Origin: a virus | IMG/VR virus record: IMGVR_UViG_3300028608_000007 | Coordinates: 62,001 to 126,000 of that record | Strand: one strand, 5' to 3' | Length of the DNA stretch: 64,000 nucleotides | Shown: positions 1 to 64,000 of the stretch, piece after piece | How positions within the stretch are numbered: position 1 is the stretch's first letter | Layout of the letters: every line of letters begins with the position of its first letter | Program-made: the position numbers and the translations under genes | Notes under the pieces: model-generated | Databases searched by the model: none | Seen by the model: only the letters and a program-made list of their open reading frames with translations | Told to the model about the DNA's origin: nothing

Positions 1-300
1 TGGTAGATGCACTTCGAACACTGTAACACCGCACTCCTTGAACTTACGCTCCAGATAGGAGCCCAAGGAGACGATGAGGTCAATCTCTTTGTGTTCTGCG
101 GCCGAGTGTAGGTTGCCGTTCACCTCCATTTGAAAATATTGCTTCCTGGTTGCAAAACCATCGGCCTTCTTGTTGTAAGAAAAGAACCCTACAGCGTCCA
201 TCCCCTGATGATTAGGGGCCTCTGCTAACAAGATGATCTTGGTGTTGTCGGTTAAAGCTAGGCCATCTCTACGCTCCACCGCTGCTTCAATGGTTGCCAT
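1..300 (-). CDS. Hypothetical protein, 3' end outside the window
   Basis: An open frame of 100 codons runs on the minus strand from an ATG at 300 to the window edge, so only the N-terminal part is present. The start is chosen because GGAG lies 8 bases upstream. A second in-frame ATG at 321 has no comparable site. The peptide begins MATIEAAVERRDG and has no signal peptide or membrane segment. I recognise no family. It is the most downstream visible gene of the left minus-strand group. Confidence 0.6.
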   Translation of the reverse strand, partial: MATIEAAVERRDGLALTDNTKIILLAEAPNHQGMDAVGFFSYNKKADGFATRKQYFQMEVNGNLHSAAEHKEIDLIVSLGSYLERKFKECGVTVFEVHLP

Positions 301-421
301 CTCGCGTACTCCATATCCCATTGATGACAAGAGAAACTCGGGGAGTTTTTCTATTGTGTTAAGTGTTGGCAGTTACACCTCGGTTTTGTAATAGGGTGCT
401 TCCTGCTCACACAATAGGGGT
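301..421. other. Intergenic stretch without a recognised gene
   Basis: About 120 bases separate the partial left-edge gene from the DUF1353 gene. On the minus strand it carries a weak hairpin (AAACTC, CCC, GAGTTT near 335-352), which may act as a short terminator or spacer. I see no convincing small gene in it. Confidence 0.4.
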
Positions 422-916
422 TTATGCCATCATTTGACTTTGAGCCCACAACGACTCTTGTTCACGTTTGGCAGGATCGTTAGATGGTTCAGTCACATTG
501 AAGGTGATCTGATACAGCTTAACCGCGTTGTAGATAGTCGCAGCGGTGACTTCTGGGACTTCGAGTACCTTCATAGCCTCGAGCAATACCAGATCCGCCT
601 GCGGCCTTGTAATGCGTTTAGGAACGCCGTCGACAGTGACCGACAGATACTCACAGAGAATGTCGTGAACTACCGCAGCCTGACCGTAAGCTCCCCATGG
701 TGGAATGATCGACCAGAACGCCCGTGGTACCGAGGCACCGTCAGTCAGATAGCCCGCAGGAACATCGACCCACTGATTGCTACCCTTAGCCCCAAGGTAA
801 TAGCGAAACCCCTTCATAACGCGCCAGTAGTCCTTACCGAGGCGTTTACTGGCTTCATGGTCGTAAGTAACCATCAGCTCAGCATCGAACTTTGTAAACC
901 CTAGCAGTTGTGTCAT
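422..916 (-). CDS. DUF1353 family protein
   Basis: The 164-residue protein has the hallmark of the DUF1353 family (Pfam PF07087): the segment VPAGYLTDGASVPR at residues 52-65, then a tryptophan/proline-rich stretch and HDILCEY at 84-90. DUF1353 proteins are common in phages and bacteria, but their biochemical role is not established. There is no signal peptide. The start codon lies one base past the stop of the 32-residue membrane protein upstream (TAACATG), suggesting translational coupling. Family assignment is from motif recognition; function is unknown. Confidence 0.75.
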   Translation of the reverse strand: MTQLLGFTKFDAELMVTYDHEASKRLGKDYWRVMKGFRYYLGAKGSNQWVDVPAGYLTDGASVPRAFWSIIPPWGAYGQAAVVHDILCEYLSVTVDGVPKRITRPQADLVLLEAMKVLEVPEVTAATIYNAVKLYQITFNVTEPSNDPAKREQESLWAQSQMMA

Positions 917-917
917 G

Positions 918-1016
918 TTAGCCCCATGCTTTATATAGCTCGTAGAGACTCCAGGTCACCACGAACGTGATAAACAAACTATGTCCCCAATAGAAGCTCA
1001 AGTCCCTTTTAGTCAT
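918..1016 (-). CDS. Small membrane protein, 32 residues
   Basis: A short frame begins with ATG at 1016, preceded by TGAGG about 9 bases upstream, and ends in TAA one base before the next start. The product starts MTKRDLSFYWGHS, followed by a hydrophobic stretch (LFITFVVTWSLY) that could span the membrane once, and ends in KAWG. Its position, ribosome binding site and tight coupling to the DUF1353 gene support a real gene. Function is unknown; many one-helix phage proteins of this size act on the host membrane, but nothing here proves that. Confidence 0.6.
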   Translation of the reverse strand: MTKRDLSFYWGHSLFITFVVTWSLYELYKAWG

Positions 1017-1055
1017 TGGAACTTACCTCAATAATTACAGACATAAGAATGGGGC

Positions 1056-1087
1056 AAAAAAAAAAAGAGGGGCCGAAGCCCCCCTCT
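1056..1087 (-). terminator. Rho-independent terminator
   Basis: Read on the minus strand, AGAGGGGGGC-TTCG-GCCCCTCT is followed by eleven T residues. It lies directly downstream of the 129-residue gene ending at 1089 and would separate it from the small membrane protein gene. Confidence 0.85.
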
Positions 1088-1088
1088 G

Positions 1089-1478
1089 TCAATGTACCGT
1101 AGTCGGCGCGTAGAACACACGTTCACCTTGGCGGTATTCCTGCAAGTGCAGGCGTTTCCACGGGATCACGTTTCCAGCTTCCATTTGCTCGAGCAACTCA
1201 GGGTTGGTGTTATGCAGCGAGATCGGATTGCCGTAAGGCTTGAGTGCCTCAACCAGCGCAGGGTCCGTCATTACTTCCAACGACACCTTGCGACGGTTCT
1301 TGACCTCACGGGAGGTCGTGATGCGATCGATGAGTCCGAGCTGTTGAAATTTGATGTTGAAATACACGTATCCACCGGACGCTTTCTTCACCGCCACATA
1401 CGGCAGGTTAGGATCGAACATTCCAGTTTCAATACCCACGGGAACTGCCACTTCACGGCGCAGACTAAGCAGGCTCAT
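1089..1478 (-). CDS. Hypothetical protein, 129 residues
   Basis: The gene starts at ATG 1478, with AAAGGTGATC about 10 bases upstream, and overlaps the last 14 bases of the dihydrofolate reductase gene. The product begins MSLLSLRREVAVPVG, is hydrophilic and mixed alpha/beta in composition, and has no signal peptide or membrane helix. I recognise no domain. It is the last gene before a strong terminator, so it is probably co-transcribed with DHFR. That does not by itself imply a role in folate metabolism. Confidence 0.65.
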   Translation of the reverse strand: MSLLSLRREVAVPVGIETGMFDPNLPYVAVKKASGGYVYFNIKFQQLGLIDRITTSREVKNRRKVSLEVMTDPALVEALKPYGNPISLHNTNPELLEQMEAGNVIPWKRLHLQEYRQGERVFYAPTTVH

Positions 1479-2058
1479 CTTTGATCACCTTTCGTTCCAA
1501 TACGTTAATGTCGAATTTAACATCCTGGGTGTGGAATGTGATATCCCACTCCAGGGGATTCCATTCGGGAAAATACGTATCGCACTGGTAAGTACCGTGG
1601 ACAGTGGTCAAGCACATCTCCTCGACCAAATCCTTTTCCAGTACCTCAGCGTAAAGCTGTGCCCCTCCAATTACCACGGGGTTGCCTAAATCAACCCCAA
1701 GTGCGCGACTCCAATTTTCCCTTACGGCATCGCAAAGCTGGAACGCATGTTCCAGATCACGAGCCACATACAGCCCGAAGCGCAGGTAGTCTCTGACGTA
1801 GTCTTTCCCCGACAATACGATCAGAGCCCGGCCTGGTAGCAACGGTTGTTTCTCACTGCCCCACGATTCATCTGCGGGGAGCTTCTTACGCGCGATCAGG
1901 GAGTCGACGGTCTTACTCCCAGCGATCACGATTTTCCCGTAGGTGTAGTTGTAGAAGTTTCTCAAGTCTTCTGGACATTCCCACGGGAGATTATTGTTGA
2001 GTCCGATGCCCCGTTCAGCATCCATCGCCGCAATCAGATTCACTTTCCGCTTGTGCAT
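1465..2058 (-). CDS. folA: Dihydrofolate reductase
   Basis: The 197-residue protein matches DHFR, which reduces dihydrofolate to tetrahydrofolate with NADPH and regenerates the cofactor consumed by thymidylate synthase. The N-terminus carries the classic pattern: NLIAAMDAERGIGLNNNLPW (substrate and Met20-loop region, residues 7-26), then PEDLRNF, then the nucleotide-binding VIAGSKTVDSL. At 197 residues it is longer than E. coli FolA (159). It overlaps the upstream gene by 44 bases. A thymidylate synthase is encoded at 26,886-28,550, so both halves of the thymidylate cycle are present. Confidence 0.93.
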   Translation of the reverse strand: MHKRKVNLIAAMDAERGIGLNNNLPWECPEDLRNFYNYTYGKIVIAGSKTVDSLIARKKLPADESWGSEKQPLLPGRALIVLSGKDYVRDYLRFGLYVARDLEHAFQLCDAVRENWSRALGVDLGNPVVIGGAQLYAEVLEKDLVEEMCLTTVHGTYQCDTYFPEWNPLEWDITFHTQDVKFDINVLERKVIKDEPA

Positions 2059-2716
2059 TCTTTAAAGCCTCGACCTGACGCTCAGGCGCGTAGTAAAAGG
2101 TAGGCGTCTCCCGGTCTTCAGAGACCAGCTCAGTCAGGAACAGTGGTTCGTTCTTCTTGAGTTCTAGACCCCAGTGTTTAGGGGAACCGCTGTAGCCGTA
2201 CTTGCTGAACATCAGAATGTCAGCAGTCAGCACAACAGGTTCATGCGGCACTTGGACGTAGTGTTTGGTAGGATCTTCTTTGCAGATCTCTATTTCATAT
2301 GGCACACGAATTTCTTTATACGCATCCCACAGTAGGTCTTTGCAGATAGCAGTCCACAGTTCCGCTTCGTTGTCACGAGCCCAGTGGAAATCTTCCACCG
2401 ATTCGTAACGTACGCAAACAGGAATGGCTTCTTCTTCACGGAGGATAGCCATCCCGCAGTACGCATCGATCTTACCGATCTCAGCAGCAGGCAGTGCGTA
2501 GTACAGGTATTCGTCAATGAACAGCATCAATTCTTTCAAGGAGTCGGAATGAGTCTTCCGGTCCATGATGGGTTTGAGGATTGCTCGAGCAACGATGCCC
2601 TCAGTTTGTTTCTTTTTAGCCATTTTCAAGGCTTTCTTCTGAACTTCCTTGAAACCATGATTCTTGTGAGTCAGGGCCAGAATCAACAGAGTATCCAGAT
2701 CGCCGAACTTTTCCAC
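2015..2716 (-). CDS. Hypothetical protein, 233 residues
   Basis: Translation probably starts at a GTG (2714-2716), with AAGGTAG 8-9 bases upstream. The product begins MEKFGDLDTLLILALTH, is hydrophilic, has a lysine-rich stretch near residues 23-37, and ends with SDCGDGC. No family is recognised. The 3' end overlaps the DHFR gene by 44 bases, so the two are translated from one message. Confidence 0.65.
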   Translation of the reverse strand: MEKFGDLDTLLILALTHKNHGFKEVQKKALKMAKKKQTEGIVARAILKPIMDRKTHSDSLKELMLFIDEYLYYALPAAEIGKIDAYCGMAILREEEAIPVCVRYESVEDFHWARDNEAELWTAICKDLLWDAYKEIRVPYEIEICKEDPTKHYVQVPHEPVVLTADILMFSKYGYSGSPKHWGLELKKNEPLFLTELVSEDRETPTFYYAPERQVEALKNAQAESESDCGDGC

Positions 2717-2764
2717 GTTTACTACCTTAATAAGTCTTAGCTCTTCTAAGAGCGGGAGTTAGAG

Positions 2765-2783
2765 TGGGGCCCCAAAGGACCCC
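2765..2783 (-). terminator. GC-rich hairpin, possible terminator
   Basis: On the minus strand GGGGTCC-TTTG-GGGCCCC can form a 7-bp stem just after the DHH phosphoesterase stop. The T-tract is poor, so termination may be partial. Confidence 0.45.
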
Positions 2784-2793
2784 GTGGTATTAC

Positions 2794-3771
2794 CTAGATC
2801 TTTGCCAGCCAGTGATCACGAGGAACACGGACCGACGCCGAGTTGGTGTGGCCACCACCGCCCAGTGCTGTTGCGATTGCTTCGCAGTCGGCAGCATTAG
2901 GGTTGTCGCGGCTCGAGTTAAAACGGAACACACGTGCGTCTGCCGTATCGAAGTAACTCATCACCAAGGAGTGTTCCGTGGTGTAACGATCGTTCAGCGC
3001 ACTGTACAGCGGTTTCGGTGCATTGAACATCGGTACATCGATCAGGACGATAGGTTCAGAACCATCGACCGTTTCAATAGTACCTGTGAAGTTACGACGA
3101 GTTTCACGAGCGTACCAATCCAGCAGGTTGTTGTCGCTACGTTCCAGCACTTCCCCTGCATCAATCAGGTTCTGCGCAGGCAACAGCGACAGGGCTTCCC
3201 ACTGGAGCAGATCCGCTTCGGTATTGCTGGTCAGGAATGCAGCACAAGCACGGCTGTACCTGCGACTACCCGGAACCTTGAAACGGAACAGGTCGGCATC
3301 ACCCGACATGGTTACGATGGTTGGTTCTGGAGCAGACGCGCCGTTGAAGAACTTCCACGCCAGTTGAGCACCGGATTCGTAGATGTCTACGTACAGCTTG
3401 AGGTTTGGTGGATTCACCTCGTAAGGCATTGCGCCTTCGTAAGGTTTACCCATGTCCTCGGCGATGTTGAACGCCTGCTGAGCAGCGCTGGTTTCGCTGT
3501 TCAACGCGGTGTACATCTTTTCAGTGGTCTTGTGGTGGTCAATGACGATCACCAGTTCAGCCACTTTACACAGTTCCCGCAACACCGAGATCGGGTAGGA
3601 GAAGTCCAGGATGTAAAGGATCTCGCCCCGCTCAATCTTCGGTGGAGCTTCGCCATATTCGGCGGACACGAAAGTTGCATGGGGGAGCCGTTGATGAGCA
3701 ACCCAAGCGGCTGTGATCCCATCAACGCAGTTCCGGTGGTAGACCACCGTTGTTTTTGCTGGTTCAGTCAT
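2794..3771 (-). CDS. DHH/DHHA1 family phosphoesterase
   Basis: The 325-residue protein has the DHH phosphoesterase motifs in order: CVDGITAAW with D17, LYILDFS with D56, VIVIDHHKT with D78-H79-H80, a later SGDAD, and a C-terminal DHHA1-type GGGGHTNSAS near the end. Family members include RecJ, the oligoribonucleases NrnA/NrnB and cyclic-dinucleotide phosphodiesterases; the compact size fits the NrnA/NrnB-like group. The start at 3771 is chosen because AGGAGGGG lies 2-9 bases upstream and fits the 16-base gap after the preceding gene; a longer frame to 3834 would overlap that gene. Possible roles are nucleotide recycling or degradation of signalling dinucleotides. The exact substrate cannot be read from sequence. 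Confidence 0.85.
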   Translation of the reverse strand: MTEPAKTTVVYHRNCVDGITAAWVAHQRLPHATFVSAEYGEAPPKIERGEILYILDFSYPISVLRELCKVAELVIVIDHHKTTEKMYTALNSETSAAQQAFNIAEDMGKPYEGAMPYEVNPPNLKLYVDIYESGAQLAWKFFNGASAPEPTIVTMSGDADLFRFKVPGSRRYSRACAAFLTSNTEADLLQWEALSLLPAQNLIDAGEVLERSDNNLLDWYARETRRNFTGTIETVDGSEPIVLIDVPMFNAPKPLYSALNDRYTTEHSLVMSYFDTADARVFRFNSSRDNPNAADCEAIATALGGGGHTNSASVRVPRDHWLAKI

Positions 3772-3787
3772 ATCCCCTCCTAGGGAT

Positions 3788-4279
3788 TCAAAGATCGACG
3801 TCCTTCCACTCACGAGTAATTCCCCCGATTTCATGATCTGAAATGACGTACATCACTGAGATATCCGCCTTTGTTGGATGGTGGAAGCCAAACAAGAAGT
3901 ACGGACTTTCACTCATATACACCAGAGTATCCCCATACTGCGGGGTCCTCCGGGCAACCTCAACGCCAATAATGCGTTCAGGCCACTGTTGGTGATGAAA
4001 CTGACCTACTGTGCAATCCACGGCGTGTTGGCCCAACTCTGGTAACGGCGCTTGGTCACCGCAGTCAGCAAAGAACACAGGACGGTTGTCAGGAGTTACA
4101 TAGCCAAACTCAATGTTGGGAATGGACAACGCTCCCGCCAAAGTGTCTTGGGCTTCCTGAAAACTATCGTGAACGTCACCTGGTTGACGGATCAAGCGTT
4201 TTGTGGTTGTTCGCACAGGATTGCATGCCCCATCGGATAGGCCTCTATATAGGCAGTTAACAGTTTGAGCCACAACCAC
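3788..4279 (-). CDS. Hypothetical protein, start uncertain
   Basis: The frame is open from a GTG at 4279, but that start has no clear ribosome binding site and overlaps the upstream gene by 88 bases. A TTG near 4195, overlapping the upstream stop (TTGA), is an alternative and would give about 135 residues. The C-terminal part contains ESPYFLFGFHHPTKADIS and is soluble. No family is recognised. The next gene, the DHH phosphoesterase, starts 16 bases after its stop. Confidence 0.55.
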   Translation of the reverse strand: MVVAQTVNCLYRGLSDGACNPVRTTTKRLIRQPGDVHDSFQEAQDTLAGALSIPNIEFGYVTPDNRPVFFADCGDQAPLPELGQHAVDCTVGQFHHQQWPERIIGVEVARRTPQYGDTLVYMSESPYFLFGFHHPTKADISVMYVISDHEIGGITREWKDVDL

Positions 4280-4611
4280 GGGTTATCAAACCCAGGACTG
4301 TAGCCTGCACCACCCGGTGCTGGAAACTGCGTTTTGACCCTGAGGAATTCCTCGTACAGGTCTTTGCGGTACTCCAAGAAGATCGTCTTCGAAGCCCGGT
4401 GGAAATGAATCTCCAGACCGGTAGCCTCAATCCGCTTGAAGTACAGCGTGTACTCCTTACCATCAACTGTCACGGTGCCACTGTGCACGTGCTGATCCCG
4501 GAAGCGTGGGATCAGAAGTTTCTGGATGAGTTGTGAAAACAGAAACGAGGTTGCCGACGTTAGAGTTTCATGGGTTTGCATGGCACGTTCCATCAGGTAT
4601 ACGTTTGTCAT
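4192..4611 (-). CDS. Hypothetical protein, 139 residues
   Basis: The start at 4611 follows AAGGGGAA at a good distance; a longer frame to 4659 would lack this site. The product begins MTNVYLMERAMQTHE, is soluble, and has aromatic and basic stretches such as KEYTLYFKR. It overlaps the upstream metallophosphoesterase-like gene by 44 bases. I checked whether it continues that truncated enzyme by frameshift; it has no GNH or other metallophosphoesterase motif, so it appears unrelated. Confidence 0.6.
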   Translation of the reverse strand: MTNVYLMERAMQTHETLTSATSFLFSQLIQKLLIPRFRDQHVHSGTVTVDGKEYTLYFKRIEATGLEIHFHRASKTIFLEYRKDLYEEFLRVKTQFPAPGGAGYSPGFDNPWLWLKLLTAYIEAYPMGHAILCEQPQNA

Positions 4612-4899
4612 TCTTCGGTTCCCCTTGCATGGCGGAGCGATCAAAGAAATCGCCCCCAATGAATGGTACTACCGCTCCAGACAGCACGCCGTCCAGCAAG
4701 TTCTTGTATGCTGGCAGACGCTCCTTGAAGGTTCGAACTCGGGTAGCGCCACCACTTCTTCCGATGTGGTAATCCGAAATCACTACCGTACCTGCCGGAT
4801 CAAAGAAGTCAGCTTCGACATCAATGACCCGACTTTCCCTTGCAAACGGCATGGGTTGTTTATTACGACCTCCCATGTAAACCTTTTTCTTCTTCATCA

Positions 4900-4900
<1 letters not shown>
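4568..4900 (-). CDS. Short metallophosphoesterase-like protein (N-terminal half only)
   Basis: The 110-residue product has two elements typical of calcineurin-like phosphoesterases: ISDYHIG (D43, H45) and FIGGDFFDRS (D84, D87, R88). In complete enzymes these are motifs I and II and are followed by GNH and later histidines. Here the protein ends about 20 residues after motif II, so the second half of the metal site is missing. It starts at the last base of the ligase stop (TAATG), so the two are coupled. It may be a degenerate remnant or a shortened protein with another role. The assignment rests on the two motifs only. Confidence 0.5.
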
Positions 4901-6986
<2,086 letters not shown>

Positions 6987-6999
6987 AACCCCTTGGTAC

Positions 7000-8187
7000 T
7001 TATTTGACCAGGTTAGCGCCGCCGAGGTAATCAGCATCGAAGTCAGCGTTACTGGCATCGAGTTTCAGACGGGTGACGCGTTCGAACATGGTGGAGTGGA
7101 AGTAACGTGGTTCGCTACCGTAGCTGTCCAGACGAACCGGTTCGAACGGATCGTACTTGGAGAAGCTCAGTTGCAGAGCCAGCAGGTCGCCTTTCGGAGA
7201 CGCGTTGTGGCCACGGCCGCCGTAGCCGTAATCGCGCTCGTTGAAGTAGTTCTTGACCCCGACTTCGAGCACGATGATGTGTTCTTCTGGGTTCAGGATC
7301 GAACGCAGTACATCACCACGCTTGAGTTCTTCCACCGGCAGAGTCGCAGCAATGCGGTCAGCCAGTTCCAGAGTAGCCTCGAAACTGCTGGCTTTCTGGA
7401 AGTCGCGAGCCTTCTTCTCAACCGAGTCGAAGTCGAACGGCTGGATCAGGATACCGTTGAAGCCAGCGTACCGCTCTGGTTGGTCTACGTCGTACACATC
7501 GTAGTGGAACGGATGTGCGTGTTGCGGGAAGTAGACCCCGTTCTTCTGGTTGAAGTCAAAGGCCTTGGTGACTGCCTTGACATCACCATTGATCCAGACC
7601 ATCGCGGTCATTTCGACGCCGAAGTAGCGCGCCCAGCGAACCAGCGACTTGTTACGGCTACCACCAGCGTGGTAGTTTTCAGCGGTCCAGATCTGACCCT
7701 TGGCAACCTCGATGGTGCGCAGAGCATCGAGGGACTGACCAACGATCAGCTTGGCGGTTTCGACTTCGTGCAGGTTGGACAAGGCTTCGGTCTCGGCTTT
7801 CGGATTGACTTCGTTCAGTGCGGTGTAGCCACCCAGTTCTGCACGGGTGGGGTGATGCAGCGCTGGGTTGTGTTCTGCCGCTGCTTTGTCAGCAGGGCGA
7901 GCCATGGCGCCAGCTTGTGGACGGTGAGCAGCGAGCTTGGCCAGGTCAGTCAGGTTTTCACCATCTTTGACCTGAACCGGTTCAGGACCTTTCGGTTGAG
8001 CGCCGGTGGCGCCAGCAGCCGCTTCGGATTTCAGCTTGTCCTCGGCAATCTGTGCAGCAGTGCGACGGGTGCGAGGTTTCTTTTCAGCAGCAGGTTTCTT
8101 GGCCGCAGGTTTGGTAGCCGGTTTTGCAGCAGCTTTAGTGGCTGGCTTGGCGGCAGGGGTTTTAGCGGCGGTATCTTTAGTAGCCAT
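7000..8187 (-). CDS. Unknown protein with histone-H1-like Lys/Ala/Pro-rich N-terminus
   Basis: The first 45 or so residues are repetitive and strongly basic (units such as AAKPATK, KPAAKKP, then KPRTRRTAAQIAEDK), like bacterial histone-H1-like or AlgP-type tails that bind DNA. The remaining 350 residues form a globular region rich in aromatic residues (HPFHYDVYDVDQPERY, YFNERDYGYGGRG) that I cannot assign. The start at 8187 has AAGGAA 8 bases upstream; the ATG nine bases earlier is too close to that site. It is followed by a strong terminator and preceded by a small gene 13 bases upstream. A DNA-binding or virion-packaged role is plausible but inferred from composition only. Confidence 0.7.
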   Translation of the reverse strand: MATKDTAAKTPAAKPATKAAAKPATKPAAKKPAAEKKPRTRRTAAQIAEDKLKSEAAAGATGAQPKGPEPVQVKDGENLTDLAKLAAHRPQAGAMARPADKAAAEHNPALHHPTRAELGGYTALNEVNPKAETEALSNLHEVETAKLIVGQSLDALRTIEVAKGQIWTAENYHAGGSRNKSLVRWARYFGVEMTAMVWINGDVKAVTKAFDFNQKNGVYFPQHAHPFHYDVYDVDQPERYAGFNGILIQPFDFDSVEKKARDFQKASSFEATLELADRIAATLPVEELKRGDVLRSILNPEEHIIVLEVGVKNYFNERDYGYGGRGHNASPKGDLLALQLSFSKYDPFEPVRLDSYGSEPRYFHSTMFERVTRLKLDASNADFDADYLGGANLVK

Positions 8188-8200
8188 CGTAGGCATTTCC

Positions 8201-8452
8201 TTACTGGTGTGGGTAGTGGTACATGTTGCGGACAGTGGAGACTTGATGATTCAGTTCCATGCCCAAGTATTGTTGGTGAATCGTTTGGTCAGCTTGGGAA
8301 AGCAGACTCAGAGCTTGACAGGCTTCTGTTGCGGTGTTAGGTGGGAAGAGCATGATAGCTTTCCCGGCTTTCGTGGTGAAACGGGTTTGCGGATAGAGCC
8401 TTACCAACAAGTCTACCGCATCTCGTACTTGTGTGGTGTCAAGCATTGGCAT
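8201..8452 (-). CDS. Hypothetical protein, 83 residues
   Basis: The gene begins at ATG 8452 with AAGGAG 8 bases upstream. The product starts MPMLDTTQVRDAVDLL, looks helical and soluble, and has no recognised domain. It sits 13 bases before the histone-like-tail gene and is probably co-transcribed with it. Confidence 0.65.
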   Translation of the reverse strand: MPMLDTTQVRDAVDLLVRLYPQTRFTTKAGKAIMLFPPNTATEACQALSLLSQADQTIHQQYLGMELNHQVSTVRNMYHYPHQ

Positions 8453-8480
8453 GGATTACTCTCCTTAGAGCAGATGCCAT

Positions 8481-8515
8481 AAGGATGGGAATAAAAGCCC
8501 CCATCCTTATTCTTT
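8481..8515. terminator. Hairpin terminator region
   Basis: AAGGATGGG pairs with CCCATCCTT around a short loop. T-rich sequence (ATTCTTTTT) follows on the plus strand, and TTATGGC follows on the minus strand. It lies after the 468-residue gene ending at 8565 and before the next minus-strand start. Confidence 0.6.
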
Positions 8516-8564
8516 TTATAGAACAGGTTTATTTAGGCAATTGATAGCCCAAGGGTGTTAGGTT

Positions 8565-9971
8565 TTACTTGCGCAGCTTAGGGTCCCATTGAGTACCCTC
8601 GAGAAGGTAGTCCAGTTTCCCATCGGCTGCTTCTTGCATAGCTTGTTCAGCATCAGCGATTTCTTCCGGTGTAGCAACAACAGGCGGGAGCCCTACATCA
8701 CTGATATCTTCCAGATCGCCCAAGCTTTCTCTCCTGATTCTGCGCTTAACACGCTCAGCCAGTCCAGGATCAACGTTCTCCGCCAGAAGTTGATCGATCG
8801 TAACTTGTTGCTCAGGAGTAGGTTGCGGTAGACGTCCTTCGTACGGATCGCCGTATTTCTCCCAGTGTTCCCGAAGAGGGTTCTTGCTGTGATCCAGCTT
8901 GTAACCATCGCCCGGCTTCGATACGTGTGGGGGAAACTCGTAATCGTCAGGGATAACCCGTACTTCTACGCCTTTGTCCACGATCTGACCCTCAAGTGGT
9001 TTCTCTTTGGGTTCACCCAGGTGGTACTCGACATTTCCTTCACTATCCAGAGACTCACGGATCAGAATCCCGTAGTTTCGACGGTTCAGGTTCTCGTCCA
9101 AATCCATCACTGGGGAAACGACTTCACCCTCGATCGGTACATTGCGCTTGGAGAGAGCAGCAACTTTGAAGAGGTCGAGCATTCCGTTTTCACCGAGCAA
9201 CCCGGACTTCTGCATGATGCGATCCACTTCACCGTCGAGGTGTTCCCCTTCGATACCATAGACCTCAGGACACAGGTTGGTCTCAGGGATTGGGTCATGT
9301 GGGATGTAATCCCCTTTCACCGGTCCCGTCAGGATGCTCATGAAGTCAATGTCACGTAGATCACGCTTGACGCCGTCTTCACCCACAGCGTAGGCAGTGA
9401 CCTTTGGGAGGAATTCCCCACCTTTGATAGTGCGGTCGAGAGCGCCTTCTTCGTAATGTTTCAGACGATCCATAGAACCCGGTGCGTAGATATTCCGCGC
9501 ATCCCGCAAACGCATGGCAGGTAACGTACGTAGACTCACGTTACTGGACTCGGTAATGTACCCCGCTTCTTTCAACTTGTCGTACTGGTGTTGGGCGAAG
9601 ATGTAGTGATCTTCGTGGGTTTCAGGGATGATCGGAACCATGCGATCTGGCGGTACTACGGAATAACCGCTGATAGGACTAGCGAAGATGCCGCTGTACA
9701 CATCAGACGGACCGCCACGCAGCAACGCCACTTGGTCGTATTGGTTTTGGGAAATCAGACCTTGGTCCAACCATTCCTTCAACATCGGGTCAGGAGTGTG
9801 GTTCTCCCGCCGTTTGTTGATGTAGGAGTCGATAAGCTTGAACTCCTCGCGCATGGCGTAATCGTTGTACCAGAAGAAGTAGTCGTCCAGCACCTGAGTC
9901 AGAATGTGATCTGGCAGGCCGGTCATGTTGAATGGATCGAACTTTGGAATTTGGTGAGCACCGATTTTCAT
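8565..9971 (-). CDS. Hypothetical protein, 468 residues, with FDPFN-GLPDH motif
   Basis: The start at 9971 has AAGGAG at a standard distance. The protein is acidic and soluble. Residues 11-23 read FDPFNMTGLPDHI, and nearly the same motif occurs in the next gene upstream (FDPFNQSGLPDHI). The C-terminal third has charged helices (AERVKRRIRRESLGDLEDI, EEIADAEQAMQEAADG). No domain family is recognised. The shared motif with its neighbour suggests a duplication or a common binding partner. Confidence 0.7.
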   Translation of the reverse strand: MKIGAHQIPKFDPFNMTGLPDHILTQVLDDYFFWYNDYAMREEFKLIDSYINKRRENHTPDPMLKEWLDQGLISQNQYDQVALLRGGPSDVYSGIFASPISGYSVVPPDRMVPIIPETHEDHYIFAQHQYDKLKEAGYITESSNVSLRTLPAMRLRDARNIYAPGSMDRLKHYEEGALDRTIKGGEFLPKVTAYAVGEDGVKRDLRDIDFMSILTGPVKGDYIPHDPIPETNLCPEVYGIEGEHLDGEVDRIMQKSGLLGENGMLDLFKVAALSKRNVPIEGEVVSPVMDLDENLNRRNYGILIRESLDSEGNVEYHLGEPKEKPLEGQIVDKGVEVRVIPDDYEFPPHVSKPGDGYKLDHSKNPLREHWEKYGDPYEGRLPQPTPEQQVTIDQLLAENVDPGLAERVKRRIRRESLGDLEDISDVGLPPVVATPEEIADAEQAMQEAADGKLDYLLEGTQWDPKLRK

Positions 9972-9999
9972 TATAGATCTCCTTAGACCTTAAGTTTAG

Positions 10000-10350
10000 T
10001 TAGCCGATGATAGCGCCGAAGCGGATCTCACCGTCTTTGGTGTTTTCGTTAACCCAGTTCTGAATGAACTGGCGTTCTTGATCCACGAGGAAGTCGTAGA
10101 CTACAGCGCGTTCGATATGGTCAGGCAAACCCGATTGGTTGAACGGGTCAAACCCAACCATTACCACACGAGTAACAACGTTACGCATGGGCTTGTGCTG
10201 GTTCTTGGTGCGCTTGAATTGAACACCCTTGATTTCAGGGATTTCGATTCCAGCTTCGCGGAACTCTCGAGCTTTGCGTTCGATGTAAGCTTTGTCAGGT
10301 GGGAACCCTGGATTGTAGACCCCACCTTTCCAGCCGCGTACATTAGACAT
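10000..10350 (-). CDS. Hypothetical protein, 116 residues, shares motif with neighbour
   Basis: The start at 10350 follows CAGGAG and overlaps the end of the upstream gene by 8 bases. The N-terminus is basic (YIERKAREFREAG). The C-terminal half contains FDPFNQSGLPDHIERAV, the counterpart of the N-terminus of the 468-residue protein downstream. Function is unknown. Confidence 0.65.
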   Translation of the reverse strand: MSNVRGWKGGVYNPGFPPDKAYIERKAREFREAGIEIPEIKGVQFKRTKNQHKPMRNVVTRVVMVGFDPFNQSGLPDHIERAVVYDFLVDQERQFIQNWVNENTKDGEIRFGAIIG

Positions 10351-10720
10351 TGAAAGTATCTCCTGGGTAGTCTACAGAAAGGGATGGGGTTATTGCGTAA
10401 GGTTGTCCTTGGATCACAACCAAACCAGGAGTGGGTCTGGAATGGTGGAGTAAAGCCTCACGAACTTCCAGGACATCCGCGTCATCGTAGACGGAGTCAG
10501 GGAGTTCGAAGTCTTTCTTTAGCACATTACCCAGACGCACTACCTCGTCCAAGTCCATGTTGCCGACACCGGCTTTGATCTGATCCATCACTCGACGCTG
10601 GACGCTCTCAGGGAATTGATCCCCGGCAGCCTTACGTACCAGTTCGATGATGTGACACCGGGCGACGAACTCTACAACCGTACCCAGTGTGAAATTCTTG
10701 AAGTGCTTCATCGCGTCCAT
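10343..10720 (-). CDS. Hypothetical protein, 125 residues
   Basis: The start at 10720 has GGAGATC at a good distance. The product begins MDAMKHFKNFTLGTVV and appears to be an all-alpha soluble protein with a short C-terminal beta region. No domain is recognised. It is the first gene of the left minus-strand group, about 40 bases downstream of a TATAT-type promoter candidate. Confidence 0.65.
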   Translation of the reverse strand: MDAMKHFKNFTLGTVVEFVARCHIIELVRKAAGDQFPESVQRRVMDQIKAGVGNMDLDEVVRLGNVLKKDFELPDSVYDDADVLEVREALLHHSRPTPGLVVIQGQPYAITPSLSVDYPGDTFNV

Positions 10721-10754
10721 AATTGATCTCCGTAGATCGAAAGGTTAGGTAGCT

Positions 10755-10778
10755 CATGGGGGTAATATATACTTGAAA
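10755..10778 (-). promoter_or_regulatory. Candidate early-type promoter, TATATATTACC
   Basis: Read on the minus strand, AAGTATATATTACC lies about 42 bases upstream of the start at 10720. It contains TATATTAC, the early promoter consensus described for phiKZ-like phages. Related elements occur near 18,915, 22,243 and 30,044, each 40-55 bases before a minus-strand gene. Confidence 0.55.
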
Positions 10779-10929
10779 TTCAGTTGTTTCCAGTCAGTCT
10801 AAAACTACATAAGTCCTGTCTCCTATGTCAGTTCCGCGTAGTGTTTTCAAACCCAGTTTTGAGAACCTAATGTTATAGTCACGGACAACTTTTAGTCCTT
10901 CGTACAGCCCAAAGTTCAAGGTTAGAACC
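10779..10929 (+). promoter_or_regulatory. Divergent intergenic region with probable nrdA promoter
   Basis: This gap separates the divergent 10,343-10,720 gene and nrdA. On the plus strand TAATGTTATAGTC near 10,868-10,881 resembles an extended -10 element. TTATAGAC also occurs near 45,986 and 57,380 on the minus strand. AAGG 9 bases before the ATG is the nrdA ribosome binding site. I see no small gene here. The promoter call is tentative. Confidence 0.35.
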
Positions 10930-13437
10930 ATGATTCGAGAGATGATCAAATTCGACGGCACTCGTGAGCCGTTCATTGCAGAAAAGCCTGCTCGCTGGAC
11001 GCAATGGGGTGCCCGAAAGCTCGGTAAACGCGTGGACTGGCCGAGTATTCTCGCAGAAGCAGTAAATGAATGTCCTCCTGTCCTGTCCACTCTGGACTTC
11101 CAGGAGAAGCTGGTAGACGTGACCCTTCGTGGTGAGTCGTGGGCACACTACCTGATGGCCGGTCGCCTTTATGCCCCGCTTATCGCAAAGAAGACCTTCG
11201 GTAACGAGATTCCGACTGTACAGGAACTCCACCACCGCATGGCCGATCGTGGCTATATGTACCTCCTGGACTACTCTGATGCTGAGTACGCCGAGGTTCA
11301 GAAGCTGATCGACCACAAGAAAGACCAGACTTACCCGCACTTCCGCAGTGAGTACATCTACAAGAAGTACGCTCTGCAAAACCGCATCGGTTCCAGCAAG
11401 GAAGTCTTCGAGACTCCTCAGTTCGTGTACATGCGCATGGCTATGGCTCTCTCCGAAGATCAGCCGCGTGATCGTCGTATGCGTGACGTAGCCAAGTTCT
11501 ACGAGCACCTTTCCGACGCCCGCATCAACGCCCCGACTCCGAACTACGTGAACCTGGGTACTCCACTACGTGGCTTCGCTTCTTGCTGCATCTACAGCAA
11601 CGAAGACACCGCTGCCTCCATCGGTATCGGTCTGCACATCGCTTACACCATGACCTACATGTCCGCAGGTTGTGGTACTCACCTGAACACTCGTTCGCTG
11701 GGTGACCCTGTCCGTGGTGGCATGATCCGTCACCAAGGCAAACTGCCGTACGCTCGTGCTACCAAAGCCATGGTTGAAGCCAACCTGCAAAATGGTCGTG
11801 GTGGCGCTGATACCCTGACCTGGCAGTTGCACGATCCAGAAAACGAAACCATGCTGCAACTTCAGAACCCGATGTCGACTGTGGACAAGCAGATCCGTGG
11901 TATCGACTACTCGGTGACCGTCTCGAAGTTCATCGCACGTTTCGCTGGTGCCAAAGGCAAGCTGTTCAAGTTCAACAGCTTCACCGCACCAGACCTGTAC
12001 GACGCGTTCTACTCCGGCGACTTCTCGCTGTTTGAAGAACTGTACGCCAAGTACGAAGCTGACCCGCTGTTCGTCAAGGACTACTTCAACGCTCGTGAGC
12101 TGATCCTGGTAGCCCTGACAGAAGCCCTGGAAACTGGTCGTTACTACCTGACCTGGGCTGACGAGATGAATCGTCACACCCCGTTCTACGATTCGATCTT
12201 CGCTTCCAACCTGTGCCAAGAAATCATGCTGCCTCAGCGTGGTTACGCCCACATGATGGACCTGTACCAAACTTCGTCGGTTGGCTACATCCGCCTGACC
12301 ACTACCGACGGTCAGCGCATGGAACTCGAAGCACCGCAGAAGGTGTGGGTAGACCGCGAGCTGGGTATGGACATGCCTATCGGGCGTATTGCTCGACCGG
12401 CTATTGCTGCGATCGAACTGCAACCAGGTGAGTCGTTCCGTACCGTGAAGGACGGTCTGACCTACGTCGTTGGTACCGTGGACGAAATCAAGCGCGAACC
12501 AGAAGTTGCCATGTGCAACATCGGTGGCGTGGTTCCGGCCAACATCGAGAGCGACGAGCAGTGGGCTGAGGTTGCCTACTACACCCTGCTGATGATCGAC
12601 ATCTGCATTCACAAAGCTGAGTACGAGCTGCCGCACATCGGCTACACGTCCAAGGCTCGTATGAACGCTGGTGTGGGCCTGATGGGTGTTGCTACCTGGA
12701 TGGCGAAGAACAACCTGAAGTACTCGACGCAGGAAGGCAAGAACGCGCTGTTCCACCTCGACGAAACGCACATGTACCACCTGATCACTCAGTCGATCAA
12801 GTTGGGCAAAGAGCGTGGCAATGCCGAGTGGATGCACCGCACCAAGTGGCCAGAAGGCTACCTGCCGCAAGACAGTGCCAACCAGAACGTTCTGGAACTG
12901 GTCACCGTCAAACCTGCACGTGACTGGGCTCCGGTTCGTCAAGCGCTGATCGAAAACGAAGGGATGCGCTTCTCCTGCGTCAACTCCCACATGCCAGGTG
13001 AATCCAGCTCGAAAGCTGCTGGTCAACCAAATGGTCGCTACCCTGTTCGTGACGTCGTCATGACCAAGACCGACAACGGCATCGTGTCGCGTTGGGCTGC
13101 ACCGGAAGGCGACATCTGGGGTGATCGTTACGAGATCGCATGGGACCTGGATTACACCCACCAGATCGACAGCTACGCCGTCGGCCAGTACTGGTGTGAC
13201 CAAGGCATGTCCGCTGACCAATGGCGTCGCCTGCCACCAGGTGAAACCGTAGGTTCGGCAGAACTGCTGCAAGGGTTCTTCCGCATGACCAAGTACGGCT
13301 TCAAATCACGCTACTACTACAACACGCTGACCACCGCTCCGAAGCGGATGGAGAACGGCGAAATCGTGATGGTCGAAGTGCGCAACACCGACTCTGCTCC
13401 AGAAGCAGACTGCGGGGCCGGTGGCTGCAAGATGTAA
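10930..13437 (+). CDS. nrdA: Class I ribonucleoside-diphosphate reductase, alpha subunit
   Basis: The 835-residue protein is the catalytic subunit that reduces ribonucleotides to deoxyribonucleotides together with NrdB. Visible active-site elements are SCCIYS (C219/C220, one being the redox cysteine), NLCQE (thiyl C429 with flanking N and E), AMCNIGG (C529, the second redox cysteine), RYYYNT (the tyrosine pair for radical transfer) and the C-terminal CGAGGC pair (C828, C833) that exchanges with thioredoxin or glutaredoxin. C429 and C529 are separated by 99 residues, against 22 in E. coli NrdA. An insertion of about 75 residues therefore sits next to the active site. nrdB follows after 55 bases with a hairpin between them. 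Confidence 0.95.
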   Translation: MIREMIKFDGTREPFIAEKPARWTQWGARKLGKRVDWPSILAEAVNECPPVLSTLDFQEKLVDVTLRGESWAHYLMAGRLYAPLIAKKTFGNEIPTVQELHHRMADRGYMYLLDYSDAEYAEVQKLIDHKKDQTYPHFRSEYIYKKYALQNRIGSSKEVFETPQFVYMRMAMALSEDQPRDRRMRDVAKFYEHLSDARINAPTPNYVNLGTPLRGFASCCIYSNEDTAASIGIGLHIAYTMTYMSAGCGTHLNTRSLGDPVRGGMIRHQGKLPYARATKAMVEANLQNGRGGADTLTWQLHDPENETMLQLQNPMSTVDKQIRGIDYSVTVSKFIARFAGAKGKLFKFNSFTAPDLYDAFYSGDFSLFEELYAKYEADPLFVKDYFNARELILVALTEALETGRYYLTWADEMNRHTPFYDSIFASNLCQEIMLPQRGYAHMMDLYQTSSVGYIRLTTTDGQRMELEAPQKVWVDRELGMDMPIGRIARPAIAAIELQPGESFRTVKDGLTYVVGTVDEIKREPEVAMCNIGGVVPANIESDEQWAEVAYYTLLMIDICIHKAEYELPHIGYTSKARMNAGVGLMGVATWMAKNNLKYSTQEGKNALFHLDETHMYHLITQSIKLGKERGNAEWMHRTKWPEGYLPQDSANQNVLELVTVKPARDWAPVRQALIENEGMRFSCVNSHMPGESSSKAAGQPNGRYPVRDVVMTKTDNGIVSRWAAPEGDIWGDRYEIAWDLDYTHQIDSYAVGQYWCDQGMSADQWRRLPPGETVGSAELLQGFFRMTKYGFKSRYYYNTLTTAPKRMENGEIVMVEVRNTDSAPEADCGAGGCKM

Positions 13438-13443
13438 TTGATA

Positions 13444-13463
13444 GGGGCTCTCTCGGGAGCCCC
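13444..13463 (+). other. Hairpin between nrdA and nrdB
   Basis: GGGGCTC and GAGCCCC can form a 7-bp stem just after the nrdA stop. There is no T-tract, so it more likely stabilises or processes the message than terminates it. Confidence 0.5.
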
Positions 13464-13492
13464 GACACTTAACGAACATTAGGGTAAAGGTA

Positions 13493-14662
13493 GTGACCAA
13501 ACCAATTATGCTGGAGATGGGTTTTCCCACAACTCCACCTGTAATCGACCAACACATCTTCAACGTTTACAAAAACGACTATCAGAACACCAGCCTGTTG
13601 CTTGGGGAGCCTGGCGGTCTGTTCGATACCGTGAACAAACAGTTCCCAGATGTCTGGAAGCTGTACAAGACCATGAAGTCGCTGGACTGGGACGAAAACG
13701 AACTACCGTTCACGTCCTGTAACGCTGAGTTCAAGAACCCACTGCTGCGCACCAAGTCGCAGAAGATGATCAAGTCGTTGGCTTGGCAATGGGAAGCAGA
13801 CTCGGTAGCGTCGCGCAGCATCAGCCACATCGTCAGCCTGTTCAACCCAGCACCTGAGCTGTGGGCAGCTTGGCAGCGTATCTCCGACAACGAAGTGGTT
13901 CACGCCGCTACGTACTCCGAGATCGTTCGTGCCTCCTTCGACAACCCACGTGAAGTACTCGACAAGATCCTCGAGATCACCGAAGCCATGCAGCGTCTGG
14001 AATCGGTTGCCCGAGAGATGCGCTGGATTCGTGAACGTGGTTTGAAGTTCCAACTGGGCTTGGTGCCGAACGACCAAGAAACCTACAACGCGATCTTCAT
14101 GTTTGCGTTCGTGATGCTGGTGCTGGAACGTCTCCAGTTCATGGCGTCGTTTGCTGTGACCTTCGCACTGGCGGCAGAAGACCTGTTTATCCCAATCGGG
14201 AAGATGGTTCAGAAGATCGCCCAAGACGAATACGAAGTACACACCGCGCTGGACTTCACCGTCCTTTATATGGAGATGCAAACCGAGCGTGGGCAAATCG
14301 CCTACCAGGAACTGCGTCCTCGTATGAACGCGTTGCTGAACGAAGTCATCGCCACCGAAATGAACTGGTCCGATTTCGTCTTCCTGGACGACGAGACTGG
14401 CAACTACGTGGAAGACCTCAAGTACTGCAACCGCAAGCAGCTCAAGGACTTCGTACTGTTCAACGGTACCTTCATTGCCCGTTCGATGCGACTGGACATG
14501 GAGTACCCACAAATCGAAAACCTCCCGCTCCACTACATGAAGACCTGGATGAACATGGGTGATACCCAGCCTTCTCCACAAGAGCAAGCCAATGCTCAGT
14601 ACAAGGTCAACGTGGTCGTGCGTGATGACGCCGAAGTGGAGTTTGACCTGAGTGGATTCTGA
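13493..14662 (+). CDS. nrdB: Class I ribonucleoside-diphosphate reductase, beta subunit
   Basis: The 389-residue radical-generating subunit starts at GTG 13493. Metal and radical residues match NrdB: D103 (WEADS), E134-H137 and the radical tyrosine Y141 in NEVVHAATYSE, and a glutamate near 229 (LAAED). The last motif reads AQDEYEVH (D245 to H250); E. coli has RDEALH, so this protein has one extra residue between the conserved glutamate and histidine. It partners the NrdA encoded just upstream. The missing NrdA-type redox cysteines and the helical composition confirm the beta subunit. Confidence 0.93.
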   Translation: MTKPIMLEMGFPTTPPVIDQHIFNVYKNDYQNTSLLLGEPGGLFDTVNKQFPDVWKLYKTMKSLDWDENELPFTSCNAEFKNPLLRTKSQKMIKSLAWQWEADSVASRSISHIVSLFNPAPELWAAWQRISDNEVVHAATYSEIVRASFDNPREVLDKILEITEAMQRLESVAREMRWIRERGLKFQLGLVPNDQETYNAIFMFAFVMLVLERLQFMASFAVTFALAAEDLFIPIGKMVQKIAQDEYEVHTALDFTVLYMEMQTERGQIAYQELRPRMNALLNEVIATEMNWSDFVFLDDETGNYVEDLKYCNRKQLKDFVLFNGTFIARSMRLDMEYPQIENLPLHYMKTWMNMGDTQPSPQEQANAQYKVNVVVRDDAEVEFDLSGF

Positions 14663-14672
14663 GGCACGGCTT

Positions 14673-14795
14673 ATGGAAGAGTTGACTAAGTTATCGTTGT
14701 TGGTGTTGGCGGTAGGTGTGTCGATCTTTGCAACTGCTTTGTGGTTGTTCTTCCGTGATGTAAAGAGTGAAGGAAGAAAGAATGGAACATCATGA
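14673..14795 (+). CDS. Small membrane protein, 40 residues
   Basis: The frame starts 10 bases after nrdB with GAGG 8 bases upstream. The product begins MEELTKLSLLVLAVG and has one hydrophobic helix (about residues 7-28) followed by a basic, hydrophilic tail. It overlaps the next small gene by 14 bases. Function is unknown. The orientation predicted by the basic tail is C-terminus in the cytoplasm. Confidence 0.6.
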   Translation: MEELTKLSLLVLAVGVSIFATALWLFFRDVKSEGRKNGTS

Positions 14796-14895
14796 GTTTG
14801 GCGTGGCACACGTCATTCTTGTTGTAATGGTTGTAGGGGTCTTGTTACTTAAGGTCTCCGACTTTTGGAAAGGACGCAAAAATGGGAATCGGTGA
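14782..14895 (+). CDS. Small membrane protein, 37 residues
   Basis: The frame starts at ATG 14782 with AAGGAAG upstream and overlaps both neighbours by 14 bases. It encodes MEHHEFGVAHVIL followed by a strongly hydrophobic stretch (VVMVVGVLLL) and a basic tail (FWKGRKNGNR). It resembles the preceding gene in layout: one helix and then a basic end. No family is recognised. Confidence 0.55.
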   Translation: MEHHEFGVAHVILVVMVVGVLLLKVSDFWKGRKNGNR

Positions 14896-15151
14896 AAACT
14901 CATTCGACGTCATTCGTGGTTTGCGCATCATCATTGAGTGCAACCACTATCCCATCCGACCTGAACATCGCGACGGCGAACTCACCTTCGAAGGCGGTTC
15001 TACGTGGTATTTCAAGATCATCAATGGCCTGTGCATCCCAAGTGATGTGAAAGAGTTGTTCAATGTACACGGTATTGGTTTGGTCATTGCCAAACAGTTT
15101 GGTGCCGAGTCCTGTAAATTCTACGGTGACCGTAACGGCTTCCTGACATAA
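14882..15151 (+). CDS. Hypothetical protein, 89 residues
   Basis: The start at 14882 follows AAAGGA at a good distance. The product begins MGIGENSFDVIRGLRIII, is soluble and mainly beta in composition. No family is recognised. It is the last gene of the nrdA-nrdB transcript and ends at a bidirectional terminator. Confidence 0.65.
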   Translation: MGIGENSFDVIRGLRIIIECNHYPIRPEHRDGELTFEGGSTWYFKIINGLCIPSDVKELFNVHGIGLVIAKQFGAESCKFYGDRNGFLT

Positions 15152-15187
15152 AAAAAAAAGAAGGGGTGCGAGCCCCTTCTTTTTTAT
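15149..15187. terminator. Bidirectional terminator
   Basis: AAGAAGGGG-TGCGAG-CCCCTTCTT is flanked by an A-run on the left and a T-run on the right. It can end both the plus-strand nrd operon and the minus-strand operon that converges on it. Confidence 0.93.
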
Positions 15188-15196
15188 GCCGCCTGT

Positions 15197-15826
15197 TTAG
15201 GACGGCATCAGTTCACAGCGGTGAGACAGGTAGTAGAAGTTCGGATCTCGATTTGGATGTACTTCACGCAATGCGATATTGAACCGCACACCTTCCACTC
15301 GCTCAGTCTTGTAGGTGTGTCGCATGGCTTTCTGGAGACAGAGGATCAGGTTGAAGCAATCCTGTTTGTCAGAAGGCAAGCGGGAGAAGCCACGATCAAT
15401 GTCGAGGAACTTCGCCAGGTGTGCAGCAGCCCAATGTCGAATGGTGGAGTCGTACTCCATGTCGGCGATTTCTGGACGATCAGCGCACAGGTAATCGTAA
15501 CCGTGATTCACGGCATCCCACGTAGCACGACGAGGGAGGATCACGATGTGATGATCGAAGTCATCCTGCGCGTGGAAGAAAGCACCACGAATGTGGATGT
15601 TGCGGTTGGAGAGACAGGTGGGGTAACGACGCACGTGGTTCGCCAACTCGTCTTCTACGCGGGCCTGAACCCGATCAAAGGTGGTGGCGTTATGCATCCG
15701 GGCCTCGGGCCGAGCCAACTTGTTGTAGTGACTGTGCAGTTCTGCCAGACGAGCCAGATCTACATCGTTCAGGGTATCGCCACCGTCTACAGACAGGGTG
15801 ATGTCAACACGGTTAAAACCAGCCAT
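15197..15826 (-). CDS. Hypothetical protein, 209 residues
   Basis: The gene overlaps the upstream stop (TAATG). The product begins MAGFNRVDITLSVDGGD and has a histidine- and aspartate-rich middle (FFHAQDDFDHHIVI). It has no signal peptide or membrane helix, and no family is recognised. It is the final gene of the 22-15 kb minus-strand group. Confidence 0.65.
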   Translation of the reverse strand: MAGFNRVDITLSVDGGDTLNDVDLARLAELHSHYNKLARPEARMHNATTFDRVQARVEDELANHVRRYPTCLSNRNIHIRGAFFHAQDDFDHHIVILPRRATWDAVNHGYDYLCADRPEIADMEYDSTIRHWAAAHLAKFLDIDRGFSRLPSDKQDCFNLILCLQKAMRHTYKTERVEGVRFNIALREVHPNRDPNFYYLSHRCELMPS

Positions 15827-16344
15827 TATTTACCCTCCTTAGGGCATTGCATGAATTGAACGTCAGCGTGACCACCAGCGGTCACAGTTGGTACGATGTA
15901 GTACATGGTGTGGTGCTTGATAATTACATAAGACTGACCCACGTTAGCTCGCATCTGGTGATACAGCGAATCAGTCAACTTGATGCGGTATTTGTGGGAA
16001 CCGATCAACAACAGAGAAGTGGCACCTGCACCCAACTTCTCATCTTCGATCTTGTCATCCATCAGGTAACCGCCGTAGACCACAGTCGCCGGATAGAGAC
16101 CGACTGTCTTGCGGTTGGTGCGCGACATCACCATCGCTTGGAACTCACCCACGATTTTATCGTTAGGGTGAGACTGGACGTCGATGACGTTTTCCTCAGG
16201 CTCTGGTTTGGGCTTACGCTTTTCATCCAGAACTTTTTGAAGCATCGCGATCTGTTCTTCGAGAGCTTTCTCGGACCAGTCTTTGTAATCGTGGCCGCAA
16301 CGGCACGGTGTATCCCAGCATTTAACGCAGTCAGACATTCCCAT
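15826..16344 (-). CDS. Hypothetical protein with N-terminal cysteine motif
   Basis: The 172-residue product has an N-terminal cysteine cluster (CVKCWDTPCRCGH, residues 6-18) that could bind zinc. A charged coiled-coil-like segment (EKALEEQIAMLQKVLDEKRK) and a beta-rich C-terminal domain follow. The start at 16344 has AAGGA 8 bases upstream. No family is recognised; a nucleic-acid or protein-binding role is possible from the putative zinc motif. Confidence 0.6.
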   Translation of the reverse strand: MGMSDCVKCWDTPCRCGHDYKDWSEKALEEQIAMLQKVLDEKRKPKPEPEENVIDVQSHPNDKIVGEFQAMVMSRTNRKTVGLYPATVVYGGYLMDDKIEDEKLGAGATSLLLIGSHKYRIKLTDSLYHQMRANVGQSYVIIKHHTMYYIVPTVTAGGHADVQFMQCPKEGK

Positions 16345-17071
16345 CGGAGGGTTCCTTTCGAATGGTTACGAGAACAGTGAAGGTAGTTATGTCCCGATCT
16401 TCCGAAGACATCGAGAGCCGCCACTGATTTTTCTTCTCACGGAATCGAACAGCCTTGTTACAGAGGGAGACGAAGAACTTCACGCCTCCCGTCGAATAAT
16501 CTCGCGCTACACCCCGAGTCTTGGCCAAAGGGAGTTGACGCACTGGGACCATGGTCTGTCCCTTGTTGATCCCTACCAGTTTGGCAGAGACCACTTCACA
16601 ACCAGGGTAAAGAGTCGACAGGTTGACGCTGTCATTACGAGGAACGACAACCCGCTTGACTTTGAGGTACGGTTTCTTGGTGGTACGTTTTCCTTCTTTC
16701 TTACGGAGTGGTTGCATCCATCGCCCATAAACCTTCATTAACTGTTCATAGGTAAGGATAACGGGAGGACCCAGTTCAGGCCAAGGGAAGTCAGTCGCAT
16801 TGCACTGCTTGAATGTGACCTCGGTATCCTTGAGGAAGGCTGCTTTCTCAGGACCAGACCAACGTGCCAGCACCTGTGGACAGGAACCGAAACGCTTGAA
16901 GAACATCACTTGGGTGTTAGGGTGGTTTTCAAAACCTTTGTGGTAGGTGCGCATTACCACAAAGATACTACTGCGACCAACTAGCCACGCTTTGACGTTT
17001 GCCTTGGCCTCCACGTGAAGTGCTCGTGGTTGGGCGAAGTAGCGACGGATGTGGGGATGCTGTGGGATCAT
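16331..17071 (-). CDS. Hypothetical protein, 246 residues
   Basis: The start at 17071 has AAAGGTG upstream. The product begins MIPQHPHIRRYFAQP, is strongly basic (for example RKKEGKRTTKKPYLKVKR near residues 123-140) and soluble. No domain is recognised. The overall charge would suit nucleic-acid binding, but no motif supports that. Both neighbours overlap it slightly, so it belongs to the same operon. Confidence 0.6.
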   Translation of the reverse strand: MIPQHPHIRRYFAQPRALHVEAKANVKAWLVGRSSIFVVMRTYHKGFENHPNTQVMFFKRFGSCPQVLARWSGPEKAAFLKDTEVTFKQCNATDFPWPELGPPVILTYEQLMKVYGRWMQPLRKKEGKRTTKKPYLKVKRVVVPRNDSVNLSTLYPGCEVVSAKLVGINKGQTMVPVRQLPLAKTRGVARDYSTGGVKFFVSLCNKAVRFREKKNQWRLSMSSEDRDITTFTVLVTIRKEPSDGNV

Positions 17072-17409
17072 CGTGCACCTTTAGAGCGTTGGGTCAGTAG
17101 TTGGATTTCGCGAGGTATCGAACGAGCAGACGGAATGACTGCCATGTAGTAAGTGCCCCCGAAGAACGTTACCTTGACCACTGTACCCGGAACCAGTTTC
17201 CACGCCTCAGCATGTTTCGCTTTGACGTAGTACAAACGACCGTTCAACATCACGATGGCCGTTTCCTGGAACTTGCTGACCTTGATACCAGAGATCTCAC
17301 CGCGATCAACTTCACGAGCACCACGCTGACGTGCCAAATCCATTGGGATATTCATGTCAGCTTCACGCGGGTCATTTACAACAGTGTTACGACCATACTT
17401 CGAGGACAT
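17068..17409 (-). CDS. Hypothetical protein, 113 residues
   Basis: The start at 17409 has AAGGAG upstream. The product begins MSSKYGRNTVVNDPREAD; its middle (VMLNGRLYYVKAKHAEAW) looks like a small beta-barrel fold. The C-terminus is basic. No family is recognised. Confidence 0.6.
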   Translation of the reverse strand: MSSKYGRNTVVNDPREADMNIPMDLARQRGAREVDRGEISGIKVSKFQETAIVMLNGRLYYVKAKHAEAWKLVPGTVVKVTFFGGTYYMAVIPSARSIPREIQLLTQRSKGAR

Positions 17410-17436
17410 CTAAACAACTCCTTGTAGTTACTGCTC

Positions 17437-17952
17437 TTATTTTCCCTTCTGAGGGAAACGTTTGTTCAGTTCTTCGACAATCTCAGGGATTGACAAAATG
17501 TGGACGGGTGCCGGGCCTTCACGCAGGGTGTCCTTGGCCAGACAGATTGCATTGCGGATGTCATCATTGTGAACATCCATTGCGGCGTACAGTACCTCTT
17601 CGGTTTCCACATAGTTACCGCGGATACCGACTACACCTGGACCCCACGGGATTACCCGCTTGGCCAAGCTTGCTTTCTTCCCAACCGAGGTCTCAGCACG
17701 GGTCCATTCTTCGATGCGACCAGAGTGAGTGATCAGCCAGCCACGCAGGGCACCCTCGCCACAGTTCTCGAAAGAATTATCACCATCGAGGTAGGCGATC
17801 AGGTTAAACGCGTTAGCAGCCAGCGGTACCAAGAAACCGTGTTTGGTGTACAGGGCATCTGTCGTCAGCTTCATACGCAAGCCGTTTACACGGTAGAGGT
17901 CAGAGATAAAAGCGATCTCGTTACCGTTCATCAGGATGAAGTTGTCGTTCAT
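17437..17952 (-). CDS. Ntn-hydrolase-like protein (possible), 171 residues
   Basis: The protein begins MNDNFILMNGNEIAFISD. Its arrangement of short beta strands, a mid-section VVGIRGNYVETEEVLYAAM and a late helix before APVHILSIPE resembles the proteasome/HslV beta-subunit fold. No N-terminal Thr, Ser or Cys nucleophile follows the Met, so it would be inactive if the fold is right. It overlaps the next gene upstream by ATGA, and that gene looks like a second member. The fold assignment is by pattern only and needs a profile or structure search. Confidence 0.4.
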   Translation of the reverse strand: MNDNFILMNGNEIAFISDLYRVNGLRMKLTTDALYTKHGFLVPLAANAFNLIAYLDGDNSFENCGEGALRGWLITHSGRIEEWTRAETSVGKKASLAKRVIPWGPGVVGIRGNYVETEEVLYAAMDVHNDDIRNAICLAKDTLREGPAPVHILSIPEIVEELNKRFPQKGK

Positions 17953-18533
17953 TTGCTAGCCTTGGCTTTACGTGGAGTTGGAACCTTACGCGGGAACTTC
18001 TTCAGATCGGACAACACGTAGTAGTCACAACCCATCCCACACGTTGCCGTTTGTTTGTTCAACCGGTTGATCATATCAACAGCGCCCAGACCCGCCTTGT
18101 GGTAGGTATTGGCGAAATTGATCTCAGAACCCGTACAGTGGAATCGAGTGATGTCCTCAGCCCGCACTGTCAGTTCCTTCTTGTCTTCATCGTAACAGAT
18201 GAACCACAAGTTCTCAGCGGTACAGACATACAGACGCCTTGCGTTCCCAACGGCATAACCGGTCAGGACCATGGCTTCCTCATCGGTGAACTCCAATGGG
18301 TTGCCTTCGTCATAGCTCAAATAAAAAGCAGTGAGTCGCGCCGTGAGCAACGTGCGAATCAACGCCACGTCAACGGGAAGTGGATCAGAACCCACAATAC
18401 CGATAACGAAACGTTTCTCGTCTTCGATGTGCAGTTTGAGTCCCGGTTCGCGATACTCAACACGAGTACCACAATTCACCAACATCTGTTTATCGGCAGC
18501 GATTACGCCGTCCTTGATTACAACCATCGACAT
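17949..18533 (-). CDS. Ntn-hydrolase (proteasome/HslV)-like protein, 194 residues
   Basis: The N-terminus MSMVVIKDGVIAADKQ, then KRFVIGIVGSDP and the later GLGAVDMINRLN, match the order of strands and helices in proteasome-type Ntn hydrolases (strand, DG turn, AAD, then an IG..G strand and a helix). Ser2 could be the nucleophile after Met removal. It has two C-terminal cysteines (TCGMGC) and a basic tail. The start has AAGGGAG upstream. It could be a peptidase or an inactive homologue; the family call is moderate to low confidence. Confidence 0.45.
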   Translation of the reverse strand: MSMVVIKDGVIAADKQMLVNCGTRVEYREPGLKLHIEDEKRFVIGIVGSDPLPVDVALIRTLLTARLTAFYLSYDEGNPLEFTDEEAMVLTGYAVGNARRLYVCTAENLWFICYDEDKKELTVRAEDITRFHCTGSEINFANTYHKAGLGAVDMINRLNKQTATCGMGCDYYVLSDLKKFPRKVPTPRKAKASK

Positions 18534-18554
18534 CTACTTGACTCCCTTGAGTAA

Positions 18555-18590
18555 CGGCATAGAGAGTGAGGCTGCGTGGGCCTCACTCCT
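18555..18590 (-). terminator. Hairpin terminator with TATGCC end
   Basis: On the minus strand GAGTGAGGC-CCACGCA-GCCTCACTC is followed by TCTATGCCG. It follows the 86-residue gene ending at 18602. Confidence 0.75.
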
Positions 18591-18601
18591 TGAGCCTAAG
18601 C

Positions 18602-18862
18602 TTAGGCCTGGACGCGTTGTTCCAGGCAGCCAGTGCGACCGGCCTTCTTGGCTGGCGCGTAGCTTGGGTGTTCCGAACCTTTCAGGCTGCCATCAGCGAG
18701 GAAGTTCAGCTTAGTGCCGACCACGGTATCTTTCGGCAGTTGACCGTCTTTGATCTCGAGTTCGATCAGATCGTTCTTGTCGTTCATGACGGTGAGCTTG
18801 GCACCAGCCACTTTGACGAAGGTCAGGGTGGTGTCTTTTTCCAGCGCTTGAGTCAGTTGCAT
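18602..18862 (-). CDS. Hypothetical protein, 86 residues
   Basis: The start at 18862 has AAAAGGA about 9-10 bases upstream; the ATG at 18871 touches that site and is unlikely. The product begins MQLTQALEKDTTLTFVKVAG and looks like a small beta-rich soluble protein with a basic C-terminus. It is the only gene between a TATAT-type promoter and a terminator, so it may form a monocistronic, strongly expressed early unit. No family is recognised. Confidence 0.65.
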   Translation of the reverse strand: MQLTQALEKDTTLTFVKVAGAKLTVMNDKNDLIELEIKDGQLPKDTVVGTKLNFLADGSLKGSEHPSYAPAKKAGRTGCLEQRVQA

Positions 18863-18903
18863 GAACAGCATTCCTTTTCTAAAAGGTTTTAGGTTGGTGG
18901 TGT

Positions 18904-18926
18904 TGCATCTGGATAGTATATATCCG
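18904..18926 (-). promoter_or_regulatory. Candidate early-type promoter, GATATATACTATCC
   Basis: On the minus strand GGATATATACTATCCAGATGCAAC lies about 50 bases before the start at 18862. The GGATA...TATCC core is also an inverted repeat. The TATAT core and the downstream TGCAAC are shared with the element at 22,233-22,252. Confidence 0.55.
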
Positions 18927-18934
18927 AGATCTTT

Positions 18935-19789
18935 TTAATTCGTACTGATCGGATCTTCCTTTGCCAAGTCTGGTCGGTAGTTCCGTTGGATCAGCTTGAA
19001 CTTGAGAATACGGCGGATACCTTTGACTTCACCATCGGGGTAAACCATCATTCCCGAACGATCAGGGTCGGTGTAACGGATGAAGACCACCGGATGACTG
19101 CTGCCTTCTTGAATCAGGTCACCGTTTTCAAAGTGATCCGATTTCAGGTATTCGTTGTACTCCCGGAGCAACTTCTCTTCCTGCTCTTCGCGGAAAGACT
19201 TGTAGTACGGGTCAGGTTCCCAACTGGCGGACATGTTCGGAATGATGCTGGCGGTCCCGTAAATGGCGTAATAAGTGAACGCGTAATAATGCGGGACATC
19301 ACGGGCCTGTTGATGCAAACCGATGATCTTGAACGGCAGCTCTGGCCAACCTTTGTCTTCGGAGTGGCGCAACTTGTGGAACACCCCGGTGGTGGTCAGG
19401 TAGATAGGGTTGTTTGAATGGGTGCAGTGACCCAAGAACAAACGTTTACCCCGAAACTCTTCCCGGTTCTTGTCCATCTGGTGGTAGTTAGCCGCCAGTC
19501 TACGGTTAAAGTCGTAGTTATGCAGGAGCAGCTCATGATTCCCTGCATCCAAGAACTCTACTCGTGCCTTGGAAGGAATCTCGATAGAAAAGTTCCCCTC
19601 ACGACCCGGCATGAAGTAATGCATCCGGTTTTCTTTGAAGTCGAACTGGGTAACGTAGTAGATCTGGTCGCCACCCTGTTCGGTGATGTCTTGGTGAACC
19701 CGAATGCGAACAAAGCTTCCGCATTCTTTCAACTCACGCACAGCACGCCGCAAGTCGTTCTTAAATAGCTGATCCCACAATGAGCGCAT
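18935..19789 (-). CDS. Hypothetical protein, 284 residues
   Basis: The start at 19789 has AAGGAAGGAA upstream; a longer frame to 19855 would run through the hairpin that follows the upstream gene. The product begins MRSLWDQLFKNDLRRA and is soluble, with many aromatic residues (HYYAFTYYAIYG). No domain is recognised. It lies downstream of two paralogous genes of the same operon but shows no clear similarity to them. Confidence 0.6.
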   Translation of the reverse strand: MRSLWDQLFKNDLRRAVRELKECGSFVRIRVHQDITEQGGDQIYYVTQFDFKENRMHYFMPGREGNFSIEIPSKARVEFLDAGNHELLLHNYDFNRRLAANYHQMDKNREEFRGKRLFLGHCTHSNNPIYLTTTGVFHKLRHSEDKGWPELPFKIIGLHQQARDVPHYYAFTYYAIYGTASIIPNMSASWEPDPYYKSFREEQEEKLLREYNEYLKSDHFENGDLIQEGSSHPVVFIRYTDPDRSGMMVYPDGEVKGIRRILKFKLIQRNYRPDLAKEDPISTN

Positions 19790-19803
19790 AGTTCCTTCCT
19801 TAA

Positions 19804-19827
19804 GGTGTGGCGGGGACGAACCCCGCC
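19804..19827 (-). other. GC hairpin between genes
   Basis: GGCGGGG-TTCG-TCCCCGCC can form a 7-8 bp stem after the gene ending at 19833. No T-tract follows, so it may be a weak terminator or message-stabilising element. Confidence 0.5.
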
Positions 19828-19832
19828 GAAGT

Positions 19833-20423
19833 TTAGAAGAGGTTGTAGCGAACACCGTCGATATCCTTGTAGCACGCGTCTACGAGAGAATCGATGATAT
19901 TCCGAGCCTTCGTCAGCGACTCTCGCTGTTCGGCTTCTATAAGCACCGGAATGTAAGTGTACCGCAACTTGTTTCCAAAACGCCCCGTGACGTAATGTTC
20001 ACAAATCCACTTCGGTGAGTACTTCTGCATGTCGAGATGCTGTCCGATCCCACTCCACCACGTAGGGTCATCAAACACCTTGGGGTCTACAGGTACAACC
20101 ACGTCGATCTTGGGGATACCGCGATCCATTTCGATCGGTGCACGGGTCACTCGCTTACAACTCATCGGGAGCATTTTCTCTCCTCTATAAGTGTAGTGAG
20201 GTCTGTAAAAGTAGACTCCATTTTGATACTGAGTCAGGGGCAGGTCAATGCCTTCGAAGATTGGTGTGTCTTCGCAATCGAATTCGAACTTGTAGATTGC
20301 CTCATTGACCTTGGGTTTGACGTGGTTGTGATAGCGGTACAACGTAAGCTGGGCGTAGTTGCCAAACTCATAGTCGTCGTCAATTACCGCCATCATGTTG
20401 AGTGCGCCAAAAAGGGTGAGCAT
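19833..20423 (-). CDS. Hypothetical protein, paralogue of the upstream gene
   Basis: The 196-residue protein aligns along its C-terminal half with the 208-residue neighbour. Shared features, in order, are a GVYFY/GFYRH turn, YTYRG/YTFRG, a VVVPVD/VAVVDD strand, a WW pair, YSPKWICEHY/YKPKFMCRGY, and RYTYIPVLI/RIDYVPVSI. The start at 20423 has GAGGTG upstream. The function is unknown. Tandem duplication is the direct inference. Confidence 0.65.
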   Translation of the reverse strand: MLTLFGALNMMAVIDDDYEFGNYAQLTLYRYHNHVKPKVNEAIYKFEFDCEDTPIFEGIDLPLTQYQNGVYFYRPHYTYRGEKMLPMSCKRVTRAPIEMDRGIPKIDVVVPVDPKVFDDPTWWSGIGQHLDMQKYSPKWICEHYVTGRFGNKLRYTYIPVLIEAEQRESLTKARNIIDSLVDACYKDIDGVRYNLF

Positions 20424-20431
20424 AAGTCACC

Positions 20432-21058
20432 TCACAGATCCAGCAGGTCAATTTCCTGGTTGGTGCCGTGGTCGAGGAAAACGCCTTCCAGTTGGTCACC
20501 CACACGGGAAAGGCCTTCGATCAGATCCTTGACTACTTGGGTCAGCACACGTTCGTCAATCGAGACGGGAACGTAGTCGATACGAACCTTGTCTTCACCG
20601 ATGATACTGTGCAGGTAACCCCTACACATGAACTTCGGCTTATAACGCGCTACCAGATTGGCAAGATCGTTCGAGTTCCACCAGTACTCGTTCTTGAGTA
20701 TGTCCTTGTCGTCGACCACAGCCACCATAGTCAAGCGTGGGATAGTGGGGTCATCGATGTTCGACTTGGCGACCGTGCGGATTTCCTTGACCAACATGGG
20801 GTCGCCACGGAAGGTGTAGAAACCACCGTGATCGTGACGGTAGAACCCAGGCTCGAGATCGTCGAGGCGCTTGTCCTTGGGGATCTCGAGCATCTGCTCT
20901 TTGGTCAGGTCGAACTGGAGTTCCACGACCTTTTCATCGAGCTGCTGGTAAGTACGGCAAGCCTTGGCGGTATCGCGCAGGCGCAGGTGCAACTCAGGCT
21001 TGGTGTAGATGTGCTTGAGGTCGTTGAACTGATTGACGCACAGATACGCTTTGATCAT
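20432..21058 (-). CDS. Hypothetical protein, paralogue of the downstream gene
   Basis: The 208-residue protein begins MIKAYLCVNQFNDLKHIY at ATG 21058, set by AGGAGG and the ATGA overlap with the upstream stop. A longer frame to 21133 lies inside the upstream gene. It shares the blocks listed for its downstream neighbour, including the tryptophan pair (EYWWNSND). It is acidic and soluble. No known family is recognised. Confidence 0.65.
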   Translation of the reverse strand: MIKAYLCVNQFNDLKHIYTKPELHLRLRDTAKACRTYQQLDEKVVELQFDLTKEQMLEIPKDKRLDDLEPGFYRHDHGGFYTFRGDPMLVKEIRTVAKSNIDDPTIPRLTMVAVVDDKDILKNEYWWNSNDLANLVARYKPKFMCRGYLHSIIGEDKVRIDYVPVSIDERVLTQVVKDLIEGLSRVGDQLEGVFLDHGTNQEIDLLDL

Positions 21059-21624
21059 GACGCAGCCTCCTGTTCTTTGATGACCCAACCACGCTCCGTA
21101 CGGGTATGGTTTTGGTCGAGGTAGTTGGTCCACTCGCCGCGTTGGCAGAAGCGGAGTTGATACACCTTGTCGTCCAACAAGATGGCTGAGTTGGTGAAAG
21201 CAAAGATCGACTTCTGAGGGATCTTGTACTTGTTCATCAACTTGGTCAGTGCACCGTTCTTGAACTCTTCCCGGCTACGACGGAAAGCATCACGCACGGT
21301 TTCGCCTTCACGTGGTTCCGGCAGCACGACTGGACGCTCGATCCAGGCCTTGAGTTCCGCCGACTCTTCGTCAGTCAGAACCAACACGTAGGTCTGCGTC
21401 TTCTCGCGGTTGTGGTGCAGGGAGTTCAACAGAGTAGCCAAGCGAGCATCGAGTTCGATACCGATCGGCAGACCTTCTTCAACGTCACGCCACAGATAGT
21501 CGATTGGGTAGCTACGACCCAACGGGAGCAGTTGTTGCCAACGACCCCAGTTTGACTCGCAGTCGGCGATGATGAAGTTGACAGGCATCAAGCCTGGAAT
21601 GGTTTCGGCTTGCATGCTCATCAT
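21055..21624 (-). CDS. Hypothetical protein, 189 residues
   Basis: The gene starts in an ATGA overlap with the upstream stop, with GGAGG nearby. The product begins MMSMQAETIPGLMPVNF, and contains a mid-section VLVLTDEESAELKAW and a basic C-terminal half. No domain is recognised. It is part of the four-gene unit that starts at 22184. Confidence 0.6.
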   Translation of the reverse strand: MMSMQAETIPGLMPVNFIIADCESNWGRWQQLLPLGRSYPIDYLWRDVEEGLPIGIELDARLATLLNSLHHNREKTQTYVLVLTDEESAELKAWIERPVVLPEPREGETVRDAFRRSREEFKNGALTKLMNKYKIPQKSIFAFTNSAILLDDKVYQLRFCQRGEWTNYLDQNHTRTERGWVIKEQEAAS

Positions 21625-22184
21625 TTGGCCTCCAGCATGATCAGGTTGTCACGGGGAACCAGCAGGTACATGTCGTGACCCCAGCTTTCAGGGTTCATGG
21701 CAAAACCAATGTGCTCTTGGCGACGGATGATTTTACCGACCATCGACTTGTCCACCGAGAACGACTTGGTCTGCGGGGAATTGCCTTTCTCGCCGTAGCG
21801 ATAGTCGACGATCTGTTGGGCTTCGAAGACACCCAGGTATTCAAAGCCAGCACGAGACAACACGATCATTACCGCAGCAGTGATTTCTGCGTTGTAGTTA
21901 CGCAGGTCCAACTGGTTCATGATCGCCGAACGCGACTCCGGGTAACCGAAGTAGCAGTTCATCCCTTCCTTCTTGAACACCGTCAGGTTGGTGACCTCAC
22001 CTGGCATGTTCATCGCTTGCAGGAAGCTGCGATCGAAACCACGGAAGAACACGTCATCCGCAGCCCAATCGAGAATCACGTTGTTGACGAACTGGTTGGG
22101 GTCGAAAGGTTCCATTCCTTTATAGTCACGGTGGTCGCCACCGAGCCGGGCGAGTTCTACTACTTTTTGGCTGAGCTTCTGCAT
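21621..22184 (-). CDS. Hypothetical protein, 187 residues
   Basis: It is the first gene after the TATAT-type promoter at about 22,243. The product begins MQKLSQKVVELARLGG, is soluble and rich in aromatic residues, and has no recognised family. Its position suggests early expression together with the three genes that follow. Confidence 0.6.
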   Translation of the reverse strand: MQKLSQKVVELARLGGDHRDYKGMEPFDPNQFVNNVILDWAADDVFFRGFDRSFLQAMNMPGEVTNLTVFKKEGMNCYFGYPESRSAIMNQLDLRNYNAEITAAVMIVLSRAGFEYLGVFEAQQIVDYRYGEKGNSPQTKSFSVDKSMVGKIIRRQEHIGFAMNPESWGHDMYLLVPRDNLIMLEAK

Positions 22185-22230
22185 TACTTCTTCTCCATCT
22201 TTGGATGTGGTTAGTTAAACCCCAGTAGAG

Positions 22231-22253
22231 TTGCACCTAGATGATATATTTCT
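22231..22253 (-). promoter_or_regulatory. Candidate early-type promoter, ATATATCATCTAGGTGCAAC
   Basis: On the minus strand AAATATATCATCTAGGTGCAAC lies about 50 bases before the start at 22184. TATATCATCTAG is identical to the element at 30,037-30,050, and TGCAAC to that at 18,904-18,926. Confidence 0.6.
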
Positions 22254-22273
22254 ATTTTGAATTTCAATCAAGG

Positions 22274-22310
22274 GCAAAAAAAAGAAGGGTGGCGAGCCCT
22301 TCTTTCTTAT
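22274..22310 (-). terminator. Rho-independent terminator
   Basis: On the minus strand AGAAGGGCT-CGCC-ACCCTTCT is followed by a run of T residues. It follows the 180-residue gene ending at 22315. Confidence 0.88.
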
Positions 22311-22314
22311 GCCG

Positions 22315-22857
22315 TCAATCTGAGACAATGTCGGAGATCACGTCCCCGATGTCATCTAAGACTGACGAACTACTGGATGAACTATCGGAACCCTTCTTGC
22401 GACGGAACCAGTTCTTGAAACGTTGCCAACGACTGAGCGGCTTTGGCGGTGGTGCATTCTTTCTCACGAGTTCTTCCCAAAGGATCAACATTTGCTCCCC
22501 TTTCAGGAAGCGGCAATCAATGTCACTTACCGTCAACATTGGGATGTGCGCCATACCGGAGAACGCAATCGTTACGGTTGCCCCATAGCGATCCTCGTCC
22601 TCTACCATCACCAACATCTTCCAACCCGTGATGTCGATGAAGGACATGGCTTGAAACTCAATGGGTTCTTCAAAATCCCATTTCCAGTCCCCTGCTTTCA
22701 AAACAGGATAGTGGTCAGGGAATTCCTTATAGAAACCCATCAGGGTCCACACCACGCGCATGACGTCTGTGTGCTTGAGGTAGTACACCCCGACTCGATC
22801 GTATTGGTGAGTCAGCTCCCTCACTGTTTTTGTGTGGCGGATCTTGATCTTTGTCAA
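22315..22857 (-). CDS. Hypothetical protein with Ser-rich C-terminal tail
   Basis: The 180-residue product begins MTKIKIRHTKTVRELTH. Near residue 135 is a proline stretch (NAPPPKPLS), then a strongly basic patch (RWQRFKNWFRRKK), and finally a tail with SDSSSSSSS and an acidic end. This linker, basic patch and Ser tail could suit membrane-surface or nucleic-acid binding. A Ser/Asp tail also ends the Nudix-like protein at 30,112. It starts in an ATGA overlap with the small membrane gene upstream. Confidence 0.6.
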   Translation of the reverse strand: MTKIKIRHTKTVRELTHQYDRVGVYYLKHTDVMRVVWTLMGFYKEFPDHYPVLKAGDWKWDFEEPIEFQAMSFIDITGWKMLVMVEDEDRYGATVTIAFSGMAHIPMLTVSDIDCRFLKGEQMLILWEELVRKNAPPPKPLSRWQRFKNWFRRKKGSDSSSSSSSVLDDIGDVISDIVSD

Positions 22858-23060
22858 TGTGTGATCCCCGGTCTGTGGGAGAAGTTACATAGCCAAACCA
22901 GCCAGAGGCACAACTCCGCAATTCCAAGACTTACCCAAAACCCCGAATAAAACTCAAAACGTCGCATGACGTGTTGTACGAAACCTTCTTCGGCAGGACG
23001 ACGAATCGACCAAGCCAGAGAAAGGATAACGTTGAAGAGGCCTAGGTAAATGATTTCCAT
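22854..23060 (-). CDS. Small membrane protein, 68 residues
   Basis: The product begins MEIIYLGLFNVILSLAW and has two hydrophobic stretches (about residues 3-18 and 41-60) around a basic loop (SIRRPAEEG). It probably spans the membrane twice. AAGGAG lies about 15 bases before the start, further than usual, so the start is slightly uncertain. Function is unknown. Confidence 0.55.
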   Translation of the reverse strand: MEIIYLGLFNVILSLAWSIRRPAEEGFVQHVMRRFEFYSGFWVSLGIAELCLWLVWLCNFSHRPGITH

Positions 23061-23091
23061 AGTTAGGTCTTTGGCTCCTTAGCCAGTTAGA

Positions 23092-23226
23092 TTACGCGAA
23101 AGCCTGATGCAACGCATAGCTCACGCATGTAAGGATAAACAAAAGGTTGGCTGCAACAAAGGCTGCGTTACGCTGACGATCCCGACGACGGGCGTGAATG
23201 CGGGTGACCAGAGGGTTGGCTAGCAT
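23092..23226 (-). CDS. Small membrane protein, 44 residues
   Basis: The likely start is the ATG at 23226, two bases after the stop of the upstream gene. The frame stays open to 23448, but that part overlaps the well-supported gene upstream in another frame. The product begins MLANPLVTRIHARRRDRQR and ends in one hydrophobic helix (AAFVAANLLFILTCVSYAL). It has a weak ribosome binding site and probably depends on coupling. Confidence 0.5.
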   Translation of the reverse strand: MLANPLVTRIHARRRDRQRNAAFVAANLLFILTCVSYALHQAFA

Positions 23227-23227
23227 C

Positions 23228-23497
23228 TTAGCGACCACTCGGACGTTGGGCGCACTCAAAGGTGCGGATGGTAGTGATGACGACATCGTAGCCGCCACCG
23301 CTCCCAGGGATAGTCTTTCTGGAAGTCTGCGACCAAACGCCTTCCTTACTAGTGGCACCGTAGCCAAAGAGACTTTTAGCCGTGAATTCACAAGGAATAC
23401 CAATACTGCTCTTAACTGGGAAATTCGTGGTTGATACAGCAACCCCAACTGGACTTAATACAGTAGTAGTGAGGATACCAACAAGTAGTGTGGACAT
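23228..23497 (-). CDS. Probable exported protein, 89 residues
   Basis: The start at 23497 has AAAGGAAAG upstream. The first 22 residues (beginning MSTLLVGILTTTVLSPVG) are hydrophobic and may be a signal peptide or membrane anchor, although the usual basic N-terminus is missing. The rest is polar with two cysteines. No family is recognised. Confidence 0.55.
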   Translation of the reverse strand: MSTLLVGILTTTVLSPVGVAVSTTNFPVKSSIGIPCEFTAKSLFGYGATSKEGVWSQTSRKTIPGSGGGYDVVITTIRTFECAQRPSGR

Positions 23498-23520
23498 GCT
23501 TCTTTCCTTTCTGAAGGATA

Positions 23521-23549
23521 TAAGAGGCCGTCCCGAAGGACGGCCCAGG
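23521..23549 (-). terminator. Hairpin terminator
   Basis: On the minus strand GGGCCGTCC-TTC-GGGACGGCC is followed by TCTTATATCC. It follows the 349-residue gene ending at 23552. The T-tract is short. Confidence 0.7.
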
Positions 23550-23551
23550 GT

Positions 23552-24601
23552 TTATTCGTCAGTGCCTTCGGCTTCGTAACCAATGGCGTTTTCACGCTTA
23601 CCGTTTTTGGAGATGTCGCAGTCGACGCGTTCACTGTAGTAGCCGTTGGAAGAACCCATCCAGCGAACCACGACCATACCCTTCAAACCGCCGAAGCGAT
23701 AGAAAGTCCAGGTTTCGGATTCATGTTCCAATTCGCCATCTCCGTACGTCGGTGAATGGCTGGCTGCCTCTGCAATGATCAGAGGGCGACCGATCAAGTC
23801 CATGAAGTCACCTTCAATGTCTTCGATGTAGACGCTCTCGCAGCAGTTTTGTTCGTGCTGGAACATTGCGGTGGTACCGTCAGACATTACGAACATCAGA
23901 CGGTCGAATGTCACGTCGTCGAGGTTACGTTCGATCGGTACCCCGTCGATCGTTGCGACATTCCGGTCAGGGTAGCAAACCGGCTTCTCGTCGGAATCGG
24001 TTGGATACAGAACCACCTGAGATACAACCGCACCTTTGAGCAACGCTTCGATCTTGGTGTATTCGACCTCGTTACCCTTGGTGCGACGGATGGACTCGTA
24101 GTCGACAGGAGATTTCTCTTCTACGTCTTCGATCAATTCACCTTCCAGCGCAGCCTCGACAACCGCAGGAACTGGTGGCTCTTCGTTCACGATCGGCTTT
24201 GGTTCGCCACCGTTCTCTGCGATGGTTCTGACCGCATGTCGGAATACCGCCAACTTGCGCCGTACTTCGTCTGGAATCGCCAACAGGTCAGACGGGGTAA
24301 TCACACCGTACTTGGCCAGGATGCGTTCGAGAGCTGCTTCCATCTCGATATCCCAACGGCTAGCCATGACGAGCACAACAACCTCGAACGGCGTCTTGAG
24401 TCCGAAGGCTTCTGCCACGGTAGGTTCGCAACGACACTCGATGCGGTAGGCGTCGTTCTCCTGGATGACCGCCATTCCTTCGTGACGCATCTCTTTGATA
24501 CCCTTGCGAGCAAGGACGCCCAACAGTTCGGCGGTGATCTCTTGTCCGATCTGTACCAACAACTCGTTATCTTGCATGCGTTTGATCAACTGCTGGTCCA
24601 T
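23552..24601 (-). CDS. Protein with C-terminal DUF7448-like domain
   Basis: The 349-residue protein has a helical N-terminal half of unknown type and an acidic linker near residues 135-165. The C-terminal part has the signature I associate with DUF7448: HEQNCCESVYIEDIEGD, then DLIGRPLIIAEA, TWTFYRF and RWMGSSNGYYSE. That domain is found in phages and bacteria and has no established function. The start follows AGGAG. The full-length combination may be specific to this phage group. The family name is from recognition and was not searched. Confidence 0.65.
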   Translation of the reverse strand: MDQQLIKRMQDNELLVQIGQEITAELLGVLARKGIKEMRHEGMAVIQENDAYRIECRCEPTVAEAFGLKTPFEVVVLVMASRWDIEMEAALERILAKYGVITPSDLLAIPDEVRRKLAVFRHAVRTIAENGGEPKPIVNEEPPVPAVVEAALEGELIEDVEEKSPVDYESIRRTKGNEVEYTKIEALLKGAVVSQVVLYPTDSDEKPVCYPDRNVATIDGVPIERNLDDVTFDRLMFVMSDGTTAMFQHEQNCCESVYIEDIEGDFMDLIGRPLIIAEAASHSPTYGDGELEHESETWTFYRFGGLKGMVVVRWMGSSNGYYSERVDCDISKNGKRENAIGYEAEGTDE

Positions 24602-24619
24602 CTGAGGACTCCTAATAAA

Positions 24620-24651
24620 GGCATAGCCGGGCTCCCGAAGGAGCCCAAGCT
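24620..24651 (-). terminator. Hairpin terminator with TATGCC end
   Basis: On the minus strand GGGCTCC-TTCG-GGAGCCC is followed by GGCTATGCC. It follows the glutathionylspermidine-synthase-like gene ending at 24654. Confidence 0.7.
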
Positions 24652-24653
24652 AC

Positions 24654-25973
24654 TTAAACGATGATGTGCGGGATGAAGCGTTCGTTCTTCCACGACAAAG
24701 TGGGCGATTCGAATTCACGAATGCACAGCGTTGCGGCAGTCGAGTCGAACATGTCATCACGGTCTTCCACTGCATCCGGCACCATGAACATACCGATGAT
24801 GAAGTTGTTGCGACCTTCAACCTGACCCGGTGGGCAGTACGCTTGGTAAACGCAGTCGTCGGTGTACGGACCTTCGGACTCGTGGACCAGTTCGTTCTCG
24901 TCACCGAACACCTTGACATTGGACGACATGCGACCAACCTTAGGCTTCTGTACGTACGACATACCCGAAGCAATGAAGTGGTCAGGCGTGGTGTAGGTAG
25001 CCAGAGTAGCTACGTCATCCCACTGGCAACCGTAACCCGCTGGGTCCGATTCACGCAGGTAGGTGATGTAGGCCCAGATACCTTTGTTCGAAGCGAACCA
25101 ACGCCAAGCAGGCTCGAGGAAGGTGACGTTGTTGGCCCAGTACTGCCAGTCTTGATAACCTTGCGGGAAGTTCTCAACCATCTCTTCCCACGGCGACAGG
25201 GCGAACACCACGTCCAGACGCTTGTCACCGATGCACCACGGTTTCTCACGACAAGCGTGATCGTAGTCGATGTCGGAGAAGTCAGCGAACAGGGTGGTGT
25301 TGTTCTGACCCAGAATCTGAGCCAGCGTTTCCGACGTCACCATGTCTTCGAAGCTGTCTTTCTCGAACAGGACGCCGATGTAGCCTGGTACCTGCCCCAT
25401 TTCTTCGAGTTCGTGGATCAGCGTATGCCAGAACATATTGAGCTGGTCTTCCTCGTCACCGGTGAACTGTTTGCACAGCTCGGTTTGGAGGTTGACCGAT
25501 TCGAACAACATGGTCGGGGTATCGCCATTGAACTCGTAGATACCTTTGACGGTTTCCGTCACTGGGTCGAATGCCGCATCGAAACGACCGTACAGCGACT
25601 GGCGAGCCGAAGTGTGGCTACGGAAGGTGTGCTTCGCGTAGTCGATGAAGAACGGGTGTTTGCGCAGGAAGTCGCAACCCATGAACTCCATGATGGTGCT
25701 ATGGGATTCATTGAACAGGCGACCTACTGCATCTACCAGTTGGGCGTAAGCACGCTCGAAATGCGTTTCCAGACCAGCGCACGATTCGTGCTTGATGGTG
25801 TAGAATGGCATCGCTTGCTGGTTGTCGAGGAAGTAACGGAAATAATCAGTTACGTCTTCTTTGAACGTCGCGTCGGCGATAGCGCCTTCACGATAGAAAC
25901 CTTGAGACCAAGGCAACTCTTCAACCATGATTTTGTTCAGGTTGAAGTCGATCTTCCTTTTCAGACATTGCAT
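24654..25973 (-). CDS. Glutathionylspermidine synthase-like ATP-grasp protein (YgiC type)
   Basis: The 439-residue protein matches the synthetase domain of the glutathionylspermidine synthase family, which forms amide bonds using ATP. Key signatures are YGRFDAAFD (128-136), IYEFNGDTPTMLFE (145-158), a late YVQKPKVGRMSSNVKV that provides ATP-binding residues, and a C-terminal IGMFMVPD. There is no N-terminal amidase domain, so it resembles E. coli YgiC/YjfC rather than bifunctional Gss. The gene directly upstream encodes a lipoprotein, the same order as ygiB-ygiC. The substrate is unknown; candidates are peptidoglycan-, polyamine- or envelope-related amines. Confidence 0.82.
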   Translation of the reverse strand: MQCLKRKIDFNLNKIMVEELPWSQGFYREGAIADATFKEDVTDYFRYFLDNQQAMPFYTIKHESCAGLETHFERAYAQLVDAVGRLFNESHSTIMEFMGCDFLRKHPFFIDYAKHTFRSHTSARQSLYGRFDAAFDPVTETVKGIYEFNGDTPTMLFESVNLQTELCKQFTGDEEDQLNMFWHTLIHELEEMGQVPGYIGVLFEKDSFEDMVTSETLAQILGQNNTTLFADFSDIDYDHACREKPWCIGDKRLDVVFALSPWEEMVENFPQGYQDWQYWANNVTFLEPAWRWFASNKGIWAYITYLRESDPAGYGCQWDDVATLATYTTPDHFIASGMSYVQKPKVGRMSSNVKVFGDENELVHESEGPYTDDCVYQAYCPPGQVEGRNNFIIGMFMVPDAVEDRDDMFDSTAATLCIREFESPTLSWKNERFIPHIIV

Positions 25974-25975
25974 AC

Positions 25976-26581
25976 TTAGCTACTCGCCGAACCGTGGGAA
26001 GCTGCACGCGCACTGCTACCGGACATTACGCCGGTGGAGCGGGACGACATGACAGTCGAGGACATTTTGGATTGGAAGTTAGGCGACGAACGCACACTGC
26101 TACGTGCCGAGTTCATCATCATGGTGGTGTTCGCAGAACTGACGGAGTTCATGCGACGACGACGCTCGTCTTCAGCGTAGGTACTGCGACCGATCGGCTG
26201 ATAACGTTGCGAGTAGTTGTTCATACCGCCCATGCTGTTCATAGCCGAAGCCAACATGTAGCCAGCAGCCATACCGCCCAACAGAGGCCAGATCGTGTCA
26301 GAGTTTTGACCGTCTGCGGTCTCCTTCACGATGTGGACTTGTTTCTCGCCTTTCTCGTTGTACGAGAAGTAGACGTCTTTGACCGAGGGGTCTTTCGACT
26401 GAAGTTCAGCGAGGGTTCTCTTACGATCTTCCTCATCGGACGCCAGAGTTTGACGGACCTGCTTTTGTGCCTCATCTTCGACGTAAGCACGCTCTTCGTC
26501 AGCAGAGGGTTGCGCTGGTTCACAGCCAGTCAGTGCAGCAGAAGCGGCGATGGCCAACAACGCGAGTTTGGTTTTATCCAT
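25976..26581 (-). CDS. Lipoprotein, possibly YgiB-like (DUF1190)
   Basis: The 201-residue product has a lipoprotein signal: MDKTKLALLAIAASAALTGC, with the lipobox LTGC and Cys20 as the acylation site. The mature part is charged, then glycine/methionine-rich (GGMAAGYMLASAMNSMGGMNN), then very rich in Ser, Arg and Met. This layout and the position just before a YgiC-like gene resemble YgiB/DUF1190 lipoproteins, but I cannot confirm the family. The start at 26581 has CAAGG upstream. It should be anchored in the cell envelope. The stop lies 2 bases before the synthetase start. Confidence 0.65.
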   Translation of the reverse strand: MDKTKLALLAIAASAALTGCEPAQPSADEERAYVEDEAQKQVRQTLASDEEDRKRTLAELQSKDPSVKDVYFSYNEKGEKQVHIVKETADGQNSDTIWPLLGGMAAGYMLASAMNSMGGMNNYSQRYQPIGRSTYAEDERRRRMNSVSSANTTMMMNSARSSVRSSPNFQSKMSSTVMSSRSTGVMSGSSARAASHGSASS

Positions 26582-26606
26582 GGAACAAAAGCCTTGATAT
26601 AAATAG

Positions 26607-26634
26607 AAAGGGAAAGGGAGCCCGAAGACTCCCC
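26607..26634 (-). terminator. Weak hairpin with T-rich tail
   Basis: On the minus strand GGGGAG-TCTTCGGG-CTCCC is followed by TTTCCCTTT, between the 81-residue gene and the lipoprotein gene. The stem is short, so termination may be partial. Confidence 0.5.
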
Positions 26635-26640
26635 GCAGAA

Positions 26641-26886
26641 TCAAGTAGCCATCGGAGAGAACGAGTCAATGACGATTACTGCTTGTCCTGGCTCTTTCAG
26701 CTTCTGGCGAAACGCAGCAATGAATGCCTGCGCGTCAAACGGAGGGATATCTTTGAAATGCTGTTCCATACGGTGTATCACCTCAGCAGTGTGCTGCGGC
26801 GTAGTGTCGTAGAAACCGGCAGTGATATCCACCTGCACTTGATTCTTGTCCCGTGTATTTTGAAACAGATCGAAGACGTTCGACAT
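26641..26886 (-). CDS. Hypothetical protein, 81 residues
   Basis: The start at 26886 overlaps the thymidylate synthase stop (TGATG); a longer frame to 27075 lies entirely inside thyA. The product begins MSNVFDLFQNTRDKNQ and is a soluble, probably alpha/beta protein. No family is recognised. It is translationally coupled to thyA, but nothing shows a functional link. Confidence 0.6.
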   Translation of the reverse strand: MSNVFDLFQNTRDKNQVQVDITAGFYDTTPQHTAEVIHRMEQHFKDIPPFDAQAFIAAFRQKLKEPGQAVIVIDSFSPMAT

Positions 26887-28550
26887 CAGACCGCCGCCGC
26901 TGGGAATTCGATCTTGCCTGCGTGTTTGTAACCCACCACCTCGATGTCTTCCATTTTGAAGTCGAAGATATTCTTGATGTTGGGGTTCAAACGGATGGTT
27001 GGGCGGGAGTCCTTCACAGGTTCCTGATCCAGCCACTTGAGCACCGCAGGCCACTGGTTCTCGTAGATATGGCAATCACCACCGGTCCAAGTAAAGGTAT
27101 CGGTAGCATGACCAGTCACTTGAGCGACCATGTGAGTCAACATGGCGTACTGTACCACGTTGAAAGGATGACCCAGCGGTACGTCGTTACTGCGCATGTA
27201 CAGATGCGACGACAGCTTGCGGGTTGGCACCTTGGCGTCGTCCAAGAACTGGAAGACTTCAGGGCGCTGTTTGAACTCGTGTTCATGGCGACGATCGTCG
27301 TGCATTACCGCCATGCTCAGAGCTTCTTCGGACATGTGCTCGAAGCCAGCAGGTTTATACGTACCCAGCCACTCCAGTCGCTCACGCACCGACATCGGCT
27401 TGGAGAAGAATTGACACAGAGTGTGACAAGGACGCAGCGCCATGTCTTCCAGCTCAGCCACGTTCCACGCCGTCAGGATAATACCCCGGTCGTCAGGATT
27501 GTTGGTGAGTTGGTCGATGATTTTCTGCACCTGGTCGATTTCACGCTTCACAGCGATCTCTTCGGTTTCAGTGGAGTTACCCAGCGCCCACTCGTAACCC
27601 TTCTTCTCCATCTCGCGGAACGCATCGTAGTTTTCCACGATACGGATGTCTGACCAACGCCGCCACTGATGCTGGTAGATCTTCGGCAGTTCACCAGCGG
27701 TCAAGTACTGCGTAGCCACACCCATCTGCTCAGCCCAGGTGTAGAACTTGTCGACCAGTGGAGAGTCGTCGGCAATGGTGCCAACAATTGCGCTAAACAA
27801 CGCCAGTAGACGAGAAGTGTCTTTGCCGGTGTGCTCAGCCACGATTGCTTTGAGCGTACGGTGCATCTCGCCAGTGGTAAGGTTGGCGAAGTACGTGATG
27901 AACTCAACCAACAGACCCGCGTCGTGGAAGCTGCGAGAGATCTCCTGAATCGACAGGTGACGGTATTCAGCAGTCGATGCTTTAACCCACGAATCCCAGA
28001 TACCGATTTTGTGCTTCTTGAGGAAGCGCACGTTGGTATCACCCGACAGCATCCAGAGCAGTTCACCCTTGATACCGAAGTTCCAGTTGAACTTGGTGGA
28101 GATCGACGGCAGTTGGCCCATGGAAATATCCACGGTATAGGACTGGCTATTAATAGCACGAGAGCGCACACCAGTGCGAGTCTCGCTGTCCACACCGTGT
28201 TCCATAATCCGCAGGACCAGATCACGGACATGGTCGTCCACGGTTCTTGGGCCCGACAGATCAGGAATCAACTTGCCTGGAGTCCACTGTCGTTTCATGC
28301 GCTGTTCCAGCCGCCACAGTTTGGCCGAGACCTCGGGACGGAACTCGAATGGAATGCGTGCGTTGTCCAAGGCACACATAGCGTCGCCTACTTGCATCGG
28401 GTCGTTCAGGTCAGCCATAGCCGCCATGTAGTTACCCGACTCACCCAGCAGCAACATCCGCTGAGCAAAGGTGTAGAAATTCAGCGAGCTGTTGTCGTGT
28501 TCTTCAATCAGTTTGCGTGCAGTGCGCATGCGTTCATTCAAGTCTTTCAT
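26886..28550 (-). CDS. thyA: Thymidylate synthase, enlarged
   Basis: This folate-dependent ThyA makes dTMP from dUMP. Visible motifs are ETRTGVRS (phosphate-binding R125), GELLWMLSGDTN (163-174), IWDSW, the active-site ALRPCHTLCQF with C375, SHLYMRSNDVPLGHPFNV (448-465), DCHIYENQ (492-499) and the C-terminal IEFPAAAV. The protein has 554 residues, against 264 in E. coli. The extra length is an N-terminal extension of about 100 residues, a helical insertion of about 85 residues between IWDSW and ELPKIYQHQW (residues 192-286), and further expansion before C375. It works with the DHFR at 1,465-2,058 and the thymidylate kinase at 58,647. Confidence 0.93.
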   Translation of the reverse strand: MKDLNERMRTARKLIEEHDNSSLNFYTFAQRMLLLGESGNYMAAMADLNDPMQVGDAMCALDNARIPFEFRPEVSAKLWRLEQRMKRQWTPGKLIPDLSGPRTVDDHVRDLVLRIMEHGVDSETRTGVRSRAINSQSYTVDISMGQLPSISTKFNWNFGIKGELLWMLSGDTNVRFLKKHKIGIWDSWVKASTAEYRHLSIQEISRSFHDAGLLVEFITYFANLTTGEMHRTLKAIVAEHTGKDTSRLLALFSAIVGTIADDSPLVDKFYTWAEQMGVATQYLTAGELPKIYQHQWRRWSDIRIVENYDAFREMEKKGYEWALGNSTETEEIAVKREIDQVQKIIDQLTNNPDDRGIILTAWNVAELEDMALRPCHTLCQFFSKPMSVRERLEWLGTYKPAGFEHMSEEALSMAVMHDDRRHEHEFKQRPEVFQFLDDAKVPTRKLSSHLYMRSNDVPLGHPFNVVQYAMLTHMVAQVTGHATDTFTWTGGDCHIYENQWPAVLKWLDQEPVKDSRPTIRLNPNIKNIFDFKMEDIEVVGYKHAGKIEFPAAAV

Positions 28551-28559
28551 CTTCTGTCC

Positions 28560-28760
28560 TTACAGAACTTTGACGGCGGAGGTACCACGGATTACCGTGT
28601 GACCGTGCGTCGGAATGTTGTTATGGTCCATCGCCTTTACCAGAGCCTGGTCGTAGGGATAACCGTCGTTCTCGAACTTCTGAATCTCAGCCTTCCAGTT
28701 GGACTGCTGTTTGAACAGACCCAGACGTTCTTGATGAACGAGTTTACGCTTCTTCTGCAT
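28560..28760 (-). CDS. Hypothetical protein, 66 residues
   Basis: The start at 28760 has GGAGAAG upstream and overlaps the end of the next gene by 17 bases; the longer frame to 28850 lies inside that gene. The product begins MQKKRKLVHQERLGLFK, is very basic, and ends with a short hydrophobic-polar region. No family is recognised. It sits 9 bases upstream of thyA. Confidence 0.55.
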   Translation of the reverse strand: MQKKRKLVHQERLGLFKQQSNWKAEIQKFENDGYPYDQALVKAMDHNNIPTHGHTVIRGTSAVKVL

Positions 28761-29571
28761 ATTTCTTCTCCACGAAACTGTACAGGAAGTTGAAGGTTTC
28801 AAAGAACACCATACCAAGGTCGGCGTAGGTGAAATTGGCGCGAGGGACATCGTCGGAAGAACCGGTCACCAGTTCCCACTCTTTGAGATCGTTATCCCAC
28901 GTGAGGCTATGGGACAGACCCAATTCGAGGCAGAGCTTGTGGACCTCTCGGGAGAAGTCACCGAATGCCTTATGGGAAGGGCCGTCCATCTTCGGTACGC
29001 TGGTAGGCTTGGCCAGATTCCAGCGACGAGCATTCAGCCAAATCTCTGGGCGCTCAGGCGGAGTACCCTGCCAACCCAAGGTGATCGGTTTGCTGGTCAG
29101 GAAGCCCATCATGTCGAACACCGCTGTCATTGGGTTACTGCGGCTCACACCCTCAACACGAGTCAGCCAAGCACGCACCAAATCGAATTCGAAAATGGCG
29201 TAACCTGGATCGTCGTACACGAAGCAATGTTGAACCGCTTCGATGAAGTCCTGTAAGTGGGTGAAGTAGTCTTCGGTACTTTCCAGTTTGACGATACCGG
29301 TCAGTGCTGGCTTGACGTCTTTATCCGTGGCGTAGTGACCCATCGGGGAGTTGTTGACAGTTACAGTGAACATCGCCAACTGCATGTCTTTCTTGGTGTT
29401 GTAGCTACCGGTCACTCGGATCGGATAAGGCTTGCCGGACGGATCGCACAACTCGATTTTGCCGAGGTCGTTCGTTTGCCAGTCGAACTTGGTCAGGCGC
29501 TCGTCCTTGGATAGGTTGAGCAACATACCTGGGATAACGGTACCGATTTGGGTCATCATGTTTGCATACAC
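28744..29571 (-). CDS. Hypothetical protein, 275 residues, related to neighbour
   Basis: The product begins MYANMMTQIGTVIPGM. The start may instead be the ATG at 29559, which has better spacing from AGAAGG. A central block (YFTHLQDFIEAVQHCFVYDD) resembles YSMVETFLDALQACFIYES in the 138-residue protein encoded just upstream, so the two share a domain. It is soluble and acidic. No known family is recognised. Confidence 0.6.
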   Translation of the reverse strand: MYANMMTQIGTVIPGMLLNLSKDERLTKFDWQTNDLGKIELCDPSGKPYPIRVTGSYNTKKDMQLAMFTVTVNNSPMGHYATDKDVKPALTGIVKLESTEDYFTHLQDFIEAVQHCFVYDDPGYAIFEFDLVRAWLTRVEGVSRSNPMTAVFDMMGFLTSKPITLGWQGTPPERPEIWLNARRWNLAKPTSVPKMDGPSHKAFGDFSREVHKLCLELGLSHSLTWDNDLKEWELVTGSSDDVPRANFTYADLGMVFFETFNFLYSFVEKKYAEEA

Positions 29572-29580
29572 CTTCTGAGG

Positions 29581-29997
29581 TTAGAGAACTACGTAAGCGA
29601 CGGACTGATCGAGGATGTGGCCCATCATAGACGCCTTGTGGGCGTGTTGGTCTTTCAGGCTTTCATAGATGAAGCACGCTTGGAGCGCATCCAGGAAAGT
29701 TTCCACCATGCTGTATACGTCGCCTGGGTCTTGGTAGTTACCCACGTATACAGCAGATTCCCAGCCTTCTGGAAAGTTTTGTTCCTTAAGGACTGGACTG
29801 TAGACATTGATCAGTACAATGATCATGCCGGTGTTCTTTGGACGCGTGAAGGTTACAACGATCTCACGCGTCCGCCCTGTTTCCTCATGGTTCAGTTCAA
29901 TCAAGGGACCGAGAGGTTGCACCTGACGGAAGCCTTCGACGTTCTGCATGTGGTAACGAAGTAATTGGGGGCTCAGGGTTGTTTCTACTTTTAGCAT
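29581..29997 (-). CDS. Hypothetical protein, 138 residues, related to neighbour
   Basis: The start at 29997 has AGAAGG upstream. The product begins MLKVETTLSPQLLRYHM and carries the YSMVETFLDALQACFIYE block shared with the next gene. It is the first gene after the TATAT-type promoter at about 30,044, so it is probably expressed early. Function is unknown. Confidence 0.6.
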   Translation of the reverse strand: MLKVETTLSPQLLRYHMQNVEGFRQVQPLGPLIELNHEETGRTREIVVTFTRPKNTGMIIVLINVYSPVLKEQNFPEGWESAVYVGNYQDPGDVYSMVETFLDALQACFIYESLKDQHAHKASMMGHILDQSVAYVVL

Positions 29998-30032
29998 CTT
30001 TACCTTCTCAGGAAGAATTGACAGGCATTACT

Positions 30033-30054
30033 TCAACTAGATGATATACGCTTG
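30033..30054 (-). promoter_or_regulatory. Candidate early-type promoter, GTATATCATCTAG
   Basis: On the minus strand AGCGTATATCATCTAGTTGAAG lies about 45 bases before the start at 29997. TATATCATCTAG is identical to the element at 22,231-22,253. Confidence 0.6.
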
Positions 30055-30070
30055 TAATACTTTTAAATCG

Positions 30071-30107
30071 GGGCATAAAGGTAGGCCCGAAGGCCCACCT
30101 TTATTCA
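30071..30107 (-). terminator. Hairpin terminator with TTTATGCC end
   Basis: On the minus strand AAAGGTGGGCC-TTC-GGGCCTACCTTT is followed by ATGCCCC. It follows the 544-residue gene ending at 30112. Confidence 0.8.
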
Positions 30108-30111
30108 GCAC

Positions 30112-31746
30112 TTAGTCGGAAGACGACGAGCTGCTATCGGAGCTGCTGGAACCGCCGGAATCACCACCACCGACGTCAGCATCGCGATGCGGCGCTGGGT
30201 CGTAACGGAATGGAGCTTCGTCAACGTGAGCGAACTCAGGTCGCTGACCGCGAGCGTAGACCTTGTCACCAGCAACGTTGTCACCGGAACCCGAGTGGGA
30301 CTGCTGGATGTTGCGCTCGTGTGCAGTAACTGCTGCGAGTTGCAGTTCAGGGTTCAGTTCGATCGGACGAGACAGACCACGACCGATTTCCGGGTTGTCG
30401 CCGTAGTTGACGTTCAGGCCACCGTCAGCACGACGCTCTACCGATTCTGGCAGACGGACTTCTTCATCGACTGGTTCTTCGTCCAGGTCATCCGGCAGGT
30501 CGCCGTCTTCTTCCTGCTCGAGTTCACAACCGTCTTCACCGGTTTCGATTTCAGGTTCGTCAACAGCCACCGGATCGCCTTTCAGCGCAGCCCACTGAGC
30601 ATTCACCTCTGCCTTGATGGCAGCGATGGTTTGATCAGGTGCAGGGTCGGCTGGGTCCAGCGCGATCACGATAGCCTTGCGGCCGTCGATCGGGTGGTTG
30701 ATGTAACCGTCGAAGAACGCCTTGCCTTCACGTTCGGTAACCAATTCACCGTCTTCGAGTTTCCAGTTCAGCAGATCGAATTGGCTCGATTCCAGGTAAG
30801 CGTTGGCCACTTCCAGCGACAGCGGTTGAGCAGGCTGTTGAGCAATACGCTCAGCTTCCAGACGAGTAGCCAGAGCGATATCGTCTTGCTCTTGGGCTTC
30901 GGCTGCTGCCTTGGCGCGTTCTTCAGCCGCCATGCGGATCAGGTTGTCAGCCAGGATGTACGACCAGCGTTCGAGGTTGAAGCCCGACGCAGGGTCAACG
31001 ATTTCTTCCAGCGTGTGCCAGCCGACAGTCAGCAGTTCAGCTTCACGGCACTCGACGTCGATGTGTGGAGGAACACCGATCGAGTAGACGATACCCAGGT
31101 GCTGTTGGCCCACTGCGTTGAAGTCGTCACGGATGAAGCCTTCTTGGGAGAAGGTGATCGCGGTGTCGCGTACCAGTTCCTGGAAGGTCTTGCCGCCCCA
31201 GATGAACTCTTCATCCAGTTCGTCGATCAGACTGGAGATCAGAGCTTCTTTGGCGTTCAGGGTCCAGTTCGGGTAGAAGCGCATGGACTGAGCTTCAGGG
31301 TGGCCACCACCGCCGATGGAGTGGTTACCGGCCAGCAGTTGTTCACCGACCTGCTTGGTGCGCTGGTAGATGAAGAACTCGATCTGGTTTTTGGCTTCGT
31401 TGTAACGGTGGATCAGGGCGTACGGAATCGGGTGACGGAAGAGGTTGGATTCTTCCAGGCGACGACGACGGGTGATCACAGCGTCCAGCTTGATGCGCTC
31501 GAAGCGCTCGGACAGCACGTCACGGGTGTGGTCGTTGTGGTACTCGAGACCTTGGACGGTAAACTCGGCGTCGATGGAGTCACGCCAGAAACCGATGACC
31601 ATGCGGTCTTTCGGATCGACTTCCTCATGACCGAACTCAACCGGCATTTGCAGGCTGATGTCTTCGGGAGTCATGTTGTGTGGATTCGGAGCAGTGGTCG
31701 GATCTACGGCTTCCATACCAGCATACTGGCTCAGAACGTTAGACAT
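30112..31746 (-). CDS. Nudix-like protein with long acidic C-terminal extension
   Basis: Residues about 80-240 resemble MutT/Nudix proteins of the COG4112 type: FFIYQRTKQVGEQLL, SIGGGGHPEAQ (143-153), ALISSLIDELDEEF (168-181) as a degenerate Nudix box, then GIVYSIGVPPHIDVECREAE. The usual R of the REXXEE motif is D here, so activity is uncertain. A second region of about 200 residues follows, then an acidic linker (LEQEEDGDLPDDLDEE) and a Ser/Asp tail. Nudix enzymes hydrolyse nucleoside diphosphates linked to other groups, including NADH and ADP-ribose. It is encoded beside the NAMPT/PRPP-synthetase pair. The start at 31746 has AAAAGGAA upstream. Confidence 0.68.
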   Translation of the reverse strand: MSNVLSQYAGMEAVDPTTAPNPHNMTPEDISLQMPVEFGHEEVDPKDRMVIGFWRDSIDAEFTVQGLEYHNDHTRDVLSERFERIKLDAVITRRRRLEESNLFRHPIPYALIHRYNEAKNQIEFFIYQRTKQVGEQLLAGNHSIGGGGHPEAQSMRFYPNWTLNAKEALISSLIDELDEEFIWGGKTFQELVRDTAITFSQEGFIRDDFNAVGQQHLGIVYSIGVPPHIDVECREAELLTVGWHTLEEIVDPASGFNLERWSYILADNLIRMAAEERAKAAAEAQEQDDIALATRLEAERIAQQPAQPLSLEVANAYLESSQFDLLNWKLEDGELVTEREGKAFFDGYINHPIDGRKAIVIALDPADPAPDQTIAAIKAEVNAQWAALKGDPVAVDEPEIETGEDGCELEQEEDGDLPDDLDEEPVDEEVRLPESVERRADGGLNVNYGDNPEIGRGLSRPIELNPELQLAAVTAHERNIQQSHSGSGDNVAGDKVYARGQRPEFAHVDEAPFRYDPAPHRDADVGGGDSGGSSSSDSSSSSSD

Positions 31747-31787
31747 GAAAGGTTCCTTTTCAGGTTTACGGTTATTACGACACAGGA

Positions 31788-32396
31788 TCACTCGACCCTG
31801 TTAGAAAATACTCGGAGAATGCGCTGACAGTAATCACAGTCACAATCGCCTTCGTGAGCACGACGTTCGTTCTCTTTGATCTCGGCCAGATAACGAGCAT
31901 CACGTTCCACACGAGCTTGCAGCACCTTGTTACGGATGCCGTCGAAGAACGCAGTCATCTCTTCGTCAGACACGGCTGGCTTGTAGCCGCACATGTCTTT
32001 GGCGTAACGGAACATACCCTCGATCAGCTCACGCATCTTGCGTTCCAGATCAGAAGGGAATCCGCCACGGAATTGAGACGGTGTGTTCAACGACCACTGC
32101 ACAGGAAGGTTCGGGTCGTCGTAATCGTGGATGGTAATCGACCAACGGTGGTCGTGGAAATCGTCACCCACTTTAAAGAAGAACACTACGTTGTTGCAAT
32201 CAGCATCGCCGTAGTAGTTGTAGTCATGGAACGGTTCGTAATACTTGCGTCCACGGAAACTGGTGGTGCGCAGTTCCAGCTTACCCCACGGCGTAGGGAC
32301 ACTCCACAGTAGATCACGAGGCAACGGAACTTTCCTGAGTCGGTCCAGTTGTTGAGCGTAGAAATGAAGTGTTGCACTACTTTCCGAGAAAGCCAT
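31788..32396 (-). CDS. Hypothetical protein, 202 residues
   Basis: The start at 32396 has GGAGG upstream. The product begins MAFSESSATLHFYAQQL and has a cluster DYNYYGDADCNNVVFFF, then HDHRW, and a C-terminal cysteine group (CDCDYC) after a charged helix. The cysteines and histidines could bind metal. No family is recognised. It lies between the NAMPT-like and Nudix-like genes on the same strand. Confidence 0.6.
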   Translation of the reverse strand: MAFSESSATLHFYAQQLDRLRKVPLPRDLLWSVPTPWGKLELRTTSFRGRKYYEPFHDYNYYGDADCNNVVFFFKVGDDFHDHRWSITIHDYDDPNLPVQWSLNTPSQFRGGFPSDLERKMRELIEGMFRYAKDMCGYKPAVSDEEMTAFFDGIRNKVLQARVERDARYLAEIKENERRAHEGDCDCDYCQRILRVFSNRVE

Positions 32397-32408
32397 AAAA
32401 CCTCCGAA

Positions 32409-32440
32409 CATAAAAGGCAGGCCAAAGCCTGCCTCTATGC
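32409..32440 (-). terminator. Hairpin terminator with TTTTATG end
   Basis: On the minus strand AGGCAGGC-TTTG-GCCTGCCT is followed by TTTATG. It follows the NAMPT-like gene. CATA...TATG arms extend the palindrome. Confidence 0.8.
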
Positions 32441-32446
32441 TGTTAC

Positions 32447-34405
32447 TTAGTAGGTGGCGCCGCCAAGGCGTTCACGCATTTCGCCCAGGGTAGTGCGCTT
32501 GGTGAAATGACCGTTGCGGTACACGGACTTCAACTCACCCGACGAAGTAGCCAGGGTATCGAACGACATGTCCTGCTCTTGAGCCAGAACGTAGTTGCCG
32601 TCAACCAGGTCTACACGCAGGAAGCCTTTGGCAGACTTCTTCGCGGTTTCGCCTTCGGTGGCTGGCGCTTTGTACAGGTCGATGAGGGTGTCGTCGATCT
32701 GGATCGCAGTGCCTTTGATAGCTTGGCCGAAGGTGTCGCGGGTGATGTACTGGTAGGTGTAGCTACCAATACCGAGGACAACGTTGCCGGAAGCGAACTG
32801 TTTCTTCGCCAGACGACGCATGATCTCTTCGGTACGTTGCACAGTGATGCTGTCACCGTAGATCAGGCCGATGTGTTCGTCCAGCAGACGGTAGCCTTCT
32901 GGAGTAGTGGTACCACCGAAGGTTTCCCACAGGCATTCCACAGCGCCTTTCTCTTCCGAGGTCAGCTCGTGAGCGACGATGTGGTAACCGCACTGGTAGC
33001 GACCGGTCAGATCGTATTCCAGTTCGATCTCCATCGACTTGAGGAAGCCGTAGATCATTGGCTTCACTGGGTCGTGGGTTTCCATTGGCAGACGCTCAGG
33101 CGACAGCTTACGGGTAGTAGTAGTCATGGCCTGGAAGGACTCAACCACCGAACGACCAGCACGTTCGAGGATGTCGGCGTCCAGTTCGTCCCACGAACGG
33201 TTGCGATTACGGTGCAGCGCATCGGTAGCCTTGAACAGCGTACCATCGGAGTTGCGGAAGTAGATGTGCTTGCGACGACCGTCATCACGACCACGGCGGT
33301 ACATCATCTGCTCAGCTTCTTCCTGGGTGAAGATCTCAGCACCACAGATGATCTCAACCGGATCACCCGAGTCGGGACGGATCACGACTTTGGCCAGACC
33401 GAGGCTGTCTTTCGGACGCGACAGAATCACGTCTTTCAGTTCAGGAACGATCTTGGTCACGACGCCCCAGAAGTCGAACGAGTCCGACACCAAAGCCACA
33501 GCACCGTTCGGGTAGACCTCGGTGATCAGACGCTTGAAGAAGCGCTTCTCGGCTTCCAGGCGCATGCGCTTGTAGCCTTCCTCGTCAACCTTCTGGTCGT
33601 TCTCACGCAGCTTCTCCAGCTCGTAGTGCAGCTCGGAGAGGATGTTGGCCGTAGCAACGGCGTGTTCGGTAGCTGGAATCGAGCAGGCCACGAACTCCTT
33701 CTCTACGTTCGCGCCGTAGTAGTCTTCGGCGTAGTCGATCGCAGGGATGGTGTCAGTGCCGCAGAAGGCCAGCAGGTGACCGAACGAACCGCGAACGTCT
33801 TCCAGACCGATACCACGGAACGAGAAGTCGTGACCCTGGACGTCGACGAACTCTTTCGGAGTACCGGTGATCAACGCCCAGTGTTTCAGGACGCGACGGT
33901 ATTCGAAAGCGATGGTCGAACAGGTGACGATTTTCCAGATCAACGACGACATCGAGGTTTCGAGGTAGTTCGTGAACCAGTAGAAGTCGGGGTGGGTGTT
34001 GTAGATGGTGTACAGCGGTACGTTCATGTTGACACGCGCACCTTCCGGCAACGCCAGCACTTCGATCGGCAGGTAGCCCAGGTCGTGCAGGGCTTCGAAG
34101 CCGTCGACAGGCACTTTACCTTCACCGAGGTAGTTGTCCATGCGACGCTTGTAGCGCTTGATGACTTCGTCTTTCGGCTTGGAGAAGAAGCTGCGATCCC
34201 ACAGTTCAGTCAGCTCTTGCAGGACGCCTTGCAGACCAGCCCAGACGACCTTCGAATCCCAGAACTGAGACTTCGACACAGACTTCTGGAACAGACGGTC
34301 AGCACGAGCCGTCAGGTTACCGTAGGTGAAGTTCGCCCCGACGGGGAACATTGGACGGTGGCCAACTTTGTAACCATCAGCAACGTTAGGTGCAAACAGG
34401 TTCAT
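32447..34405 (-). CDS. Nicotinamide phosphoribosyltransferase-like (NAMPT/Namat) protein
   Basis: The protein matches the NAMPT family, which joins nicotinamide to a pyrophosphorylated ribose. Signatures are GHDFSFRG (191-198), IPATEHAVA with the catalytic-type His248, VSDSFDFW (306-313), VIRPDSGDP (341-349), GDSI (517-520) and LGIGSYTYQ (544-552). It has 652 residues, against about 490 in human NAMPT. An insertion of about 130 residues lies between PDSGDP and GDSI. The start at 34405 has AAGGAC upstream and overlaps the PRPP-synthetase-like stop (ATGA), so the two are coupled. In NARP1 anti-defence systems the equivalent protein, Namat, uses ADPR-pyrophosphate to regenerate NAD+ directly. 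Which substrate is used here cannot be read from sequence. Confidence 0.9.
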   Translation of the reverse strand: MNLFAPNVADGYKVGHRPMFPVGANFTYGNLTARADRLFQKSVSKSQFWDSKVVWAGLQGVLQELTELWDRSFFSKPKDEVIKRYKRRMDNYLGEGKVPVDGFEALHDLGYLPIEVLALPEGARVNMNVPLYTIYNTHPDFYWFTNYLETSMSSLIWKIVTCSTIAFEYRRVLKHWALITGTPKEFVDVQGHDFSFRGIGLEDVRGSFGHLLAFCGTDTIPAIDYAEDYYGANVEKEFVACSIPATEHAVATANILSELHYELEKLRENDQKVDEEGYKRMRLEAEKRFFKRLITEVYPNGAVALVSDSFDFWGVVTKIVPELKDVILSRPKDSLGLAKVVIRPDSGDPVEIICGAEIFTQEEAEQMMYRRGRDDGRRKHIYFRNSDGTLFKATDALHRNRNRSWDELDADILERAGRSVVESFQAMTTTTRKLSPERLPMETHDPVKPMIYGFLKSMEIELEYDLTGRYQCGYHIVAHELTSEEKGAVECLWETFGGTTTPEGYRLLDEHIGLIYGDSITVQRTEEIMRRLAKKQFASGNVVLGIGSYTYQYITRDTFGQAIKGTAIQIDDTLIDLYKAPATEGETAKKSAKGFLRVDLVDGNYVLAQEQDMSFDTLATSSGELKSVYRNGHFTKRTTLGEMRERLGGATY

Positions 34406-35313
34406 GCGTAAAGTCCTTGTACAGGGTGCCAGTAGATTTTGTCGTCGTTGACTTCGTCGGGACGTTTGTTGTACGCCGCCTGAGGGTGCCACGAGTTGGT
34501 GGTACGAATCTGGTCGTAGTGACTACGCAGTTGAGCGTAACCTTTGGTGAACAGACCGTGAGTGACGAACAGCTCGAGAGAGCAGTAGTCATTGTCGCCG
34601 CTCACACGCATGTAGTCCGCCTCGAAAGGCTGGAGCTTCTCACGCAGAGCTTTGGCCAGCTCGATGAAGGTGTAGCCGCCGTCGCAGATGTCGTCAACAA
34701 CCAACCAGGTCAGACGAGGGGTCGGTTCAAACGGGATGTCTACACTGGTGCCAACGATCTTGCCGGTTTCGACGTCACGGTGTTTGGAACCGTAAGCGAT
34801 ACGAGTAACACCAACCAAACGGGCCAGTTCTTCAACCTTCTTCACCGCCCCAGCGTCAGGCGATACCAGCACCACACGTTCCCAGACTTGACGATCCAGC
34901 TTGGCAACGATCTGCGGCAAGGTGATGTGAGTCAAACGATCCAGCAGCGCAGCACCTACGTCACTGTGGATGTCGAGGACGGTTACGGTGTTGTAGCGCT
35001 GGAGGTTGATGATGTCGCAGAACGGCTTGATGGTCAGCGACTCACCTGAACGTGGTACACGGTCTTGACGAGCGTACGGCAGGTAAGGCATGAACAAGTG
35101 GATCTCGAGGGCTGGGTTCAGCCGACGGATCGCATCAGTGACCATGACGAGGTCCATGATGTCCACTGCGTTCTTGAGGTGAGCAGTCAGGTTGACCGCT
35201 TTCCAACTTGCTACAGCAGGGTCGACGTACGGATGCACTTCACCGCCCGGCAACACTTTCGAGTTAGCGGGAAACGAGATGTTCACGTCTCCGCGATTGC
35301 TAATCAAAATCAT
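34402..35313 (-). CDS. Ribose-phosphate pyrophosphokinase-like (Prs/Adps) protein
   Basis: The 303-residue protein matches PRPP synthetase. It has the ATP-binding MPYLPYARQDRV (75-86), VLDIHSD (112-118), the pyrophosphate loop VSPDAGAVKK (150-159) and the PRPP signature VVDDICDGGYT (205-215). Prs transfers pyrophosphate from ATP to ribose-5-phosphate. In NARP1 the related enzyme Adps pyrophosphorylates ADP-ribose instead, supplying Namat. The 4-base overlap with the NAMPT-like gene strongly suggests the two act in sequence. The start at 35313 follows AAAAGGAAG. The upstream stretch holds a terminator and possibly its own promoter. Confidence 0.9.
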   Translation of the reverse strand: MILISNRGDVNISFPANSKVLPGGEVHPYVDPAVASWKAVNLTAHLKNAVDIMDLVMVTDAIRRLNPALEIHLFMPYLPYARQDRVPRSGESLTIKPFCDIINLQRYNTVTVLDIHSDVGAALLDRLTHITLPQIVAKLDRQVWERVVLVSPDAGAVKKVEELARLVGVTRIAYGSKHRDVETGKIVGTSVDIPFEPTPRLTWLVVDDICDGGYTFIELAKALREKLQPFEADYMRVSGDNDYCSLELFVTHGLFTKGYAQLRSHYDQIRTTNSWHPQAAYNKRPDEVNDDKIYWHPVQGLYA

Positions 35314-35370
35314 GTGGCTTCCTTTTCTTTATTGCATACGGGTTACTCTCACTCAATACAACCTCTATGT

Positions 35371-35405
35371 AAGAAAAAAAAAGAGGGGCACGAAGCCCCT
35401 CTTTA
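35371..35405 (-). terminator. Rho-independent terminator
   Basis: On the minus strand AGAGGGGCT-TCG-TGCCCCTCT is followed by nine T residues. It separates the gene ending at 35407 from the Prs/NAMPT pair, so the pair probably has its own promoter in 35,314-35,370. Confidence 0.92.
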
Positions 35406-35406
35406 A

Positions 35407-35652
35407 TCAGCCGAAGATCTTTTGCATCAGCGACCGCTTCTTCGGCACAGGTCGAGATGCGATAGCCAGTACAGCCAACAGACCCAAGCCAGCGACAGCA
35501 ACTTTAGCCTGAGCGTCTACGACAGCACGTTCAGTCTTCTGCTCTTCGACTTGGACTTCGAGTTGTTTGAGTTCGGCTTTCTTCGCTGCGATTTGCAGTT
35601 CGATTCCAGCCAGTTCTGCGTCTTGCGCGGTAATCAGTTGTTGCTCACTCAT
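35407..35652 (-). CDS. Coiled-coil and membrane-anchor protein, 81 residues
   Basis: The start at 35652 has AAGGGG upstream and overlaps the previous stop (ATGA). The product begins MSEQQLITAQDAELAG, forms a predicted coiled coil over about residues 12-45 (AAKKAELKQLEVQVEEQK), then one hydrophobic helix (VAVAGLGLLAVLAIAS) and a basic C-terminus. The layout suggests an inner-membrane protein with a helical bundle. Function is unknown. Confidence 0.6.
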   Translation of the reverse strand: MSEQQLITAQDAELAGIELQIAAKKAELKQLEVQVEEQKTERAVVDAQAKVAVAGLGLLAVLAIASRPVPKKRSLMQKIFG

Positions 35653-35816
35653 TTCGACCCCTTGGGCGGACGCCCTTCCAGCTTGCGCCAAGTTTCATCA
35701 AGCTGCTTCATGTGCTTGGCGAGTTCTTCGTGTTTCCCTGCTTGATGTAACTCAAAGGCTTCTGAGCCCGGCATCATCAGGGTACCGTCTGAATAACGTA
35801 CTGCTTTAGTAGCCAT
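35649..35816 (-). CDS. Hypothetical protein, 55 residues
   Basis: A short frame starts at ATG 35816 inside the end of the upstream gene (11-base overlap) and ends in an ATGA overlap with the next gene. The product begins MATKAVRYSDGTLMMPG and continues with a charged helix (ELAKHMKQLDETWRK). A GGGGGAAA stretch about 10 bases upstream could serve as ribosome binding site. The tight packing on both sides supports it. Confidence 0.55.
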   Translation of the reverse strand: MATKAVRYSDGTLMMPGSEAFELHQAGKHEELAKHMKQLDETWRKLEGRPPKGSK

Positions 35817-36213
35817 AGGGACGTTTCCCCCGTGAGATCCAGCGGTTATTATTGCGAGCTACTTCCACCCAATCCTTTTCACCATAATTGTACTCCAGGG
35901 AAGTGGCGCATATAGCGTCAACCTTTTCTTGAGTAATGATTTTGGTGGATAGGGAAGGAGCATAGTCCTCTTGGCAACGGATAGCGTATTTTGCACGCTT
36001 GCGATCGTTGTCTCCTTTCAACCAAACTGGATCAACCAACATGCGGTCGGTAACAAAGAAGCTTTCGAGTTTGCGTCCTTTAAAGACGGTAACAGACGCA
36101 ATGCCAACCGCCAAAGCAATTATTGCGATCAACAGAATGGCACCGGCAATCGCGTTCTCTTTATTACTGACCTTACCGCAGTTACCCTTACATCTGCATA
36201 CACAAGCAACCAT
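35806..36213 (-). CDS. Membrane protein with N-terminal cysteine cluster, 135 residues
   Basis: The start at 36213, one base after the previous stop, has GAGGA upstream. The product begins MVACVCRCKGNCGKVSNK, then has one hydrophobic helix (AIAGAILLIAIIALAVGIAS), and a soluble C-terminal domain of about 90 residues. The four early cysteines could bind metal on the cytoplasmic face. No family is recognised. Confidence 0.6.
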   Translation of the reverse strand: MVACVCRCKGNCGKVSNKENAIAGAILLIAIIALAVGIASVTVFKGRKLESFFVTDRMLVDPVWLKGDNDRKRAKYAIRCQEDYAPSLSTKIITQEKVDAICATSLEYNYGEKDWVEVARNNNRWISRGKRPYGY

Positions 36214-36214
36214 T

Positions 36215-36628
36215 TCAGCGATCCTCGTCCGACTCGTAAATAACAATACCCAACTGCTGACGCTCCCAGTTGAGCATAGCGACCTTCGAGAAGTCCTTGT
36301 CAGGATACATAGCCGTAGCCATGTTCTCACAAGCCTCGATCACCTCAGGGTTCATCTGCTCACCTTTAGCAGCAAAACCCCGACCTTCTTTCAAACAGTT
36401 ACGGGCGAAGGAACGCTTCTTCTCCAGATACTGCTCTTCGAGGTAAAGGGCATCGATCTCATGCTCCTTACCTGTTTCGTGCATCTTGTACGCACCAACG
36501 GAACCCACACCCACCACACCAACCATCAGTACTGTCAAGCCGATGTTGGTAGAGTGGCGTTTAAGCATTCCCTTGAACGCTTCCCAACCAAGAACCAATG
36601 CGTAAGCCAAACCAACCAACTTACTCAT
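36215..36628 (-). CDS. Membrane protein, 137 residues
   Basis: The gene starts in an ATGA overlap with the DUF4262-like gene. The product begins MSKLVGLAYALVLGWEA and has a central hydrophobic helix (GLTVLMVGVVGVGSVGAY), then a charged soluble domain ending in ESDEDR. Together with the neighbours it forms a cluster of small membrane proteins at 35.4-36.6 kb. Function is unknown. Confidence 0.6.
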   Translation of the reverse strand: MSKLVGLAYALVLGWEAFKGMLKRHSTNIGLTVLMVGVVGVGSVGAYKMHETGKEHEIDALYLEEQYLEKKRSFARNCLKEGRGFAAKGEQMNPEVIEACENMATAMYPDKDFSKVAMLNWERQQLGIVIYESDEDR

Positions 36629-37125
36629 TTGGTCACCGCTGGCGCTTGGCGCGGTTGAACGTAGCGAGTGTCGTAACCTTCTTCACCCGGCAGCAGGTTC
36701 TGAGGATCAGGGTAGAGCATCTGCCAGATACGCAGATCTGCACCACCGCGCTGTTTCAATTCAGCACAGTAGAGGTTCAGCATCTGGTAGGTGTTGCACG
36801 GATGCATAGCCGAACGCATCGGGGTAGGATCACCATCCGAACGTTTGACGATATCGGTGCGTACAACTTCTTCTGCCTTGCCTTCTTTGATCCAAGCGGT
36901 TGCCTGGTTCTTGAGCATCATCCCCAGAATGCGGTTGTCGATCACACCGCAGATGAACAGCTCCGGCATACCGAGACGGGACAGACCCACGGTGTAGGAG
37001 TAGTTCAGACCGTTGCCACCAGCGTGTTGCGGAACGCCCGTGACGCTCAGGATCGCAAACTTGTTAGCAGCGATCGAACGCTTGATGTGACGTTTCACTT
37101 GTTTCTTGGTGTCTGCAACTTTCAT
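36625..37125 (-). CDS. DUF4262-like protein
   Basis: The 166-residue product has NYSYTVGLSRLGMPELFICG (about residues 41-60), the characteristic strand of DUF4262 (Pfam PF14081), followed by a helix and a strand typical of the family. The biochemical role of this family is not known. The start at 37125 has AAAAGGAAG upstream; a longer frame to 37170 overlaps the upstream gene. The C-terminal third is basic and proline-rich. Confidence 0.65.
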   Translation of the reverse strand: MKVADTKKQVKRHIKRSIAANKFAILSVTGVPQHAGGNGLNYSYTVGLSRLGMPELFICGVIDNRILGMMLKNQATAWIKEGKAEEVVRTDIVKRSDGDPTPMRSAMHPCNTYQMLNLYCAELKQRGGADLRIWQMLYPDPQNLLPGEEGYDTRYVQPRQAPAVTK

Positions 37126-37126
37126 G

Positions 37127-37639
37127 TTACTTCCTTTTAATAGGGGTGACGGTGGCGCGAGGGGCTCCAAGGCGATGCGGGATCGGACCCGTGCCTTTTG
37201 GAATCTTCATCAGTTTAGCGCGACGCTTACGAATCGCTTCGGGGACGTACATGAACAGAGCTGGGGAAGAGAAGTCTGGTTGCCCATTCTTGATCTGCAC
37301 CAACACTGCCATCATTTCTTCTTTCGGTGGATTGGACCAGTCCATCTCGATCGTACTCGCTGAATCCCAACGGATACAGCTTGGAGCATTGTCGAGCATG
37401 AACTTATCCATACCCTGGTGTTTGATGGTCCGTTTGATAGCAGCAGCCGTACTGTTCATTGGGCCATCGATGTTGCGGGTTGCGTAGAAGCAATAGTGTT
37501 CCAGGTTATTACCCGAGGCAATCTCGTAGTAAGCGAGGTGTCCTTGAACCGGGATAGTCAACAAGAAACAACGAGTACCCACGAAAGCATGACTGCGATT
37601 AGTGTGGTACTCTTTCAACCGACGGACGATCAGGGACAT
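37127..37639 (-). CDS. Hypothetical protein, 170 residues
   Basis: The product begins MSLIVRRLKEYHTNRSH, is soluble and basic at both ends (for example EAIRKRRAKLMKIPKG near residues 133-148). No family is recognised. The genes before and after are 1 base away, so it is part of one operon running from 38.6 to 35.4 kb. Confidence 0.6.
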   Translation of the reverse strand: MSLIVRRLKEYHTNRSHAFVGTRCFLLTIPVQGHLAYYEIASGNNLEHYCFYATRNIDGPMNSTAAAIKRTIKHQGMDKFMLDNAPSCIRWDSASTIEMDWSNPPKEEMMAVLVQIKNGQPDFSSPALFMYVPEAIRKRRAKLMKIPKGTGPIPHRLGAPRATVTPIKRK

Positions 37640-37640
37640 G

Positions 37641-38039
37641 TCAGCCTTCTTTCTTTTCGTAAGCGTTGAGAATGGTGCGGCACTCTTCCTCGGTAGGTGG
37701 CCGAGGGGGAACGTTTTCGAACATCAACCACATCCCTTCAGTACGACCGCGGGATTTGTACCAACCCACCCACAGGCAAGTCGGTTGGGAGTTCATGAAG
37801 CCCTTGTCGTTTTCACGAGGGAGGGTATCAATATCCAGCAGACTGATGGTAGCGAAGTGTTGGTTCTCTTCGCACTGATGGTTAATGCGGTAGTCGCCTT
37901 CACGTTCAGCCAAATCGCGGATTTCGTTAGCCAAGGCGCAGTTCCAGTTATCCCCGGTGAACGGACCTTCGCGGAACCCACATTTAGGATCAGCACCGTT
38001 CCAAGTTTTACCACGGGTTTTACAAGCTTGACATTCCAT
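37641..38039 (-). CDS. Cysteine-rich hypothetical protein, 132 residues
   Basis: The product begins MECQACKTRGKTWNG, and further cysteines follow (PKCGFREG, NWNCALA, HQCEEN). This spacing could form a zinc site or disulphides. There is no signal peptide. The end is acidic with a helix (EEECRTILNAYEKKEG). No family is recognised. Confidence 0.6.
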   Translation of the reverse strand: MECQACKTRGKTWNGADPKCGFREGPFTGDNWNCALANEIRDLAEREGDYRINHQCEENQHFATISLLDIDTLPRENDKGFMNSQPTCLWVGWYKSRGRTEGMWLMFENVPPRPPTEEECRTILNAYEKKEG

Positions 38040-38636
38040 TTACGCTGCCCTTTTCAATTCGTTGCCATATTGGTCAACCAATGCATGAGCCTTTGCAAGC
38101 CCTTCATCGGTGTAAAGGTTGATACGTTTCGGGATACCAGCACGAATCGCCATCTGTAGCGCCATGTTAGTTCCACCTTTGACCACTTCAGTTTTGCCCA
38201 CTGGTTTAGCCCAGTAGATTATTGCACGGACTGGATCATTCAACATGTGTCCGTGAATCTGGAACACGTTGCGAGTGTGCATGGCTTTTGCCCCACGCTT
38301 ACACTTATCCCACGCAGGATGAACCTCTGATGCCATGCTGTGCGCAGTCTCCCAAGTAGGGAACTTCGTAGCATCGTAAAAGAAGTTCTTGGGGTCATGG
38401 TAACGATCCCACACCCCATCCCACGCCAGATAGATCCTAGCCTTCAAATCAAAATACCAACGGCTTTGTAGCGCTCCCTCATAGAACGCTCTGTCAGCAC
38501 CTTCGGCATCCCCACTACTCAAGGCGTAACCCTGAGCATAAAGCGCTAAACTAATTTGCCGCATTAACGCCAGAATGTCTTCCGGCGTTTCACGACTCCC
38601 CACTCCTGCAAACCACCCCCGGAAGATTGGTGGCAT
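38040..38636 (-). CDS. SLOG/DprA-like Rossmann-type protein
   Basis: The 198-residue product starts with FAGVGSRETPEDILALMRQ (residues 9-27), has YALSSGDAEGADRAF (37-51), and later KGGTNMALQMAIRAG. These glycine-rich turns match the SLOG superfamily, which includes DprA, LOG and TRPM/ThsA-type nucleotide sensors. Members in phages are usually annotated as DprA-like. SLOG domains bind nucleotides or NAD-derived molecules; catalysis here is unproven. It is the first gene of a tightly packed unit with unknown neighbours. Confidence 0.65.
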   Translation of the reverse strand: MPPIFRGWFAGVGSRETPEDILALMRQISLALYAQGYALSSGDAEGADRAFYEGALQSRWYFDLKARIYLAWDGVWDRYHDPKNFFYDATKFPTWETAHSMASEVHPAWDKCKRGAKAMHTRNVFQIHGHMLNDPVRAIIYWAKPVGKTEVVKGGTNMALQMAIRAGIPKRINLYTDEGLAKAHALVDQYGNELKRAA

Positions 38637-38640
38637 GGGA

Positions 38641-38940
38641 TCAGTCCTCTACTTTGTATTCCAGATAAGGACTAGACGGAATAGGTCCCGTCACTTTGAA
38701 AGCATCCCAGTAGTCCTTGTTGTAGCGCAGGGTCACGGCGTAGTAGTCTTCTACTCGACGCAACTCGATCTTCTTCAAGGATTGTCCGGGCAGGTGGTAG
38801 TTGGCACTGTTCTTGAAGAACTCCATAACCTCAGCGAACTCTTCAAAGTAGAACCGAGTGTTCGGTTCCAGTGCTGGGAACTCCTGTCCATCTTGTTTCA
38901 GATGAATGAGTCCAAAGGGGGGATATTGTTCAGGTCGCAT
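38641..38940 (-). CDS. Hypothetical protein, 99 residues
   Basis: The product begins MRPEQYPPFGLIHLKQDG, is soluble with a mid-section FYFEEFAEVMEFFKN, and ends in acidic residues. It overlaps the upstream gene by 43 bases. No family is recognised. Confidence 0.58.
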   Translation of the reverse strand: MRPEQYPPFGLIHLKQDGQEFPALEPNTRFYFEEFAEVMEFFKNSANYHLPGQSLKKIELRRVEDYYAVTLRYNKDYWDAFKVTGPIPSSPYLEYKVED

Positions 38941-39353
38941 GGGGATGCCTCGTCGAGATCAAGATTGATGAGTAACTTGTCGCCGTTGATAACCTCCATA
39001 TGCTCAACAACAAAGACTACGCCTTTGCCGCCTCGGATATAAGGAATCACGTACGCATAGATTTGGTTGTAAAGTTCGAGAACAAAGTCCACGAACATCC
39101 GGTTCTCCAAAGTGGACATCTCCACAATGATGTTCCCAACCGTATCTTTCTCGTCACTCTCTACATCTTCATTCTCGTAAACCATATCCAAATACAGGTT
39201 GAACAGGCTTGCGATGTTGTTGCGATCCAGCCGCTCAGGGTGCTGCATAGCAAACGTACAAACGAAATCAATGCAATACCACAAGTTGTGCTCGATAGCT
39301 CCTGACATGGTCTGTAACAGCTCACGACAAGGAATTACGAACTTGGTTTCCAT
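38898..39353 (-). CDS. Hypothetical protein, 151 residues
   Basis: The ATG at 39353 has GAGGTG upstream and is preferred over a GTG six bases earlier. The product begins METKFVIPCRELLQTM, appears mostly helical in the first half, and has IYAYVIPYIRGGKGVVFVVEH later. No family is recognised. Confidence 0.6.
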   Translation of the reverse strand: METKFVIPCRELLQTMSGAIEHNLWYCIDFVCTFAMQHPERLDRNNIASLFNLYLDMVYENEDVESDEKDTVGNIIVEMSTLENRMFVDFVLELYNQIYAYVIPYIRGGKGVVFVVEHMEVINGDKLLINLDLDEASPCDLNNIPPLDSFI

Positions 39354-39360
39354 AGACACC

Positions 39361-39597
39361 TCACGACATCAGGACATCTCGGACGAAAGCTAGGTGGAAT
39401 ACCGCAGCGAAGACCACCGCCATAAACAACAGGACAAAGGTACACAGCCCGATGTTCCAAGGCTCATGACGCCACGACCAGCACATTGCGTGCCATAGTT
39501 CAGCGATGTCGTCATCTGACCTAGCGTACGCACCGAGGTAAAACGCACAGTTCAGAGCAATGAAGAGAATCAAGACTGTTAGAAGGAAACCGATCAT
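39361..39597 (-). CDS. Small membrane protein, 78 residues, two helices
   Basis: The start at 39597 overlaps the upstream stop (ATGA). The product begins MIGFLLTVLILFIALNC and has a second hydrophobic segment (LCTFVLLFMAVVFAAVFHLAF). The loop between is polar and tryptophan-rich. It pairs with another two-helix protein encoded just upstream. Function is unknown. Confidence 0.6.
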   Translation of the reverse strand: MIGFLLTVLILFIALNCAFYLGAYARSDDDIAELWHAMCWSWRHEPWNIGLCTFVLLFMAVVFAAVFHLAFVRDVLMS

Positions 39598-39839
39598 GGG
39601 AAGAACTTCGTGTAGTTGACGTAGGAGATGATGGGGAACAGGATTACATGGAGCACTACCAGACCCATCCAGAGACGGACAATGCTCACGCCGTGGTTTT
39701 GACGCCACAGCATTTCGATCTGCGCTTTCCACTCAGGCCAATCAAAGCCCAACTCGGAATGGAAAATGCGGAACGATACAATCAGGAACACAGTGGTCCA
39801 CAGGAACACCATGAAGTAGGTTGGCAATTCAGCAGCCAT
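39594..39839 (-). CDS. Small membrane protein, 81 residues, two helices
   Basis: The start at 39839 has GAGGAAG about 11 bases upstream. The product begins MAAELPTYFMVFLWTTV and has a second hydrophobic segment (LWMGLVVLHVILFPIISYV). Both this and the next protein have two membrane helices with a tryptophan-rich loop, so they may act together. No family is recognised. Confidence 0.6.
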   Translation of the reverse strand: MAAELPTYFMVFLWTTVFLIVSFRIFHSELGFDWPEWKAQIEMLWRQNHGVSIVRLWMGLVVLHVILFPIISYVNYTKFFP

Positions 39840-39855
39840 TTTCTTTTGCTTCCTC

Positions 39856-39886
39856 AAGCATAGAAGGGCTCCCGCAGGAGCCCGAA
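39856..39886 (-). terminator. Hairpin terminator with CTATGC end
   Basis: On the minus strand GGGCTCC-TGCG-GGAGCCC is followed by TTCTATGCTT. It follows the membrane protein gene ending at 39890. Confidence 0.75.
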
Positions 39887-39889
39887 AGG

Positions 39890-40369
39890 TTATTTGACCA
39901 GAGAGTCGAAGATACCAATCCAGTACCAGAACAAACCAACGAAGATACTGGCGGCGTAGAAGGTGGTGTACGCCTTACGGTCTACCTTCTTCAGTTCATC
40001 GATGTGTTCACGTACCGCCCAGAACTGTTTCCAGTGAGCACGTGGTTGATAGCCCACACCTTGTCTACGTGCAACCGCGTAACGGTAGAGCATGGTGATC
40101 GCGATGTAGCACACGAGGATAAACACCGCAGCGTACTTCAACGCACCACTAGACAAAACCATCCCGATTAACAGCCCGTAGGACCCGAACCACAGCGCCA
40201 TCTCCACCAACGGTTTCTTCAACCGCCTGTCACGGAGGATAGGAGCCAGGCCTTTAAGCAGTTCCTTCGGACGAAAACCAATCTCTTGTACGCCACAGTA
40301 CACAGCAATACCAGCGCTGAGCAGCACAGCACACAACACACCAAACAGAGCACCGTATACAGCAGTCAT
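39890..40369 (-). CDS. Membrane protein, 159 residues, about four helices
   Basis: Hydrophobic segments occur near residues 5-25, 57-75, 78-95 and 138-155, separated by basic loops (APILRDRRLKKPL, YRYAVARRQG). The start overlaps the upstream stop (TAATG). It has no recognised transporter or holin signature. Topology suggests an inner-membrane protein with cytoplasmic basic loops. Confidence 0.6.
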   Translation of the reverse strand: MTAVYGALFGVLCAVLLSAGIAVYCGVQEIGFRPKELLKGLAPILRDRRLKKPLVEMALWFGSYGLLIGMVLSSGALKYAAVFILVCYIAITMLYRYAVARRQGVGYQPRAHWKQFWAVREHIDELKKVDRKAYTTFYAASIFVGLFWYWIGIFDSLVK

Positions 40370-41307
40370 TAGCGATTTCCTTTATTGTCGCCCGGTTCTT
40401 CAAATTCGTCCACCAAATGCGGACAGTCGTCGTAGTTGAACTCTTCTTGTGGCTCAGGAGGGAGTTCATCCTCATCGTCATCCATAAACAACGGGTACTC
40501 CTCGTCAATCAAAACCTCTGGGTTCTTGTCAAGGTGGGCCGCAATGTGTAGGTGACGATACAGTGGAGGGAGGAATCGTGCGTAACGGCTAACGATCACA
40601 CCGTCCAAGTAACGACGGAAGTTCCAAGTAAAGAGGTAGTGGGCCAGTTTCTTAACGGACTCAATACCGGTTTCTTTAAAGCTTATGCCCTTGGCTTTGT
40701 TGAGGCGAATGACTGCGTGCCAGAACATGCCAAAAGCGAGGTGATACTCTTCCCAACCCATCTTGCGAGGGTAGTGGTCGACCCCAGCTTGGATGTGTTC
40801 GTTGTTATAGTCCTTCAACAACTCTTCCAACGCATGTAAACACGCGGTGTTCTCATTGAAGAAGTAGTTGCGACCGAACTCAGCACCCATCAAACCGTAA
40901 TAGCCAACGCCTGTTTGGTTCAAGAGTTTCTTACGACTCTTCACGTCCTCCTGCTCTTGCATGGATTTCTCGTGACGTTTGCGAGCCGCCAAGGTATCCT
41001 TGAGGTGCGCTTCTTTCACGATACAGGATTTAGTGACCGCCGCAGAGGAAGGCCAACCCAAGGCTTGCCAACACAATGCAGACGCATCGTCGTAATCCAC
41101 CTTCAACTCACGCCACACGTGATGGACTAACCGACCCATCAAGGTTTGTGAGATGTAGGGTTTCTTGCGAATAATTTCCAATGTTTCTTCGACCGCAGCT
41201 TTGTCGATGTGGGCTTCCAACACTACTTCACGAGGCTTTGACTTGTTGAAGTTGTGACTAGCTGTCGGACGGAGGTAGTAGACAGGTTGATTCTTCTTAG
41301 AGCCCAT
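40369..41307 (-). CDS. Hypothetical protein, 312 residues
   Basis: The start at 41307 has GGAACGG upstream. The product begins MGSKKNQPVYYLRPTAS, is mainly helical and basic in the middle (ARKRHEKSMQEQEDVKSRKK), and ends in an acidic tail (FMDDDEDELPPEPQEEF). No domain is recognised. It is coupled to the four-helix membrane protein downstream. Confidence 0.6.
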   Translation of the reverse strand: MGSKKNQPVYYLRPTASHNFNKSKPREVVLEAHIDKAAVEETLEIIRKKPYISQTLMGRLVHHVWRELKVDYDDASALCWQALGWPSSAAVTKSCIVKEAHLKDTLAARKRHEKSMQEQEDVKSRKKLLNQTGVGYYGLMGAEFGRNYFFNENTACLHALEELLKDYNNEHIQAGVDHYPRKMGWEEYHLAFGMFWHAVIRLNKAKGISFKETGIESVKKLAHYLFTWNFRRYLDGVIVSRYARFLPPLYRHLHIAAHLDKNPEVLIDEEYPLFMDDDEDELPPEPQEEFNYDDCPHLVDEFEEPGDNKGNR

Positions 41308-41327
41308 GGTATTCCGTTCCAAATAGA

Positions 41328-41350
41328 TGCGGGTCCCCGAAGAGACCCTA
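41328..41350 (-). other. Weak intergenic hairpin
   Basis: GGGTC and GACCC flank a short loop between two minus-strand genes. There is no T-tract. It may be a degenerate terminator. Confidence 0.35.
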
Positions 41351-41355
41351 AGCGA

Positions 41356-41709
41356 TTAAAGTTTGGTGCGTGCAGCGAGGATGTTTCGATTCTTCATCGG
41401 TTGTAGCGCAATGCCACAACCCACTTCCCAGACTGCAATGCGTTCGTAAGGATCAGGACCATAACGTTCCCACTCCATCGCATTCACATATACCGGGTTG
41501 CCGGTCACACCAGCCACCATCAGCGTAACCCGCATGTAGTTACCACCGTCGGCCGGTTGAACGTCCCAGACATCGGCGTATTGGCGCAGACTCCCACGAC
41601 CAAGATCGCGCATGTAGTCCGAGTAGAACTTGTGTCGCACCGCAAACGCTAGCAGACCCAGCAACAGTACGATTACCAGTACAACAATGAAGATGTCCTT
41701 CCATTCCAT
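41356..41709 (-). CDS. Membrane-anchored protein, 117 residues
   Basis: The start at 41709 has GAGGATG upstream. The N-terminus MEWKDIFIVVLVIVLLLGLLAFAVRHK forms one membrane helix; the rest is soluble and beta-rich (GNYMRVTLMVAGVTGNPVYV). The charge pattern does not settle whether the domain faces the cytoplasm or periplasm. No family is recognised. It is two bases downstream of the dCTP deaminase stop. Confidence 0.6.
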   Translation of the reverse strand: MEWKDIFIVVLVIVLLLGLLAFAVRHKFYSDYMRDLGRGSLRQYADVWDVQPADGGNYMRVTLMVAGVTGNPVYVNAMEWERYGPDPYERIAVWEVGCGIALQPMKNRNILAARTKL

Positions 41710-41711
41710 CG

Positions 41712-42458
41712 TTACATCCTCGGAACCACTACCCCGGTTTGACCCTGATACTTGCCCCCACGGTCTTTGTACGAGGTTTCACAGGCCTCGTCAGACTCCA
41801 GGAACAGCATCTGCGCAACGCCTTCGTTGGCGTAGATCTTTGCAGGGAGGTTGGTGGTGTTGGAGAACTCCAGCGTCACGTGACCTTCCCACTCAGGTTC
41901 GAGCGGGGTGACGTTGACGATGATGCCGCAGCGAGCATAGGTCGACTTGCCCAGGCAGATGGTCAGGACATTCCGTGGGATGCGGAAGTACTCAACCGTA
42001 CGAGCCAGTGCAAAGCTGTTCGGTGGGATGATGCACACGTCGGACTTGATGTCCACGAATGCTTTCTCATCGAAGTTCTTCGGATCGACCGTTGCCGAGT
42101 TGATGTTGGTGAACACCTTGAACTCGTCAGCACAACGTACGTCGTAACCATACGACGAAGTGCCGTAGGAGATCAGTTTGTCTGTCCGATTGTTCAGGAC
42201 CTCGTTCTTGACGAATTTACTACGAACCTGACCGTATTCGAACGGTTCGATCATTGGCTTGAAGCCGGTACGAATCGGATCGTCTTCCTTCAAGCGCACA
42301 GCCCAGAAGCGAGCCTCCAAGCTTTCCAGTTGGTCTTTGGTGTGAGTGATACCTTCCCACGCCGGTTCCTTGATCTCACTCGAACCCGGCTTTACGTACA
42401 ACAGGTGGGTTGGTGGAACCGATTTACGGCGAATCCATTTGTCTGGTTTGATGCTCAC
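41712..42458 (-). CDS. dcd: dCTP deaminase
   Basis: The 248-residue protein matches dCTP deaminase, which converts dCTP to dUTP as a route to dUMP for thymidylate synthase. Signatures are [11 protein letters not shown] (98-108), GKSTYARCG (170-178) and [14 protein letters not shown] (187-200), with E197 at the position of the catalytic glutamate. E. coli Dcd has 193 residues; the extra part is N-terminal. The GTG start overlaps the upstream stop (GTGA). I saw no separate dUTPase in this window; some relatives combine both activities, but that cannot be told here. Confidence 0.88.
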
Positions 42459-43063
42459 GTTAACAGTTCCTTGATTGCATTTTCGAGAGTGAGGGAAGGA
42501 GTAACGAAAGCTACGATGCCTTCATGCTGGGTGAAGATACGCAGGCTCTCTTTGATTTCTGGAAGCGAGTCTTCTACGTCGAAGCTAACAAACACGACAG
42601 ACGAGTTGATCTCTTCGAGGATCTCAATGAGCTGTTCAGCACTGTGTTCCAGTTCCTCGAATACACCTTCTACGTTGGCGTGTACCTGCTCGATGTCTTC
42701 GAAGGTGACGTAGACCACCGTGGTATCACGGGTGTCCAGTGCGCGGTGATACGCATCGAGTAGTAGACCGCTCTTTACAGTTTTCGTGACGGTGCTGCGG
42801 TGCCCAAGGTAGTCGTATGTTTCTTCCTCGATCGGCCACATGGCGGACTTTGGGAAAGGATACACACGACCATCAGGGAGTTTGGTGATATACAGACCAG
42901 ACTTCAAAAGCTGGGTGACCAGCAGGTCTTGACCAATGAAGGGTCGAGCATCAGGATCAATCCCGTGATCGCCCCCACCGGTCATGTTGTAGTGCTTACC
43001 GATCTCCAGCGGATTGCCACGAAACAGTTTCTCCTGCTCGCGACTCATAGATAGCTTAGCCAT
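42455..43063 (-). CDS. Hypothetical protein, 202 residues
   Basis: The product begins [19 protein letters not shown]-terminal stretch from about residue 115 is rich in Glu and Val and alternates helix and strand ([38 protein letters not shown]). It is soluble and acidic. No family is recognised. It overlaps both neighbours and is upstream of dcd. Confidence 0.6.
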
Positions 43064-43448
43064 GTTCTTTATTACCCCCAGTCAGCTTTTCGTAAAGCTC
43101 TTTCAAGTCAGTGAAGAAGAGTTGCTTCTTGTAGCCGGTGGTTTTGAACATCTCAGCCACCTCTGCCGCCATTTCGTCGATCGTGGTTTCGCTCCCCTTG
43201 GAGATCGCACGGTAGTAGACTTGATGACGAGAGAAGCTGTGGTGCATGTCACGCGGATTGATGCCTTCCACGTTACACGCAGAATCCACACGTTCCTTAA
43301 AAGGAATGCGGGATTCTTCTTTGCTTTGCGTCATGAAGATCACGCTGGCAAAGCTTTCGTTATTCGCCACTGACAACGATTGACGCAAACTACCGAGTTG
43401 TACCTCGATAGGGTAAACAAAGTCTTTCGGGTAATCTGTTACGAACAT
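43056..43448 (-). CDS. Hypothetical protein, 130 residues
   Basis: The start at 43448 has GAGGTC upstream and overlaps the previous gene by 10 bases. The product begins MFVTDYPKDFVYPIEVQ, is soluble, and ends in a basic, glycine-containing tail (LTGGNKEHG). No family is recognised. Confidence 0.58.
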   Translation of the reverse strand: MFVTDYPKDFVYPIEVQLGSLRQSLSVANNESFASVIFMTQSKEESRIPFKERVDSACNVEGINPRDMHHSFSRHQVYYRAISKGSETTIDEMAAEVAEMFKTTGYKKQLFFTDLKELYEKLTGGNKEHG

Positions 43449-43855
43449 GGAGACCTCGGTGCGTATCCGATATTGTCAAAGAGACCGGCGATACTAAGAT
43501 CGTCAGTGAAGAAGTACACGTCGTTATCGGGGAAACGTTCACCCCATTGTTGCATATCGATGAAGGTCATGGTCGGACCGTCATTGATTACCCCACCCCC
43601 ATCGAACTTTTGATTACGCCAACCATGTCCAAAGCTGATGTTGTTCTCTTCGGTGAAGGTTGTCCAGTCGATACAGTTCTCTTCCCGCACCGTTTCCAAA
43701 GAAAGCTCCCAACGCTCATTAAGAGCCTCGGAAGTATCCAGACCCGTCACAAACTTACAGCCCCCACCCACAGGTGGATTGTGAAGAACGAATTGCATCA
43801 TCTCCACTACAGTTCCTTTGTACAGCTTTACGTTGTCAGGTAAGGTCCGTTTCAT
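43439..43855 (-). CDS. Hypothetical protein, 138 residues
   Basis: The start at 43855 has CGGAG upstream. The product begins MKRTLPDNVKLYKGTVV, contains GGGCKFVTGLD and a mid-section FGHGWRNQKFDGGGVIND, and is soluble. No family is recognised. It is the first gene of the 43.9-39.9 kb unit, directly after a terminator. Confidence 0.58.
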   Translation of the reverse strand: MKRTLPDNVKLYKGTVVEMMQFVLHNPPVGGGCKFVTGLDTSEALNERWELSLETVREENCIDWTTFTEENNISFGHGWRNQKFDGGGVINDGPTMTFIDMQQWGERFPDNDVYFFTDDLSIAGLFDNIGYAPRSPCS

Positions 43856-43865
43856 TTATAACTCC

Positions 43866-43900
43866 GGGCATAAAAGGAAAAGGGGACCGAAGTCCCCTCT
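43866..43900 (-). terminator. Hairpin terminator with TTTTATGCC end
   Basis: On the minus strand AGGGGACT-TC-GGTCCCCT is followed by TTTCCTTTTATGCC. It follows the gene ending at 43904. Confidence 0.83.
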
Positions 43901-43903
43901 GAA

Positions 43904-44176
43904 TCAGTAAGCCGCCATACTTGCGTTGGAGGTTTCGCAGATGGTGATCTTCACGTACTTCTGACTGATCAACTGGTAGACCTTACAGTCACCAATGGTC
44001 GCAATCAGTTCGTAGTTGTCGGCCATGATCTGCGGATTAGCCAGCGCTGCCTTACGGAACTCTTTCTGTTCCGCCTTGGCTAACATGGCCAAACTAACAA
44101 CCATCGAGACTGCTATCAGCGCGTAGAGGGGCCACCAACGTTTCAGATGGATACCCGCCCATTCACCGAAGCTCAC
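43904..44176 (-). CDS. Membrane-anchored protein, 90 residues
   Basis: A GTG start at 44176 overlaps the upstream stop (GTGA). The N-terminus MSFGEWAGIHLKRWW is followed by a hydrophobic helix (PLYALIAVSMVVSLAMLA), then a polar domain with two cysteines (IGDCKVY, ITICET). The layout suggests an inner-membrane anchor with a periplasmic domain, where the cysteines could form a disulphide. It is coupled to the TAXI-like periplasmic protein upstream. Confidence 0.6.
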   Translation of the reverse strand: MSFGEWAGIHLKRWWPLYALIAVSMVVSLAMLAKAEQKEFRKAALANPQIMADNYELIATIGDCKVYQLISQKYVKITICETSNASMAAY

Positions 44177-45057
44177 TGGCGCACAGCTTTCAGGTTGCTG
44201 TTGATGGCTTTGGCCACAGCACGTTTGACGTTGCGACCTTCTTTCTTCTCGAGGTCAGCGTGCCACGAATTGTTGTACACCACTTGGGCCGACATGCAGT
44301 AGGTGCTGATGTTGGTCCAGGCGTTGTCCGACGGAATGCCCGAGTCACCTTTGTTGTCGATCTTGCAAGCGAAGTACAGAGGGTTCTCGTTGCGATCTTT
44401 GGCTTTGCCGAAGGCCGAAGCTTTGATCTCACCGATGCTCAATGTTTCCTTGAAGTCGTCAGTGATTTCATTGGTGATCAGACCAGGCCGACCCACATAG
44501 ATCATGCCACCGACTTCGATACGGATACCTCCTTTCATGGTGAAGCCTTGGTTCACAGCTTCAGCGGCCGAATACCAATCGTCGAATTCGACGGTCTTGA
44601 TATTCTTGAAGTCTTCCGAGACGTTACCGAAGTTACGCACGGTTACTTCTGCGCCAGAGCCCGAAACGAAGGCAACCGCCCGGACGAGGTTTTCTTCATC
44701 CTTCATGTCATCGAAGTTCTTGACGCCAGTCTTCCCGTGAATCCAGAAGACCGCCTCGGTGTGAGCGTTGGTCACCGCGATATCTCGCGGCAGACCCAAG
44801 GAGGTTACCGCGTCAGCCTGCATGATGGCCATGACGCAGTCGCCTTCCTTCATCAGTTGGGCGTTCTCGACAGAGCCGCCAGTGTTGACGACATCCAACT
44901 TGGCGCCGGTCTTGCGAGCAATCTCGCCGCCGATGGTTTGACCTAGGGCTTCGTACGCACCGCCTTCACCACCCGTGCAGAAGGTGAGGTCTTGTGGGAC
45001 AGCAAGTACAGCAGTGGAAGCGATGGCCAGCAAGGCACCGATCAGGAAACGTTTCAT
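44173..45057 (-). CDS. TAXI-type TRAP transporter substrate-binding-like protein
   Basis: The 294-residue product has a clear signal peptide (MKRFLIGALLAIASTAVLA, cleavage probably after Ala19). Then comes FCTGGEGGAYEALGQTIGGE (residues 26-45) and VVNTGGSVENAQLMKEGDC (56-74), the hallmark of TAXI-family periplasmic binding proteins. Bacteria use these with TRAP membrane subunits; no such subunit is encoded nearby. Its start overlaps the upstream stop (ATGA), with GGAG upstream. It should be periplasmic after secretion. The role for a phage is unknown: metabolite capture, interference with host uptake, or sequestration are all possible. Confidence 0.82.
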   Translation of the reverse strand: MKRFLIGALLAIASTAVLAVPQDLTFCTGGEGGAYEALGQTIGGEIARKTGAKLDVVNTGGSVENAQLMKEGDCVMAIMQADAVTSLGLPRDIAVTNAHTEAVFWIHGKTGVKNFDDMKDEENLVRAVAFVSGSGAEVTVRNFGNVSEDFKNIKTVEFDDWYSAAEAVNQGFTMKGGIRIEVGGMIYVGRPGLITNEITDDFKETLSIGEIKASAFGKAKDRNENPLYFACKIDNKGDSGIPSDNAWTNISTYCMSAQVVYNNSWHADLEKKEGRNVKRAVAKAINSNLKAVRQ

Positions 45058-45803
45058 TGTTTTACTCCAGTGATTTTAGCGTTGTTATCGAGCAGGGTGA
45101 CTTTGAGTTCTGGACGACCATTGGCCAGATCAGGATTCTCGTGGCCGTCGTACTTGGTGATGTCGCCGTCTTGGCAAACAACATCCAAGTTGGTGAAACC
45201 GTTTTGCAGAAGAGCCCGGCGGATGATTTCAGTCACCTGGGTCTTACCGATACCAGGAATGCTACCGCGTACTTCGATTTCCAGAGCGGGCTCAGGGAGT
45301 ACCCGTACAGTTGGGGCTACACTCACTTCTTCTTCCTTCTTAGGAGGGTTGATTAAATCGAACGTGATGATCTTGGATACGGCACGTTCAGGCCAGGTGG
45401 TAACTTTGGTCAGACCACGCATTCCAAAGTGCAACACACCTTCTGGGTCTTCCAGAATCTTGCGCACCGCATCGCCATAGGGACCTGTCGGCATGAATCG
45501 AGCCGTCATGTGATCTTCATCCATTCCCATTGGGAAGTGGAGTCGACCGCAGACTTGCGAATCATCGATGGTGTGGATGCGCTTAATAGCTGCCTCGGCC
45601 GAGAACAGCTTCGGTTCACGAGAACGTGGAGCACCGTACTCCACATACATCTCGCGGCCTTCACGACAACGACTCACCCAGGCTTCGCGTACCGACTCAG
45701 CGTCGTATTGCAAGCCATTGCGAAATGGATCGCTGAATGCGCCGAGCACCACTTCGTACGTACCGTCAGGCAACAGACGAAGATCCTTTACTTTATTGGT
45801 CAC
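45054..45803 (-). CDS. Prohead-protease-like protein (tentative)
   Basis: The 249-residue product begins MTNKVKDLRLLPDGTYEVV. Its first 140 residues follow the layout of phage head-maturation proteases: YVEYGAPR near residue 55, a central IHTIDDSQVCGRL, RFMPTGPYGDAVRKIL, and HFGMRGL, where active enzymes usually have a serine in G-S-R-G. That serine is not visible, so activity is doubtful. A charged linker and a C-terminal helix-rich region follow. The GTG start overlaps the upstream stop (GTGA). The family call is low confidence. Confidence 0.4.
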   Translation of the reverse strand: MTNKVKDLRLLPDGTYEVVLGAFSDPFRNGLQYDAESVREAWVSRCREGREMYVEYGAPRSREPKLFSAEAAIKRIHTIDDSQVCGRLHFPMGMDEDHMTARFMPTGPYGDAVRKILEDPEGVLHFGMRGLTKVTTWPERAVSKIITFDLINPPKKEEEVSVAPTVRVLPEPALEIEVRGSIPGIGKTQVTEIIRRALLQNGFTNLDVVCQDGDITKYDGHENPDLANGRPELKVTLLDNNAKITGVKQ

Positions 45804-45958
45804 AGCAGTCCCCTTGCAGCAGCCATCTTTTTGTACTTCTCGATCATGGGAAAGAGATTATTCTTGTGACGCAAACCCAAACGTTCACAGCGCTTGACTT
45901 TTGCCTCTTCCTTCTTGATAGCTTTCTGAAGCTTTTCCAATTCGTCATCGCCACCCAT
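45800..45958 (-). CDS. Small basic helical protein, 52 residues
   Basis: The start at 45958 has AAGGAG 8 bases upstream and the stop overlaps the next start (GTGA). The product begins MGGDDELEKLQKAIKKEE and has alternating charged residues typical of a coiled coil, then FPMIEKYKKMAAARG. It is the first gene of the long minus-strand block. Function is unknown. Confidence 0.6.
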   Translation of the reverse strand: MGGDDELEKLQKAIKKEEAKVKRCERLGLRHKNNLFPMIEKYKKMAAARGLL

Positions 45959-46100
45959 TAGAATCTCCTTGGTATTGCTAGTCTATAATCTACATCTGAG
46001 ATATTTTTTATTACCGGTCTAAGGCGTCAGTAATTTTTTATCGTATTGTATGTTGGGCTCAAGACTGCCCACCCGTTACGTCCCTTCGAAGAGAGCGATC
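45959..46100. promoter_or_regulatory. Divergent promoter region
   Basis: This gap feeds the long minus-strand block to the left and the paralogue array to the right. On the minus strand AGATTATAGACTAGC (45,977-45,992) is a loose match to the TATAT-type promoters. On the plus strand GTAATTTTTTATCGTATTGTATG (46,030-46,052) matches the element before the 168-residue gene at 58,093 and ends in TATG, the late-promoter core of phiKZ-like phages. No small gene is visible. Confidence 0.5.
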
Positions 46101-46634
46101 ATGACTGACTTAACCAAAGCCCCAAAACAGGTCATTATCGACCTGATCAATGCTGACAACACCCCGCTGGCACTGACCGAAGAGCTGATCACGTTTGGCC
46201 TTCCGACTGCTGCCACTGGTGAGAGTCCGCCGAAAAACACCGAGATCACCGTATCCGCCGCCGAAGGCAGTGGCTACTCTGGTTCGGTGGTTGTGACGTA
46301 CAACCGTGTTGCACTGTCGACCATTCCGACCATCGCCGCTGCACCTGCCGAGTTCCCCCTGGGTAACGCGCAGACCCTCAAGGACCTGATCCCCGAATTC
46401 AATGCCAAGTACGGCGTCAATCTGACCGACGACGACTACGTCGACGCTCCGATCCCGGAATTCACCGGTGGCCTGAACGAAGAGCACACTGTTCAGCTCG
46501 TTGCTAAAGCCGACTCGCTGATCTACATCGGCTCCGTCGACATCGTGGTACAGGGTGCTGACATCCCGCTGGCTTCCGTCCTGACCAACACCGCTCTGAA
46601 CGGTCTGGTTTACGAAGCGCCAGTGACTCCGTAA
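46101..46634 (+). CDS. Array protein A (two half-modules)
   Basis: The 177-residue protein begins MTDLTKAPKQVIIDLIN. It consists of two half-modules of about 75-85 residues. Each has a helix starting with L-x-x-x-I-N, a loop with LxLT or NLT and D/E, and ends with a strand pair in which S/A-x-x-x-Y-x-G-S-V precedes a hydrophobic V-x-V strand (SGYSGSVVVTYNRV; DSLIYIGSVDIVV). The same half-modules make up the ten or more proteins that follow. The start at 46101 has GAGAG upstream. A late-type promoter lies 49-71 bases upstream and a terminator follows, so it is probably a separate abundant transcript. A virion surface role is inferred. Confidence 0.7.
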   Translation: MTDLTKAPKQVIIDLINADNTPLALTEELITFGLPTAATGESPPKNTEITVSAAEGSGYSGSVVVTYNRVALSTIPTIAAAPAEFPLGNAQTLKDLIPEFNAKYGVNLTDDDYVDAPIPEFTGGLNEEHTVQLVAKADSLIYIGSVDIVVQGADIPLASVLTNTALNGLVYEAPVTP

Positions 46635-46649
46635 GAAACCCTGACGCTG

Positions 46650-46692
46650 AGCGGAGGAGGGGCTACGGCCTCTCCTCCGTTTCTGCTGTTTT
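46650..46692 (+). terminator. Hairpin terminator
   Basis: CGGAGGAGGGGC-TACG-GCCTCTCCTCCG forms a long stem, followed by TTTCTGCTGTTTTC. It ends the transcript of array protein A, at least partly. Confidence 0.8.
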
Positions 46693-46721
46693 CAAGCACT
46701 TCGACTTCCAGGAGTTAACCA

Positions 46722-47516
46722 ATGAACCTCTTACCGGGATCGTCCGAAGCTGCGCTGCTCGAACTCGTCAATCAGGCCAACAGTCTGGCTCAACCCCTAG
46801 AAGTAGGGGACTTGTACTTCGGCAAAGTCAAGACTTTGTCAGGCGGGCTGGTTGAGATCCCTGCTGTAACGATGTATGACAGCGCGTATGAGGGCTACGT
46901 CAAGTTCCGCTACCAGCGCCTGAGTCTCGCCAAAGCGTTCGGTACTATCCGTCCACAACTGCGCGACATCGGTTACCCAACCCTCCACCAACTGTTACCT
47001 GTCATCAACAAAAAGCTTGGGATCAACCTTGAGCCTGTTGATGTGGTCGATGTCCAATTCGACTGGCTGGGTAACAACGAACAACTGAACATCCAGATTA
47101 CCGCAACGGCGAACTCACTGGGTTACGAAGGCTCCTTCATTGTGACCTTTACTCGTGTTCGCCCGATGTTGAACAAGGTAGTGGCCGCTACTACCCTGGA
47201 TGTGTTGAAGCACCACACTACCCCAGTGACTGGTACGCTGGCGCTGGCTATGGCCACCTACTCGATCGACTTCACCGACGAGAAGAATTCGCTACCGATC
47301 TACGCACCCTACAGATACTGGGCCAACATTGGCGCAACGCGGACTCTCTTGGCCAGCTACGGTTTCCCAAACTGGCCTCAGGCACAAATCGGTACGCTCA
47401 AGTGGGGGCTGACTTCTAGTTTCCCCGAAGCGAATCAAAGTTTCAAGAACGTGATCATCCACCCCAACCCGAATATTGCGGGCTACACGGGTGACGCTTA
47501 CCTCCATTACAACTGA
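46722..47516 (+). CDS. Array protein B (three-part)
   Basis: The 264-residue protein starts at ATG 46722 after CAGGAG. It has the two half-modules (ending in SAYEGYVKFRYQRL and NSLGYEGSFIVTFTR) plus a third, C-terminal part of about 90 residues that ends in GYTGDAYLHYN. The third part also contains a FTD segment and an aromatic stretch. The same order occurs in C, D, E, F and H. It probably works in the virion with the other array members. Confidence 0.68.
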   Translation: MNLLPGSSEAALLELVNQANSLAQPLEVGDLYFGKVKTLSGGLVEIPAVTMYDSAYEGYVKFRYQRLSLAKAFGTIRPQLRDIGYPTLHQLLPVINKKLGINLEPVDVVDVQFDWLGNNEQLNIQITATANSLGYEGSFIVTFTRVRPMLNKVVAATTLDVLKHHTTPVTGTLALAMATYSIDFTDEKNSLPIYAPYRYWANIGATRTLLASYGFPNWPQAQIGTLKWGLTSSFPEANQSFKNVIIHPNPNIAGYTGDAYLHYN

Positions 47517-47533
47517 TCCTTAGAGGTGTCGCA

Positions 47534-48367
47534 ATGGCTCTTTATAAGACACCGAAGGCTGCGATCATTGGTTCGATCAAAGCGTTGAACGGTGGCGTGA
47601 CTCTGATCGAGTCCGAATACGTCTTCGGTAACCCGGTTCCGGTAGCTCCTGCAAGCGACGGCACCAACACCACCATCCTGATCTCTGCCAAGGACGCATC
47701 CAGTACCTTTGACGGATCAGTGACGGTTCGCTACACCCGACTGGATCTGGCTGACTTACTCAAACTGGTTCCAGCGTCCCTGAGTCTCCCACCGGTCACT
47801 ACCGTTTGGGAATTTGCTCAAGCCTTCAACAAAACTTACGGTACAGCATTCGAACAAGGTGACTTGGTCGACGGTCCGTTGAACTTGGCCAGCGGTACTG
47901 GTGTGGTGACGTTAACCGCACAAACCAACTCGTATGGTTGGACAGGTACAGTAGAGTTCACTGTGCAACCTGGTCGTTTCCAGATGAACCAACTGGTAAC
48001 GGTCACCACGTTGCCTGGTTTGAACTTCCCTGATCCTTACGAGGGTAAACCCTTCGGCTGGGCTTACAGTTACTGGCGAGACTTCTCTCCGCTGGAACCT
48101 GTGTTGTCATCCATCGTTGTTGAGTCGGTGGACTGGGAAAGTATTGCTCAGGCAATCACTACCCTGACTAACGACCCATGGGTAATCACTGGTCAGAATC
48201 GTTTCTCGTTGAGCGGTGCGACTCTGGAGTACAACGGACTGACTACCGGAACTGAACAAGCCAACTCGGACTACGAGAGCGTGATGATTATCCGGCTGGG
48301 TGCTGACTGCTTGGGCTACAGTGGTCGTCTGTTCCTCCACTACACTCCGGCTGAGACCGACATCTAA
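47534..48367 (+). CDS. Array protein C (three-part)
   Basis: The 277-residue protein begins MALYKTPKAAIIGSIKAL after GAGGTG. The half-modules end in STFDGSVTVRYTRLDL and NSYGWTGTVEFTV; the C-terminal part contains VTTLPGLNFPDPY, a WRDFS segment and ends in GYSGRLFLHYTP. It is 10 bases upstream of D. The function is not known. Confidence 0.68.
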   Translation: MALYKTPKAAIIGSIKALNGGVTLIESEYVFGNPVPVAPASDGTNTTILISAKDASSTFDGSVTVRYTRLDLADLLKLVPASLSLPPVTTVWEFAQAFNKTYGTAFEQGDLVDGPLNLASGTGVVTLTAQTNSYGWTGTVEFTVQPGRFQMNQLVTVTTLPGLNFPDPYEGKPFGWAYSYWRDFSPLEPVLSSIVVESVDWESIAQAITTLTNDPWVITGQNRFSLSGATLEYNGLTTGTEQANSDYESVMIIRLGADCLGYSGRLFLHYTPAETDI

Positions 48368-48377
48368 GAGGTGATCT

Positions 48378-49154
48378 ATGGATTCCAAAGAGAAACTCTT
48401 GGACCTGATCAACGACCTCAACCAACCACAACGCGAACTGAATGACATCAACGTTCGGTTCACTGGGATTGTACCAGCAGACGAGTCGGGTGCAACAGTC
48501 CTGACTGTCGCTGGTGTTCCAGGACGTGGTTATTCTGGTCAAGTTGATCTGACGTACAGTCGTCTCAACCTCACTGAGATTCTGGACGGTAAGACGGTTC
48601 GTACCCCTGACCCCCAAACCCCCGATTCATTCTTGGAGTTGGTGAACAACGCTTACAATCTCTTCCTGACGGCGATTGACGTCGGAGAGATCACCATCCC
48701 AGAGTTGGGTGAAGGTGAGTACGCGCAGTTGACTCTGGAAGCGAGTCCTGACTCGTTGGGTTTCGTTGGTGTTGCGACTGTCCGGTTTGAGTTCGGTAAG
48801 TCATGGTTAGAGCAGGTGATCGGTAACCGTAACCTGCAAGAGCTGACTCATCCGGTGAAAGTTGACTACCGAATGTCTGCCCGGATGGTAACGTGGAACA
48901 AGGACTTCACTTGTGTCCGGGACGCCATGGCTCTGACCAAGACCCGAGAGTATACCAACTGGCCGGTGATTCAAGCGGCTGCTACTTACATGGGCATCCC
49001 TGCTTGGTCTCCGCATTACCTCGTGGACAAAGCGACTTCGGAAGTTCCCGACGCTAACCCTGAGTTTGATCGTGTGGTGATTCAGGCTGTTCACGATAAC
49101 TCCAAACTCTTGGGTCCGATCTATCTCCACTACAACGTCCTCGAAGAGATTTAG
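48378..49154 (+). CDS. Array protein D (three-part)
   Basis: The 258-residue protein begins MDSKEKLLDLINDLNQP. Half-modules end in RGYSGQVDLTYSRLNL and DSLGFVGVATVRF; the C-terminal part has the usual WNKDFTCV segment and ends in LGPIYLHYNVL. The stop is 2 bases before the start of E. Confidence 0.68.
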   Translation: MDSKEKLLDLINDLNQPQRELNDINVRFTGIVPADESGATVLTVAGVPGRGYSGQVDLTYSRLNLTEILDGKTVRTPDPQTPDSFLELVNNAYNLFLTAIDVGEITIPELGEGEYAQLTLEASPDSLGFVGVATVRFEFGKSWLEQVIGNRNLQELTHPVKVDYRMSARMVTWNKDFTCVRDAMALTKTREYTNWPVIQAAATYMGIPAWSPHYLVDKATSEVPDANPEFDRVVIQAVHDNSKLLGPIYLHYNVLEEI

Positions 49155-49156
49155 TA

Positions 49157-50113
49157 ATGGCCATTTATAAGTTTCCCCCGAAACAAGAGGTTTACGACCT
49201 CATTAACCAGGCGAACCCTGGTTTGACCAAACCGCTGACGGCAACCAACTGTGTGCTGGCAAACCCGGTGGTGATCGCTAACGCTGTGTACCCTGCATCG
49301 AACTCCTCGATCGTGGTATCCCCAGCACCAGGTAACAACGACTACATCGGCAAACAAACGCTGAAGTACAACCGTCGCGACCTGTCCAAGATGTTCCGTG
49401 GTATTACGGTACTGGTCAAGAAGTACGCAGCACGCAACCCGGTTACTGCTGGTCAACTGGCTTTCACCATCTTTGAACTGTTGCCTGACATCAACCGCCT
49501 GTACGGTCTGAACCTGACTGAGGATGACGTCAACACCGGTAATATCCTGCGTGGCTCTACGCTGGAGAATGGTCAGTACACCACCACCGTGACGGTCACC
49601 ACCAAAGCAACCTCTTTGGGCTACATTGGTTCCTTCGCTCTGAAGTGGCTCAACACCCCACAGAGTTTTGTGGACATGATCACCAGTCTGGATCTGGATG
49701 GTCGTAAGTTCCCAGGTGGTAACGTGTTCGATGAAACGCATCTTCCGATCCTGTCGGGTGAAGCGTATCGACTAGACTTCACGCAGACGCTGATCACGGC
49801 CGGGTACACACCACCGGTGTTCGCAAAATCAAACTTCTCGTGGAACTCTACGTGGATCAACGTCTATGCGGCGTTGACAGCAGCGATCAACGCGGTCTCC
49901 GGTGGCCGTACTAACCTGCGCGGTTACGTGGCTGGGGAGAACTACAAAACTCACCCAGGTAGCATTGTGGGAATGCAACACCAGTGTGTCAGTCTCCCTA
50001 GTACCGAGTTCCCTCAACTCAACAGCCGTTTCTATAACCGCTGCTTGATCGTCTTTGTACCAGATGATTGTCCGTGGGCGGCGGGACACATTATCCACCA
50101 CTTCAACGTTTGA
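49157..50113 (+). CDS. Array protein E (three-part)
   Basis: The 318-residue protein begins MAIYKFPPKQEVYDLIN. The half-modules end in NDYIGKQTLKYNRRDL and TSLGYIGSFALKW; the C-terminal part is longer than in B-D and ends in AAGHIIHHFNV. It is the largest three-part member apart from H. Codon use looks like that of its neighbours. Confidence 0.68.
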   Translation: MAIYKFPPKQEVYDLINQANPGLTKPLTATNCVLANPVVIANAVYPASNSSIVVSPAPGNNDYIGKQTLKYNRRDLSKMFRGITVLVKKYAARNPVTAGQLAFTIFELLPDINRLYGLNLTEDDVNTGNILRGSTLENGQYTTTVTVTTKATSLGYIGSFALKWLNTPQSFVDMITSLDLDGRKFPGGNVFDETHLPILSGEAYRLDFTQTLITAGYTPPVFAKSNFSWNSTWINVYAALTAAINAVSGGRTNLRGYVAGENYKTHPGSIVGMQHQCVSLPSTEFPQLNSRFYNRCLIVFVPDDCPWAAGHIIHHFNV

Positions 50114-50123
50114 GGACTAGGCT

Positions 50124-51005
50124 ATGTCAGCTTACATGCAAGAATCGAAGCGTAGCCTTCTCAACTACATCAACGCCAAGAACGCTACCACGTTGGCCAT
50201 GACCGATGTGGAATTCAGCGCCCCATCGGTAATCAACGGGACGTGGCGCGGCGTGGCAAACCCGCATAACACTGCGGTACGTTTGACGGCTTCTGCTACC
50301 AGCATCTACCAAGGCACTGTTGTGGTGACGTACGACCGACTGGACCTCAAAGAGATCATCAAGATCGGTGGGTTCACGTTGCGTGCCGACCACCCAACCA
50401 GCGCACACCAATTGATGGATACGCTGGCTACTTATAACGGACTGAACTTTACCACTGACGACATTGAAGACAGTCCCGTTACCGACAACGGCAATGGTAC
50501 CTACACCGTAACCTTGACTGCAAAGCCAGGTTCTTACGGTTGGGTTGGTAGTGTCACCATCGAGAACTTTGGTCAAGGTGGTGCTCCTCTGGACCGCGTG
50601 CTGTCTGCTAACGACATGCCTGGTTTGAACTACCCAACCAGTTCGGATGCCGACGTGTACGGTGCCCTGTACCTGTACTCCTACGACTTCACCGATTTCT
50701 ACGATCTGTTGTTAGATCTGGAAGAAGGTGTACCTCTGACTGGACAACAGGCTGTAGACCTCGCCGCTGCGATCAACCTGTACGACGTGTCGACCGGTGC
50801 AGGTGCATGGAACGCTTCTTCCGAACAAGCAGCGTGGTCCCTACAAGGTGCGGTGCCGTTCTTCAACGGACTCAACACTCCTGAGTTGCTGACCAACAGC
50901 AACTACAAATACGCTCTGCTCTTGGATCTGCGTCCAGGTGTCACCATGCCGAAAGGTCGGATGGCCCTGCACTACAACGATCCGATTGATAGCGGTTCCG
51001 TCTGA
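50124..51005 (+). CDS. Array protein F (three-part)
   Basis: The 293-residue protein begins MSAYMQESKRSLLNYIN after GAGGAC. Half-modules end in SIYQGTVVVTYDRLDL and GSYGWVGSVTIENF; the C-terminal part contains a SYDFTDFYDLL segment and ends in KGRMALHYNDP. A terminator-like hairpin follows before the next gene. Confidence 0.68.
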   Translation: MSAYMQESKRSLLNYINAKNATTLAMTDVEFSAPSVINGTWRGVANPHNTAVRLTASATSIYQGTVVVTYDRLDLKEIIKIGGFTLRADHPTSAHQLMDTLATYNGLNFTTDDIEDSPVTDNGNGTYTVTLTAKPGSYGWVGSVTIENFGQGGAPLDRVLSANDMPGLNYPTSSDADVYGALYLYSYDFTDFYDLLLDLEEGVPLTGQQAVDLAAAINLYDVSTGAGAWNASSEQAAWSLQGAVPFFNGLNTPELLTNSNYKYALLLDLRPGVTMPKGRMALHYNDPIDSGSV

Positions 51006-51008
51006 CGC

Positions 51009-51031
51009 ATGGGCCTTCGGGCCCTTTTAGG
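51009..51031 (+). terminator. Terminator-like hairpin overlapping the next ribosome binding site
   Basis: GGGCC-TTCG-GGCCC is followed by TTTT and then AGGAG, the ribosome binding site of the next gene. The T-tract is short, so some read-through is likely. Confidence 0.6.
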
Positions 51032-51039
51032 AGATCCTT

Positions 51040-52068
51040 ATGTTAAGGGCTGCTATTGGTTTCGAACACTGCGTCAAGAACGTAGTGGATACTTGGATGG
51101 CACAATCTGGTTGGGCCATCACGCGTCACCCTCTTTTCCCGACTTATGGTAAAGGATTGATCGTCAACAACGATGGATGGCTGACCGTTCCAGAAGGCAT
51201 TGCGCCAGGATCAGAGTCGTACGCACACATCGACTTACGCCCACTGTTGGACAATAGCGGTAGAGCTACGGCAATCGCATTTGGTTATCGAGCCAAGTTG
51301 GTGAAACCGGCTGTTGCTGGTTTGGGTAACCTGTGTTTGTGGGGTTCAAACCCAAGCACTACGGGCACTCACGCACTGGCAACCTTTGCCAACTTGTTTC
51401 CTGCTGGTAGTCCAGAAGGAACCGAGTGCCTGGTTGAGATTGTGCTCGATCTGGTTTCGACCTATCGCTACACCTACGTCAACGGAGTGATGTTAGGTTC
51501 CGCCATCTACAACGGACTCAGCACCGCGCTTATCAAAACCGGTGACTTCGGCATCTATTGGTCACCGTGTCCTGCCAACACCGCAGGCTATGTGGCAATC
51601 CGTGATATCTGGGTAACCGACGATCTACCCGGTGACGGTATGTCGGGTCGTTTGGGCGACATGAAAGTCCGTCCGTTGACCCTGACATCGGCAGTGGGTA
51701 ATGGTTGGGCTGCCTCTGATGGTGGTTCTCTGTTGGCTGCTCTGACTGCCCCGACTGACAAGGTCAATCCGGCGTTGGTTGAATCTAGCCTCGGCGCTGG
51801 AACCCTGGATTTGAAGTTTTCTTCAGCGCTTCCAAACAACGATGCAGTGCAAGCTATCCAATTAATCCTCAACGCAAAGGGTAGCAGCAACAACGCTGCG
51901 GCCGATGTGTCGATGGAACGTAATGGGATTGTTTCGCCCAAACGTCGCACTCAATTGGACCTTGCCTTGAAAGGGCGATCCATGCGGACGTGGCCATTAG
52001 CACCGGACGGCAGTCGCTGGTCCAACGCCAACTTGGCTGAGACCACGATTAAAATCACTCCAGAGTAA
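51040..52068 (+). CDS. Second-family protein G
   Basis: The 342-residue protein begins MLRAAIGFEHCVKNVVD and does not have the half-modules. It resembles the proteins at 53,930 and 55,000: a region rich in beta strands with IAFGYRAKL and YRYTYVNGVMLG, then GDGMSGRLGDMKVRPL near residue 195, WAAS, and a C-terminal segment ending in NANLAETTIKITP. This looks like a jelly-roll or lectin-like domain. It may be a virion surface or receptor-binding protein. No signal peptide is present. Confidence 0.62.
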   Translation: MLRAAIGFEHCVKNVVDTWMAQSGWAITRHPLFPTYGKGLIVNNDGWLTVPEGIAPGSESYAHIDLRPLLDNSGRATAIAFGYRAKLVKPAVAGLGNLCLWGSNPSTTGTHALATFANLFPAGSPEGTECLVEIVLDLVSTYRYTYVNGVMLGSAIYNGLSTALIKTGDFGIYWSPCPANTAGYVAIRDIWVTDDLPGDGMSGRLGDMKVRPLTLTSAVGNGWAASDGGSLLAALTAPTDKVNPALVESSLGAGTLDLKFSSALPNNDAVQAIQLILNAKGSSNNAAADVSMERNGIVSPKRRTQLDLALKGRSMRTWPLAPDGSRWSNANLAETTIKITPE

Positions 52069-52074
52069 TTGTCA

Positions 52075-53079
52075 ATGACCACTATCCGTAGCCTTCCGGC
52101 ATACGCGTTAAGTCGGTCAGCGGGTCGGACGCAAGCGCGTAGTGTCTTCGGGTATGCTCTCGTAGATACCAGTGGGAAACTACCGCGTCCGGCTGGCGAC
52201 ACAGACTATCGCAAGCCCGAGCAGACGCTGCTCAAAGAACTGATCGTACAGGCCAACCCTGATGCTTTCACAAACATTGACCCCAATCAAATTGCCTACG
52301 AGGCGCCAGTTGCACTGCCTTATACTCGGGGCGATGAGTCAAACACCACCATCGTTGCTAAGGCTGCACCGAATGCTCTGGATGTGGTCGGTCGTCAGAC
52401 TCTACGATACCGTCGGATCGACCTGTCCAAACTGTTCCGCTACCAGACCATTGAGCTGACCCGCTACAGTAACGTGAATACCTTGCCTTGGGCTGAGGTT
52501 CAGGAACTGCTGCTCAAGCAACATGGCATCAACGTTTCCTCCAGCACGTTTACTCCAGTTACTCTGAACGTGAACGCCACTACCACGCTCACCGCGTTGG
52601 CTACGTCCCAGTGTTACATAGGGGCGATTGCAGTAGTGTGGCGTAAAGGACGTCGAGAGATCAGTGAAATGTTCTCAACCGCTACCTTAGACGGGCGAGC
52701 GTGGCCAGAAGGTTTGATTCAGTTCGGTGATACGTACAAACCACAAGGTGAGTACATCGCTTACGACTTTGACTTCACCGATCTCATGGGTACTTCTTTC
52801 AACTCCTGGGGTAACAACACCTTGACTTCGGGTCAGGCTGAATTGGATAAGTTAGCAGCGGTGTTAAACACTGTTGCTCCTCAGTACAATTGGAACAGTC
52901 TTGACTATTCCGTGGACAACGTGGGTGGCTTGAAGAACCTGTTATTCAACCGTTACGCTATTCCAAACGCAGCGGTACCCGAAGCCAACAGCGGACTGTT
53001 TAACCGAGTGGCAGTTTTGGCTCCCACTATTGGGGACGCTTGGTTCTATGGTAAACTGTTGTTCCACTACAAGGTGTAA
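52075..53079 (+). CDS. Array protein H (N-terminal YAL repeats plus three-part body)
   Basis: The ATG at 52075 is preferred over an in-frame TTG six bases earlier; the ribosome binding site is weak. The N-terminus has two repeat-like units (IRSLPAYALSRS, ARSVFGYALVDT), also seen in protein M. The body has half-modules ending in DVVGRQTLRYRRIDL and QCYIGAIAVVW, and a C-terminal part with YDFDFTDLM that ends in YGKLLFHYKV. It is 334 residues long. Confidence 0.65.
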   Translation: MTTIRSLPAYALSRSAGRTQARSVFGYALVDTSGKLPRPAGDTDYRKPEQTLLKELIVQANPDAFTNIDPNQIAYEAPVALPYTRGDESNTTIVAKAAPNALDVVGRQTLRYRRIDLSKLFRYQTIELTRYSNVNTLPWAEVQELLLKQHGINVSSSTFTPVTLNVNATTTLTALATSQCYIGAIAVVWRKGRREISEMFSTATLDGRAWPEGLIQFGDTYKPQGEYIAYDFDFTDLMGTSFNSWGNNTLTSGQAELDKLAAVLNTVAPQYNWNSLDYSVDNVGGLKNLLFNRYAIPNAAVPEANSGLFNRVAVLAPTIGDAWFYGKLLFHYKV

Positions 53080-53082
53080 GCC

Positions 53083-53574
53083 ATGTCTATTTACAACGAT
53101 TCACGTTTGGACGTGTTGGCATGGTTTAACAAAAAAGCTGGCACCAAGTTCACCCTTGATGACGTGATCTTCAGTAAGCCCATTGTCAACACCGACCCTG
53201 GAGCTACACTGAATTCCAAGATCCGCGTCACCATGGCCCGGACCAACACGGCGTATAAAGGGACGGTCGTACTAGCCTACAACCGTCTCACCTTGGCCAA
53301 TATCGGGAACTACCCGCGTCCTAAGTATCCGCCCCAAGCACCGGTCGGATCTTCTGTATACGACTTGTTACCCAAGCTGCGCAACACTTACGGCATCTAC
53401 CTCACTCGGGACGATCTCGAAGAAACCTTCGTCACTGATGATGGGGCGTACGGGCGAATTTTACTCAAGGCGAAAGCAGACTCCATAGGTTGGAATGGCG
53501 AGTACACCTTGGTGCTCTCCTCGAAGATTCCATTGGCCGATCTGTTCAAAACCAAATCCATTAACTGGAGTTAA
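53083..53574 (+). CDS. Array protein I (half-modules only, partner of J)
   Basis: The 163-residue protein begins MSIYNDSRLDVLAWFNK and ends just after the second half-module (SIGWNGEYTLVL...FKTKSINWS). The C-terminal part found in B-F and H is missing, but the next gene encodes exactly that part. The stop is followed after 3 bases by the start of J. It therefore looks like one half of a split three-part gene. Confidence 0.65.
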   Translation: MSIYNDSRLDVLAWFNKKAGTKFTLDDVIFSKPIVNTDPGATLNSKIRVTMARTNTAYKGTVVLAYNRLTLANIGNYPRPKYPPQAPVGSSVYDLLPKLRNTYGIYLTRDDLEETFVTDDGAYGRILLKAKADSIGWNGEYTLVLSSKIPLADLFKTKSINWS

Positions 53575-53577
53575 GAC

Positions 53578-53928
53578 ATGCCTATCATCGATCCGTACTG
53601 GGCAAATTATTTCTTCCGTCTGGCTCTGACTGGTTACGATGACATTCTCTCGGACTTCAAAACCGGAGACATCATCACCCCGGAAACTGGCGAGTTGTTA
53701 GCGCTGGCGCTGAACGAGAAAGACAAGAAAGAAGGCAAGGGCCAATGGCACAGTGAAGTGGAACTACCCGAGTGGTCCCTCGCTGGTTGCTTTGTGTTCT
53801 TCCACGGTGACAACAACACCGGTCTGCCAACCAAAGGCAACATGCAGAAAGTGTTGATCCTGGACTTCCCGGAAGAATCCGTGAAGCCAGTAGGTCGCAT
53901 CTTCCTGACTTACAACGTGGGAGGTTGA
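53578..53928 (+). CDS. Array protein J (detached C-terminal part)
   Basis: The 116-residue protein begins MPIIDPYWANYFFRLAL after GGAG. It corresponds to the third part of the three-part array proteins: an aromatic YFFRLALTGY in place of the FTD segment, a WHSEV...WSL stretch, and the ending VGRIFLTYNVGG. It has no half-modules of its own. Separate translation with I would restore a full protein as a complex. Confidence 0.65.
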   Translation: MPIIDPYWANYFFRLALTGYDDILSDFKTGDIITPETGELLALALNEKDKKEGKGQWHSEVELPEWSLAGCFVFFHGDNNTGLPTKGNMQKVLILDFPEESVKPVGRIFLTYNVGG

Positions 53929-53929
53929 G

Positions 53930-54988
53930 ATGGCCCTTCGTGATATTGAACCCTTCCTGAACCTCTCACACCAGTATTCGGCAACTATCGGACAGGGCTA
54001 TACTGCTGTCCTGTCGGGCTGGAACATTCCGTACTTGGTGTACGGTGGGGACACTAACAGTTACGCTCGCGTAACCTCTTTGGACCTTATTGATGGATGG
54101 TTGGTCCTGAGTAGTATTGGTTCAGTTTCGGGTAACCGTTGCATGGCGGTCGGACGACCCTTGCAGTCTGCCGGTATCAACGTAGACGATAACACCGTAG
54201 CTTTCGGTGGTGCTCGGTTGAAGTTTGCCCGTTCCATTCCTCGAACCGTGATGACCATACAAGGTGCGGCGGCGGTGGAAGTTATTGCCTCCACCGCGAT
54301 TGCTGGTAACTTCCAACTCAATACTGAGTACTACGTTGAGTGGTGTATCGACATGGCGAACAGCTTATTCAGGGCGCGGGTCGATGGTGTGGAAGTTGCT
54401 GCGGTAGCACTGTCAGCGGCGGTCAAGAACGCTCTGAAAGCAGGTACCAACTACCTGATGTGGGGAACCTATAACTCCGGCAGTAGCAGTGCGTTGGAGC
54501 TGTGGCTCAAAGACGGTTACGTTCTTGAGAAAACCCCAGATGGTCAAATGTCTGGCTGGTTAGGTCCACAGACTGTCAAGGTGTTGCCGGTTTCGGAATT
54601 CAACGGTCCTTGGGCTGCGAGTTCGGGAACGCCAAAAGATGTCTTGAACACCCCGACTACCAGTGCGGCTGACCGGTTGACGCCTTTGGTAACCACTGAT
54701 GTTAATGCGTCGGAAGCCATCCTGAAGTTCGATGCGTCTCAGGTGACTGGTTTCATCAAGGGGATTTCGCTCAACGTGGCGATGCAAAAGGCGCCAGGCA
54801 AATTAGGTAACTTAGAATCGTCGATCACCTCCGCAGGCGTCGAGAGTAGCAAGTCGTCTGCCACGGCCGCAAACGCCATGGCGATGTATACCCGACAGTT
54901 ACTCTCTAGCAAAGCACCTAACGGCGGTGCTTGGACTATCGAGAGTCTTGCTGCTGCAACCGTCAAACTCAAACCCGTCAATAGTTAA
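53930..54988 (+). CDS. Second-family protein K
   Basis: The 352-residue protein begins MALRDIEPFLNLSHQYS after GGGAGG. It shares with G and L a beta-rich N-terminal region, a DGQMSGWLGPQTVKVLPV segment near residue 205, WAAS, and a C-terminal segment ending in IESLAAATVKLKPV. It starts 1 base after J. A lectin-like or receptor-binding domain is possible but unproven. Confidence 0.62.
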   Translation: MALRDIEPFLNLSHQYSATIGQGYTAVLSGWNIPYLVYGGDTNSYARVTSLDLIDGWLVLSSIGSVSGNRCMAVGRPLQSAGINVDDNTVAFGGARLKFARSIPRTVMTIQGAAAVEVIASTAIAGNFQLNTEYYVEWCIDMANSLFRARVDGVEVAAVALSAAVKNALKAGTNYLMWGTYNSGSSSALELWLKDGYVLEKTPDGQMSGWLGPQTVKVLPVSEFNGPWAASSGTPKDVLNTPTTSAADRLTPLVTTDVNASEAILKFDASQVTGFIKGISLNVAMQKAPGKLGNLESSITSAGVESSKSSATAANAMAMYTRQLLSSKAPNGGAWTIESLAAATVKLKPVNS

Positions 54989-54999
54989 AGGGGGCTACC

Positions 55000-56106
55000 A
55001 TGGCCAAAGAAGTAAGACCGATTGGTATCGAACACCTCGATGACTGGTTCGGTAACCCACGGGTAGGTGCGGGGTTCTTGCATACCGGTTGGGACATGTA
55101 CACCGTTAAGCAAGGTGCCCACCAATTGATGTCAATCTTTAAGAAAGACGCTCAATTGCGCTATGGCTTGATGGCGGCAGGAACCAACGGATCGGCCGAG
55201 GGGATGGTTCAGATTCTTAACCGAACGCTGTGGGCCAACCGTAGTGACATCGCAAAAGCGTGTATTGGTTTCCGGTATAAACCAGGTAACCGTACGCCCT
55301 CAGCGGCTATCCCGATTGGCATGAAGCTCGATCGGGTAACTGGGGATGGGGGGGCTAGTGCCGATAACGTCATTTACACTTTCCCAACGACCCAGGGTGA
55401 GGCCTATTTCGAAATTGAAATCATCCCCTACGACGGTGTGGCCGGGTATGGTTTTACCGTCTACCGTGATGGAGACCAGATTGCCACGGCTGCAATGGGC
55501 TCTTGGTTCACTCGAGCAGCTTGGCCTGCCTGCCAGTTTGCCATTGGTAGTGCTACGTTGGTGCACGCCGCGCAGGTTAATGGTTGGCTACAGGGCGATT
55601 ACATGTTCTCGTGGGAGGACATGTATGTGGCTTGGACTACGGACCAAACTGAGAAAATCCGTTTGGGACCAATTCGTGTGAAGCGGCTACCGTACGAACA
55701 AGTAGACTTATCAAACTGGACGGCTCAGGGTGGTAAAACTGCTCTGGATATTCTGAACCTTACGAACAACAGTGCTAATAAGCGCACCGATTATCTGTCC
55801 AGCGACCCTGCCAACAGCGTACTTAAGTGCAAGTTGGATCTCTCGGGTCTTAAGTCCAGTGATCAGGTGTTGGCTCTCAGCGCTATTACGTCCGCGTGGC
55901 GCGATGGTGGCACCGTGGGCAATCTGAACGTTCGTTGGGATCACACTGATGGTCAAAGTGCTGCTTCCGCTTACACTCCTACCAGCGACGTGTATACACA
56001 GCAATTCGATAAGCAGGTACCAGTTCTAACCCAAACCCCAGGTGGAGCTGCTCTCACCAAAGCCTCCATGGCCGCACTGGAGCTGGTGGTCACTCCTAGC
56101 GCGTAG
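55000..56106 (+). CDS. Second-family protein L
   Basis: The 368-residue protein begins MAKEVRPIGIEHLDDWF after AAAGGGGG. It shares the general layout of G and K: a beta-rich first half (YGFTVYRDGDQIATAAMG), IRLGPIRVKRLPYEQVDLS near residue 225, a WTAQGGKTALDILN stretch, and the C-terminal LTKASMAALELVVTP. Similarity to G and K is weaker than between those two. Confidence 0.6.
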   Translation: MAKEVRPIGIEHLDDWFGNPRVGAGFLHTGWDMYTVKQGAHQLMSIFKKDAQLRYGLMAAGTNGSAEGMVQILNRTLWANRSDIAKACIGFRYKPGNRTPSAAIPIGMKLDRVTGDGGASADNVIYTFPTTQGEAYFEIEIIPYDGVAGYGFTVYRDGDQIATAAMGSWFTRAAWPACQFAIGSATLVHAAQVNGWLQGDYMFSWEDMYVAWTTDQTEKIRLGPIRVKRLPYEQVDLSNWTAQGGKTALDILNLTNNSANKRTDYLSSDPANSVLKCKLDLSGLKSSDQVLALSAITSAWRDGGTVGNLNVRWDHTDGQSAASAYTPTSDVYTQQFDKQVPVLTQTPGGAALTKASMAALELVVTPSA

Positions 56107-56113
56107 GTGAACT

Positions 56114-56866
56114 ATGTCATTCAATCTTCGTAACGCCCCGGCGTACGCGGCGATTCCGGTTGAGCAGAAGATCAACCTACGTAACGCTCCTGTTTACGCT
56201 ATCGTTGCAGAAACACCAGCGGCACAAATCCGTTCCACCAGCATGTTTGTGCTGGCAGAGACGCCGCCGTATGTCGACCTGCGTAAAGTCTCAGTGTTTG
56301 TTCTGGAAGCGGCAGTTTCTCCTTCCTTGTTCTCAAGTCTCAACGGGTTAGAGACACTACGCTTGGCCATCAAAAAGGAACTCGGTGTTGTTGTCACTGA
56401 TGCTTTGGCAACCTTCGGGAACCCTGTGGCCATCACCAGTGGATATAACACCGCTGTGACATTGGCGGCAAATCCGAACTCTGACTTCCAGGGTACCGTA
56501 ACAATCCAGTACAACCGGTTCAAACTCGAAGAAGCATTTAAAGGAAAGAATACTTCTCAGGTTATCGGTGGTGCTACGTCGATCCATGGTCGCTTAGCGG
56601 CGATCAACGCGTTCTTCGGATTGAAGTTGGAACCTCGGGATGTGGTCGATCGGACGTTGTTACCAGACACTCCGGGCTTTACACTGCGGGTGGCAAATAC
56701 CAGCTACCTGTATCAGCCAGGTACCACGATTCTCATCGGTCAAGAGGTTACCAATGACCTTGGTACGCTGATTGAAGTGGATCAGATGGACGGCTTCTCG
56801 GTGACCACTAGCCTGGAAGACTGGATTCAAGTTACTGCAATGAATGGATTCGAGCCAGCGACTTGA
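56114..56866 (+). CDS. Array protein M (YAL repeats plus half-modules)
   Basis: The 250-residue protein begins with short repeats: NLRNAPAYAAIPVEQ, NLRNAPVYAIVAETP, RSTSMFVLAETPP and DLRKVSVFVLEA within the first 70 residues. The first half-module follows and ends in SDFQGTVTIQYNRFKL; the second is shortened (LRVANTSYLYQPGTTIL). The tail ends in AMNGFEPAT, and array protein P ends in QMNGFEPEA. It is the last gene before a convergent terminator. Confidence 0.65.
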   Translation: MSFNLRNAPAYAAIPVEQKINLRNAPVYAIVAETPAAQIRSTSMFVLAETPPYVDLRKVSVFVLEAAVSPSLFSSLNGLETLRLAIKKELGVVVTDALATFGNPVAITSGYNTAVTLAANPNSDFQGTVTIQYNRFKLEEAFKGKNTSQVIGGATSIHGRLAAINAFFGLKLEPRDVVDRTLLPDTPGFTLRVANTSYLYQPGTTILIGQEVTNDLGTLIEVDQMDGFSVTTSLEDWIQVTAMNGFEPAT

Positions 56867-56867
56867 C

Positions 56868-56898
56868 GGCATAGAGGGAGGCCACCGCCTCCCCTTAT
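56868..56898. terminator. Bidirectional terminator with GCATA/TATGC arms
   Basis: GGCATAGAGGGAGGC-CACC-GCCTCCCCTTATGC forms a stem extended by the GCATA/TATGC arms between two convergent genes. Confidence 0.82.
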
Positions 56899-56900
56899 GC

Positions 56901-57350
56901 TCAGAGCTTACGGATCGTCAGATCCACGGCGCCCAGGTAAACCCAGCTACCGTCTTTGGCCAGCAGTTGCAGCGTCTTGCTTTCGCCAGCAGCCGTTGGT
57001 AACACCGCACCGGTTTCGAACTCCAACTCACCAGCGATCAGTTTGTAGCGATCAGCGATGAGGGTGATGATGCTCTGGAGTGTGTCACCCGTTTGCAGCG
57101 TGTAGGTGGTCGACTTGACGATCTCTTCGATATACAGACGACGGTAGTTCAGCGTCTGCGTACCGTAGAACTCGTTGTTCAGAGTTGCTTCCACCGTGAG
57201 GGACGAATTCTTCACGGTGATGTCGCCGCTGGTGTCAATCTGAAGCAGGTCCTTAAGGACGAAATCATCGAGAGTAAACGACGTGCCGTTGGTCTCGTTG
57301 ATCTGGTTGATGACGTTCTGAAGCGGGCTTAAAGTGTGATCAACTAGCAC
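56901..57350 (-). CDS. Array protein N (two half-modules, inverted)
   Basis: The only array member on the minus strand in this block. A GTG start at 57350 has AGGAG 8-9 bases upstream and gives a protein that begins at the same point as its paralogues; a longer frame to 57410 has no such site. Half-modules end in NEFYGTQTLNYRRLYI and GSWVYLGAVDLTI. It has 149 residues. Its inversion implies separate transcription from the rest of the array. Confidence 0.63.
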   Translation of the reverse strand: MLVDHTLSPLQNVINQINETNGTSFTLDDFVLKDLLQIDTSGDITVKNSSLTVEATLNNEFYGTQTLNYRRLYIEEIVKSTTYTLQTGDTLQSIITLIADRYKLIAGELEFETGAVLPTAAGESKTLQLLAKDGSWVYLGAVDLTIRKL

Positions 57351-57460
57351 GTTGATAACTCCTGTTGTAGTAGGGACGTCTATAACGATAGGTGCTCGGC
57401 GACGTATCATTTGACGGGACTTAAACCCAAACCCATTTTCTAAATGCAGGCGTCTTTGCC
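57351..57460. other. Divergent intergenic stretch
   Basis: About 110 bases between array proteins N and O. On the minus strand CGTTATAGACG near 57,376-57,386 shares TTATAGAC with the 45,986 region and may be a promoter. The plus-strand side has no clear late-type element. No small gene is visible. Confidence 0.35.
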
Positions 57461-57991
57461 ATGTACCACATTGGAATGAAATCAGTAGAGCAGTTACTCG
57501 CTCTACTTAACGACACCAACGGGTTGTCGTTAACACTTGATGACATCCAGTTCAGTACGCCAGTTGCGCTGACCCCAGAGTCTCAGGTAGGCGACGACAA
57601 TCCTGCCAACACCGAGATTCTGATTGTAGCCAAACCTAATCGAAAACCGATTGGTGAGGTGAAGGTTCGGTATGATCGGATTGATCTGGCTGACTTTGAA
57701 ACCCTACGTGACCCGACGGAAATCGAAGTCACACTTCCTTTGACCCACGCCCGGTTAATGGAAGCATTCAATACCCATTACGGTTCTGCGTTAGAACTGG
57801 AAGACATTGATGTCGCCACTGTCCTACCTGAAGACATTGAGGAAGAGACCTTTGTTGAGCTGAAAGCCTCTGTAGGCTCCTTGGCTTATCGAGGGGAGAT
57901 CCTGCTGTCTGTGATCCCAGGTACGATCAAACTCAGCAATGTGATCATTGTACGAGCGCTCAGTGGCCTTGAGTATATGGGTCGACCTTAA
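57461..57991 (+). CDS. Array protein O (two half-modules)
   Basis: The 176-residue protein begins MYHIGMKSVEQLLALLN. The helix-and-loop NDTNGLSLTLDDIQF closely matches protein N (NETNGTSFTLDDFVL), suggesting these two are recent relatives. Half-modules end in KPIGEVKVRYDRIDL and GSLAYRGEILLSV. The exact start (57461 or a Met five codons later) is uncertain. A terminator follows. Confidence 0.63.
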   Translation: MYHIGMKSVEQLLALLNDTNGLSLTLDDIQFSTPVALTPESQVGDDNPANTEILIVAKPNRKPIGEVKVRYDRIDLADFETLRDPTEIEVTLPLTHARLMEAFNTHYGSALELEDIDVATVLPEDIEEETFVELKASVGSLAYRGEILLSVIPGTIKLSNVIIVRALSGLEYMGRP

Positions 57992-57993
57992 TA

Positions 57994-58017
57994 GAGGGGC
58001 CTTCGGGCCCTTTTATG
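57994..58017 (+). terminator. Rho-independent terminator
   Basis: AGGGGCC-TTCG-GGCCC is followed by TTTTATGCC. It ends the transcript of array protein O. Confidence 0.82.
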
Positions 58018-58027
58018 CCAGACTTTC

Positions 58028-58051
58028 TGTGTATTTTTTAATATCTTATGA
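58028..58051 (+). promoter_or_regulatory. Candidate late-type promoter, TTTTTTA...TATG
   Basis: GTATTTTTTAATATCTTATG lies 43 bases upstream of array protein P. It closely resembles GTAATTTTTTATCGTATTGTATG upstream of array protein A. TATG is the core reported for late promoters of phiKZ-like phages. Confidence 0.55.
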
Positions 58052-58092
58052 GTAGGACATACGTCTTACTCTGTTTACCTGTGGAGATCCCC

Positions 58093-58599
58093 ATGAAAAT
58101 CAATGTCGCTCAAACTGGTGCCGAGAACATTCTGGCTCTGGTCCTGGACGCCAACCCTGGTCTGTCGCTGACCGCTGCTCAGTTCACTCTGGGCAACCCA
58201 AGCGTATTCGTGGGTGCTGGTGGCCGTAACACTCAGGTTACCCTGACTGCCGTCGAAGGTGAAGGCAAGACTGGTACCAAAACCATCGACTACACCCGTC
58301 TGAACCCAGTGACCGGCCCTAACGCCGCTCAAGCTGTGTCTGGCGTACAAGTCGCTCTGGACGCCACTGACGTACAGATCAAAGCTCAACTGGTTGCCCT
58401 GTTCGGCGCAGTTGCTGCTGATGTCGTCGTCTCCGGCCTGGTCCTGCCAGTAGATGCTGACACCGACGGTGAAATCGTTTTCGCCGCCGCTGCCAACAGC
58501 CTGCTGTACGTGGGTCAGACCACCGTCGTGCTGAAAGCTCCGGTTGAAGACCTGAGTGGCATCGAAGGTCAGATGAACGGCTTCGAACCTGAAGCCTAA
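58093..58599 (+). CDS. Array protein P (two half-modules, likely abundant)
   Basis: The 168-residue protein begins MKINVAQTGAENILALVL after GGAGATC. It has the half-module layout with diverged sequence (NPGLSLTAAQFTLGNPSVF, NSLLYVGQTTVVL) and the tail QMNGFEPEA, like protein M. It is alanine- and valine-rich with strongly biased codons. It has its own late-type promoter and terminator. These points fit an abundant structural or decoration protein, which is inference. Confidence 0.68.
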   Translation: MKINVAQTGAENILALVLDANPGLSLTAAQFTLGNPSVFVGAGGRNTQVTLTAVEGEGKTGTKTIDYTRLNPVTGPNAAQAVSGVQVALDATDVQIKAQLVALFGAVAADVVVSGLVLPVDADTDGEIVFAAAANSLLYVGQTTVVLKAPVEDLSGIEGQMNGFEPEA

Positions 58600-58605
58600 G
58601 TAATC

Positions 58606-58642
58606 GGCATATTGGGAGGCCTTCGGGCCTCCCTCTATGCTG
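58606..58642. terminator. Bidirectional terminator with GCATA/TATGC arms
   Basis: GCATATTGGGAGGCC-TTC-GGGCCTCCCTCTATGC lies between convergent genes (array protein P and thymidylate kinase). Confidence 0.85.
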
Positions 58643-58646
58643 TCTG

Positions 58647-59294
58647 TCACAGGAAGTACAATTCCAGGTGTTCTTTGATCTTCTCGAGATTTTCAGCCAC
58701 CGGAAGTTCTGCATCCAACACCAGCGAACGTTCAGTGGTGTGTGGGTGTCGCACTTGGAAACCTTCACGCACTGCATCGTGGTACTCGATGCCTTTCAAC
58801 TCGATGCGGTCTTTGGCACGCACGACATCAGACTGACGAGCCATTGCCACACGAGGGTCGATGTCAAGGAACACCACGAGATCGGGACGGAACCCTTTAA
58901 GAGCGATCTCTTCGACCTTGAGGAAGTCCAACGTGTCCACCACAGAATCGTCCACAGCATGACATTGCATGGCGTAAGACGAATCGGTGTAGCGGTCGCT
59001 CAGTACGACGTTACCCAACTCAAGTTTTGGCTTGATCATCTCTTCGGTGTGTTGAATCCGACCAGCCATGAAGCAGAACAGTTCTGCCATTGGGTTGAAC
59101 GGTTCGTCACGCCTTTTGAGCAGAAGCTCACGAATCTCTTCGGCCAATGGGGTACCGCCCGGTTCACGGGTTTCTACCACTTCGTTGGAGATACGAGTCC
59201 GCAGCCATTTCGCCACCTCGACACGCATAGTGGTTTTGCCGCAGAAATCAGGACCTTCAAAAGCCACGAAGAACGGTTTAACTTGATTGCTCAT
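58647..59294 (-). CDS. tmk: Thymidylate kinase
   Basis: The 215-residue protein phosphorylates dTMP to dTDP. It has the P-loop FEGPDFCGKTT (residues 12-22), TREPGGTPL (42-50), LSDRYTDSSYAMQ with D100-R101, and VVFLDIDPRVAMAR. The length is normal for the family. It completes the ThyA-Tmk route. The start overlaps the end of the upstream structural-type gene by 17 bases, so a metabolic gene is here read together with probable virion genes. Confidence 0.93.
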   Translation of the reverse strand: MSNQVKPFFVAFEGPDFCGKTTMRVEVAKWLRTRISNEVVETREPGGTPLAEEIRELLLKRRDEPFNPMAELFCFMAGRIQHTEEMIKPKLELGNVVLSDRYTDSSYAMQCHAVDDSVVDTLDFLKVEEIALKGFRPDLVVFLDIDPRVAMARQSDVVRAKDRIELKGIEYHDAVREGFQVRHPHTTERSLVLDAELPVAENLEKIKEHLELYFL

Positions 59295-60639
59295 TCTTGT
59301 CTGGTTCCAGGAACAAAGTCAGGGAGGTGTTGCTGACATAACGTCGAGCGGTTGATCCCGTACCTTTTAGATGAATGTAGTCTTGAGTCATCGTGACTAC
59401 GCCAAACAGCTCCTTGGTCTCACCACCTGCTTCGTACAGGTAACGGACTGGCATCCCTGGGTAGATCAAACTGCCCCGAGAGTTTTCCCATTTGACCTGC
59501 ACAGGCTGGCCTTTACGAGAAGAGATCTTTGACAACGCAGACATCAAGTTGCTGGAGATCTTGTCCGCCGCTTGTACAACATGGTTTAACCCATTCTTGG
59601 CTTCTTCAAACAACACCTCGGTAACGTTCTTTCCTCGTGAGAGGGTGGTCACGTTCTCGATGGTTTCACCAAAGCTGTCGAAGATGGACTTGGCATCTGT
59701 GAAACGAATACCGTTACCCTCACCTACCTGACGAGCGTTAGACGCATCCACCGATCGAGTCGAACCAGTGGCCAAGATGATCAACTGGTTGGTTGTCTGA
59801 CGGAACGTACGCTCAATCTCAGGGAAGCGGTTCTCGGGGACGTTGATCACCGTCAAACCACTAGGAGTAGCTTCGAAGCGTTGTGTGTTAAAGAGAGGCC
59901 ATACATACCAAGAGCCTTGGTGTAAGTAAAAACCGATTTCACTGTTGTAGATGCCCCCACACTTGTCTTGAATGTAGTTAGGCAGTGCTACTAACGGAGT
60001 ACCGTGTGGAATGACCACATGGGCTCGTTTCTCAGTGTTATCGGCTGGCACCATGTCAATGGCTTCAATCGACAACCCGCGTTCCAGAGGCATCTTGTTG
60101 GACTGGTCAGCGAGCATTGCCTGCAATACTTGCCAAGGCGTTGCTTGCTTGAACACACCACCCACAGTACAACCACGCAGCCATTCGGTTACGTTGTCAA
60201 TCAACTGGAACTGGACTTTCATGATGTCGCCCAAGTCACCAAACTGAACAGAGTCCAGCAGGGGAGACGAACCTTCCTTGGCATGGTCTCGAACGTCCAT
60301 CAAGATTGCAGTGTAGATCAAGGTCTCCACCTGAGCATCTGCTGACACCGTATCAGACACTTCACCGATGTACTGACGCTGAATCACAGCCTTGAGGTTG
60401 TTCCTGTAGGGGAACAGCTTCTGGGCGTATGTCCCTGCACCAAACACCACTTCCATGACGATTGAGTCAGCAAAGCTTTGGGTGAAGTCACGCACGATAT
60501 CAACCGACATGAACTTCAGTGGAGCCACCGTGTTACCGTCGGGCAACTGGAACCACACTTCGTACAAGTAATGGACATCCTTCGCACCTTCCTTGGTGAT
60601 CTTGGAGATCTCATTCATTAACGTACTTTTCTCGATCAT
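59278..60639 (-). CDS. Probable virion/baseplate protein, 453 residues
   Basis: The start at 60639 is set by GAGGCG and an ATGA overlap with the upstream stop. The protein begins MIEKSTLMNEISKITKE, has VDIVRDFTQSFADSIVMEV and later YNSEIGFYLHQGSWYVWPLF, then a serine-rich C-terminus with beta strands (PGMPVRYLYEAGGETKELFG). Such layout recalls hub or baseplate proteins of contractile phages. I cannot name the exact part. The three genes upstream are closely coupled and probably encode parts of the same assembly. Confidence 0.55.
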   Translation of the reverse strand: MIEKSTLMNEISKITKEGAKDVHYLYEVWFQLPDGNTVAPLKFMSVDIVRDFTQSFADSIVMEVVFGAGTYAQKLFPYRNNLKAVIQRQYIGEVSDTVSADAQVETLIYTAILMDVRDHAKEGSSPLLDSVQFGDLGDIMKVQFQLIDNVTEWLRGCTVGGVFKQATPWQVLQAMLADQSNKMPLERGLSIEAIDMVPADNTEKRAHVVIPHGTPLVALPNYIQDKCGGIYNSEIGFYLHQGSWYVWPLFNTQRFEATPSGLTVINVPENRFPEIERTFRQTTNQLIILATGSTRSVDASNARQVGEGNGIRFTDAKSIFDSFGETIENVTTLSRGKNVTEVLFEEAKNGLNHVVQAADKISSNLMSALSKISSRKGQPVQVKWENSRGSLIYPGMPVRYLYEAGGETKELFGVVTMTQDYIHLKGTGSTARRYVSNTSLTLFLEPDKNEQSS

Positions 60640-61208
60640 ACGTTAGCGCCTCGACGGATCAGTTGGTCAGCCAGACCTTCTACCATCATCGAGTGTTCCA
60701 TCGGAATGTTCGACGACACTTCCACAGGGGTCTGCATGTCACGACGTACAGCACGGCGAGACAGACGATCCAAGCTGCGGAACAGGCGAGACGTACTCAC
60801 CTCGGTTTGAACGTGTTGACGCGCCATCGGGTAAACGAGGGCTGCAAACTCTTCCAAGATCCGAAGGTCGTTAACAGGTACTTGGTCACGGAGCCCTGGG
60901 TCTCGGTTGACTTCGTCCTGCCAGTCGTTGATGTGTTCCAAGATCCATCCGTAGATCTGTTTGGATTCATCAGGGTTAACGAGTGCAATGGATGCACCTT
61001 GTTCGGCGTAACCTGCCATCTGGTGAACCGTTAAGTTCACCTTCACCAAGTTCTGGTAAGCGGCAGCATCCACATCCGGGTCACCCGAAGAGTACAGTCC
61101 AAACTTCTGAACGTACTCCTGCGAGTAAAGGTACATCTGCGGGATCAGACATTCCACGAAGTAGTGGAAGATCTTGTACGCAGCGGTGTGATGCTTTTGT
61201 TCTAACAT
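60636..61208 (-). CDS. Probable virion-associated protein, 190 residues
   Basis: The product begins MLEQKHHTAAYKIFHYF and is mainly helical, with a basic segment (LFRSLDRLSRRAVRRDMQ). It overlaps both neighbours (TAATG or ATGA-type). No family is recognised. It sits between two large proteins that are probably structural, so a baseplate or chaperone role is possible. Confidence 0.5.
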   Translation of the reverse strand: MLEQKHHTAAYKIFHYFVECLIPQMYLYSQEYVQKFGLYSSGDPDVDAAAYQNLVKVNLTVHQMAGYAEQGASIALVNPDESKQIYGWILEHINDWQDEVNRDPGLRDQVPVNDLRILEEFAALVYPMARQHVQTEVSTSRLFRSLDRLSRRAVRRDMQTPVEVSSNIPMEHSMMVEGLADQLIRRGANV

Positions 61209-62599
61209 CAGTAATCCCTCAAGCCGACCTTGATCAGGATCATCAACATCGGAACGTAGTAGAACCGTTCCAAGTTAGACCAGTTCTTGGAGGTGCGCAC
61301 CAAGTACAACAGTACGGTCTTGTCGATGGCTTCACCTTGCAGCAAGTCCCACAACAGCTTCTCAAGCTTAGAGAACCCTTCTGGAGTGTTCTCATAGAAC
61401 GCTTGGGACAGCACGTAGTAGTCATCCTTGTTGACATGGTGGATGTCAGGCAGAGCAGCTACCCCTACAGCGTCCTCAGAGGCCGTATGGAAGCCTTTCA
61501 TCTCCGACTGCACCAGCACACGCCGTAAGTCGTTATAACGCGTCTGCCCGCCTAATAGGCGCCCTGGAACGAGAGGATCGTTGTAGACCTCCTGACCATC
61601 GACGTGACGCAGGGTAGAACGCTCCGTAGGGAACACAACTTCCTGTACGCCACTGTAGTAGATCCCATCAAACAACGGACTTTCATCGAACTGACGGTAG
61701 GACACCAGACCAGCCGTTTGGAAGCACAGGTCGATCATGTCAGCATCGGCAGCAATCAAACAGGTCCAAAGGTTGTTCTCTTTGTACCGGATCGAGCGAT
61801 CAGTGTTGAGCGCTTTGATCTTCATGATGGTGTTGTTGTCAGTGTTGTCCAGCGTTGACAGGAAAGCCGTAACGAAGAACGGGTCGTAACACACACTGGT
61901 CTCTTGGTCGGGGATGATCAGCGTAGCGTACTCAGTGTTGAAGAAGTCAACCAAGTACTGGTTAAGCATCTTCTTGTAACCCTGGTTCAACGCAGCGATC
62001 TGTTCAAACTCGCTGGTAGCGATGACAGGGTTCTGACCGTAGTAGATGAAGTCACGAACGAACGTCGTGTCTCTCACCACTTTGCGTGCAAGGTCGTCCT
62101 TGTACTGTTTGGTCAGGTAGTCCCGCATGACGTAGTCAATGGTGTAGACTGCGTCTTTGAACACCGCTTTCTTTTCAGAGCGGATGACCGTGAACACACC
62201 CACTCGACCGTCACCTACGTCGGCCAAGAAGATGTCGCCTTGGTTAGGCATCGTCCCGCCGTAAACCGTAGCGGAACCTGTGATCACAGTGTTGCGGTCA
62301 GCGTCTTGCTGCTGGTAGGACAGCGGGGTGGTAACCTTCAGCTCCAAGTGACGAATCAACTTGTACTGTTGGTAGACTGCTTTCTGCGTCAGTTGCAGGT
62401 CGGAGGTTTCGTTGTCCAGATCGAGCACTTGGTTGTAGTAGTCGACAGTCCAGCTAGCGCCTTCAACGTGAGTCAGTAACGCAGTCTGTGGAACGTAACG
62501 AGAGTCCACCACCTGATTGCGAACTTCGGGAGCCACAGCAATCGGCTCTACCGGAACCGCCTTCGGTGGCAAACCCTGTTTGGAGTCTAAGATTGGCAT
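61208..62599 (-). CDS. Probable virion structural protein, 463 residues
   Basis: The product begins MPILDSKQGLPPKAVPV, a proline-rich start followed by a mixed alpha/beta body: GDIFLADVGDGRVGVFTVIR, a mid-section FFNTEYATLIIPDQE and a C-terminal helix-rich region. No enzyme motif is visible. The stop shares a base with the next start. It is assigned as structural from size, context and resemblance in style to jumbo-phage virion proteins, not from a specific match. Confidence 0.5.
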   Translation of the reverse strand: MPILDSKQGLPPKAVPVEPIAVAPEVRNQVVDSRYVPQTALLTHVEGASWTVDYYNQVLDLDNETSDLQLTQKAVYQQYKLIRHLELKVTTPLSYQQQDADRNTVITGSATVYGGTMPNQGDIFLADVGDGRVGVFTVIRSEKKAVFKDAVYTIDYVMRDYLTKQYKDDLARKVVRDTTFVRDFIYYGQNPVIATSEFEQIAALNQGYKKMLNQYLVDFFNTEYATLIIPDQETSVCYDPFFVTAFLSTLDNTDNNTIMKIKALNTDRSIRYKENNLWTCLIAADADMIDLCFQTAGLVSYRQFDESPLFDGIYYSGVQEVVFPTERSTLRHVDGQEVYNDPLVPGRLLGGQTRYNDLRRVLVQSEMKGFHTASEDAVGVAALPDIHHVNKDDYYVLSQAFYENTPEGFSKLEKLLWDLLQGEAIDKTVLLYLVRTSKNWSNLERFYYVPMLMILIKVGLRDY

Positions 62600-63939
62600 T
62601 AGGGTTTTCCTCTCTTAGCGATGATACCGGTAACGCCTACCGTGTACATCCGACGAACTTGGGATTCCCGCTTCTTGTTGATGATGTCTTGCAACCAGCC
62701 ACCAGGGAAGTGACCACCAATCAACGGAGGCAGGGGTTTCTTGTTGGGGTACAGAGTTTTGATGACCTCAGTACAGAACTCACCGTCTTCTTTCAACCGA
62801 TCGATAGCACCCGGCGACAGTACAGACAGGTCAGTGACTAACCCGAAGCGCAAGTGGTACATATAACGAGGGTTCATGTCCAAGGCGCAGGTGAGGTTGC
62901 CGTCTACGTCCATCAGCACCGTACCGTCTGGCATCGGCTTACCCCAACGGTACAGACCGAAGTGGAAGATCGAATCGTACAGTCGGTTGATGTAAGGCCA
63001 TTCCTTCTTGAGGAACCGCAACGTCGCAGGACTGAATTCAAAGTCACCCAACTCATTGATGTTGAACAACTCACCACGATCCTCACCAATGCCCACCAGA
63101 ACGTCTAGCATGCTCGCTGTGCGTGAGTGATGCCACTCTGGTAGCCAATCATCAAACGCAGGAATACGATTGCCTAACAGCGGCTGCGTGCGTTCCTTGT
63201 AAAGGTTGGTGAATTGGTCGTAGTAGTACCGATCGTTAGCAGGACGACGTGCACGCTTGATCAACTCGTAGACCGAGTATTCACTGCGATACTTGACGTC
63301 GATCAGTTGGTTGTGGATGCAGACGGGGTAATGGAATTGAACACCCACTACTTTGTCGTACTGGAACGTGTAATCGAAACCAGTCTCCCACGGAGCACCA
63401 TCACCAGCCTTGGAACCTTTGTCTGGTTGTGCTACAAAGTTAAAACCACCCACGATGCCTGCTTGACGCTCAGTGATCGCCATGATGGGTTGAGTACCGG
63501 CTTGGGTAGTCAGTTGGGTAGCACGGCCTGAGATGTGGTCTTTCACCCACTTGCCGAGTTCCTCACCGTAAGGCTCCACCCGCTCACGCATCTCAAAGAT
63601 CTCGTGAAGGATGATAGCTACGACATCAGGGACCGGATAGTGGTAGTCCATCTCGTGAAGGATTTCCACGCGCCCTTGAGAGCTGCGCACACGGAATTCG
63701 TCACGCCACTTTTCTGCCATCGTGCGATCAGGTGCCCGGTAGCGGAAGCTAATCGTGACCTCACATTGAACGTAGATCGGTTTGACATAAACGTCCAACT
63801 TCTGATCGTAGAAAATAAAAGGTACGTTAGGTCGCTTCACTGCCGAAGTCAGTGTGCGGTCTTCAATGTACTGTTCGTCTGCTTCGATGTTGATACGACC
63901 ATTGAACGGGAACTTGTTTTGAATCCCGTTAGTCGTCAT
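62599..63939 (-). CDS. Probable virion structural protein, N-terminus may extend beyond the window
   Basis: From ATG 63939 the product has 446 residues beginning MTTNGIQNKFPFNGRIN. It is rich in aromatic residues and beta strands (VYVKPIYVQCEVTISFRYR, YTFQYDKVVGVQFHYP), with no enzyme motif. No in-frame stop is found between this ATG and the window edge, so the gene could start further right. A different frame ends in TGA overlapping this ATG, which would fit the ATGA junctions common in this genome. The neighbouring order suggests a baseplate or tail component. Confidence 0.5.
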   Translation of the reverse strand: MTTNGIQNKFPFNGRINIEADEQYIEDRTLTSAVKRPNVPFIFYDQKLDVYVKPIYVQCEVTISFRYRAPDRTMAEKWRDEFRVRSSQGRVEILHEMDYHYPVPDVVAIILHEIFEMRERVEPYGEELGKWVKDHISGRATQLTTQAGTQPIMAITERQAGIVGGFNFVAQPDKGSKAGDGAPWETGFDYTFQYDKVVGVQFHYPVCIHNQLIDVKYRSEYSVYELIKRARRPANDRYYYDQFTNLYKERTQPLLGNRIPAFDDWLPEWHHSRTASMLDVLVGIGEDRGELFNINELGDFEFSPATLRFLKKEWPYINRLYDSIFHFGLYRWGKPMPDGTVLMDVDGNLTCALDMNPRYMYHLRFGLVTDLSVLSPGAIDRLKEDGEFCTEVIKTLYPNKKPLPPLIGGHFPGGWLQDIINKKRESQVRRMYTVGVTGIIAKRGKP

Positions 63940-64000
63940 CGTAGAGCCTGGTTGGAATTGAGACTCGGCTGCACCGAAGAACTCAAAACCCGTATCCTCA
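63940..64000. other. Right edge, coding status unresolved
   Basis: The last 61 bases are open on the minus strand in two frames: the upstream continuation of the 62,599-63,939 gene, and a frame that ends in TGA overlapping that gene's ATG. The sequence beyond the window is needed to decide. Confidence 0.4.

Follow-up and report, generated by a model that had tools for sequence, protein, structure and literature searches.

The question raised by this locus is whether two overlapping genes of a large phage, one resembling PRPP synthetase (Prs) and the other NAMPT, encode a NARP1 pathway for rebuilding NAD+ or ordinary nicotinamide salvage. The virus record is 180,543 bases long, and the window, i.e. 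the whole stretch of DNA analyzed here (64,000 nucleotides), corresponds to its positions 62001-126000. Positions given below refer to window numbering, and the parts of the record beyond the window were searched family by family.

Architecture and linkage of the gene pair

The two genes are arranged head to tail on the minus strand, with adps upstream of namat. The locus comprises the following features, with the basis of each assignment in brackets:

34402-35313, minus strand: adps, predicted ADP-ribose pyrophosphate synthetase with a Prs-like fold, 303 aa (clade, diagnostic residues, phrog_619, AlphaFold)
34666-34695, minus strand: sugar-phosphate loop DDICDGGYTF of adps, residues 207-216 (Prs consensus DDxxDT(A/G)GT)
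34402-34405, minus strand: overlap of the adps stop and the namat start, ATGA, 4 bases (sequence)
32447-34405, minus strand: namat, predicted nicotinamide ADP-ribose transferase, NAMPT-like, 652 aa (clamp and catalytic residues, structure match, phrog_448)
32948-33340, minus strand: lineage-specific insert of Namat, residues 356-486 (length comparison; partly low pLDDT)
32735-32767, minus strand: selectivity-clamp helix motif GSYTYQYITRD of Namat, residues 547-557 (motif defined in PMC12774641)
35380-35404, minus strand: intrinsic terminator upstream of adps (terminator scan)
32415-32434, minus strand: terminator-like hairpin downstream of namat (read from sequence)

The sequence bears out the original prediction of two genes that overlap by ATGA and form a cassette between two terminators. 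The start codon of namat is the ATG at 34405, and a mechanical ORF call of 681 aa merely begins further upstream. An AAGGA-type Shine-Dalgarno sequence precedes the start of each gene. On the 5' side of adps, the terminator scan found a strong terminator with a 10-bp stem and a U-run (35404-35380). On the 3' side of namat, a GC-rich hairpin with an 8-bp stem, AGGCAGGC-TTTG-GCCTGCCT-TTTAT (32434-32415), was read from the sequence; it is absent from the scan output because the T-run rule missed it.

Both proteins match known families (E < 1e-26), and the two genes are linked in the same order far beyond this phage. Of 82 related viral loci, 77 carry both genes on one strand with Adps preceding Namat, and in three of the five exceptions the Namat ORF is cut off at the edge of the locus. 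The same order was found in 78 of 80 bacterial loci. Thus, the arrangement is not due to chance. The four-base ATGA overlap recurs in the relative L017, and purifying selection acts on both genes, as comparison with L017 gave dN/dS values of 0.10 (Adps) and 0.17 (Namat). In addition, Prs-like and NAMPT-like proteins match different halves of a single profile, PHROG 12872, which points to putative natural fusions. All bacterial genomes checked (14 of 14) carry a separate full-strength Prs besides Adps, and the bacterial Adps is therefore no stand-in for Prs.

Two neighboring genes had also been noted in the original prediction. An NAD-dependent DNA ligase is indeed encoded at 4900-6975 (PF01653, E 1.3e-76) but lies about 25 kb from the pair, and as a distant and ordinary enzyme it was discounted as support for NARP1. 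The presumed Nudix-like neighbor did not hold up: the 559-aa protein at 30112-31791 (minus strand) has no Pfam match, and no NUDIX match was obtained in the whole record. This protein matches only phrog_8902, a family of unknown function, apart from a weak, below-cut-off match to GapS6a at its C-terminal end, and its GGGGH...DELDEEF stretch resembles a Nudix box only loosely. The record gave no match to NADAR and none to RyR (RyDEP), although the RyR search did not match in any control genome either. Other genes of the window include a DprA/SLOG-like gene at 38040-38636 (minus strand; phrog_768, E 2.9e-56), and a DprA-like gene is also located near NARP1 in the Pseudomonas phages pf16 and PAK_P4. 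A glutathionylspermidine-synthase-like ATP-grasp protein is encoded at 24654-25973 (minus strand; PF03738, E 6e-39). At 46722-57991, a run of ORFs (plus strand, with one on the minus strand), many of which have similar N-termini such as LLxLINxxN...LTxxDV/I, possibly encodes repeated structural or tail proteins of one family.

Family assignment of the two proteins

The first protein matched the model of canonical PRPP synthetase, TIGR01251, with 95.9 bits, which is below the curated cut-off of 113, and the phage family phrog_619 with 247 bits. An Adps HMM that had been built without the protein from the window gave 240 bits, compared to 64 bits for a Prs model. The original prediction had set a grouping with ribose-5-phosphate-specific enzymes against its own reading. 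A maximum-likelihood tree (67 proteins) instead placed the protein in one clade (support 99/97) apart from 16 genuine Prs, and its diagnostic residues are of the Adps type. The Adps side of this tree comprised proteins from phages, viral contigs and NARP1-linked bacterial loci, and the clade-mates included bacterial Adps, the Adps of one Felixounavirus, and the Adps of Bacillus phage SPbetaL1, which has been experimentally validated (PMC12774641). Of 18 alignment columns that are diagnostic for Adps versus Prs, 17 show the Adps residue in this protein and none shows the Prs residue; examples of the separating residues are HS, PDxGA, and DGGxTF.

In Prs structures, the loop DDxxDT(A/G)GT holds the 5'-phosphate of ribose-5-phosphate. 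In the protein from the window this loop reads DDICDGGYTF, the most telling of the changes, at the site where the AMP moiety of ADP-ribose would presumably sit. Those Arg, Asp, His, and Lys residues that Adps and Prs share are retained, and in the FPGGE motif of the nucleotide site a Leu replaces the Phe found in nearly all Adps and Prs. The AlphaFold model (pLDDT 93.9) shows a PRPP-synthetase fold, and no Adps structure was among its best 50 PDB matches. By family, the first protein is an Adps, which is predicted to pyrophosphorylate ADP-ribose.

The second protein matched phrog_448 with 571 bits. It also matched the NadV-type model NF006629 with 438 bits (cut-off 405), a model that cannot separate Namat from NadV. 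A structure search with its AlphaFold model (pLDDT 89.5) retrieved the Namat crystal structures 9w5x and 9w5w first (E 2.4e-49), with HdNadV (3e-41) and then mammalian NAMPT (2e-35) at later ranks. The fold and the nicotinamide/ribose core are shared with both of these enzymes, and the NAMPT-like catalytic core is fully conserved (D13, Y15, F189, R192, D215, R306, D308, and the catalytic His). His248 of the EH motif is invariant across 80 homologues.

Unlike NAMPT, Namat possesses an adenine selectivity clamp, which consists of the helix motif GSX-phi-X-phi-X-phi-TRD and a stacking residue in the beta1-beta2 loop (PMC12774641). As marks of the clamp we used aromatic residues at positions 3 and 7 of the helix motif and Arg, Lys, or Tyr in the loop (R40 in SPbetaL1). 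The protein from the window has the helix motif GSYTYQYITRD, and its Arg37 aligns with R40 of SPbetaL1. HdNadV, a genuine NAMPT, nests among the Namats in the Namat tree, and Namat and NAMPT are thus not cleanly split by the tree alone. HdNadV nevertheless lacks the clamp, with the helix motif GAQTYQRNTRD in place of the aromatics and E in place of the loop Arg. Hence, Namat and NAMPT are told apart by the clamp, whereas the tree of Namats was not decisive. By family, the second protein is a Namat, with NAD+ synthesis from ADPR-PP and nicotinamide as its predicted reaction. The family assignment of both proteins is secure.

Relation to known NARP1 loci and the Namat insert

The characterized NARP1 of SPbetaL1 (Adps WIT26982.1, Namat WIT26983.1; PDB 9w5w, 9w5x) has the same gene order and a similarly tight coupling of the two genes (in locus L002, the end of adps at 2471 is the start of namat), and it shares the catalytic core, the adenine clamp, and the Prs-like first enzyme with the pair from the window. 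In contrast, sequence identity is only 26% for Adps and 47% for Namat, the Adps loop reads DGGYTF in the window and SFGGTF in SPbetaL1, and the window Namat carries two insertions. All SPbetaL1 NAD+ contacts that were checked are kept in the window Namat except for the substitutions A362S and F392Y. The genus Felixounavirus, to which Bas63 belongs (PMC8594841) and for which the Namat of Bas63 has been modelled (PMC12774641), encodes a NARP1 with the Adps loop DDICDGGxTF, the clamp motif, the same gene order, and a Namat insert at the same place. Its insert differs in sequence, however, its genes do not overlap, and identity is 31% for Adps and 38% for Namat. The nearest named relatives are the Pseudomonas phages pf16, PA1C, Viktualia, and PAK_P4, in which the genes are annotated as Prs and NAMPT and occur in the same order. 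Compared to the window, their identity is 36-40% for Adps and 43-58% for Namat, their Namat insert is shorter, and a small gene or a spacer separates the two genes.

The window Namat is longer than that of SPbetaL1 (652 versus 491 aa) because of its two insertions of 28 aa and about 120-130 aa. The larger insert (residues 356-486) comprises 131 residues, compared to 11-15 in the shortest homologues, and lies at the upper end of the lengths found in 80 relatives. Its length is 131-133 aa in L017 and the further relative L018 and similar in L024. The insert evolves faster than the core (omega of 0.35 versus 0.12), is modelled partly with low pLDDT, and had no match in a sequence search against the PDB. 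In L018, Namat is 87% identical to that of the window, whereas Adps (L018 3108-4001, compared with window 34402-35313) is only 47% identical; the adjoining 2.6 kb upstream are about 84% identical at the DNA level. The simplest reading would be that adps alone was replaced locally in L018 by a related homologue. We consider it quite unlikely that the insert is a functional add-on, which might for example hold Adps and channel ADPR-PP, or shield Namat from a host inhibitor, and equally that the separate swap in L018 would mean that the two enzymes are exchangeable modules.

Predicted function and alternative explanations

Together, the Adps clade, the Adps-type diagnostic residues, and the adenine clamp found only in Namat support the original NARP1 reading, and we regard it as highly probable that the pair is a NARP1 operon, carried by a large phage with Pseudomonas phages as its closest named relatives. 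The chemistry of Adps and Namat has been established for homologues (PMC12774641; PMC13232231), and homology with the NARP1 enzymes of SPbetaL1, Paenibacillus foliorum, and DyoEdafos is the basis on which we infer both catalytic activities and a role in counter-defence. Host NADase effectors of the TIR, SIR2, or SEFIR type would leave ADP-ribose and nicotinamide behind. Adps would move pyrophosphate from ATP onto ADP-ribose to form ADPR-PP, and Namat would exchange this pyrophosphate for nicotinamide, yielding NAD+ directly. Since ADP-ribose and nicotinamide are the leftovers of NADase defences, the phage could use the pair to rebuild NAD+ after such a defence has acted and complete its own cycle. 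The same NARP1 assignment has been made for the Pakpunavirus phage Adele, and during infection with the related NARP1 phage PaP1 NAD+ still drops (PMC12846349); protection may therefore be partial.

General annotation labels the pair Prs and NAMPT, and these names would fit a canonical nicotinamide salvage, in which an ordinary PRPP synthetase and an ordinary NAMPT make NMN, host enzymes complete NAD+, and the phage boosts NAD+ or nucleotide pools for replication. However, the tree and the diagnostic residues place the first protein with Adps and not with Prs, and the second protein has the adenine clamp. Moreover, no CTP_transf_like (NMN-adenylyltransferase-type) protein was found in the 180,543-base record, which may be a fragment, as its relatives are about 240 kb; this fits a putative direct two-step route. 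On the tree, the HMM scores, and the clamp residues, an ordinary Prs and NAMPT were rejected, and this explanation is highly improbable. Namat still makes NMN from PRPP in vitro (PMC12774641), and thus some PRPP-based salvage by the pair is possible.

Another explanation retains NARP1 and changes the source of its substrate: ADP-ribose would come mainly from ADP-ribosylated DNA or proteins through the phage's own DarG-like macro-domain protein, and the pathway would serve recycling after a DarT-type defence rather than after NADases. Macro-domain matches indeed occur in the record and in the records of its three closest relatives. In the record itself, the macro domain stands alone in an ORF of about 146 aa (L102 1426-1869, minus strand; G000:C1 around 149049-149354, outside the window), whose product might counteract DarT for the phage and thereby set ADP-ribose free. 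This product resembles the DarG antitoxin (NF048014, 118 bits; PDB 5m31, E 3e-27), although the match spans only a part of the DarG model and stays under the curated cut-off of 250 bits. A macro gene adjoins the NARP1 pair in other Pseudomonas phages (PMC12846349), but here it lies more than 50 kb away and thus has no operon link to the pair. As the documented targets of NARP1 are NADases, we consider a mainly DarT-related function unlikely, and the two roles would be compatible.

A NARP1 operon directed against NADase defences is thus the preferred reading, and the pair is a good new example of a system known from many phages, not a new kind. It leaves the understanding of the NARP1 pathway itself unchanged; minor new points are the lineage-specific Namat insert of about 130 aa and a relative in which only adps seems to have been replaced. 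With this locus, a lineage of large phages related to those of Pseudomonas gains a NARP1 example that is supported at the residue level. The locus also offers a diagnostic residue set for Adps (HS, PDxGA, DGGxTF), a family that was absent from the best 50 PDB matches, and shows that, at the sequence level, the published Namat clamp can tell NARP1 apart from salvage via PRPP, which whole-protein trees do not. For the phage itself, the pair very probably rebuilds cellular NAD+ that bacterial defences have destroyed.

Follow-up and report, generated by a model that had tools for sequence, protein, structure and literature searches.

An array of DUF7941 paralogues with lectin-like partners in a phiKZ-related jumbo phage

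Analysis of a 64,000-nucleotide stretch of viral DNA (the window; G000:C1:62001-126000, from a virus record totalling 180,543 bases) revealed twelve genes of the DUF7941 family (PF25613), carried on 13 open reading frames between positions 46101 and 58599. We propose that this array encodes an external and most likely head-borne docking and decoration set that presents exchangeable adhesin domains; the probability of this reading is roughly 0.52. By profile similarity, the array and paralog family B of phage SPN3US are homologous, so that the array is of a known kind rather than a new one. New here, judged from the loci compared, are a fixed-order core of seven full-length members, the seventh being split, found in the clade of the window, and a second, lectin-like family, which an unrelated family replaces in the SPN3US clade. 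Based on its homologues of phiKZ gp128, gp130, gp139, and gp157, the source is a phiKZ-related jumbo phage.

Results

Members of the array

In a Pfam profile search, the curated cut-off of PF25613 was passed by 12 of the 13 open reading frames. The exception, J, comprises the C-terminal part only; it was found with a family profile built here (E 2e-23; E-values of this profile come from small local databases and serve for ranking only) and resembles F (36% over 109 aa, E 6e-17). I and J are counted as one member in two pieces. The DUF7941 members also correspond to phrog_1037, and the PHROG matches of the array members are virion structural proteins. A preliminary description of this DNA had proposed a paralogue array consisting of A–F, H, I/J, and M–P and called for an all-against-all comparison. 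This comparison was run and linked the members to one another, while none of 3,200 shuffled array proteins reached E 0.01. The array is thus real, and its DUF7941 members had been listed correctly, but a second, unrelated paralogue family (G, K, and L) had been left out. The genes are as follows; slots denote positions in the seven-member core.

46101..46634, +: A, two-unit DUF7941 (PF25613, E 1.5e-35); the reading frame could start at 46050
46722..47516, +: B, full-length DUF7941, slot 1 of the seven-member core (PF25613, E 5e-39; slot-1 clade)
47534..48367, +: C, full-length DUF7941, slot 2 (PF25613 match; slot tree)
48378..49154, +: D, full-length DUF7941, slot 3 (PF25613 match; slot tree)
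49157..50113, +: E, full-length DUF7941, slot 4 (PF25613 match; slot tree)
50124..51005, +: F, full-length DUF7941, slot 5 (PF25613; model pLDDT 90; N-terminal half similar to phiKZ gp127 in 9xqd)
51040..52068, +: G, lectin-like partner family (related to K, L, and FLC9 proteins)
52069..53079, +: H, full-length DUF7941, slot 6, with about 45 extra N-terminal residues (PF25613; slot tree)
53083..53574, +: I, N-terminal two-unit half of the split slot 7 (PF25613 match)
53578..53928, +: J, C-terminal domain of slot 7 with its own start and GGAG upstream (built profile; similarity to F; split conserved in the clade)
53930..54988, +: K, lectin-like partner, residues 1–215 predicted as a ConA-type jelly roll (family membership and model)
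55000..56106, +: L, lectin-like partner (family membership)
56114..56866, +: M, two-unit DUF7941 with an N-terminal extension of about 80 residues (PF25613, E 5e-20)
56901..57410, -: N, two-unit DUF7941 on the opposite strand (PF25613, E 5e-16)
57461..57991, +: O, two-unit DUF7941 (PF25613, E 1e-28)
58048..58599, +: P, two-unit DUF7941 (PF25613, E 1e-13)

Gene A probably starts at 46101, since in the longest reading frame the homologous part extends only from residue 18 onward.

The closest named relative of gene F belongs to Burkholderia phage FLC9 (40% protein identity). Two IMG/VR contigs, L001 and L002 (240 and 244 kb), carry the same array with F 85–87% identical, and a DNA-level search against phages gave no match. 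A further 18 window-clade loci and 11 SPN3US-clade loci (SPN3US itself among the latter) were gathered, so that the window clade comprises 22 loci together with the window, FLC9, L001, and L002. The pattern for the collection scan was derived from a narrower alignment; an alignment of all window paralogues yielded none.

Domain layout and the split seventh gene

The repeated half-module claimed in the preliminary description was recovered by hhalign, which aligned the profiles of units 1 and 2 with P = 3.8e-7 and a probability of 93%. The third, C-terminal part matched the two units with probabilities of only 6% and 2%. By these profile comparisons, units 1 and 2 truly repeat each other within the protein, and the third part forms a domain of its own. 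Seven members carry this domain (B–F, H, and I/J in its split form), not six as first described. The model of F (mean pLDDT 90) is confident in residues 1–150 and 180–286 and less so in the linker at about 150–178, which fits two domains. Compared with PDB structures, the C-terminal domain of F gave weak matches (Z under 3), and no fold was assigned. Matches of C and F to Spiralin, Invasin_D3, and similar Pfam families lay below the cut-off and were disregarded.

All 22 window-clade loci show six full-length members followed by a seventh in two pieces, one a two-unit protein and the other a protein of the C-terminal domain; at locus L025, the first half of the split member is fused to slot 6. 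The slot order is fixed, and a tree of 11 representative phages resolved seven position-specific clades (support 0.85–0.997). In the window, I and J share a reading frame and are separated by TAA plus one codon. Throughout the clade, the split falls at the inter-domain linker. As its frame and spacing vary among the loci, the split is not a sequencing error. The array of FLC9 (gp317–326), annotated only as hypothetical proteins, belongs to the same clade and has the same order of six full-length members and a split seventh with the same lectin family; it differs in a lectin-fused slot 2 and in larger multi-lectin proteins (567, 562, and 1156 aa). Nine of the 11 SPN3US-like loci have seven full-length, unsplit members in a row, and the other two have nine.

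Selection and neighbouring genes

Between the window and L001, dN/dS was 0.05–0.18 in every gene where it could be computed, which rules out hypervariation of the DUF7941 genes. Their products are mostly 75–95% identical to those of L001 (M, 74%), while K and L are 64–65% identical to L001 and 54% and 49%, respectively, to L002. The DUF7941 genes are under purifying selection, and K and L diverge fastest. The term "diversified" applied to the array at first hence suits the fast-evolving lectin-like K and L, but not the DUF7941 paralogues.

The opposite strand carries, immediately upstream of the array, a Peptidase_S80 (PF20034) prohead protease gene (45054-45803, -). Its product is only 55% identical to that of L002, against nearly 90% for the neighbours. 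It adjoins a gene for an NMT1/TAXI-like periplasmic solute-binding protein with an apparent signal peptide (44173-45057, -; PF16868, phrog_6856), which is present in L002 (89%) and was not found in the portion of L001 compared. Elsewhere in the window are genes for a glutathionylspermidine synthase (24654-25973, -), a thymidylate synthase (26886-28550, -; 554 aa), and a NAMPT (32447-34492, -; 681 aa); the NAMPT gene adjoins one for PRPP synthetase, the two forming an NAD salvage pair (32447-35313, -). Thymidylate synthase and NAMPT each extend about 150–170 residues beyond the family profile. Reading of these inserts revealed no clear intein motifs.

Lectin-like partners

G, K, and L are paralogues of one another, unrelated to DUF7941, and interspersed in the array. 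Relatives occur in every window-clade locus, with 2 to 7 per locus; none were found in the 11 SPN3US-like loci examined. Residues 1–215 of the K model (pLDDT 78), which was built on an alignment of 15 rows, form a jelly roll with Z 12.8 to TtX122B and about 10.4 to legume lectins. K is accordingly predicted to have a ConA-like lectin/LamG fold, and family membership would place G and L in the same class. The FLC9 relatives match Laminin_G_3.

Slot 2 is fused to a lectin domain in FLC9 gp323 and at loci L023, L024, L028, and L030, and further DUF7941-lectin fusions occur at L019 (lectin first) and L029 (twice). In the SPN3US-like phages, a family of the gp146/147 type takes the place of the partners and is fused to DUF7941 in gp145, gp148, and gp151. 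Homology of G, K, and L to SPN3US gp146/147/149/152 was rejected, given the lack of profile similarity (hhalign probability 0.1–0.2%). An anchoring module with exchangeable exposed domains would be expected to look like this, with a docking family that stays constant while its partners are swapped and can be fused to it.

phiKZ gp127 and a second locus

A search of the PDB with the DUF7941 family profile gave a sole match, phiKZ gp127 in entry 9xqd ("The structure of outer peripheral region in the phage phiKZ baseplate complex", released 2026-02-11); a paper describing this entry was not found in the literature searched. The gp127 chain comprises 150 residues, up to residue 150, and corresponds to the two-unit half. 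The F model matched chain 0 of 9xqd with Z 9.7 over 137 residues, the next best match having Z 4.2. The same entry contains gp157, gp130, and gp139, all three with homologues in this phage. phiKZ gp126 and gp127 thus share family and fold with array member F. Two more phiKZ proteins, gp158 (L013:12469-13419; E 5e-8) and gp143 (L014:37694-38227; E 1e-12), look like distant members by the built profile.

The gp127 orthologue of this phage lies outside the window (G000 41821-43083), between homologues of gp128 and gp139 and with a gp126-like gene; gp82, gp83, and gp84 form a comparable neighbourhood in SPN3US. In the tree, the gene of this second locus groups with gp127 and away from the array (support 98.9). 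Orthology to gp127 and synteny with gp128 therefore hold for the second locus and not for the array, and a baseplate site for the array by simple transfer from 9xqd was rejected. While phiKZ has no array, this phage possesses the array in addition to a single, separately encoded copy of the baseplate type.

Discussion

The preliminary description called an array of this size unusual for a phage, which is correct, but the case of SPN3US, with 17–21 members, had been published before. Family B of SPN3US consists of gp83, gp138–154, gp160/161, and gp237 (PMC5105663, PMC5694885). We take its tandem array to be gp138–154, using the relation that the gp number is 266 minus the RefSeq locus number, which fits the masses and gene names checked. 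Like the array of the window, it contains DUF7941 proteins, opens with seven full-length members, includes fusions to partner domains, and is accompanied by further members elsewhere in the genome. In contrast, its seventh member is unsplit, its partners are of the unrelated gp146/147 type rather than lectin-like, and there are 17 or more members instead of 12. Its slots are not one-to-one orthologues of those in the window, so duplications differ between the two clades. Among the SPN3US proteins (L011:26081-27400 and L050:170-2347), gp154 combines one two-unit module with a 274-residue domain that has few relatives, and gp155 (725 aa) carries two such modules.

The assignment to the virion, and mainly to its head, draws on SPN3US. 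The 17-gene family was found in virions and in tailless heads by mass spectrometry (PMC5105663, PMC5694885), and another tailless mutant, a cleaner one, again gave 21 family B proteins in the head, with gp237 moved to the tail (PMC10052503). More than 300 copies per capsid are present of each of gp141 and gp160. The list of reported substrates of the prohead protease does not include family B (PMC5694885), as expected if its members are added from outside, and a Hoc-like outer protein sits at the 260 hexamer centres of the T=27 capsid (PMC7552025). The abundant family B members are candidates for this protein. Presence in virions and tailless heads was thus established by others, for SPN3US only; the present genes contribute homology, domain layout, the seven-slot order, the predicted lectin fold of K together with Laminin_G_3 in FLC9, DUF7941-lectin fusions, purifying selection, and the separately encoded baseplate paralogue. 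Taken with the structural PHROG matches, this supports the surface or decoration system suggested in the preliminary description. The fibre role also suggested there was not borne out for the array; the gene for the family's baseplate member lies elsewhere in the genome.

Several observations argue against the head. phiKZ gp127, the sole DUF7941 protein whose position has been solved, is at the baseplate periphery. One copy per hexamer is at odds with the low abundance of most family B members, and the SPN3US array is devoid of the lectin family. Moreover, gp83 of SPN3US was listed as a head protein in 2017 (PMC5694885) despite its synteny with the baseplate proteins gp127/gp126, so the tailless-head assay may mislead. 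Solved capsids say nothing on the head position: 9xqd was the only profile match in the PDB, but no solved major capsid protein closely matches that of SPN3US, and phiKZ is without the array.

It is possible, if somewhat unlikely, that the array instead extends the baseplate periphery and tail-fibre network, each member docking like gp127 on a gp157/gp130/gp139 platform and carrying adhesins. The position of gp127, with its two-unit half ordered, the homologues of all three platform proteins in this phage, the re-assignment of gp237 to the tail (PMC10052503), and the lectin partners, typical of adhesion devices, are in line with this arrangement. However, gp127 finds its orthologue at the second locus, two independent tailless mutants retain the SPN3US array members in their heads but not the baseplate paralogs gp168–170, and more than 300 copies of gp141 are too many for a sixfold baseplate.

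Packaging with the DNA as internal head proteins that are ejected into the host appears quite improbable. The SPN3US authors labelled gp143 and gp160 "head ejection?" (PMC5694885), and SPN3US heads contain much internal protein (PMC7552025). Nevertheless, no processing of family B by the prohead protease was reported, it is not obvious what lectin-fold partners and their fusions would do inside a capsid, and phiKZ gp127 is external. That the array consists of duplicated genes of a non-virion or selfish kind with no structural function is hardly credible in view of purifying selection in all computable genes, a seven-slot order retained across divergent phages, and the detection of homologues in virions by mass spectrometry.

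In the favoured reading of an external, mainly head-borne set, each member has an N-terminal docking domain of about 150 residues with two pseudo-repeated units, to which seven members add a C-terminal domain via a flexible linker. The docking domains may attach the proteins to the virion exterior, mainly on the head, where they would present or scaffold exchangeable exposed domains, here the ConA-lectin-like G, K, and L. T4 Hoc is thought to bind glycans weakly, and the predicted lectin-like domains may bind host or environmental glycans in the manner of Hoc or other capsid decoration proteins. The likeness lies in the proposed external, modular, glycan-binding role, and SPN3US has one Hoc-like protrusion per hexamer; no sequence relation is claimed, and many paralogues stand here in place of a single protein.

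More speculatively, and with low likelihood as a whole, the seven-slot core might form a hetero-oligomeric external head scaffold that includes the Hoc-like protrusion, shares ancestry with the gp127 baseplate module, and carries lineage-specific adhesins (lectins here, the other family in SPN3US-like phages). If true, these phages would possess a head-borne adhesion apparatus parallel to that of the tail.

Family B accounts for about one fifth of the known virion proteins of SPN3US (20 of 86; PMC5694885). The phiKZ baseplate entry of 2026, the head proteomics of SPN3US, and the lectin fusions together lead to a first concrete model for this family, in which one docking module would be used at two places of the virion, with exchangeable adhesins. 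The model names testable candidates for the Hoc-like protein of SPN3US. The position solved for the phiKZ homologue is at odds with the classification by tailless heads, so that assigning the family to the head warrants direct testing.
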